Shown in pieces: positions 1-40,028 of a DNA stretch of 40,028 bases. The position numbers were made by a program, and so were the translations under genes. Under the pieces are notes generated by a model, which was not told the origin of the DNA, made no database searches, and saw only the letters and a program-made list of their open reading frames with translations. Source of the DNA: Candidatus Omnitrophota bacterium (GTDB lineage Bacteria; Omnitrophota; Gorgyraeia; JABMRN01; RBG-13-46-9); contig JAUWBJ010000004.1 of assembly GCA_030605095.1 (NCBI GenBank), positions 1 to 40,028 on the forward strand, read 5' to 3'. How positions within the stretch are numbered: position 1 is the stretch's first letter; each line of letters starts with the position of its first letter.

Positions 1-2200
1 CAGAAGCTCAAGTCGCTTGAAGACAGAGATATCCTGCCGAAACTGGCAGAAGTAAGAAAAACAGAAAATGCTTTAGAAAAAGCTCATGAATACGAAAAGA
101 CCGGTGATTTGAGGAGGGCGCTAAGAAAAATCAACAAAGCCTTAGGGAAAAAGCCCAAGGACACTACCGAACTTCTTGCGGCAAAAAAAAGAATTGCGCG
201 AATTATCAAAAGGAATAGGATGGTTTCGCACGCTGAAAAATTATTCGATACTGATGACCTCGAAGCCGCTGAAAATGCACTCAAAGAACTTGAAGTTCAC
301 TTCTGTGGGCCGAATATAGAGGTAACAGAAGAGGTAATGCAAAAGAAGACAGGAAGCGATAAAGAAGGATTTAAAGCTTGGCAACAACTCAAAGTGTCGA
401 TTAATAATTTGAGGCAGCAGGCTGAAAAACGGAAAGAACAACTTAATAAGGCAGAACTATTGCTAGAAAAAGAAGACTTTGCCGGTGCAGCCGCCAAGGT
501 GGATGAAGCGACAAAATATGGCGGACCTTCAACAGATACGAATAGCCTACTTAAGCGCATAGAAGATACCGAAAGGCAGAAAGACAACATTGCCATAATT
601 GATACTTCCTTGGATGAAATTAAGGCCGATTTAAACGAGAACAAAATAGATATAGAAGACTTAGGAGATTATACCTCAAGGCTTGAAGGCCAAATGAAGA
701 AAATACAAAAGATAGACTGGAAAAATTACAAGCAGAAACTTGAGAAAAAATCCGGCCAAATACAGCGTTCTATAACTTCAAAAAGAAAATCAATCAGCAA
801 GATAAACCAAGGAAGAAAATCCCGCATTATACAGCGATTAGGCGAGTTGGGAAATGAACTTAAAACTCTTGAAGCACCCAAGGATATCGTAGCGCTTAAA
901 AAGAAGGTTGCAACACAGAAGAATGCAGTAAAAAATGTTCTATCTAGAAATATAAGGAAAGAACTTACTCTGTCGTGCGAGGTCTTAAAGGTAAAAATCG
1001 AATCCAAGGCAAACCAGGCAGTGGAGAAAAGGATAAAGGAGATTCCCGAAAGTCTGCACGCCGTTGACGAAGAAATTCCCGAAGCTCAAACCCTCGAAGA
1101 AACAAGGGCATTGAGAGAAAGGCTAAATGCGGTTAATAGAGGCATTAACCAGGTTTTACAGGAAGAAGAAAAGGAAAGGTTATTGGGTTTATATCAAGAA
1201 GTTTCGGGTAGGCTTAGCGAAAAGCACGAAGATTTAAAGAAGAAGGTAGGCAATGAAACGCGAAAAATAGAAACTGCTTTACGAACGTTAGACGGACAAT
1301 TTATGCCGAAATATGCAGATCTATCAAGGGAGGAATTAGAAGAACTAAAGAAAGAGATTGATGAGGTTCCTTCAACTGAAGCTCAGGAAAGGCTTAGAAA
1401 GAGCGTAGCTGAAGTTAGAGAATCTATAGATAATAAACTAGAATTGTACAAAAAGACTATAAGAGAGAAAAAAATAATTGATGAAATGAAAAGAACGATA
1501 CAAATACACATAAATGCAGTCAAGGGTTGGTACATCACCGAGCGCAATGGTATGTTAAACACAGGTGTAACGCCTGAGCAAGTGGCCAAAGGGGGATACG
1601 AACTCTTGAATAGATTAGACCGAACAGTACCTGTTTCAGCAGAATTTTATGATAAGTACGAAAAGGAATTGAATGCAGCTGTAGCAGCGAAGAATAAAGC
1701 GCTGGAAGAAGCTAAAAAAGAAAGAGAAACTTCCCGGCCAGTCGAAGAAAGACAGGTAAGGCAGGAGGCAGAGGAAGGGGCCTTAACATACCTCGCAAAT
1801 CTTGAGGAAAAAATAGACCAAGCAGCTTCTCCTTCTGAACTAAGAAAATTACAACAGGCCATAGAACATATACCCGAAGATATTTGGCAGTGTCTAAGCA
1901 GTGAGCAACGGATGGACATTAAAGAAGAGCAAGCGAGGATGAATAGCGATATCGACACCATATTGGCAGAGAAAAAAGAGGCCGCAGCTTCGGTTCTTGC
2001 GGGATTGCCCAAGAAGTATAAGAAGCTAAATGCCGCCGTGAGGAAGTTGATAAATGCAACGATGAGGGGTGATGAAAAAGCAGCAGAGGAGGCTCATGCA
2101 AAAATAGCCGAGGAGTACGCCAAGGTAGTGGAAGACATGGATCCTGATGATAAGCAGAAATACCAAGATGCTATCAGTTTCCAACAAAAGCCACGAGGGA
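1..2200 (+). other. TPR-like / coiled-coil Lys-Glu rich helical region of giant protein
   Basis: Patterns such as ALEKAHEYEKTGDLRRALRKINKALGKKPKD and KAELLLEKEDFAGAAAKVDEATKYG; long charged helices follow. Confidence 0.6.
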
Positions 2201-5200
2201 AAACAGCATTTGTCATAACTCGGTTACTTGTAATCTTGGTTCCGCTAGTTGTGCTCGCAGCACTCGGGATCCATTATTGGCCTCAAATCAGCCCATATAT
2301 TCAAGAAGCTCTGCGACATTATCAAGTATCCATTGGTGCAAGTGGTTTGCATCAGACGGTGCAATATGCCTCAGTCATTCCTAATAACCTGCTTATAAAC
2401 ATAATCGGACTAATAATACTCGGTTTCCACTTCTTCTCAAAATATCTCGAATCCATGGAATTTTTGCTTTCCGAAGAAAATCCAACATTACACACGACCC
2501 CTAGCCCGCATCTGGGGTGGTTACCACTAGGGTCGCCATTTACAGCATTTTTGTCTGGCGTTCCTGCAGGAGGCAGGCAAGATAGGGAAAGTCAACCGGA
2601 TGATGACGCGATTGCGAATGGGGATGAGGTAAGCGGGGAAGAACTAAGCGGGGACGAGCTACTATATGCGGAGATTTATAAACTTACGAGCATTCTCATA
2701 GGCAATCCAGATAAAGCTGAGCGTCAGGAAGCCGGCGAAGAGCTATATCAAATTCGTCAGTCTCAACCCGAACTCGTTGATTCAAAAATCGAATATATGA
2801 TGGAGGAAGCCGGTAAAGTAGGGACCGAAGCCAAGGCAATAGGAAGAAGAATAGAAATCCTGAGGCTTGTTATTAAAGGCGTCTCCCAGCATCGAGTTGA
2901 GATAGATAAAGAGATCGGGAATGGCATGGTTTCGCGGTGGGAAGAAGGCAAAAGAAATATCAGCGCTCCGAACCTCAAAAAATTAGCCGACTACTTTGAT
3001 GTGAAACCGACTCTTATATATAGAGGTAAGACCTTAATAGAGGCGATAAAAGAGACTCGGCCGGATGCCAGAGGCGGAAGAATAAGAATCCTTCGCTACT
3101 CAAAAGGTTTCTTGCAATGGGAGCTCGCCCGAGAACTTGGAGTTACGCGTCAGGCAGTTACAGCCTGGGAAGAAAATCAACCTCTGAAACCGGCAAGCCT
3201 TTTAATATTGGCCAATTACTTTGGAAGAGACGAATCAATCTTTGTCGAGGAGCCGACCCTCATCTACAAAGGAAAGACATTAGTAGATGCTCTTAAAGAT
3301 GCCTCTACTATAGGCGAAAAAATAGTAATCCTTCGTTATTCAAAGGGGCTTAGAATAGAAGGGCTTGCGGATGAGACCGGAATTCCGTTGAAATATCTTT
3401 CCGACTACGAGAGGGGACTCAAACCGCCTGAGCCGGAAGACCTTGCCATACTTGCCGATTATTTCGAACTAGATTTGACACTTCTCGATAAAGCGGCTAG
3501 TCCGGAAGAGATAGTAATTTTATTGATTAATAAGCTTGAAAGGGCGAGGATCGCCACTATGATGGAGAGGATAGTCCGGGCCTTAAACTCTGTCTCGTTG
3601 AAAAAGACATTCATGGCGTATGACATATATTATACCTCGCAAGCTATCCGAGATAAGATAGCCAGATTCATGCCTTTCATTGAGACCGGAAGCTATCCTG
3701 TCGGCATAACAATGAAGAACGGTGTTACGCTGCTTCCTGATAATATGCTGACAAATCCGCATGTTATGAGTCAAGTAGAGGATAAATACGGTGACAATTT
3801 CTGGTCTGACGCACAGGCTACTGTTGATTTCCTCACCGAAAGCGACCCTCTGCCGGAAAAAGCCGATTTAATTATGGTGTTGAGAGGCGAAGACCTTGAA
3901 CTGGCGCGTGAGGCAGCCAGGATGTTTATGGCGGGCAAGGCAAGCAAGATACTTCTTTCGGGAGGTCAAGGGCAGCGTATATCCGAAGACCGGGAGAGCG
4001 AGGCTGAGAGATATAGAGAAGAGATAAAAGCTGTAATAATGGACGAATACGGTAAGGATGAATTCGATGCAGAAATGATTATAAGAAACAATGTCTTAAT
4101 TGTCGAAAGAGAATCTGATAGCCTTATTTACGATATGATACATAGCCTATATACATTAGAAGGGGAAGCATGGTGGATAGATCCTCCCCGCTCCCGATCC
4201 GTTATATTGATGCAGACACCTCTATTACTTAAGAGGTCAGCAGCTACATTTTTGAAGCAGTTCCCAGAAAACGTTACATTGTATAGACATTCATATAAAA
4301 CTATAAATCTTGCCGCTGAATCCGATTTAATTAAGAGGGGCGAGATAATAGCCGAGGCTTGGGATGAGCTGGAGAGATTGGAGAAGTATGGGCCCGGGTC
4401 CAGCGGCACTGGTGATGCCGTCGGGGTGAGAATGCCGGCTCAAGTCCAGGCCTTCAGGGATAATGTTACCCCAATATTGGAGGCCATGAGGACGGCTCTA
4501 TTCTTTCATGAGATGCTTCACGTTGTGTTGAACTCGATTTACTCTGAGAGTCCGGAGGATAATGCTGTATTAACCGCTGTGGCTGGATTGGGCAGCGGAT
4601 TTGACTGGTCAAGGCTACGCTCTGAACTCGGAGTAATGGGATGGCAGAGAGGTGAAGAAAGTCTAACCGAATATAGAGTGAGATTGTTGAATGAGGCGCT
4701 CGCAAAGATTCTGGAACTCGAATACTTATCGAGACGCGACTGGCCGACCGGGGATTTCAGCGCAAAACTTCAGTCCCTTTACAACTTACTCGGCCTTACC
4801 GACGATGATTCACGCGACTTCTGGATGAAGAGGCAACCAACGGACACCGCTCTCACCGGACTCCAGCAGGCCATACATGATACCTTCATGTCCCATGATT
4901 TGCTAAACCCCCATCGCCTCGCCGCGATTGCGAATGGGGATGAGTTAAGCAATGAGGATGAGCAGCTAAGCAAGGATATTTATATTCTTTCAGACACACT
5001 CATAAATTCTTCAGATAAAGCCGAGCGTCGGAAAGACGGCGAACGGCTATACCAGATATGCAAATCTCCGGAGGTTAATCCATTCTCATTAATCAAATAC
5101 ATGATGGGCAAAGCTGAGACGATAGGAAGAAGGGTGGAATGCCTGAGATTTATCAATAACCTCACACCGGAGGAGCCTGAGAGTGCCAGTGGGGTTAGCG

Positions 5201-8200
5201 CAGACGTGATTGAGAAATTGGAAAACGACGGTTATGTTATCTATCCTCCGGGAGCCCTCTTTAAATTAGCTGAATATTACAAAATAGACCCGATCCTTAT
5301 CTATAAAGGTAAGACTTTGATGAATGCCATAAAAGATACTGCTCGGGATGATATAGGTGCGAGGATAAGGATTCTCTGCCATTCAAAAGGTAAAACGCAA
5401 GAAGAACTGGAGGATATTCTTGGTGTTAACCGAGGCTTCGTTGCACAGTGGCAAAATAACGTCGTAAGACCTAGCCTGCAATATCTTGCAAAAATGAGCG
5501 AATATTTTGATAAAGAAGTTATAATTATATACAAAGGGAATACACTAACAGAGGCCCTTAAAAGCGCCGCTACTGACGGCGAGAAGATAGATATTCTTCG
5601 CCACTCAAAGCTCCTTACGCAGATAGAGCTCGCGTCTGGTATCGCGGTTAGGGGGATTTCAGAATCTACTATCTCAGGGTGGGAAAATAATATTATCCCG
5701 CTCAACGTAGAAGATTTCCTCATTGTTGCCGATTATTTTGATGTAGATATTACGCTTCTTTGCGGAATGGAGACGCGTGAAGCCATAAAAGCGGCGCTTA
5801 CTGTAATTGCCATCCCAGAGGTAGATTACCGCAGAAAAGATAAAATAGCCACAATTTTACATAAAATCGGCATAAGTTCCAAAACAGGCAGGCCCTTGGA
5901 AGACGGTATCTTTGCAATTTCACAGGACGAGATGGATAATATTACAAGACATGTAGACCCGGCTGAAAGAATAGGCTTACATGAATATACATTAGGAGGA
6001 GGCCTTGTCCTTCATACCCAGGATGCGAGTGAAAAGGAGGTAAGGGAAGGTTTAGCGCACGCCTGCAACAGGACTATATTTACGGAGGACTGGGATGAAG
6101 ATACTCAGAAATTCAACGGCGATACGGCAGCCTTTTTAGATAGCACTATATGTATATCGGATTATGACTTTTACGAAGAACTAAAGGTTTTATTCAACAT
6201 TCCTGTAGCGTGCGTGGAAGCCAATACCAACGTAGAAAAGCAATATGCCTATATCTTAGATGAAGCATTAGCCAAACTCACCGTCTATGAATATCTTAAG
6301 AAAGAAAACACCCCTCTTACTCGTAGAGAAGGCGACAATCTCACCCAGCTTATAAAAATATTCGACCTTGAATATGACGAATCCACCTATAGATATACTT
6401 CAAAGACTCTCGAGGGCTTCAACTCCTTACGACAGCGAATCTTCGACGCCCATGAACTGCACGTCAAGCCCATCCTCGCCGCGATTGCGAATGGGGATGA
6501 CTTAAGTGATGAGGATGAGCAGCTAATTTATATTCTTTCAGACATACTCATAAATTCTCCAGATAGAGCTGAGCGTCGGAAAGCCGGCGAACGGCTATAC
6601 CAGATATGCCAATCTCGTACTGAAATTCTTGACTCTTTGATTAATGACCTGATGGACAAAGTTGCTGGTGTAGGAAGAAAAATAGAAATTCTGCAATACC
6701 TTAATAACGTTACACAAGTGGCGCTTGCGGATGATATTGGGGTTACAGTATCGGTCATTGAGGACTGGGAAGAGGAGTTTGAAATACCTGCACAGGAGGA
6801 TATCGATAAGATAGCCGATTGCTTTGACATGGAGCTTGTATCCCTTAATCCCGACGATGACAGCATAACCCCTGACTCTCAAGGAAAAGACAAAGGGCCA
6901 ATAATTAAATCTATCTTAATCGCCATCCTTTCCTTCTTATCATTATCAGTGCTTCTTGCTATGAAGCCTCAAGGTGAAATAGGCTGGGCTCTACCAGTAA
7001 CCCTAATACTCCTTACTATACTCCTTACTGCGGTAATTTATGGAGTGATTTCTGCGATTGGAAGAATTGTTAAGAGAAAGCAGATGATGTATCTATTCAC
7101 AATGCCTGAGACTTCTAAATTTAGACCGGGTGAACAAATACTTTTTGCTAGTTGTGATACCTACGTTGACAGATTAGACGAAGATAAAATCGGTACATTC
7201 CTTGAAAAGATAGCAAGGACTATAGAAAAAGCTGCTAAAGTTTATGAAAAGAGAACCGGAAAAAAGGCTCTTGTCGCTGCGCTTTCCTATGCGACGACTA
7301 AACAAGGAGCCAGGTTATCACGCGACCCATTTGTACGGTATATGGAGAAAGCAGTTGAAATTGTAAGGGAGAGGAGCCCGAGGATAAATGTTTTAGGAGT
7401 TACTCAATTTGATGCCGCTATACGTAGGAAAGTATTTTTGGATAAGACAAAATCAAATTTTGCTCCCAAAGGTTTTCCGGTCAATGTATTTGTATTTCCT
7501 AATTCACAGTCTTTTGAGATTGCAAAAGATGTGATGGATTTCTTTAGGTCCAACCCTACAATTGGGGAAAAGTCAGAGTTACCCGGCAAGTATTTAGAGG
7601 AATTAGAAAGAATTGCCGAATCCAAGCAGGCGCGCATTGTTATTCCCGAGTCAACAAATCCGCTGGTGTTAGCGGCTGTGGCAAGATTTTTGAAAAAAGA
7701 ATTAGGCGAGGTTGTGCTTTTAGGGAAAAGGTCCGAGATAATATCGGTTGCATCGGAAAAAGGAATAAATATACGAGAAGCCGAAATTATAGACCCTGAA
7801 GAAGATCCTGAAGAACTTAATGAAATTGTAAAGTATTATTGTGAGAGACAAGCTCTCGGCGAGAGGACTAAAAAGGCTAAAGAGGTTGCAAGGAGAATTT
7901 TGAAACGTAAGGTAGTTCGTTACGGAGCAGGGATGGTGGCTTTAGGCAAGGCCGATTGCATGGTTGCAGGAAGTGTGTATGATTCCGCTGATGTTATCAC
8001 GGCTATCAAGATGCTTGTGGGGATGGATGAAGATGTTGAAACTCTATCAGGTGGCTTTTTGATGTGTTCGCAATCTAAAGATGTGGGTACTGACGGAAAG
8101 TTAATCCTTTCTGACATTGCTTTTACAGAATGTCCGAAAGACGCCAAGGAACTTTCCGATATTGCGGTGAATACAGCTCAGGATGTAGCAACTTATATCG

Positions 8201-11200
8201 GCCCTAACGTTAAACTGGCGTTTGTCTCCGGTAAGAATGTGGAAAGTAGCAAAATAAGGGAAGCAATTGAAATCACAAGAGAGGCGATAGGTAATAAATT
8301 TGATATAGATGGTTCAATTACCATAGATGGCCCAATAGGATTAGATGAAGCGCTGAAAGGTGGATATAATGCGATAATATTTCCCGACCTGAATGCAGCA
8401 AATAGTGCCTACAAGATGCTACAGGGGATATGCAAGTTTGATGGCTTGGGCATAATTTCCGGTGAGTGTTCTAAACCTGTGTTTGATATGTCGCGTGGAG
8501 CCGACATTAATGAGATTTATAGCTCGATGGTCCTGGCATGTTGTGGGGTAAAAGCCAAAAGCCCAGATGATGTTCAGACTTTAATCAACACCATCGAATC
8601 CGAAAGCGGCATCACAACCAAGTCGCAGAAGCGCATACAGGCGGCCGCCCAGACACTCAATAACCTCCCGCAGTCTGCAAACTTCCTGGAATATGGTGTG
8701 CATCTTGTTCCTCAGTCTGTGTTGGATAAGATTGCGGATGTGCTTCCGTCAATTGAAGTGGATCCGGATAATCCGGCGAGAGGCCTTGCCATGAAAAGCG
8801 GCATTATTCTAATCAGCAAATTTGAAGAGCCAATAACACCGGCAGAGAAGGAATATCTCCGGATGAGGTACGGCACTGACTGGATTAGTGCAGATGAGCC
8901 TACGAAGAAAGCCTGGCGGCAGGATATGCGCCAGTCCGTCTTCATCCATGAAATCGACCACCAGATATTTGATACAATCCTCAAGAATAATCCAGAATTA
9001 ATAAAGAATGCCCTCCTTACGCAAGTGGTAACCCATGTGAAGGGTACATCCTTGTTAGGCGTTACGGATAAGAATGAGCTGATAGCTCTCCTCAAAGACT
9101 CCGAAGAGCTAAAGAGTCTCAATAAAGAGTTAGCCAGATTCGACCAGTTAATGTTCCTCCGCGACCTCCTTGATGTTAATGGCAAGATTGCCTTTGATGC
9201 AAGCGCCAAGCCAGGCGATGAATGGCTCAAACTCAAAATTGTATTGGGTATTAGAGAGATTACACGGACCATCATAAGAGGAGACAAGTCAAAAGAAATC
9301 ACCGGCCTCTTCTCATCGAATAACAGTATCTTTGCCCTCATGGATGAAATCGACAGAATCTCTTTTGAGAATGGCCTCATGTCCCCTGGCCTCCTGCATG
9401 CGATTGCGGATGGGGAGATCAACGTAGCACTTATAGTAGATAACTACATCAGTTCAAATCCTGAGATGGCAGATTTAAGAAGTGCGCTCGTTGAAATTTT
9501 GGAAATCTGCAGGGACATCGACGTTTTAATACAAGTTAGGGACATGCTAAAAGAAAATCTCATTACAAAGAATGATGTTAGGCATAGGTTAATTTTAATA
9601 TCACATTCTGAGGATTATAAACCCGATGAGACGTTCGAAGCTATTCACAGGATGTTATCAGAAGGATTAATTACAACAGAAGATATCGAAACTAAATTAG
9701 CTCCTTTGGCAGAAAGAGCCGAACATTCTGCATTCTTAGCCTTTCAAACTCTTTACCATATGCTCAAAAGGGCCAAAGAGGAGGGCGTAGACAAAGAGAC
9801 TGCATTCGAACGTTTGCAAGCAGTTGCTGACGAAGTCGGTGACGACGCAGGCTATGTGTTCCATCAAATATGGGATAACTGGATGAAGTATTGGAGTGAG
9901 CGAAGGCAAGCTTATGCCATGACATTTGATGATATCCCTACTTATATACTTCCGGTCGCACAAAAATGCAAGGATTGGACGGCCTTTTATCTCAGTGTCC
10001 AGGAATATGTAATTAATAAAGAAGAATTGTTAAAAGTTTTGTCACTTCCGCTGACAGGCAGAAAAGCTGCTAAAGCATATGAACTTAAGGAGGAATTAAC
10101 GCGAGATTATCGTGAGCCCGCAATTTTTACAGAGGCTGAATTCGATGAATATATCATACCTATTATACAGAAATCAGGACTGCCTATAAGAGACCCTGTC
10201 AGGTATGTTAAGAATATGTTAAAGGATGGGTATATTACAAAACCTCAAATCCTTACTCATCTTGTTCCAATAGCAAATAATGCGCTGAATAGTACCGGGA
10301 AAACCTTTGGAAATATATATGCAATGTTAAATACAGGGTTACTTACGGCGGACCAGATAAAGACATTGATAATACCTACGTCTGAGAATGCCAAGAGAAG
10401 AACCGGCATTGTATTGAAACAAGCATATGAGCTTCTGTCGGGAGAGGAAGAAAGCACTCTGCCCCTAAGTTACATAATGACAGTATCGGATATACCAGTA
10501 TTAGGAAACCTGCAAACATCCGATGGATTGCGACAGGAACTAGATAAGTTTAAATCGAATATGTTGGGAAGTGGGGCCACCAAAGAGGCAGTTGTAAGCT
10601 ACCTCCATGACCTTCTTTCCTTAGATTGCAATAAAGAGAATATAACACAATATTTCTTTATACTGAGGTCCCGGATTGGCAAAATTAACGCAGACCTATT
10701 TGTTGCACGATACGAGCCCCTTCGGAATAAATTGGGCGATGATATATCTTGGCTTATACCGGCATTTGCTGACCTCTTTGGAGTTGATACGGCTAGGGGA
10801 AATACACGGTTCATATCAAACACAGAATTCAATAGAATCCTTGATAAAATCGAGACTGGGTTAGAAGATATCAAGCAATTAGTAGAAGTAAGTGTGTCCA
10901 AAGAACCAATATTATATAATCTTCTGCTCGCAAAACTACTTATGTACGGCAATATAAAGGAACTTGTATATAGAGATGAATCTCCATATAGAGCAACATT
11001 AGCGTTAAAGAATTTGAATGTGGATGCTTTTGTGAACATCAATGACTGGCACAATGTAAGGGATGCTCTCCATAATATACGCACTAAGGCTAGCAGTACC
11101 AGATGGTCTGCATTTGGTGCGAGGATAAGGGATAAAATCGGATATTACGTAAGCGATATCCTGGCCGACGATACTCTTGTCGAGATATATGCAGATGAAA

Positions 11201-14200
11201 TAGCTCAGGTGCTGGGCGATATCTTTGGTAGAAACGGAGGATTCGAGGAAGAATTTAAGAATGTCTACTATATGAAGGGAGAGGGTATAGAATATAAGCT
11301 ACTTTCGCGAAATGCGGACGAGCTTAAACTCGGAAACAGGACAGGAGACTGCACGGCAACCAATAGGCAAAATTTCTGGTCATTGCCGACATGGATGTCT
11401 CACCTTGGCTATCAGATACTTCAAGTATATAAAGACGGCAGGTTTGTTGAAAAGATGCATCTAATCATAACGGATAGCGTAGGCGTCCCGGGTATTACAA
11501 TAGACGCACATGAAGCGGTGCCGCAGACAGTCGAATCCGGTGGACGCCATGTATCCGGTGATCCAAAATTGATACGAACCCGCGAGGAGATATTCCAGGC
11601 CGGTATGTTAATGGTAAAAAAGATTGCATCACGTTTAGGAATACCAAAAGATGAGATCTACGCAAACGGAATTAGTGGAAGAAAATGGATAAAGAAGTTT
11701 TATGAGGAAGATTTTACTACAACGACTCATCTGCAGCACTTTAGGTTCTTGGACGGTGTTGCTCCTTCAAAGTATTTCTTTGATAAGGAATTCCATCTAC
11801 CATTTCAGGATCCAAAGATTTATATTCAAACCTTCGGCACAGGACAACTTTCCCCGGAGGTGCGAGAAGCGGTATCAAGAATAGAAGAGCAGTTGAACGC
11901 ATATATAGAGCGCCATCCTGAAAGCGAATTAGCCATTGCTGTTAAAGAAGGAGATAGGGCACGTGCTTCGCAGCTTATAGCTGAGGATGAGAATTTTGCC
12001 AAAGAGATTTCAGAGTTTACAAATGTTCTGGATGAGCAATCTCCTCCCATGACTATACAGGATGTCTACTCCTTGCTTTATTCGCCAACATTACGTGAGG
12101 GAAATGCGAATGCGTTTGTTATTGATGACGGTAGCCTTGAGGGCTATGAATCAAAATTGATAGAAAAGGCCTCAAGCGCTTCTTGCCACATAGATACGCG
12201 GCTGGCAGCTATTAGTGTGCTGGGGATGTTTTTTGATAGTGCGAATGCGCTGGGGGCGTTGAAGGAGTTGGTGGGAGGAGATACCGGATATCCACGAGAC
12301 AGTGATGAAGACAAACGTATTCGAGCAGTTGCGAAACATCCCCCGGCTGAAACTGACGACGACACAGCTTCTGCCTCATGGACGTGCGATCCAGAGGCCG
12401 AGGGAACCCTGCCACCAGGCATAAATAAGGATGGGAGAGTCGTCCGAGAACAGGAAATCCTCCAAAAAGCAGATGCCGAAGACGGCTTCACCATACACAA
12501 GATTACAGGTGTGAATAAGGAATACACCATCCGCATCGCGGACTCAATCCTGTCGGATGGCCATTTCCGGGCAATCTTACAGCGTGCACTAGCCCAGGCT
12601 GAGAAGGAAGGCCTCGACAACCGCATCCCCCTTACCTTCATAGATGCAGACTTTATTGTAGACTCTGACGGCAATGCCCACCTCGCAGGCGACTGTAAGA
12701 TGAACAGCATCGTCGCCCTCAAGAAACGCTACAGAGCCATCCTCCAAGCCGTAGAAGACCAAATCCCAGGCGCCAGCGACATCCTCCTCCAGGTCCTAAT
12801 CGAGCATGAACTTAGGCATGAAAACCCCAACATCACAGATAATGAGACGCAATTGACTCAAATAGACATCGCCCGCCTCCGTGCTTTACTCGGCGAAGAT
12901 AATCAAGTAATTGTTAATGTTGCGCGTGTTTTTGATGAAATGGAGATTATATCTGACAACTTTGTTGATATGCTCTTGCAATCTGTTGTACGTTCGATCT
13001 ATGATGAAATTAAAGAAGAAACAAGAGAGGATATTACTTTGAGTCAAGTTTTAACGGAAGGCGATGTTTATTGTCTCAGAAATGAGATTGGAAATGTTAG
13101 CGATATTAAGAATAAGCTGCGCGATGAGATAGGTCAATTTCTTTTTGGAGCAAAAGAAAATGAGGCCATTCCGTCTCCGGAGGAAGAAAAGGTTGTTGAA
13201 AATGCACTGTCTTTAGTCAAAGAAAAGATCGAGTCTATGGGTTATTCGTATTCGCAGCCCAGGATTATGTACGTTAAGCCCGGTGTGTTTCCAGACATAG
13301 CCTATTTCTTTAGATCTTATAATACAGTGGTTCTTCAAGTTGGTCAAGACAGTAGGAATTTGGAAGGTGATGTCATACATGAAGTCCTTCACGGAAATCA
13401 GCGTGGATTTGCACCAAGAGTTCTCTCTGATGGAATGACAACTTACATTCAAGCGATGATTCTGATGGAACGCGACGGAATTCGAGATTTCTCATTAGAA
13501 GCTTTTGGCGAAAATCTTATGAGAATTCTGGATGGATTTGATGATTCAGAGATAGGACCGTTTAGTTATCCCTATGAAGTTTTAACAATAGCAGTAGCCG
13601 TGGATTCTCTTGGACTTAAACCATTGGCAGATGCCTATTTCAACGGCGATTACACGGGTATTGAGGGGAGCATGCATAAAGAGAAATGGCAGGAATTAAT
13701 TGATTTGGCTAACGATTTTGAAGGCAAAGAATATGAAGAACTAGACCCGTATTTAGACAGTGTCTTGGAAATTTTCGGTCGAAACGCCATAGAAGCACTC
13801 GGGCAACTCGGCACGCCGGAGGCAGCTCGGGTGCTAACTCGTTTTGTTAAAAGTGCAAGCGACAGAACATCTGAAGTTGTGCAAGCTGCTATTCAAGCTT
13901 TGCATACCGGAGAGTATGTCGATAAGATGGACACGCGCAGTGAATTTGATGAAAACGGCAGAATCTCGCAGGTAATCGACAGACACAGCCGCGTAATCGA
14001 GAAATATGAGTATGAGGGCGACACGGACGAGATTAAAAAGGTGACGCTCATGAATGTGAAGACGGGCAAGACGGTGGAGCTAGTAGTGAGCGACCCCGAT
14101 GCGCCCATATTTACTTTCGATGTTTACGTTGATGGTGAAAAAATTGAACTTCTGCAACCCCAACCCGATGTTTATCAGGAGGTTTCTTTAAGAGTTATCT

Positions 14201-17130
14201 TAACCACTAGAGAATATACAATTGGTAGGATTAATTTGGGAGATTTTCAATTTCAAGACGTAGGAACAACTATATTCAATTGGCTGGCTAATCACGCATT
14301 GAGAAATGGTGTAAATAAAATTGCAGTTAATTATACAAGTAGGCCAACCATGTTTCATATTATGCAGTCTATTATTGATGAGAATCTGGGCGATATTTCT
14401 ACGGAAGAAGGTACGTTTTATGCAGAGACAAAAGATGGAGGAGGTATACAAATCAGAGTTAGCAATGGAATTGTTGAAAGCTGTGACATAGAAGGACTAG
14501 AAAGAAAGACATTTGAGATCGAGGATAATAGATACGTTAAAATAGGCGGCGAAATTATTGGCGAATTATTGTCGTTTCCGGCGATAGAAATAAAAGGGAC
14601 ACCCAACCCCTTTAACATATGGATCGACCCATCCGGCGCAATAACGCAATACTGGGCGAAGAGCCAGGAGTTGAGAAGGAGGATTTACAGAGATGGCACA
14701 CAGGTAGATTTTGTCTATGATGGCGATGAGCTCACCGGCGTAACTGGCACATATGAGGCGCTCGATAATGCGGCGAGAGATACTGAGATGGCGGAAGTTT
14801 GTCCCGAATTCCGCCTGCTCGCAATAGAGGCGCTCGCCGCACTCGGCACGAAGGAAGCAGTAGAGTCTATTATGGATGTGATTGAGAGCGTGGACCCAAG
14901 CAAAGCTGCCGAAAAGGAACTTTGTAAAAAAGCATGTCAAGCTCTTCTGGATATGACTCTGGCTGCCGGCCAGAACCTCGGCGAATTAATATACATGCGC
15001 GGCCAGCAGTTCTTCAACAACTGGGCAGAAGGTCTAAAGGCTCTTGGCAAGCGATATATAAAAGACCCAACAAAGTATAAAGCAACCCATCTTCCCAATG
15101 ACATCATCATCCTCAATATCGACCATCCCGATCATAGGACTAAAAGCGCCTCTTGGAATTCTAATTGGGCGTTTGTTAATAAGGTTATATTGAATGAACT
15201 AAAAAGAGGAAAGACAAAAGCAGAAAATGCCCAATATGCAGAACTGTATAAAAAGATAGATGAGGAGATTTTATCGTCTCATGATCATATGCATTCATTG
15301 ATAGACTATTTAGGATATTATTATGGAGACTTCGTTTTTGGCTATACACAAATAGGAAGATATTTAAGCAAGATTTTAGGTGAAATTCGTAAACTTGGAT
15401 TGCCTACTGAAAAAGGAACATACTCTCGGATTATAACTGAACTGAAAAAAGGCGCACTCAACTACAACGCCATAAAAGCCACGATTGCGCATGAGAAGAC
15501 GCATCAGGTAATCCTTTCGAAATATGATACAGAGGAGTACTGGGATGTTGTGAATATGTTTACCTCCGCCGGCGAAAATTGGAGAAAAACAAAGAAAGAG
15601 TTCTACAGGAAACAAGTGGAGCATCCTGGCTTGGATGACAATGACATAAATCTGATGTCGGATGCCCAAATTGAGATGGCCTTAGCTCTCACAGGCGATT
15701 GGGGCGAGTCCGAATTCACCGATACCTTTACGGCACCACTTATCGGACAACCTGCCATTCCGTTACTTTTCTCTAGAGGCAAGGTTATCAGACTGCGGAA
15801 GAAGACTGACACAACATTTGAAGTTACATTTGATGGTATTGAGACATATACAATCGGAATACCTGGCCAGGATGAAGTGGTCTACGTTCCAACTAAAGCC
15901 ATCACTATTGAACTAACAGATGGTGGACACTTCCACATCAAGACTAGAATTGTGAACAAACGAAGGCTTGTCAATGAGATGCTCGGTCTCTTCATCAATA
16001 ATAGAATACATATGACAAGACACGGAAAGCCGAAGGAGGGAAACGAGACCTTTGTGGCGAATGTCTCAGCTATCGTGGAATGGAGTCGGAACTTTAATGA
16101 GCCGGCTAATGAAGGTAATTCTATAACGCTCCTTACCCCTCGGTACAACAACGTTAAGATCACAAAGAAAGCCGGAAATATATTCGAAGTTGAGCCTGCC
16201 GGAAAAGACCCGCTCACAAAATTAATACCGGCCAACGGCCAAATCTCTTACTTCCCCGAATACGGCATTATGATTGGCAGAACAGAGGCCGGTCAGCTCT
16301 ACATCAAGATGCTCAAAGACGAACTTATGGACATAGGGCTTAACAAGCCCTTCAGCGCTGCCCTCGATGCCGCCTCAAACGGCGTCGACGACGCCATCAA
16401 CTCCTCGAGCAGAAGCGATGATATAGTAAATGACATAGACAGGTTCGCAGAAAAGAGATCGGTTACGCAAGCCGAAGTTATGCCGCCTGTTATCAAGCAG
16501 TCATTCCTAAGAGACCTTACCAAGCCCGAGCAGTTAACCCAAAACATGATAGAGGCAATACTTTCGATTCTGCTTTCGGGGAAGAAGTTAGTGCTGATGT
16601 TTGATAGCGGAATAGGGGGCTTACAGAGCTCCTCTCCTTTAGGTGTTTTCAGAAGCTTGAAAATGCTTAAAAAAAACAAAAACTTCAAAAAGCTTTTAAA
16701 GAATCTTGTTATTGTCGAGACGACGGCAGAGAATATGCATAATAAAATCCAGAAGTATTTCGGAGAAGAAAATACCGAAGTACTTGTATATGCCAGAGAG
16801 TCAGAAAGAGAAACATTACAGAAGCTCGAAGACAAAACGAGAATAAATCTTTTCTATATCAATGAAAAGGGATTCACGCCTGATTCATGGTACCCACTTA
16901 CCGAAATCGTAATGCTTACATTGGTCAAGCACCTAAATGGTTATAGCAAGGATGAATTACTTGCTAGCATTGACAAATCAAATATAAAGCTGGATCAATT
17001 AAATATAGCGTCGATAACAGGAAATGAAGTCATTTTGATATTCAAGCTTTTGCCCAATGCCAAGCCGTATAGTCCGCAGGAACTAAGGAAGAAAAACGCA
17101 AGACTAAAACGGCTTGTCAAATCGGCATAA
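1..17130 (+). CDS. Giant multidomain protein, 3' part (>=5709 aa; N-terminus outside window)
   Basis: Frame 1 is open from base 1 (QKLKSLEDRDILPKLAEVRKTENALEKAHEYEKTGD-) into the 109..17130 ORF and stops at TAA 17128-17130. The TTG at 109 is only the first permitted start in the window. Confidence 0.95.
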   Translation, partial: QKLKSLEDRDILPKLAEVRKTENALEKAHEYEKTGDLRRALRKINKALGKKPKDTTELLAAKKRIARIIKRNRMVSHAEKLFDTDDLEAAENALKELEVHFCGPNIEVTEEVMQKKTGSDKEGFKAWQQLKVSINNLRQQAEKRKEQLNKAELLLEKEDFAGAAAKVDEATKYGGPSTDTNSLLKRIEDTERQKDNIAIIDTSLDEIKADLNENKIDIEDLGDYTSRLEGQMKKIQKIDWKNYKQKLEKKSGQIQRSITSKRKSISKINQGRKSRIIQRLGELGNELKTLEAPKDIVALKKKVATQKNAVKNVLSRNIRKELTLSCEVLKVKIESKANQAVEKRIKEIPESLHAVDEEIPEAQTLEETRALRERLNAVNRGINQVLQEEEKERLLGLYQEVSGRLSEKHEDLKKKVGNETRKIETALRTLDGQFMPKYADLSREELEELKKEIDEVPSTEAQERLRKSVAEVRESIDNKLELYKKTIREKKIIDEMKRTIQIHINAVKGWYITERNGMLNTGVTPEQVAKGGYELLNRLDRTVPVSAEFYDKYEKELNAAVAAKNKALEEAKKERETSRPVEERQVRQEAEEGALTYLANLEEKIDQAASPSELRKLQQAIEHIPEDIWQCLSSEQRMDIKEEQARMNSDIDTILAEKKEAAASVLAGLPKKYKKLNAAVRKLINATMRGDEKAAEEAHAKIAEEYAKVVEDMDPDDKQKYQDAISFQQKPRGKTAFVITRLLVILVPLVVLAALGIHYWPQISPYIQEALRHYQVSIGASGLHQTVQYASVIPNNLLINIIGLIILGFHFFSKYLESMEFLLSEENPTLHTTPSPHLGWLPLGSPFTAFLSGVPAGGRQDRESQPDDDAIANGDEVSGEELSGDELLYAEIYKLTSILIGNPDKAERQEAGEELYQIRQSQPELVDSKIEYMMEEAGKVGTEAKAIGRRIEILRLVIKGVSQHRVEIDKEIGNGMVSRWEEGKRNISAPNLKKLADYFDVKPTLIYRGKTLIEAIKETRPDARGGRIRILRYSKGFLQWELARELGVTRQAVTAWEENQPLKPASLLILANYFGRDESIFVEEPTLIYKGKTLVDALKDASTIGEKIVILRYSKGLRIEGLADETGIPLKYLSDYERGLKPPEPEDLAILADYFELDLTLLDKAASPEEIVILLINKLERARIATMMERIVRALNSVSLKKTFMAYDIYYTSQAIRDKIARFMPFIETGSYPVGITMKNGVTLLPDNMLTNPHVMSQVEDKYGDNFWSDAQATVDFLTESDPLPEKADLIMVLRGEDLELAREAARMFMAGKASKILLSGGQGQRISEDRESEAERYREEIKAVIMDEYGKDEFDAEMIIRNNVLIVERESDSLIYDMIHSLYTLEGEAWWIDPPRSRSVILMQTPLLLKRSAATFLKQFPENVTLYRHSYKTINLAAESDLIKRGEIIAEAWDELERLEKYGPGSSGTGDAVGVRMPAQVQAFRDNVTPILEAMRTALFFHEMLHVVLNSIYSESPEDNAVLTAVAGLGSGFDWSRLRSELGVMGWQRGEESLTEYRVRLLNEALAKILELEYLSRRDWPTGDFSAKLQSLYNLLGLTDDDSRDFWMKRQPTDTALTGLQQAIHDTFMSHDLLNPHRLAAIANGDELSNEDEQLSKDIYILSDTLINSSDKAERRKDGERLYQICKSPEVNPFSLIKYMMGKAETIGRRVECLRFINNLTPEEPESASGVSADVIEKLENDGYVIYPPGALFKLAEYYKIDPILIYKGKTLMNAIKDTARDDIGARIRILCHSKGKTQEELEDILGVNRGFVAQWQNNVVRPSLQYLAKMSEYFDKEVIIIYKGNTLTEALKSAATDGEKIDILRHSKLLTQIELASGIAVRGISESTISGWENNIIPLNVEDFLIVADYFDVDITLLCGMETREAIKAALTVIAIPEVDYRRKDKIATILHKIGISSKTGRPLEDGIFAISQDEMDNITRHVDPAERIGLHEYTLGGGLVLHTQDASEKEVREGLAHACNRTIFTEDWDEDTQKFNGDTAAFLDSTICISDYDFYEELKVLFNIPVACVEANTNVEKQYAYILDEALAKLTVYEYLKKENTPLTRREGDNLTQLIKIFDLEYDESTYRYTSKTLEGFNSLRQRIFDAHELHVKPILAAIANGDDLSDEDEQLIYILSDILINSPDRAERRKAGERLYQICQSRTEILDSLINDLMDKVAGVGRKIEILQYLNNVTQVALADDIGVTVSVIEDWEEEFEIPAQEDIDKIADCFDMELVSLNPDDDSITPDSQGKDKGPIIKSILIAILSFLSLSVLLAMKPQGEIGWALPVTLILLTILLTAVIYGVISAIGRIVKRKQMMYLFTMPETSKFRPGEQILFASCDTYVDRLDEDKIGTFLEKIARTIEKAAKVYEKRTGKKALVAALSYATTKQGARLSRDPFVRYMEKAVEIVRERSPRINVLGVTQFDAAIRRKVFLDKTKSNFAPKGFPVNVFVFPNSQSFEIAKDVMDFFRSNPTIGEKSELPGKYLEELERIAESKQARIVIPESTNPLVLAAVARFLKKELGEVVLLGKRSEIISVASEKGINIREAEIIDPEEDPEELNEIVKYYCERQALGERTKKAKEVARRILKRKVVRYGAGMVALGKADCMVAGSVYDSADVITAIKMLVGMDEDVETLSGGFLMCSQSKDVGTDGKLILSDIAFTECPKDAKELSDIAVNTAQDVATYIGPNVKLAFVSGKNVESSKIREAIEITREAIGNKFDIDGSITIDGPIGLDEALKGGYNAIIFPDLNAANSAYKMLQGICKFDGLGIISGECSKPVFDMSRGADINEIYSSMVLACCGVKAKSPDDVQTLINTIESESGITTKSQKRIQAAAQTLNNLPQSANFLEYGVHLVPQSVLDKIADVLPSIEVDPDNPARGLAMKSGIILISKFEEPITPAEKEYLRMRYGTDWISADEPTKKAWRQDMRQSVFIHEIDHQIFDTILKNNPELIKNALLTQVVTHVKGTSLLGVTDKNELIALLKDSEELKSLNKELARFDQLMFLRDLLDVNGKIAFDASAKPGDEWLKLKIVLGIREITRTIIRGDKSKEITGLFSSNNSIFALMDEIDRISFENGLMSPGLLHAIADGEINVALIVDNYISSNPEMADLRSALVEILEICRDIDVLIQVRDMLKENLITKNDVRHRLILISHSEDYKPDETFEAIHRMLSEGLITTEDIETKLAPLAERAEHSAFLAFQTLYHMLKRAKEEGVDKETAFERLQAVADEVGDDAGYVFHQIWDNWMKYWSERRQAYAMTFDDIPTYILPVAQKCKDWTAFYLSVQEYVINKEELLKVLSLPLTGRKAAKAYELKEELTRDYREPAIFTEAEFDEYIIPIIQKSGLPIRDPVRYVKNMLKDGYITKPQILTHLVPIANNALNSTGKTFGNIYAMLNTGLLTADQIKTLIIPTSENAKRRTGIVLKQAYELLSGEEESTLPLSYIMTVSDIPVLGNLQTSDGLRQELDKFKSNMLGSGATKEAVVSYLHDLLSLDCNKENITQYFFILRSRIGKINADLFVARYEPLRNKLGDDISWLIPAFADLFGVDTARGNTRFISNTEFNRILDKIETGLEDIKQLVEVSVSKEPILYNLLLAKLLMYGNIKELVYRDESPYRATLALKNLNVDAFVNINDWHNVRDALHNIRTKASSTRWSAFGARIRDKIGYYVSDILADDTLVEIYADEIAQVLGDIFGRNGGFEEEFKNVYYMKGEGIEYKLLSRNADELKLGNRTGDCTATNRQNFWSLPTWMSHLGYQILQVYKDGRFVEKMHLIITDSVGVPGITIDAHEAVPQTVESGGRHVSGDPKLIRTREEIFQAGMLMVKKIASRLGIPKDEIYANGISGRKWIKKFYEEDFTTTTHLQHFRFLDGVAPSKYFFDKEFHLPFQDPKIYIQTFGTGQLSPEVREAVSRIEEQLNAYIERHPESELAIAVKEGDRARASQLIAEDENFAKEISEFTNVLDEQSPPMTIQDVYSLLYSPTLREGNANAFVIDDGSLEGYESKLIEKASSASCHIDTRLAAISVLGMFFDSANALGALKELVGGDTGYPRDSDEDKRIRAVAKHPPAETDDDTASASWTCDPEAEGTLPPGINKDGRVVREQEILQKADAEDGFTIHKITGVNKEYTIRIADSILSDGHFRAILQRALAQAEKEGLDNRIPLTFIDADFIVDSDGNAHLAGDCKMNSIVALKKRYRAILQAVEDQIPGASDILLQVLIEHELRHENPNITDNETQLTQIDIARLRALLGEDNQVIVNVARVFDEMEIISDNFVDMLLQSVVRSIYDEIKEETREDITLSQVLTEGDVYCLRNEIGNVSDIKNKLRDEIGQFLFGAKENEAIPSPEEEKVVENALSLVKEKIESMGYSYSQPRIMYVKPGVFPDIAYFFRSYNTVVLQVGQDSRNLEGDVIHEVLHGNQRGFAPRVLSDGMTTYIQAMILMERDGIRDFSLEAFGENLMRILDGFDDSEIGPFSYPYEVLTIAVAVDSLGLKPLADAYFNGDYTGIEGSMHKEKWQELIDLANDFEGKEYEELDPYLDSVLEIFGRNAIEALGQLGTPEAARVLTRFVKSASDRTSEVVQAAIQALHTGEYVDKMDTRSEFDENGRISQVIDRHSRVIEKYEYEGDTDEIKKVTLMNVKTGKTVELVVSDPDAPIFTFDVYVDGEKIELLQPQPDVYQEVSLRVILTTREYTIGRINLGDFQFQDVGTTIFNWLANHALRNGVNKIAVNYTSRPTMFHIMQSIIDENLGDISTEEGTFYAETKDGGGIQIRVSNGIVESCDIEGLERKTFEIEDNRYVKIGGEIIGELLSFPAIEIKGTPNPFNIWIDPSGAITQYWAKSQELRRRIYRDGTQVDFVYDGDELTGVTGTYEALDNAARDTEMAEVCPEFRLLAIEALAALGTKEAVESIMDVIESVDPSKAAEKELCKKACQALLDMTLAAGQNLGELIYMRGQQFFNNWAEGLKALGKRYIKDPTKYKATHLPNDIIILNIDHPDHRTKSASWNSNWAFVNKVILNELKRGKTKAENAQYAELYKKIDEEILSSHDHMHSLIDYLGYYYGDFVFGYTQIGRYLSKILGEIRKLGLPTEKGTYSRIITELKKGALNYNAIKATIAHEKTHQVILSKYDTEEYWDVVNMFTSAGENWRKTKKEFYRKQVEHPGLDDNDINLMSDAQIEMALALTGDWGESEFTDTFTAPLIGQPAIPLLFSRGKVIRLRKKTDTTFEVTFDGIETYTIGIPGQDEVVYVPTKAITIELTDGGHFHIKTRIVNKRRLVNEMLGLFINNRIHMTRHGKPKEGNETFVANVSAIVEWSRNFNEPANEGNSITLLTPRYNNVKITKKAGNIFEVEPAGKDPLTKLIPANGQISYFPEYGIMIGRTEAGQLYIKMLKDELMDIGLNKPFSAALDAASNGVDDAINSSSRSDDIVNDIDRFAEKRSVTQAEVMPPVIKQSFLRDLTKPEQLTQNMIEAILSILLSGKKLVLMFDSGIGGLQSSSPLGVFRSLKMLKKNKNFKKLLKNLVIVETTAENMHNKIQKYFGEENTEVLVYARESERETLQKLEDKTRINLFYINEKGFTPDSWYPLTEIVMLTLVKHLNGYSKDELLASIDKSNIKLDQLNIASITGNEVILIFKLLPNAKPYSPQELRKKNARLKRLVKSA
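2203..2445 (+). other. Two predicted transmembrane segments in giant protein
   Basis: TAFVITRLLVILVPLVVLAALGIHYW and NLLINIIGLIILGFHFF hydrophobic runs. Confidence 0.7.
2842..3498 (+). other. Three tandem XRE/Cro-C1-type HTH modules (cluster A)
   Basis: Repeated pattern R-I-x-I-L-R-x-S-K-G ... LAxxxGVxxxxVxxWExxxxxPxxxxLxxLAxYFxxxxxLIYKGKTLxxALK. Confidence 0.75.
3850..4390 (+). other. YdcF / DUF218 (ElyC-SanA-like) domain in giant protein
   Basis: KADLIMVLRGEDLELAREAARMFMAGKASKILLSGGQG...ERESDSLIYDM...SVILMQTPLLLKRSAATFLKQFP resembles YdcF-like folds. Confidence 0.6.
4507..4521 (+). other. Zincin-like HExxH motif 1 (HEMLH)
   Basis: In-frame FFHEMLHVVLNSIY in the giant ORF. Confidence 0.6.
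5125..5765 (+). other. Three tandem XRE-type HTH modules (cluster B)
   Basis: Same pattern as cluster A: RVECLRFINN..., RIRILCHSKGKTQEELEDILGVNRGFVAQWQ..., KIDILRHSKLLTQIELASGI...STISGWENN. Confidence 0.7.
6676..6850 (+). other. Single XRE-type HTH module (cluster C)
   Basis: RKIEILQYLNNVTQVALADDIGVTVSVIEDWEEEFEIPAQEDIDKIADCFDMELVSL. Confidence 0.65.
6900..7065 (+). other. Transmembrane hairpin in giant protein
   Basis: IIKSILIAILSFLSLSVLLAM and ALPVTLILLTILLTAVIYGVISAI. Confidence 0.7.
7120..7545 (+). other. Phosphotransacetylase-like C-terminal half-domain
   Basis: ALSYATTKQG...VREKSPR-like segment...GVTQFDAAIRRKVFLDKTKSN...VNVFVFPNSQSFEIAKDV resembles Pta C-terminal motifs (LSYSTKGS, GELQFDAA, NVFVFPNLEAGN). 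Confidence 0.6.
7624..8556 (+). other. Complete phosphotransacetylase (PTA/PTB-family)-like domain embedded in giant protein
   Basis: ARIVIPESTNPLVLAAVARFLKKELGEVVLLGKRSEI...KADCMVAGSVYDSADVITAIKMLVGMDEDVETLSGGFLM...LSDIAFTECPKDAKELSDIAVNTAQDVATYIGPNVKLAFVS...DGSITIDGPIGLDEAL...NAIIFPDLNAANSAYKMLQ. Confidence 0.75.
8947..8961 (+). other. Zincin-like HExxH motif 2 (HEIDH)
   Basis: In-frame SVFIHEIDHQIFDTIL. Confidence 0.6.
12805..12819 (+). other. Zincin-like HExxH motif 3 (HELRH)
   Basis: In-frame LIEHELRHENPNITDNETQLTQID. Confidence 0.6.
13378..13392 (+). other. Zincin-like HExxH motif 4 (HEVLH)
   Basis: In-frame GDVIHEVLHGNQRGFAPRVLSDGMTTYIQ. Confidence 0.65.
15490..15504 (+). other. Zincin-like HExxH motif 5 (HEKTH)
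   Basis: In-frame KATIAHEKTHQVILSKYD. Confidence 0.6.
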
Positions 17131-17134
17131 CGAT

Positions 17135-17201
17135 TTTTGGCCCGGGATTAACGGTGGTATCGTCCTTCCCTAAGCGGGGCGATACCCCTCCCGGGCCAAA
17201 A
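17135..17201 (+). terminator. Compound hairpin after giant gene
   Basis: Outer arms TTTTGGCCCGGGA (17135-17147) and TCCCGGGCCAAAA (17189-17201) are fully complementary. Inner arms GGTATCGTCC (17156-17165) and GGGCGATACC (17177-17186) pair with one G-U. Confidence 0.75.
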
Positions 17202-17235
17202 TTTGTTAGTATATAAAAAAGTTTGATGGGGGGAC

Positions 17236-17264
17236 TTGACGATGTAGTAATTGTCAGGTATACT
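17236..17264 (+). promoter_or_regulatory. Sigma70-type promoter
   Basis: TTGACG (17236-17241), 17-nt spacer, TATACT (17259-17264). Confidence 0.75.
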
Positions 17265-17290
17265 TGAAGTAAATTGAGGAGAATAGTGTT

Positions 17291-17335
17291 ATGGCCTTCA
17301 AGGTCGAAGGCCTGTTTTTTATCCGCAGTAATTAA
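17291..17335 (+). CDS. Putative 14-aa leader peptide MAFKVEGLFFIRSN
   Basis: ATG 9 nt after GAGGAG (17276-17281), just downstream of the promoter; stop TAA 17333-17335. Confidence 0.45.
   Translation: MAFKVEGLFFIRSN
17293..17320 (+). terminator. Intrinsic terminator / attenuator hairpin in 5' leader
   Basis: GGCCTTC (17293-17299), 6-nt loop, GAAGGCC (17306-17312), then TGTTTTTT. Confidence 0.7.
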
Positions 17336-17374
17336 AAAGTTTTAAAAAGTATTTTTTGTAGAAAGGAGTTAATA

Positions 17375-17749
17375 ATGAGAGAACTAATATTTAAGAACTT
17401 AACGACTCCTACCTCTAAAAAAAGAGATATCTCCGTAGAAGAAGTTGTAGAGAGAAATGGACTAATTTCTTCAACTAAGAAAAGGTCCATCTATTTTATA
17501 AGAGGGGCCCGTCGTATAAAATCCAAAGGCGAACTCAAAAAATGGATAGATACGAGGAAGAAGAATCCCGATTTAAATAAAAAATTCTTCCATATATTAC
17601 GGAATTATTCGGATAAAAATAAACAAGATAAATTAATGTGCAAGATGAGGGGCTCTTTCTATGTAATCTCAGGCGAGTCCGCATATAATATTGTATTTGT
17701 GCACGCGATAAAAATAAGCTATCGGCAAGCTCATGGCAAGCCGGCTTAA
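17375..17749 (+). CDS. Uncharacterised 124-aa basic protein
   Basis: ORF with strong SD (GAAAGGAG) 7-8 nt before ATG; no family recognised. Confidence 0.75.
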   Translation: MRELIFKNLTTPTSKKRDISVEEVVERNGLISSTKKRSIYFIRGARRIKSKGELKKWIDTRKKNPDLNKKFFHILRNYSDKNKQDKLMCKMRGSFYVISGESAYNIVFVHAIKISYRQAHGKPA

Positions 17750-17760
17750 GGAGAAGTAAA

Positions 17761-17889
17761 ATGCACATACCTATTGTAGAAAATTACAAAAGCATATTCC
17801 ACATAGCGATATTTTTTATCGCTATGTTTAAGATTCACGCTATTGGCAGGAAGTTAAACCTGCTTGAAAAGACATTTGTAAATAAATAA
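17761..17889 (+). CDS. Putative 42-aa single-TM small protein
   Basis: AAGGAG SD upstream of ATG; MHIPIVENYKSIFHIAIFFIAMFKIHAIGRKLNLLEKTFVNK*; 11 nt after the 124-aa ORF. Below the ORF-track length cutoff. Confidence 0.5.
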   Translation: MHIPIVENYKSIFHIAIFFIAMFKIHAIGRKLNLLEKTFVNK

Positions 17890-17925
17890 AGCCCACGAAA
17901 TAAAAAATTAAAGCGGGACTTTTAG

Positions 17926-17956
17926 GGGAAGCATAAATTTTATGCTTCCCTTTTTT
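17926..17956 (+). terminator. Intrinsic terminator
   Basis: GGGAAGCATAAA / TTTATGCTTCCC hairpin followed by TTTTTT. Confidence 0.85.
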
Positions 17957-18088
17957 ATAATCTAAACCCTTTTCATTTGACTATGACTTGTCTATATGAT
18001 AATATTTGGTCTATATATGAACCCCGCCCTTCCTAATTATTATATTGTTATGATAGATTTTTTATTAATAGAAAGAAGTTTGTTAAAA

Positions 18089-18133
18089 ATGAAGAAAAAA
18101 ATAAAAAGTAAAAGAAAAGGAAGGGCGGGGTGA
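18089..18133 (+). CDS. Putative 14-aa basic leader peptide MKKKIKSKRKGRAG
   Basis: ATG 18089; stop TGA 18131-18133 overlaps the gpsA GTG start (GTGA). Confidence 0.4.
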   Translation: MKKKIKSKRKGRAG

Positions 18134-19119
18134 AGCAGAAAATTGCGGTTCTTGGAGATGGCGGATGGGGAACCACGGTAGCCATTCTTCTATCTAATAA
18201 AGGGTATGATGTTACTCTGTGGGGGGTATTTCCCGATTATATCGCTCTTTTACAGAAAGAGAGGGTCAATAACAAGTTTCTTCCCGGGATAAAGATACCC
18301 GAGGCAGTCTATTTGACATCGGATATAAACCGGATATCACAGGATGCTACTTTCGTAATTGCTATACCATCTAAATACTTACGCGAAACTATCTCCTGCT
18401 TTAAAGGCAAGGTTGGCGAAAAAATCATTTCTCTTACGAAAGGCATAGAGACAAAGACGCTAAAAAGGCCGTCTGAAGTTATATCAGAGGTTTTGGGAAA
18501 CTCAAAAATAAGCGTTCTTTCGGGTCCGAGCATATCGTTCGAGGTGGCCAGGAATCTCCCAACCACGCTTGTGGCGGCTTCCGATGACCGGGCTCTTGCT
18601 AAAGAGATGCAGGGCATTTTCACCACGCCGAATTTTAGAGTTTATACATCAAGCGATTTAATCGGCGTCGAATTGGGAGGCGCTTTAAAAAACATTATAG
18701 CTATTGCGGCGGGTATCTCCGATGGCATGGGTTTTGGCGTAAATACGAAAGCAGCGCTTTTAACGCGGGGATTGGCGGAAATCATTCGCCTGGGAACGAA
18801 AATGGGCGCCAAAAAGGAGACGTTCTTCGGTTTAAGCGGCTTGGGAGACCTTGCTACAACGTGTATGAGCCCTCATTCAAGAAACCGCCGGCTCGGCGAA
18901 GAAATAGGAAAGGGAAAGAAGCTTAAAGCTCTTTTAAAAGAGACTGAAATGATAATCGAGGGCATAACTACGACGAAATCTACTTATGAGCTGTCTAAAA
19001 AATTTGGCGTGGAGATGCCCATAACGGAAAAGATTTATGAAGTTTTATATACGGGTAAAAACCCAAAAGATGCCGTTAGGGAGTTAATGACGAGAGCCCT
19101 TAAAGCGGAGGGAATATGA
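18130..19119 (+). CDS. gpsA: Glycerol-3-phosphate dehydrogenase [NAD(P)+]
   Basis: KIAVLGDGGWGTTVAILL ... LSGPSISFEVA ... ELGGALKNIIAIAAGI; GTG start. Confidence 0.95.
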   Translation: MKQKIAVLGDGGWGTTVAILLSNKGYDVTLWGVFPDYIALLQKERVNNKFLPGIKIPEAVYLTSDINRISQDATFVIAIPSKYLRETISCFKGKVGEKIISLTKGIETKTLKRPSEVISEVLGNSKISVLSGPSISFEVARNLPTTLVAASDDRALAKEMQGIFTTPNFRVYTSSDLIGVELGGALKNIIAIAAGISDGMGFGVNTKAALLTRGLAEIIRLGTKMGAKKETFFGLSGLGDLATTCMSPHSRNRRLGEEIGKGKKLKALLKETEMIIEGITTTKSTYELSKKFGVEMPITEKIYEVLYTGKNPKDAVRELMTRALKAEGI

Positions 19120-20411
19120 AGAGCGTAAACGTTGGAATTATAGGATTTGGCACGGTAGGAAGAGGAGTAGTTAGAACGCTTCTTTCGAAAAAGAAGCTTC
19201 TTAAAGAGAGAAGCGGTTTGTCTATTAATCTGGTTAAAGTCGCTGATAAAAATCTTCGGCAGAGGAAGGGTATGCGCGTGCCCGGGAAACTTCTTACTAA
19301 AGATATCAATTCTGTGCTCAAAGACAGAAATATAGATATTGTGGTTGAGCTTATAGGCGGCATTCACCCTGCCAAAGAGATTATCCTGAAAGCCCTCACT
19401 CTCGGCAAGCACGTTGTTACAGCGAATAAGGCGCTTCTGGCTGAGCACGGCGAAAAAATATTTACGGTTGCCTCACGCTTCAGAACCTTGTTAGGTTTTG
19501 AAGCCAGCGTAGGCGGGGGAATTCCGATAGTCAACGTTCTTAGAAAAAGCTTAATAGCCAACGATATAGAGGTGGTATACGGTATACTTAACGGTACTTC
19601 AAATTTCATTCTCAGTAAGATGTCTGACGAAGGTTACACCTTCCGCCAGGCGCTTGATGACGCTAAGGCCAGGGGTATAGCTGAGAGAAATCCTAAATTA
19701 GACATAAGCGGAGTGGATTCGTGCCACAAGATTGCCATATTGGCGCGGTTGGGATTCGGGCTCAGCATCAAACCCAAGGATATACATACCGAGGGTATTG
19801 AGGGATTGGATCCGGCGGATATACAATACGCCGGAAGTTGGGGGTATGCAATAAAACTTCTGGCTATAGCCAGAAAAAGCGGCCAGAAACTCGACGTAAG
19901 GGTGCACCCTTCGTTGATTTCCTTAAAGAATATTCTCGCGAGCGTAAAATACGAGGATAACGCTATATTCATAAGAGGCGATATGGTAGGGGGCTCGCTT
20001 TTATACGGGAAGGGCGCGGGGAGCCTTCCCGCCGCGAGTTCTGTAGTAAGTGACATTATGGAAATAGCGAAGAGTATCGGCGAGTTCAAAAAAGCGAAAG
20101 ATTTTTTTAGATTCCAGTTTGATACAGGCGTCAAGAAAGCCCGCGAAATCAGCGAACTTTTTACGAGGTATTATCTGAGATTTTCCGCGATTGATAAGCC
20201 GGGTGTCCTGGCAGGGATATCAGATATTTTGGCAAAGAACAAAATCAGCATAGCAACTGTTACTCAGAAGGAAAAAAAGGCAGGCCAGCCCGTGCCGATA
20301 GTCATGCTGACACATAAGGCGAATGAAGGAAAGTTAAATAAGGCGTTAGAAAGAATCGACAAGCTGAATTTTATAACTAAGAAAACCGTGAAACTAAGGA
20401 TAGTGCGATGA
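19116..20411 (+). CDS. hom: Homoserine dehydrogenase (with C-terminal ACT)
   Basis: VGIIGFGTVGRGVVRTL ... GKHVVTANKALLAEHG ... NGTSNFILSKM; ATGA overlap with gpsA. Confidence 0.96.
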   Translation: MKSVNVGIIGFGTVGRGVVRTLLSKKKLLKERSGLSINLVKVADKNLRQRKGMRVPGKLLTKDINSVLKDRNIDIVVELIGGIHPAKEIILKALTLGKHVVTANKALLAEHGEKIFTVASRFRTLLGFEASVGGGIPIVNVLRKSLIANDIEVVYGILNGTSNFILSKMSDEGYTFRQALDDAKARGIAERNPKLDISGVDSCHKIAILARLGFGLSIKPKDIHTEGIEGLDPADIQYAGSWGYAIKLLAIARKSGQKLDVRVHPSLISLKNILASVKYEDNAIFIRGDMVGGSLLYGKGAGSLPAASSVVSDIMEIAKSIGEFKKAKDFFRFQFDTGVKKAREISELFTRYYLRFSAIDKPGVLAGISDILAKNKISIATVTQKEKKAGQPVPIVMLTHKANEGKLNKALERIDKLNFITKKTVKLRIVR

Positions 20412-21514
20412 AGGGCGTAATAGAGCATTACAAGCAATATCTACCGGTAACCGACAAGACGCCGGTAATCTCCTTGAACGAAGGCAATACCCCTCTTATC
20501 AGGGCTAGATACATTGAAAGTTTGGTTGGAGGGGATGTAGAGGTTTACCTGAAATACGAAGGCCTTAATCCGACCGGTTCTTTCAAGGATAGGGGCATGA
20601 CCCTTGCTCTTTCAAAAGCCGTTGAAGCCGGCTCTAAAGCTGTGATATGCGCTTCTACGGGAAATACCTCTGCCTCTGCCGCAGCGTATGCGGCTCGGGC
20701 GAAGATAAAATGTATCGTTCTAATACCGGAAGGCGGAATTGCGCTTGGTAAACTCGCGCAAGCACTTATTCATGGCGCCGAGGTTTTAGCAGTAAAAGGC
20801 AATTTTGACGACTGTTTAAATCTGGTAAAAGAAATTACCCGGAAGCACCCCATTACTTTAGTCAATTCCCTGAATCCTGATAGAATTGAAGGGCAAAAAA
20901 CCGGCGCTTTTGAAATCTGCGACTCCCTGGGAGGCGCGCCGGATTACCACGCGATTCCGGTAGGGAATGCCGGAAATATAGTTGCCTATTGGAAGGGCTA
21001 TAAGGAGTATAAAGAAATCGGTAAAATAGATAGTTTGCCTAAGATGATTGGATTTCAGGCGGAGGGCGCCGCGCCTATAGTAAAGGGGCATATCGTAAAG
21101 AATCCCAGAACGATAGCGACGGCTATAAAAATCGGAAATCCCGCCAGCTGGAAAAAAGCAGAAGTTGCCCGAGACGAGTCAGGCGGTTTAATAGAAGCAG
21201 TTACCGATGCCGAGATTCTAAACGCGTATAAATTGCTTGCTTCGAAAGAAGGCATATTCGTGGAACCTGCTTCAGCAGCGAGTGTTGCGGGCGTATTGAA
21301 GAAAGCGAAGGAAGGATACTTTAGAAGCGAAAAGCGCAAAGCGACCGAAGGGAGTCCCGAGCGAAGTCGAAGGGCAAAAAGCGAAAAGATTAGGATTGCC
21401 TGCATTTTGACAGGCCATGGCTTAAAGGACCCGGATAGAGCAATAGCGAGTATTAAAAAGCCAAAGGTAGTCGCCGCGAAGCTGAATGCGGTTTTGAAAG
21501 AAATTGGATTTTGA
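20408..21514 (+). CDS. thrC: Threonine synthase
   Basis: LNEGNTPLIRARY ... YEGLNPTGSFKDRGM ... ASTGNTSASAAAYAARA; ATGA overlap with hom. Confidence 0.96.
   Translation: MKGVIEHYKQYLPVTDKTPVISLNEGNTPLIRARYIESLVGGDVEVYLKYEGLNPTGSFKDRGMTLALSKAVEAGSKAVICASTGNTSASAAAYAARAKIKCIVLIPEGGIALGKLAQALIHGAEVLAVKGNFDDCLNLVKEITRKHPITLVNSLNPDRIEGQKTGAFEICDSLGGAPDYHAIPVGNAGNIVAYWKGYKEYKEIGKIDSLPKMIGFQAEGAAPIVKGHIVKNPRTIATAIKIGNPASWKKAEVARDESGGLIEAVTDAEILNAYKLLASKEGIFVEPASAASVAGVLKKAKEGYFRSEKRKATEGSPERSRRAKSEKIRIACILTGHGLKDPDRAIASIKKPKVVAAKLNAVLKEIGF
21323..21388 (+). repeat. In-frame repeat-like insertion in thrC
   Basis: RSEKRKATEGSPERSRRAKSEK; DNA flanked by AGAAGCGAAAAG / AAAAGCGAAAAG and containing CCGAAGGGAGTCCCGAGCGAAGTCGAAGGG. 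Confidence 0.65.
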
Positions 21515-21518
21515 ATAA

Positions 21519-21593
21519 CGGGGCGTGGCGCAGTTTGGCAAGCGCGCTTGCTTGGGGTGCAAGAGGTCCGCGGTTCGAATCCGCGCGCCCCGA
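21519..21593 (+). tRNA. tRNA-Pro (anticodon GGG)
   Basis: Cloverleaf: acceptor CGGGGCG/CGCCCCG + A; D stem GCGC/GCGC; anticodon arm CTTGC-TTGGGGT-GCAAG; T arm CGCGG-TTCGAAT-CCGCG. CCA not encoded. Confidence 0.93.
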
Positions 21594-21603
21594 CTTTAGT
21601 ACT

Positions 21604-21939
21604 GATTTGGTTCCTGCCGAAACAAGTGTGGAAAAGAGCTTTTTTCGGCAGGAACCTCAGCCTTCGGCTGAGGCTGACGCCAAATCATTTCAAGGGGAAA
21701 CCTTAGGTTTCCCCTATGACGGCTGCCTTCGGCAGCCTGTATCCCTTCCTAATAGGAAGGGGAATAAACAATACTGTTCTTGAATGGAACCTAAGGTTCC
21801 CCCTATGGCGGTATTGACATTTTCAATGTTAATACCTGTTACCCCCCCCTCCTAATAGGAAGGGGAGTAGACAATACTGTTCTTGAATGAATTTGGTCTC
21901 GGAGAAAAAAGTAATGAATTCGGCCTCGGAGAAAAAAGT
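21604..21939. repeat. Intergenic array of short hairpins and two direct-repeat pairs
   Basis: At least eight inverted repeats, most with 3-nt loops; direct repeats 21747-21786/21850-21889 and 21890-21912/21917-21939. Confidence 0.9.
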
Positions 21940-21959
21940 GTGGAAGTATAGGAGATAGC

Positions 21960-23177
21960 ATGAAATACATAATGTTGGTTGGAGATGGAATGAGCGGAAG
22001 GCCGCTGGATGAATTGAACGGCCGGACCACCTTAGAGGTTGCCGAAAGGCGATATATGGACGAAATCACCAAAAGAGGAAAACTCGGTATCGCCACAACT
22101 ATACCTAAAGGCATGACACCCGCAAGCGACGTAGCCAATCTCTCGCTCCTCGGATACAATCCTAAGAAATACTATTCCGGAAGAGGGCCTCTGGAAGCCG
22201 TAAATATTGGCGTAGATTTGAGTGATACGGATGTTGCGTTCAGATGCAACCTGGTAACTCACGCAAGAGACGAGATGATTGATTACAGCGCAGGCCACAT
22301 AAGCAGTAAAGAAGCCAGGGTTCTTATAGAGAAGATAGACCTCTCCCTCGGCAATGAAAAAATAAAATTCTATCCCGGTGTAAGTTATAGGCATCTTATG
22401 GTGCTCCGGGCAGGCTCGGAAGAAGAAGCCATTAAAATTTCCGGAATAAAGTGTATGCCACCACATGATATTTTGAATAAAAGCATATTAAAGAACTTAC
22501 CGCAAGGCGAAGGGAAAGAGATTTTGACAGAACTTATGAATAAGTCAGAGAAAATTCTCGCGCACCACGACATTAACAAGGTAAGAATTGACCTCGGCGA
22601 AAATCCCGCTAACATGATCTGGTTATGGGGCCAGGGCGTTATGCCGGTTATGCCTTTATTTAAAGAACTCTATGGCGTGACAGGCTCTATAATTTCAGCG
22701 GTGGACCTCATTAAAGGTATAGGTAAAATAATGGGCCTGGAGGTAATAAACGTGCCGGGAGCCACCGGTTTCTACGATACGAATTTTAAGGGAAAAGGGG
22801 AATACGCGCTTAAGTCGCTGGAAGATAAGGATTTTGTTTTTGTGCACGTTGAAGCCGCCGATGAAGCCGGACATAATGCCGACATAAGGGCAAAAATAAC
22901 CGCTATCGAGAATTTTGACAAGTTTGTTGTCGGAACAATCTGGGAAGAGTACAAAGCGAAGAAGGACTTCAGGATAATGGTTTTACCGGACCATTCTACG
23001 CCCATATCCGTGAGGACGCATACGACCGATCCCGTGCCTTTTGTGATTTGCGGAGATGGGGTCGAGGCCGACGGGGCCTCTGTTTTTACCGAAACCGCGG
23101 CAAGGGGGAGTAATTTTGTTTTTAAAGAAGGGCACTCCTTGATGAAATATTTGATACAGCGAGGACCAAAAGCATAA
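21960..23177 (+). CDS. Cofactor-independent phosphoglycerate mutase-like protein (ApgM family; possible alternative homoserine kinase)
   Basis: MKYIMLVGDGMSGRPLDELNGRTTLEVA ... GRGPLEAVNIGVDL ... HVEAADEAGHN ... VLPDHSTPISVRTHTTDPVPF; SD AGGAG. Confidence 0.9.
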   Translation: MKYIMLVGDGMSGRPLDELNGRTTLEVAERRYMDEITKRGKLGIATTIPKGMTPASDVANLSLLGYNPKKYYSGRGPLEAVNIGVDLSDTDVAFRCNLVTHARDEMIDYSAGHISSKEARVLIEKIDLSLGNEKIKFYPGVSYRHLMVLRAGSEEEAIKISGIKCMPPHDILNKSILKNLPQGEGKEILTELMNKSEKILAHHDINKVRIDLGENPANMIWLWGQGVMPVMPLFKELYGVTGSIISAVDLIKGIGKIMGLEVINVPGATGFYDTNFKGKGEYALKSLEDKDFVFVHVEAADEAGHNADIRAKITAIENFDKFVVGTIWEEYKAKKDFRIMVLPDHSTPISVRTHTTDPVPFVICGDGVEADGASVFTETAARGSNFVFKEGHSLMKYLIQRGPKA

Positions 23178-23190
23178 ATTTTATAAAAAT

Positions 23191-24816
23191 ATGAATTCTA
23201 TAATTGTAGTTATAGCGAGCGGCGTATTATTTCTCTTCGGATATACGATTTACAGCAAAATAATAGAGAGATTCCTTAAGATAGACCCTAAAAGGAAAAC
23301 ACCCGCTTACAGAAAATATGACGGCGTAGATTATGTCCCGGCAAAACACTGGTCGATTCTTTTCGGGCACCACTTTGCTTCTATAGCGGGGGCTGCCCCT
23401 ATTATAGGGCCAATCTTAGCGGTTTCTATCTGGGGCTGGATGCCCGCGCTTTTGTGGGTTGTGCTGGGAACTATCTTTATAGGCGGAATCCACGATTATT
23501 CTTCTCTTATTATATCCGTGAAGCACAACGGCACTTCCATAGCCGATGTCGCTAAAGACGCGATTTCAAAAAATGCGAAGATTGTTTTTTTAATCTTCTT
23601 ATGGCTTACGCTTATACTTATAATATCGGTTTTTGTCCATATATGCGCCAAAACATTTGTTGTGAAGGCGGAGATAGTAATACCGTCGCTGGGCCTCATC
23701 CCTATCGCCGTTTTAGTGGGATTTCTTTTATACAATTTAAAATTTCGTCAATCGACGGTTACCATCTTAGGATTGGCGCTTATGGCCGGTTCGATATTTT
23801 TAGGCAGGTACTACCCGATTGTTTTAGGCGAACATGCTTTACAGATTTGGAGCGTAGTTTTGCTTATCTATGCTTTTTTTGCAAGCGTTACGCCTGTTAA
23901 TATACTCCTGCAGCCGAGGGATTATCTTGCGAGTTTTCTCTTACTCTTTGGTATAGCATTTGGATACTTAGGGATTTTATTGACGCGGCCCGATATACAT
24001 TTTCCGGCGTTTATGGGATGGTCCGGCATTCGCAATAATCTCGGGCTGTGGCCTATTCTTTTCGTTACGGTCGCATGCGGAGCCATAAGCGGGTTTCATT
24101 CCGTGGTTGCGAGTGGAACCACCTCCAAGCAGCTTGCCAGCGAGAAGGACGCGAGAAGAATAGGTTACGGAGGGATGCTCGCGGAAGGAATTTTAGCTGT
24201 TATGGCTATACTTGTTATCGCCGTGGCTTTTAAAGATAAGAATGTTTTGCAGGATATGGTGAATAGAGGAGCCGGCCCTATAGGCGCTTTTAGTATAGGA
24301 TATAACGAGGTTACCAAAAGATTCTTGGGTACTTTCGGCGGTGTTTTTGCAATAATGATACTAAACGCTTTTATCCTGACTACCCTCGATACGGCAACAA
24401 GAATCGGTAGATACCTTACTCAGGAACTTTTCAAAATAAAGAATAGATTTGCCGCGACTATTATTGTTGTCGGGCTGGCCGGCTGGTTAGGATTAAGCGG
24501 GGAATGGAATGAAATCTGGCCGATATTCGGCTCCGCAAATCAGCTTGTGGCAGCGCTCACCCTGATTGTCGTGACAAGCTGGCTTCTGTCGAGAAGGAAG
24601 CCCGTTCTCTATACGTTGATTCCTATGTTATTCATGCTGGCGACAGCGACAGGCGCTCTTATCTTGAAGATTTTAGAATATATAAAGACACAAAATGTTC
24701 TACTACTTGGCATTGCTTTTGTTCTTCTCGGTTTGGCCGGGTTTATTCTTTTCGAAGCCATTTTGGCCATTAGAAGGATATTCAGGGCAAAAAGGAATGC
24801 GTTGGGAATAAAGTAA
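23191..24816 (+). CDS. cstA: Carbon starvation CstA family transporter
   Basis: Polytopic membrane protein; DGVDYVPAKHWSILFGHHFASIAGAAPIIGPILA, GFHSVVASGTTSKQL. Confidence 0.94.
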   Translation: MNSIIVVIASGVLFLFGYTIYSKIIERFLKIDPKRKTPAYRKYDGVDYVPAKHWSILFGHHFASIAGAAPIIGPILAVSIWGWMPALLWVVLGTIFIGGIHDYSSLIISVKHNGTSIADVAKDAISKNAKIVFLIFLWLTLILIISVFVHICAKTFVVKAEIVIPSLGLIPIAVLVGFLLYNLKFRQSTVTILGLALMAGSIFLGRYYPIVLGEHALQIWSVVLLIYAFFASVTPVNILLQPRDYLASFLLLFGIAFGYLGILLTRPDIHFPAFMGWSGIRNNLGLWPILFVTVACGAISGFHSVVASGTTSKQLASEKDARRIGYGGMLAEGILAVMAILVIAVAFKDKNVLQDMVNRGAGPIGAFSIGYNEVTKRFLGTFGGVFAIMILNAFILTTLDTATRIGRYLTQELFKIKNRFAATIIVVGLAGWLGLSGEWNEIWPIFGSANQLVAALTLIVVTSWLLSRRKPVLYTLIPMLFMLATATGALILKILEYIKTQNVLLLGIAFVLLGLAGFILFEAILAIRRIFRAKRNALGIK

Positions 24817-24820
24817 GCCT

Positions 24821-24834
24821 GCCTGCCGGCAGGC
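24821..24834. repeat. Short palindrome GCCTGCCGGCAGGC between cstA and lysC
   Basis: Perfect 14-bp palindrome within GCCTGCCTGCCGGCAGGC. Confidence 0.7.
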
Positions 24835-24860
24835 ACGGATTAAGAATTAAGGATTAAATT

Positions 24861-26081
24861 ATGGCAAGAAGGTTAATTGTTCAAAAATACGGCGGAACGA
24901 GCGTTGGAAACGTCGATAAAATCATCAATGTCGCAAAGCGAATCGTCTCCTATAAAAAGAGGGGTTACGAGATTGTTGTCGTTGTGAGCGCTCTCGGGGA
25001 CACGACCGATGAGCTCTTAAGCCTTGCTTCGGGAATAACCAGGGCACCTTCGGAGAGAGAGCTCGATATGCTTATTTCGACAGGTGAACAGGTTTCTGTG
25101 GCGCTACTTGCAATGGCGGTGCACAGGTTAGGGGTGGAAGCTATTTCGTTCACCGGCGCGCAAGTCGGTATAGTAACCGATAGTTCTCACACCAAGGCCC
25201 GAATCATCGGTGTCAATGCCAGGAGGATTCGCGAGGAGTTGCACAAGGGAAAGATTGTTATCGTTGCCGGTTTCCAGGGCGCGAATGTTGACCAGGAAAT
25301 CACAACCCTCGGCCGCGGCGGTTCGGATATAACGGCTGTAGCGCTTGCAAAAGTGCTTAAGGCAGAAATGTGCGAAATATATACGGATGTAGACGGCATA
25401 TATACGGCAGACCCGCGCATAGTAAAAGACGCCAAAAAACTCGACAGAATAAGCTATGAGGAAATGCTTGAACTCGCCTCGTTAGGCGCTCAGGTCCTTC
25501 AGGTAAGAAGCGTGGAGGTAGCGAGTAAATTTAATATACCTTTACACGTGAGAAACAGTTTTTCGAATAAAGTCGGTACGCTTATAACCAAGGAGGTTAA
25601 GGCAATGGAAGACGTACTTGTTAGCGGGGTTACTTTAAATAAAGAGGAAGCCAAGGTGACGGTGTGCGATGTCCCTGATAGACCCGGCGTCGCGGCGCGT
25701 ATTTTCGGCGAGATTGCGAAACAAAACATTAACCTCGATATGATTATTCAGAATGTTTCGAGAACAGGATCAACCGACGTTTCCTTCACGGTGATGGCCA
25801 GTGATCTGGGTAAGACATTAAAGTTGATGAAAAAAGTGGTTAAGGCCATCGGAGCAGAGGATGTCATCTTTGATAAGGGCATCGCGAAGGTTTCTGTCGT
25901 GGGTATCGGCATGCGCGGCCATTCAGGCGTTGCCGCTAAAATGTTCAAGGTCCTGGCCAAAAAGAAGATAAATATTGAGATGATTTCTACGAGCGAGATA
26001 AAAATATCCTGTGTTGTAAGGAGAGGAAAAGGCGAAGAGGCAGTGAGGATTCTGCATAAGGCATTCGGCCTTGGAAGGTGA
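24861..26081 (+). CDS. lysC: Aspartate kinase
   Basis: [15 protein letters not shown] ... [15 protein letters not shown] ... C-terminal ACT domains. Confidence 0.96.
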
Positions 26082-27655
26082 TAAAAATGAAAGTTGAATT
26101 ATATGATACTACCTTAAGAGACGGTGCCCAGACTCAAGGCATTTCATTTTCTGTGCCGGACAAAATTAGAATTGCCGAAAAGCTCGATAGTTTAGGAATC
26201 CATTATATCGAAGGCGGATGGCCGGGCGCGAATCCGAAAGACGTCGAGTTTTTTAAAAAAGCTAAAAGCCTGAAGCTCAAAAATTCTAAATTGACTGCCT
26301 TCGGAAGCACGAGGAGGGCCGATACGGATGTTTCCAAAGATACTACAATGGAAGGGCTTCTCCGTTCCGAGGTTGGGGTCCTCACTATTTTCGGTAAAAG
26401 CTGGGACCTTCACGTAAAAGAGGTGTTAAAGACGACTCCGGATGAAAACCTGAAGATGATAGAGGAGTCCGTAAATTATCTCAAGTCCAGGGGTAAATTT
26501 ACAATATTTGACGCAGAACATTTCTTCGACGGATACAAAGCAAACCCGGAATACGCCTTAAAGACTATTTTGGCAGCCGAAAGAGGAGGCGCAGATAGAA
26601 TAGTTCTATGTGATACAAACGGCGGGACATTGACATCCAATGTTTTTGAGATTGTGGAAGAGGTAAGGAAAAAGGTAAAAACAGCTTTAGGTATCCACAG
26701 CCACAACGACTCTGAGATGGCAGTTGCGAATACCATAGCCGCCGTGCAGGCGGGTTGTGTCCACGTGCAGGGCACTATAAACGGTTACGGAGAAAGGTGC
26801 GGAAACGCTAATTTAATATCGATTATAAGCAATCTCAAACTGAAACTCGGCATCGATTGTATTTCCGACTTGTCTCTCAAGGAGCTTACGGAAACGGCAT
26901 ACTATGTAGCCGAAATGTGCAATATGAAACTGGATGATAATCAGCCATTTGTCGGTAACAGCGCATTTGCGCATAAGGCGGGCGTGCACGTAAACGCGAT
27001 AATGAAAAACCCAAAGACATATGAACATATGGATCCGGCCAGGGTAGGCAATAGGCGCGTGCTACTCATTTCCGAACTTTCCGGCAAATCGAGCATCTTG
27101 AAAAAAGCCGAGGAAATCGATTTGGAACTTGATAAAGAAGCGCCCCAGACAAAGAAGATTTTGGGAGCCCTTCAGGATTTGGAGCACAAAGGTTATCACT
27201 TCGAAGTAGCAGAGGCCTCTTTAGAGCTTTTTATGAAGAGGGCCATGAAAAAGTTTAAGAGGTTTTTCGAACTCAGCGATTTCCGCGTTATTATCGAAAA
27301 ACGCTCTAAGCGCAAAATTACCTCTCGGGCAACTATCAAGCTTAAGGTTAATAACAAACTTGAACACGCGGCTTCTCTCGGCGATGGGCCTGTTAACGCC
27401 CTGGATAACGCGCTCAGAAAGGCGCTCAAGGATTTCTATCCTTCGTTAAACGAAATGCACCTTACCGATTTCAAGGTAAGGGTTCTGGATGAAAAAGCAG
27501 GCACAGCCGCCAAGGTCAGGGTTCTTATCCAATCCCAGGATAAGACGGATTCCTGGTGGACTATCGGCGTTTCCGAAAACGTTATCGAGGCAAGCTGGCA
27601 AGCGCTTGTGGACTCTGTCGAATATAAACTCTTGAAAGATAGTCAAAAACAGTAA
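26078..27655 (+). CDS. cimA: (R)-citramalate synthase
   Basis: [51 protein letters not shown]-terminal LeuA-dimer-like region. Start is GTG 26078 or ATG 26087. Confidence 0.93.
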
Positions 27656-27713
27656 CGAGGTTTTCCCGCGAAGCGGGACCCCGCAAGGCGGGGAAACCTC
27701 CACTACTGTTTTT
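27645..27713. repeat. Palindromic element able to form a three-way junction (cimA-valS spacer)
   Basis: Nested perfect arms AAAAACAGT/ACTGTTTTT, GAGGTTT/AAACCTC, enclosing TCCCGC-GAA-GCGGGA and CCCCGC-AAG-GCGGGG. Confidence 0.85.
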
Positions 27714-27724
27714 AGCGTAGTCAT

Positions 27725-30382
27725 ATGAAAGACATACCGAGCAAATACAATCCAAAAGAAGTAGAAGAGAAGTGGTATCGGTTCTGGGAGGAGAAAGGAT
27801 TTTTCCACGCTGAGGCAAATCCTAAAAAGAAGCCGTACTCTATCGTAATCCCTCCGCCGAACATAACAGGCATTCTCCATATGGGCCACGCCCTTAATAA
27901 TACCATTCAGGATATATACATCAGATTTAAGAGGATGCAAGGGTTCGAGGCATTATGGATGCCCGGGACAGACCACGCGGGTATCGCTACGCAAAATGTC
28001 GTCGAGAAACGCCTCGCCTCTCTCGGCAAGGATAGGGAGTCGCTCGGCCGCGAAGAATTCCTGAAAGAGGTATGGAAATGGCGGGAAGAATATGGCTCAA
28101 CAATTATAAATCAACTTAAAAGATTGGGCTGTTCCTGCGACTGGGCAAAAACGCGTTTTACAATGGATAAAGGCCTCTCGAACGCGGTTTTAGAGGTATT
28201 CATAAGACTCTATAAGAAAAACTTAATTTACAGGGGAAATTACATAATAAACTGGTGCCCGAGATGTAAGACAGCATTGAGCGACGAGGAGGCGCAACAT
28301 CGCGACGTTGACGGCATGTTGTATTACATCAAGTACCCTATAGAAAAATCCAAAATCCAAAATCCAAAATCCAAAATTGAGGATTATCTAATTGTGGCGA
28401 CGACGAGACCCGAGACGATGCTCGGAGATGTTGCCGTATGTGTTAGCCCAAAAGACAAACGATATAAACATTTAAAAGGCAAAACAGCAATACTTCCTAT
28501 TCTCAATCGCAAGCTAAAGATAATTTTTGACAAAAGGGTAGATCCTAAATTCGGCACCGGTATCTTAAAGGTTACGCCTGCGCATGACCCCGTTGACTTT
28601 GAATTAGGCAACATTCATAAATTAGAGCCGATAAATGTGATGAATGCCGACGCCACGATAAATGAAGTAGGCGGTGATTTTAAAGGAATGGATAGATTCG
28701 AGGCGCGTGAGGCCATTATAGAGGAACTGAAGGAAAGGGATTTATTTGTTAAATCCGAGCCGCACAAACATGCTGCCGGCCACTGTTATAGATGTCATAC
28801 CATGGTGGAGCCGCGGCTTTCGAAGCAGTGGTTTGTGAAGATGAAACCTCTGGCAAAACCTGCTCTCGAGGCAGTTAAAAAAGGCAAAATTAAATTTTAT
28901 CCAAAGCACTGGACAAAGATTTATATAAATTGGATGGAAAACATAAGGGACTGGTGCATATCAAGGCAGATATGGTGGGGACACCGAATTCCTATTTACT
29001 ATTGCAAGGCCTGTCAGGAAGTTATCGCCTCCAAGATAAAACCCGAAAAGTGTTCCAAGTGCGGTTCAAGTGAAATTGAACAGGATCCGGATGTGCTTGA
29101 TACATGGTTTTCCTCATGGCTTTGGCCTTTTTCTACATTCGGGTGGCCGGAAAAAACAAAAGAATTAAAGTATTTCTATCCTACGGATGTCTTGGTCACG
29201 GCCCAGGAGATTATATTCTTCTGGGTAGCGCGCATGATAATGGCAGGTATGGAATTTATGAAAGATATACCGTTTAAGGATGTTTATATACATGGTACTG
29301 TGAGGGATGATACGGGAACCAAGATGTCGAAGTCGCTGGGAAATATAATTGACCCGATAGATATTATAAATCAATTCGGAAGCGATGCCCTCAGGTTCAG
29401 CATTATTTCTATTACTGCCCAGGGCCAGGACGTATTTTTGTCGCCGCAGAAATTTGAAATCGGGAGAAATTTCGCCAATAAACTCTGGAACGCGTCAAGG
29501 TTTGCTATGATGAATTTAAAAGAAGAGTCGGTAAAGAAAGACTTATGCCAAGCCTCAAATGACCCAACTCTGACTTTGGCCGACAAATGGATATTAAGCA
29601 GGTTCTACCAGATGCTCGGCGATTTTACGAAGTCGCTCGAGCGATACAGGATAAACGACGCGGCAAATAGAATTTACGAATTTATCTGGCATGAATTCTG
29701 TGACTGGTATCTTGAAATTGCAAAATTGACTATAAAAGAGGCGCATACACAAGTTACGCTTTACAAGGTATTGGAAAAGTCTTTAAGGATACTTCATCCG
29801 GTTATGCCTTTTATAACAGAGGATATATGGCAGCGCCTTCCGAGAGAGTATAATATCGATTCCATTATGGTTACAAACTTGCCGCACATGCAAAAAGAAT
29901 TTATTTCTAAAAAAATAGATTCTGAAATGGAACTTCTGATAGATATTATTCAGGCAATCAGAAATTTGAGGGCCACCTGGCGTATAGAGCATAATAGGAA
30001 ACTTGACGTTTTTATAACGGCAAAGAAGAAAGACATTTCGATTTTAAACGCAAATGTTACGTATATAAATAAACTCGCAGCCGTAGGAAACCTGAACATA
30101 TCAACCAAAATGAAAAAACCGCCACATTCGGCCATTTCGATTATCCGCGATATAGAGATATTCATTCCGCTGGAAGGCGTTATCGACATAGATAAAGAGA
30201 AAAAACGCCTGGAAGAGAAATTTAAAAATCTTCAGTCTGAACTTAAAAGAACCGAGGCCAAACTGAAAAACAAGGGATTTATTTCAAAAGCGCCTCGAGA
30301 CGTTATTCAGAAAGCAGAGAAAAGAAAGAAATCCTTAAAAACAGAAATGCTTTCGCTTAAGAAGAACCTTAACGCATTATGA
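27725..30382 (+). CDS. valS: Valyl-tRNA synthetase
   Basis: PPPNITGILHMGHALNNTIQD (HIGH region), VATTRPETMLGD, GTKMSKSLGNIIDP (KMSKS). Confidence 0.97.
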   Translation: MKDIPSKYNPKEVEEKWYRFWEEKGFFHAEANPKKKPYSIVIPPPNITGILHMGHALNNTIQDIYIRFKRMQGFEALWMPGTDHAGIATQNVVEKRLASLGKDRESLGREEFLKEVWKWREEYGSTIINQLKRLGCSCDWAKTRFTMDKGLSNAVLEVFIRLYKKNLIYRGNYIINWCPRCKTALSDEEAQHRDVDGMLYYIKYPIEKSKIQNPKSKIEDYLIVATTRPETMLGDVAVCVSPKDKRYKHLKGKTAILPILNRKLKIIFDKRVDPKFGTGILKVTPAHDPVDFELGNIHKLEPINVMNADATINEVGGDFKGMDRFEAREAIIEELKERDLFVKSEPHKHAAGHCYRCHTMVEPRLSKQWFVKMKPLAKPALEAVKKGKIKFYPKHWTKIYINWMENIRDWCISRQIWWGHRIPIYYCKACQEVIASKIKPEKCSKCGSSEIEQDPDVLDTWFSSWLWPFSTFGWPEKTKELKYFYPTDVLVTAQEIIFFWVARMIMAGMEFMKDIPFKDVYIHGTVRDDTGTKMSKSLGNIIDPIDIINQFGSDALRFSIISITAQGQDVFLSPQKFEIGRNFANKLWNASRFAMMNLKEESVKKDLCQASNDPTLTLADKWILSRFYQMLGDFTKSLERYRINDAANRIYEFIWHEFCDWYLEIAKLTIKEAHTQVTLYKVLEKSLRILHPVMPFITEDIWQRLPREYNIDSIMVTNLPHMQKEFISKKIDSEMELLIDIIQAIRNLRATWRIEHNRKLDVFITAKKKDISILNANVTYINKLAAVGNLNISTKMKKPPHSAISIIRDIEIFIPLEGVIDIDKEKKRLEEKFKNLQSELKRTEAKLKNKGFISKAPRDVIQKAEKRKKSLKTEMLSLKKNLNAL
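28348..28375 (+). repeat. Four perfect tandem copies of ATCCAAA inside valS
   Basis: ATCCAAA x4 at 28348-28375, translated as SKIQNPKSKI. Confidence 0.9.
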
Positions 30383-31239
30383 AACTGAACAAAACAAGAG
30401 CCTTAAAGATAATCAGGGCTGCCTTAAAGGAAGATATAGGAGTCGGGGATGTCACGACTTCGGTTACCGTTCCCAAACTCGAGAGCGTGAAGGCCTCTAT
30501 TGTGGCTCATGAGGGCTGTATCCTTTGCGGCATAGATATCGCGGAGTGGGCTATAAATTCCGTTGATTACAGTGTAAGATTCAAACCGCAGGCCAAAGAC
30601 GGCCAGCGGGTTTATAAGGGAAAAGTAGTTGCCTTTTTAGAGGGCCACGCGAGAGCCATTCTTTCAGCCGAAAGAACGATGCTGAATTTCTTAAGTCTAT
30701 TAAGCGGCATAGCGACAAATGTAAATAAATTTGCGGAAAATACGAGAAAATACGGGGTTAAGATTTATGACACGCGAAAGATGTTTCCTCTTTTAAGGTA
30801 CCTGGAAAAATACGCCGTAGAAACAGGAGGCGGTTACAGCCACAGGTCCGGACTGTGGGACCAGGTGCTTGTAAAAGATAATCACTTAAAGCTTGTAAAA
30901 ATAGACGCCCAAAGGGGTCTTGTCAACAATATTAGAAAGAAAATTACAAAGGGTTTAAAGGTTGAAGTTGAGGTCGAGAATTTAGAGCAGTTTAAGACTA
31001 TGTTAGCCGAGGGGCCGGATATTATTATGCTTGATAATATGAGTGTCGGCGATGTAAAAAAGGCTGTTGATTTAAGAGATAAAACAGTAGCAAAAAAGAA
31101 ACCGCTTCTGGAAGTTTCAGGCGGAATAAACATAGATAATGTCGGGGAATACGCCGGAACCGGCGTTGACAGAATCTCAATCGGCGCTCTTACGGACTCG
31201 GTTGAGTCAGTTGATATGAGTCTTGAGATAGTGTACTGA
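30379..31239 (+). CDS. nadC: Nicotinate-nucleotide pyrophosphorylase (quinolinate phosphoribosyltransferase)
   Basis: [18 protein letters not shown] ... [18 protein letters not shown] ... [40 protein letters not shown]. Confidence 0.96.
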
Positions 31240-31240
31240 A

Positions 31241-34200
31241 ATGCCAAAACTTAAACTCCGAAGCAGCTACAAGGTAAAAGGCGACCAACCTCAGGCCATA
31301 AAGAAACTAACCAAAGGTATTTTAGATAATAAAAGATATCAGACTCTGCTTGGTGTAACAGGCAGTGGAAAAAGTTTACCTCCCGATGAAATGATTTTAA
31401 CATATAGACATATGGAAGATAAATTTATTCCTGGGTTAGAGCGTATCGGAATTTTTGTTGACCAGTTTATAAATCAGGATAATGCATCGGTAATTAACTC
31501 GCACAATACACAAACAATCTTATTAGACAGTGACAAAATCAATTATTATGCTTTTAGTTTAAATCCCCGCACTTTACAAACCGAAATTAAACCTATTTCC
31601 GCTGTCCATAAACATCATTCTCCCAAGAGTATATGGACGGTCACCACCATCTGTGGCCGCTCAGTCCGCATTACAGGTGATCATAACTTGTGGGTCTTGC
31701 GAAATGGTAAGTTAGCACTCCTTAAAACTCGAGAAGTGAAAGAGAGTGATTATCTACCTATCCCATTAAACCTGCCTCACAATACAGAGGCACTCGACTC
31801 GACTATGCTTTTAGATACTTTAGGTAATGAAAGGCGCATATTTGTAAATGGCGATAGACAATCTTTGAATTTAACCGGTCAGGATATGTGGAAGTTAGGA
31901 AAAGTTATTCGACCAGAATCTCAAAACTCTGGATATCAAAAACTTTGGAGAGCTGTCATAGAAGGTGAACGTCTTTCTCTTTTGGATGCAAGAATGCTGG
32001 AGTCGCAAGGAATATATCTTGGACTATCGTCATTAAAAATTGGAGTAAAAAACAGTGATAGAAAAATACCTTTAGAAATGCCTATCACCGATAGTTTATT
32101 AGAACTCGTTGGCCATTACTTGGCAGAAGGACATGCAGAGGACAGATATTTTTTAATATCCTGTAATGAGACCGAGGTGCAAAAACGTTTAGAGAAGTGT
32201 TTTAAAAATCTAAAGCTTAGTTGGTTTGTTAGGAGCAATGGTTATGATTACCAGGTTTCATGCAGTATTCTGACGCGTCTTTTCAAAAAATGGTGCGGAT
32301 CAAATTCAAAAGTAAAATGTCTACCGGATTTTTGGCCACAGTTAAACCAGTCGCAGCTTAGCTTATTACTATCCGCTTATTTCACAGGAGATGGTGGTGT
32401 TGAAGGTGATGACGTGACAGTAACTACAGCCAGTAAGCGATTGGCTTCGGATTTGGTATATGCCTTGACTAGATTTGGTATATACACTCGCACGTCTAAG
32501 CGATTTAAGCGAGCAACCAATTCTGCACACAAAGGAAGGCTTTATCATAGACTTTCCATCTCAGGCGTTAGTCAGTTAAGGCTGTTTACAAATCAAATCA
32601 ACTTTCTTTCTGATCGTAAGCGTCAGCAGCTCGAGCTTATTATTGGAAAAGAAGAAAATACCAACGTAGATATTATTCCTATATCAGGAAGAGAAATTAA
32701 GCGATTACGCAGAGAGCTTTGTTTATCGCAATTGACATTGGCAAGGCAGAGTGGATGTGGGGAATCATTTATATCAATGATAGAGTCCGGAAAGCGAAGG
32801 TTATCACGAAATTTGTTCAAAAGGCTTATAAGAAGTTTTGAGATAAAAACAAATGAACTGAAGCGATTCGACCTTTTAAAAGATATCTTTACCTTAAAAC
32901 AGCTTAGTTTAGTCTTCTGGACCGGGGTGAAGTCAGTAAAACAAAAGGCCAGCGACTCCGAATGGGTTTACGATTTAAGTGTAAAAGATAATGAGACTTT
33001 CTATGCGGGATTTGGTGGCCTGTTTGTCCATAATACATTCACCCTCGCGAATGTAATCGAAAAGATTAATAAACCAACCCTTGTAATAAGTCCAAATAAA
33101 ACATTATGTGCCCAGCTCTATGCTGAGTTCAAAGAATTCTTTCCGGAGAACGCCGTTGAGTATTTCGTGAGTTACTATGATTACTATCAACCCGAAGCGT
33201 ATATTCCGCAAGCCGATATGTATATCGAAAAAGATGCCTCCATTAATGATGATATTGACAGATTAAGGCTTTCGGCTACGAGTTCGCTTATCTCGAGAGA
33301 GGACGTTATTATTGTAGCCAGCGTATCGTGCATATACGGACTCGGCTCGCCGGAGGATTACAGGGAACTACTTCTTATGCTTCAAAAGGGAGATAGTTTA
33401 ACAAGAGAAGACCTTTTAAAGAAACTGGTAGAGATTCACTACGAGAGAAACGATATCGAATTCCAGCGGGCAAAATTCAGGGTAAGAGGCGATATAATAG
33501 AAATTTTTCCGGCCTATTTGGGGATAGCCTACAGAATAGAGCTTGATTTTGATAAGGTCGGGACGATAAAAGAGATAAATCCTCTTACCGGAAAAACAAT
33601 AAGAGAACAGGAGAAAATAGCAATTTATCCCGCCAAGCATTTTGTTACTACAGGCGAAAGAATAGAAAGAGCAATAGAATCCATTAAAAAAGAATTAGAA
33701 GGACAGCTTGCCGGATTCAAGTCCGAGGGCAAACTTTTAGAGGCGGAAAGATTGTCAACCAGAACGAAATATGACATAGAGATGCTACGGGAGCTCGGAT
33801 ATTGTAACGGGATAGAAAATTATTCAAGGCACCTGTCCGGAAGAGCCCCCGGCTCAAGGCCGTGTTGCCTTATCGATTATTTTCCCGACGAGTTTTTAAC
33901 CGTTATTGACGAATCTCACGTTACAATCCCGCAACTAAGGGGTATGTATAACGGCGACAGGTCGCGCAAAGAGACACTGGTCGAATACGGCTTCAGGTTA
34001 CCCAGCGCCCTCGATAACAGGCCTCTTAAATTTGAAGAATTTACGGAGGTAACAAAAGAAATAATATTTGTTTCGGCGACCCCCGCCGAATACGAACTAT
34101 CGGAGAGCAGAAGTATAGTCGAACAGATTATACGGCCTACGGGTTTAATCGACCCGCCAGTTGTTGTAAAGCCGACGGAAAATCAGGTAGACGACCTTAT

Positions 34201-34873
34201 CAAAGAGATAAAAAACCGTGTTGATAAAAAAGAGAGGACATTGGTTACGACGCTAACAAAGCGCCTTGCGGAAGAACTTGCCGAATATCTGGCGGAAATG
34301 GGTATAGCAGTAAGATATCTCCACTCGGAAATAGATGTTATAGAGAGGGTGGAAATTTTACGCGACTTAAGGCTCCGAAAATTTGATTGCCTGGTAGGAA
34401 TAAATTTATTAAGGGAAGGGCTTGATTTACCGGAGGTGTCTCTGGTGGCGGTTCTGGACGCTGATAAGGAAGGATTCTTAAGGAGTCGTACATCCCTCAT
34501 ACAGGTCGCGGGAAGGGCCGCGCGAAACATAAACGGAACTGTTATAATGTACGCGGATAATATAACCAAATCGATGAAGCGCGCAATCGATGAGACGAAT
34601 AGAAGAAGAAAGCTCCAACTCCAGTTTAATCAAAAGCACAATATTACGCCCGAGACAATCAAGAAGGCCGTCAGAGAGAGTATCGAATCGTATAGAAAAG
34701 CGAAAGAACTTATAAGAGACGTTACCGGCGAATACGACGACGAATATGAATTGAGGAATGTTATAAACGACCTTGAAGGGGACATGGGCCTTGCCGCGAG
34801 GAATCTGCAATTCGAAAAAGCAATAGTATTCAGGAACCAGATTAAGGCATTGAAGAGAAAACTTAAAAGATGA
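31241..34873 (+). CDS. uvrB: UvrABC system protein B with in-frame intein
   Basis: Extein: [18 protein letters not shown]...LLGVTGSGK | [58 protein letters not shown]. Confidence 0.97.
31373..33034 (+). mobile_element. Intein (554 aa) with LAGLIDADG homing endonuclease and XRE-type HTH
   Basis: Ser1 (SLPPDEMIL), block-B-like [21 protein letters not shown]-like LVGHYLAEG and [13 protein letters not shown]-terminal [22 protein letters not shown] with Thr+1; removal restores GSGKTFT. Confidence 0.95.
32678..32857 (+). other. XRE/Cro-C1-like HTH inside the intein
   Basis: [55 protein letters not shown]. Confidence 0.7.
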
Positions 34874-35844
34874 AAAAAGATGATAGAATATTAGGGTTAT
34901 TCAAGAAGAACAGAGATTCCTTTCTTTCAGGAGAAGAGGTAAGCCGATCTCTCGGTATCTCGCGGCAGGCACTATGGAAACATATCGAGAAGCTGAGAGA
35001 AATAGGGTATATAATAGAAGCAGTCCCGCATCTTGGCTATAAATTGCTTGCTGTTCCCGATAAAATACTCGTTCCTGAAATAAGATGGAATCTAAAAACA
35101 AAGCTCATAGGAAAAGAAATTTATTTCTATGAAAGCGCAGGGTCCACGAATAACATAGCTTATGAATTGGCCGAGGAAGGTGCCGGGGAAGGAACCGTTG
35201 TTATCGCTAATGAACAGACGAAAGGAAAAGGCCGGCTTGGCAGAGAATGGGTTTCTCCCGGAGGCGGAGGAATTTATTTATCCTGCATCTTGCGCCCGGA
35301 TATCTTGCCGAATGAAGTCCCGAAAATTACTCTTGTCGCAGCGGTAAGCGCGGTAAAAGCTATTCGCAAGTTTCTCGACCTTGAAGGGCTTATTCGATGG
35401 CCCAACGATATTCTCATTTCCGATAGAAAAGCAGCCGGCATACTTACGGAATTAAAAGGGGAACTCGACCGTGTCAATTTTGTCATTCTCGGCATAGGCA
35501 TAAATGTTAATACCCCTAAGAGTGCGCTTCCTAAGGGGGGCACTTCTCTTAAAGAGGAGAGCAAATCCTCCAAGGATTTTTCAAGAGTAGAGCTTGTTAA
35601 AATATTGCTTGAAGTGCTCGAAAAAGAATATATGAAATTTAAGAAAGACGGGTTTTCAACTGTAAGGAATGAGTTGAAAAGCTATTCCTGCGCTTTGGGC
35701 CGGTATGTCAGCGTAACGGCAAGCGGCAGAAGGAGATTTCACGGCAAAGCCGTCGACATTGACGAGAACGGCGGCCTTGTGGTAAAATTAGATGATGGGT
35801 CGCGAAAGACGTTTTTAAGCGGAGATGTGGTGTTGATAAGGTAG
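34870..35844 (+). CDS. birA: Biotin--[acetyl-CoA-carboxylase] ligase / biotin operon repressor
   Basis: N-terminal [64 protein letters not shown]. Confidence 0.94.
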
Positions 35845-35851
35845 GTAAGCA

Positions 35852-36583
35852 ATGCTCTTGGCAATAGATATAGGAAATACTAATATCAGTTTAGCGGTTA
35901 TAAGCAAAGACGGAAGCATAAAAAAAAGATATCACACACCTACGCATAAGCTTAGTCTAATGCCCATACTAAAAAAGCTCCAAAAAAGAATAGATAGAAT
36001 ATTTATCGTGTCCGTAGTTCCCAAAACGCTCAGAGAGGTTAAGAGCAGTTTAAAGAAGAAATTTAAGAATACAAGAATATTCGTTGTCGGCAAAGATGTA
36101 AAAGTCCCGCTAAAATCCCTCTACAATAAACGGGAAATAGGCGAGGATAGGCTCGCTACGGCCTTTGCGGCCAAATCGCTCTACGGCTTACCTATATTAA
36201 TTATAGATTTCGGGACAGCCGTTACGTTTGATGTTGTTTCCAAAAAGGGGGTGTACCTCGGCGGCCTGATACTGCCGGGAATAAAAATGTCTTTGGAATC
36301 GTTGTCCGAAAGGACAGCCATGCTCCCGAAAACACACCTTAAGAAAACACGTTTCTTTATCGGCAAAGATACAACCTCAAGCATAAGAAGCGGGATGATT
36401 TACGGCTATAGCGCAATTTGCGAAGGATTAGTGGCGTTATTCAGAAAGAAAATCGGTAAAAATATAAAAGTAGTTGCGACTGGAGGGGATGCCCCGCTTA
36501 TAAGTCGTTATACTCCATCAATGAAGAGGATAGATTTAGACCTTTCCTTAAAAGGCCTCTATTTTTTGAACAGGGTTGATTAA
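35852..36583 (+). CDS. coaX: Type III pantothenate kinase
   Basis: MLLAIDIGNTNISLAVI ... GEDRLATAFAAKSLYGLPILIIDFGTAVTFDVV ... GGLILPGIKMSLESLSERTAMLP. Confidence 0.95.
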   Translation: MLLAIDIGNTNISLAVISKDGSIKKRYHTPTHKLSLMPILKKLQKRIDRIFIVSVVPKTLREVKSSLKKKFKNTRIFVVGKDVKVPLKSLYNKREIGEDRLATAFAAKSLYGLPILIIDFGTAVTFDVVSKKGVYLGGLILPGIKMSLESLSERTAMLPKTHLKKTRFFIGKDTTSSIRSGMIYGYSAICEGLVALFRKKIGKNIKVVATGGDAPLISRYTPSMKRIDLDLSLKGLYFLNRVD

Positions 36584-36590
36584 TTGCTTC

Positions 36591-36632
36591 TGAACCGGGT
36601 TGATGCGTTTATTTGCGTATCAACCCGGTTCA
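36591..36632 (+). terminator. Hairpin downstream of coaX (candidate terminator)
   Basis: TGAACCGGGTTGAT / ATCAACCCGGTTCA perfect 14-bp arms with 14-nt loop; weak T tract. Confidence 0.6.
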
Positions 36633-36657
36633 TTTAATCGGTTCAAAAAAAAAATAC

Positions 36658-36685
36658 TTGACAAATATTGCCATTCTTGTATAAT
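36658..36685 (+). promoter_or_regulatory. Sigma70-type promoter of groESL
   Basis: TTGACA (36658-36663), 16-nt spacer, TATAAT (36680-36685). Confidence 0.88.
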
Positions 36686-36695
36686 AAGCAATTTG

Positions 36696-36722
36696 TTAGC
36701 ACTCTATGAGATAGAGTGCTAA
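36696..36722 (+). promoter_or_regulatory. CIRCE operator (HrcA-binding)
   Basis: TTAGCACTC-TATGAGATA-GAGTGCTAA, exact 9-9-9 CIRCE architecture, just downstream of the -10. Confidence 0.97.
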
Positions 36723-36766
36723 CTTTTCGGTTAAATTATTAATAGTTGAACTAAGGAGGTAAGTGT

Positions 36767-37054
36767 ATGAAAATTCAACCATTGGGAGACAGAATTTTAG
36801 TTGAGGTTCTTGAAGCGAAAGATAAGACAAAAGGTGGTATAGTTCTTCCTGATGCAGCTAAGGAAAAACCGCAAGAAGCGAAAGTAATCGCTGTAGGCAA
36901 GGGAAAGGTTTCAGAAGACGGAAAAGTAGTTCCTTTAGAGGTAAAAGCCGGAGATAAGATTCTATTCGGTAAATATAGCGGGACAGAAATTACAGTTGAC
37001 GATAAAGAGTATTTGATTTTGAAGGAAGAAGACGTATTGGCAATTATTGAATAG
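36767..37054 (+). CDS. groES: Co-chaperonin GroES
   Basis: [47 protein letters not shown]. Confidence 0.98.
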
Positions 37055-37076
37055 TTATAATAAAAAGGAGGAATGA

Positions 37077-38720
<1,644 letters not shown>

Positions 38721-38721
38721 A

Positions 38722-38746
38722 AACATTTTTGCGAAGCAAAAATGTT
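38722..38746 (+). terminator. Hairpin with GAA triloop after groEL
   Basis: AACATTTTTGC-GAA-GCAAAAATGTT, 11-bp perfect stem. Confidence 0.7.
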
Positions 38747-38757
38747 CCATAGTAAGC

Positions 38758-38795
38758 AAAAAAGTAGGGCACACTTAAGTGTGCCCTACTTTTTT
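38758..38795. terminator. Bidirectional intrinsic terminator (perfect 38-nt palindrome)
   Basis: AAAAAAGTAGGGCACACTTAAGTGTGCCCTACTTTTTT. Confidence 0.9.
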
Positions 38796-38892
38796 ATTCT
38801 GATACTCTCCAACCTATGTTTTACCCAAAAATGTTAAAAAGAAAAAAGCTAGATTGTTTTTACATTACTGTGACACTTCGAAAATCGATTTG

Positions 38893-38901
38893 TGGTATAA
38901 T
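38893..38901 (+). promoter_or_regulatory. Extended -10 promoter
   Basis: TGGTATAAT (TGn-TATAAT), 9 nt before ATG 38911. Confidence 0.6.
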
Positions 38902-38910
38902 TTGCACAAA

Positions 38911-39468
38911 ATGAAAAAAATAATATCTTTAATTACGGTTCTTTGCTTTTTGCTAAGTAATGTTAGCTTCGCTTTAAGCCCGCCGGTTGTATTTGGCCCG
39001 CTCGGCGATGAAACCGATGAACAAAAATTATTAGTATTGGCCAAGGCATGCCTGATGGCAGAGCTTTCGGAAATTGACGACGCACGGGATATCGACGATG
39101 AAACTGATATCGAAAAAATTCGTGCAGCAGTTAGAAAAAGAGACATCTTTAGAAAAGTGCTACGACCATATACCGCAGAAGCACACCCCGACGCCCCCAT
39201 AAAAGTAACACCGTATTTTAACGAATCAAATAAAATAGAACAACTTACAGACCACATATTTTCAGTTTCTGTCTCTATCCAGAAAGGCGATGAAAGAATA
39301 AGAGAATATCGTTTACTTTTTTCGACGAAAAGAAACGGAAAACCTACCTTCCCAGTATTATGTACGGTAAAGGAACTTGATAAAGACTTGCTCGATAAAA
39401 TACGCGAACATGATACCCTGCCTCGAAGAACAGAAGCTGATGAAATTGCCATGGCAAATTACGATTGA
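38911..39468 (+). CDS. Secreted protein N-terminus; ORF ends at in-frame TGA, same frame stays open to window end
   Basis: MKKIISLITVLCFLLSNVSFALSPPVVFGPLGD signal-peptide-like start; the track ORF (38854) uses an upstream TTG. Confidence 0.75.
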   Translation: MKKIISLITVLCFLLSNVSFALSPPVVFGPLGDETDEQKLLVLAKACLMAELSEIDDARDIDDETDIEKIRAAVRKRDIFRKVLRPYTAEAHPDAPIKVTPYFNESNKIEQLTDHIFSVSVSIQKGDERIREYRLLFSTKRNGKPTFPVLCTVKELDKDLLDKIREHDTLPRRTEADEIAMANYD

Positions 39469-40028
39469 CACCAGCTATATGATGAGGAATTTCTGCAATG
39501 TACGCATAATACCGGAAGGGCTCATTTCTTTCCTAACTTAGGCCGGGCATATAGAGAAAAATATGAACAGATGGTTAAAAATATAATAAAAATCGCAAAT
39601 ATAAAAATTAGCCCATCCGATATGGAAAAGATACTCGATAAAGAATTATGGCTTATTCCTATTGCTCCGGATGATGAAGAAGCGAAAAAACGTCTTGAGA
39701 ATAACAAGCTTGTAATCTTTGACGAAAACGGTAACAGGTATGAAGTTCAAGGCCTTATGCATACGAGTGAAACAGCAATTCATATGTGTGTGCCTGGATG
39801 GCTCATTGATTCTTTAACTGGTAATAACAGGTATGAAACACCGGCTTCTGCGAGGGTTAGTAAAGAAGAGGCTGAATTAATACTTGAATACCGTTTAGCA
39901 AATGAACTTGGTAAAATGCTTGGTTACAAGCCAAGTAAATTTATAGAATCACAAAATGGAGAGGCATATGCAGCGAATCCAGCATCTAAAGAGGAGCTTA
40001 GGCAGGATTTTGTCTATCCAGAATTAAA
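39469..40028 (+). other. In-frame open continuation after TGA (>=186 codons, open at window edge)
   Basis: HQLYDEEFLQCTHNTGRAHFFPNLGRAYREKYEQMVKNIIKIANIKISPSDMEKILDKELWLIPIAPDDEEAKKRLENNKLVIFDENGNRYEVQGLMHTSETAIHMCVPGWLIDSL...; no stop to 40028. Confidence 0.75.

Follow-up and report, generated by a model that had tools for sequence, protein, structure and literature searches.

Giant ORFs and modular exported proteins described previously

Giant ORFs of more than 20 kb, such as the 39,678-aa ORF of Velamenicoccus archaeovorus, are known from the Omnitrophota, where they have been described as poorly conserved and hard to interpret; attachment or degradation, and predation or parasitism, have been proposed as their functions (Seymour et al. 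2023, PMC10066038). The gene analyzed here enters at the left edge of the window, that is, the whole 40,028-nucleotide stretch of Candidatus Omnitrophota DNA under study, and resembles these ORFs in its length class, in the combination of several transmembrane (TM) segments, detected by hydropathy, with long soluble parts, in the scarcity of annotated domains and in the small size of the genome. It differs from the published giant ORFs, as they were described, in that its ends are conserved, its modules are exchanged off-register, its locus has a recognizable empty counterpart and the gene is preceded by a c-di-GMP riboswitch. The Giant1-5 proteins of Apilactobacillus kunkeei, reported as extracellular proteins of 3,000-8,000 aa encoded by consecutive genes in a 1.5-Mb genome (PMC12863079), are comparable in these respects; their host is Gram-positive.

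Two further systems invite comparison. As in T9SS cargo of Bacteroidota, a signal peptide and a variable cargo are combined with a conserved domain at the very C-terminus. However, the sorting domain of T9SS cargo has fewer residues and is rich in beta structure, whereas the C-terminal domain found here comprises about 215 aa, is predicted to adopt an alpha/beta fold and matches no Pfam family; searches of the C-terminal region against Pfam and NCBIfam yielded no match to a T9SS sorting domain family. With polymorphic toxin systems the family shares a conserved delivery part, exchangeable modules and recombination between paralogs but, unlike in those systems, both ends are constant, the variable part is internal and no toxin or immunity gene was recognized. 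In the published articles searched, we found no description of shared ends of giant ORFs. Giant ORFs as such are already known from Omnitrophota, and it is the shared ends that seem to be new.

A giant frame with conserved ends

Positions 1..17130 of the window (forward strand, as are all features described below) constitute a single stop-free frame of 5,709 codons plus a stop that is 5'-open at the left edge. Given the base composition, such a run would arise by chance with a probability of about 10^-164. Over the same positions, each of the other five frames contains between 153 and 492 stops, and a coding pattern in codon-position GC extends across the full length of the frame. The uninterrupted 17.1-kb frame leaving the left edge, as originally predicted from the sequence, was thus confirmed. 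The window corresponds to the whole of contig C70 from a genome of 1.37 Mb (109 contigs, 92% complete), so that the truncation of the frame on the left is due to a break in the assembly.

The last 212 residues of the frame (aa 5498-5709; 16492..17127) recur in relatives as a domain of about 215 aa that is located at the ORF end, either at the stop or a few residues from it, in 45 of 45 distinct ORFs; matches to the first profile that were weak and ended early extend to the ORF end with the iterated profile. Using an enlarged profile, we detected this C-terminal domain (hereafter C-domain) in 36 genomes sampled from the class and in another genome of the phylum, in many cases with multiple copies, and family members also occur in tandem. 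The median length of the C-domain frames is 1,558 aa, with 30 of 74 exceeding 2,000 aa and the longest reaching 7,588 aa. No match was found in viral contigs, nor was a relative of known structure detected. A single-sequence model of the domain was too poor for fold assignment, and its best Foldseek hit, to the GlmS isomerase domain (E 0.007), was not used.

At the opposite end, most of the complete members start with a signal peptide, called from hydropathy and motif (LLQDIxWAxPxI), followed by the motif LQVxSxF and, in many cases, by a module of about 100 aa (N-module). The N-module and the C-domain are present on the same ORF in 35 of 78 cases. Among the C-domain ORFs without an N-module, 13 frames on the forward strand and several on the reverse strand are cut off by a contig edge; inspection of 20 further starts revealed other signal-peptide-like sequences in ten, and a few resemble split genes or gaps. 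Judging from these comparisons, the giant gene is a member of a lineage-wide family whose ends are conserved and whose middle is shuffled. The original prediction had described a giant mosaic ORF, of a kind known from Omnitrophota-like lineages, with an unfamiliar combination of domains; this description stands, with the addition that conserved ends common to dozens of large ORFs flank the mosaic on both sides. Through these ends, what looked like orphans become members of one family open to searching, counting and testing, which provides a handle on giant genes. The ends also separate a constant part, possibly concerned with export, anchoring or assembly, from an exchangeable one. The 215-aa C-domain is also small enough for expression and structure solution.

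Two relatives deserve mention on their own account. The longest one seen is a 9,919-aa N-module frame that starts at about position 8699 of G006:C70 and is 3'-open at the contig edge. In G009:C139, the C-domain of one paralog is spread over two overlapping frames, and this gene looks like a frameshifted family member.

The locus and the missing 5' part of the gene

Search of the same genome identified a second contig, C61, the last gene of which is a 3'-open frame of 2,206 aa with a signal peptide at its start. The gene order on C61 is lepA-like, der, plsY and the giant frame (the first three genes being named from sequence), and in the window the giant frame is followed by orf124 (17375..17749), the conserved right neighbor that marks the locus, by gpsA (glycerol-3-phosphate dehydrogenase; 18130..19119), the next conserved neighbor, and by hom. 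The two contigs have a linker in common (aa 818-904 of the window frame; 2452..2712) which recurs in the C61 part with 59% amino acid identity and 88% DNA identity over 2458-2606. The C61 frame carries the N-module (E 3.4e-38) and, given the join, the giant gene starts in the manner of its relatives. In profile searches of this genome, a strong N-module was detected on C61 alone and a strong C-domain in the window alone.

Comparison with related genomes reveals both empty and occupied versions of the locus. In the closed genome G001, which belongs to the same genus, der, plsY and orf124 adjoin and there is no giant gene, with 337 bp from the plsY side to the orf124 side; homology to C61 stops at the plsY stop codon (4326), and homology to the window starts at 17198, 68 bases beyond the stop of the giant gene. 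In G004 and G006, der, plsY, orf124 and gpsA are found on a single contig with only small unrelated ORFs between them, and G005 has the arrangement der-plsY-orf124. In G002 and G003, the locus is occupied and lies on two contigs, one with plsY ahead of an N-module frame and the other with a C-domain frame ahead of gpsA, which brings the number of genomes with an occupied locus to three. By this comparison of gene orders, the giant gene is present or absent between close relatives.

No sequence overlap was found between C61 and the window. The end of the C61 frame was also compared with the start of the G002:C64 frame; their similarity was not significant (p 0.05) and was dropped. Nevertheless, because of the synteny (der-plsY-giant on one side and giant-orf124-gpsA on the other), the empty site in G001 and the occupied sites in G002 and G003, C61 and the window very probably represent two sides of one gene, with the 5' part (at least 2,206 codons) at C61 4567-11182 and the 3' part at 1..17130 of the window. 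Joined by synteny, without continuous sequence, the 17.1 kb of the window and the 6.6 kb of C61 amount to about 23.7 kb, and the protein, counting the C61 part, very probably has at least 7,915 aa (about 8,000 residues).

A c-di-GMP-I riboswitch upstream of the giant gene

A c-di-GMP-I riboswitch (RF01051) is located directly upstream of the start codon of the giant gene, at C61 4453-4538; the match is full length and scores 56.9 bits against a gathering score of 35. The 3' strand of the riboswitch overlaps a terminator-like hairpin (-25.1 kcal/mol) that is followed by a U run, and because of this overlap the ligand-bound aptamer and the terminator would be mutually exclusive. From this layout, we infer that c-di-GMP should turn the giant gene on. 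Together with the empty site in the genome of the same genus, the riboswitch allows testable statements on the gain and loss of the gene and on the timing of its expression.

Among 384 sampled genomes of the bacterial class, 340 contain c-di-GMP-I riboswitches, with a maximum of 11 in a single genome, and all 14 control genomes lack them. The possibility that the riboswitch is a feature of the giant gene family was rejected, given that no match above the cut-off was obtained for the other members scanned. Within C61 4453-4567, about five bases separate the U run of the terminator from the start codon of the giant gene, too few to accommodate an ordinary ribosome-binding site. At two other loci of the class (L177 and L190), the genes that follow c-di-GMP-I riboswitches resemble, by eye, type IV or Flp-like pilins.

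Modules of the giant protein

The window part of the protein begins with a helical, coiled-coil-rich segment (aa 1-730; 1..2190), which is followed by a first TM hairpin (aa 737-755 and 791-809; 2209..2427). Downstream, there are seven XRE-HTH repeats of about 75 aa arranged in three blocks and recognized with the family profile (HTH_3, E 7e-25), namely repeats 1-3 (aa 942-1170; 2824..3510), repeats 4-6 (aa 1704-1925; 5110..5775) and repeat 7 (aa 2219-2285; 6655..6855), the last of which precedes a second TM hairpin (aa 2301-2319 and 2335-2353; 6901..7059). Both the HTH and the TM assignments of the original prediction were thus confirmed, the former by the profile match and the latter by hydropathy.

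The remaining assignments fared less evenly. A zincin-like module is present in two copies, one of which, module A, consists of a first part (aa 1164-1245; 3490..3735), similar to aa 2851-2938, and a second part (aa 1496-1576; 4486..4728) with an HEMLH motif at aa 1503, and is interrupted by a DUF218/YdcF-like insert (aa 1289-1425; 3865..4275). Module B (aa 2851-3053; 8551..9159) contains HEIDH at aa 2983, and three additional motifs of this type are found farther downstream, HELRH (aa 4269; 12805..12819), HEVLH (aa 4460; 13378..13392) and HEKTH (aa 5164; 15490..15504). Altogether, the window contains five HExxH motifs against 0.11 expected, and the sampled ORFs contain 19 against 2.3 expected. 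The zincin call is therefore upheld at the level of the motif but not at that of a family, as neither the zincin-like modules nor the HExxH stretches matched a peptidase family or a PDB entry. The DUF218 match is weak (20 bits against a curated cut-off of 27.6; E 6.8e-4) and the insert has no match in PDB; a similar stretch is present in G010:C162. The HEAT assignment is likewise reduced to one weakly matching repeat (aa 4594-4634; 13780..13902; HEAT_2, E 7.8e-7). The proposed TPR-like segment reached only E 0.03, without real support, and for the YD-like segment no YD/Rhs repeats were matched in Pfam or NCBIfam. Piecewise self-comparison identified two internal repeat pairs, aa 3174-3260 and 3398-3484 (9520..10452) and aa 5238-5314 and 5360-5436 (15712..16308), and a PHROGs search returned HTH matches only.

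A further module is phosphotransacetylase (PTA)-like (aa 2533-2846; 7597..8538), with E 5e-60 to PF01515 and PDB relatives down to 2e-30. Of the residues that we take to form the active site of Methanosarcina thermophila Pta (Arg87, Arg133, Arg287, Ser309 and Arg310), the module retains Arg87, Ser309 and Arg310 but has Thr in place of Arg133 and Gly in place of Arg287; by contrast, ten stand-alone relatives have Arg or Lys at position 133 and Arg at position 287. Because of the loss of these two arginines, the module is probably inactive, i.e., no longer an acetyltransferase; the fold family named in the original prediction is confirmed. In a phylogenetic tree, the branch leading to the module is 5.7 substitutions per site long, compared to a median of 0.21. 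A Glu that is shared at position 316 initially pointed to capture of the module from its own lineage; this idea was dropped because the tree cannot place such a long branch. Scanning of contigs from named genomes with the module detected Bacteroidota PTAs only.

The co-occurrence of HTH and PTA modules with TM segments in one chain had made the topology appear unclear. It becomes less puzzling with the C61 part, which by hydropathy contributes the signal peptide and two further TM segments: because of the N-terminal signal peptide and the pairing of the TM segments into hairpins, the large soluble parts are expected on one side of the membrane, and the HTH and PTA modules would then be outside the cytoplasm. 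Some other members of the family have odd numbers of predicted TM segments.

The shuffled middle and its possible explanations

The positional ortholog of the giant gene, G002:C64, shares with the window frame aa 1-816 (40% identity, covering the helical segment) and aa 5501-5709 (40%), and between aa 816 and 5501 there is no match at E 1e-3. Pairwise matches between the large ORFs compared follow the same pattern: 145 join C-termini and 27 join N-termini, and most of the 21 remaining matches fall at different positions in the two proteins. Thus, a methyltransferase-like module at 192-385 of the C61 part corresponds to 2583-2768 of G108:C5 (37% identity), and the window segment 1286-1465 matches G010:C162 3993-4177 off-register.

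The explanation to which we incline, and which we consider reasonably probable, is that the giant protein (at least 7,915 aa with C61) is an exported, hairpin-anchored mosaic, switched by c-di-GMP, whose ends are constant and whose middle is exchangeable and in part dead. The most serious alternative, in our assessment an unlikely one, is gene accretion, under which the protein would be an exported structural chain (coat, tether or adhesin) whose in-frame captured fragments serve as bulk, so that only the length and the ends matter. In its favor are the PTA module, which lost Arg133 and Arg287 and sits on a long branch, and the middle, much of which matches no family and which is not conserved between positional orthologs. 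Against it are the HExxH motifs, kept far in excess of expectation both in the window and in the sampled ORFs, the glutamate-dehydrogenase-like module of G008:C199, which still strongly matches its family (E 2e-46), and the 43-49% identity that several modules retain in distant members.

The predation or parasitism proposed for Omnitrophota giant ORFs (PMC10066038), the zinc-peptidase-like motifs and a variable payload held between conserved ends would all suit an effector or predation weapon, an exported chain delivered to, or acting on, a host or prey cell. We deem this improbable: searches of Pfam, NCBIfam and PHROGs recovered no known toxin domain, the variation lies inside the chain rather than at its C-terminus as it does in polymorphic toxins, and metabolic and HTH modules would be odd payloads. 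A cytosolic giant scaffold or regulator binding DNA through its seven XRE-HTH repeats, strong as their family scores are, is very improbable in view of the signal peptide carried by the 5' part and by nearly all complete relatives, the TM hairpins and the position of the HTH modules outside the conserved frame of the family. Finally, an assembly or base-calling artefact that fused several genes, to which the fragmented assembly and the open 5' end might point, is scarcely credible against more than 17 kb without stops and with an even coding signal, the presence of both ends in one frame of up to 7,588 aa in independent genomes, and the occupation of the same locus in three genomes.

Under the favored explanation of an exported mosaic, the Sec machinery would thread the giant protein out via its signal peptide, and the paired TM segments would anchor it as membrane hairpins with the long soluble stretches outside the cytoplasm. 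The C-domain would perform a common job, probably in folding or anchoring or as the part that a partner in export or assembly recognizes. The middle would evolve as modules are duplicated, inserted and exchanged among family members; some modules, such as the zinc-peptidase-like ones, plausibly act, while others, such as PTA, would be dead relics. The riboswitch and the overlapping terminator would switch the gene on at high c-di-GMP, the usual signal of surface life, which would fit a protein that contacts or degrades other cells or particles. More tentatively, and with some doubt, we suggest that the signal-peptide motif with the N-module and the C-domain might be the two halves of a dedicated, so far undescribed system of this lineage for export and display that would bring freely exchangeable modules to the surface and that, in at least one species, would be switched by c-di-GMP.

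Other genes in the window

At the right end of the window, two ORFs that follow a chaperonin gene (38854-39468 and 39571-40026) have no Pfam match. A tRNA gene (21519-21593) is located between genes for threonine-synthase-like and phosphoglycerate-mutase-like proteins. The uvrB gene (31241-34873) contains an intein within UvrB, with Intein_splicing at aa 104-598, LAGLIDADG_3 at aa 374-453 and an HTH at aa 486-540.
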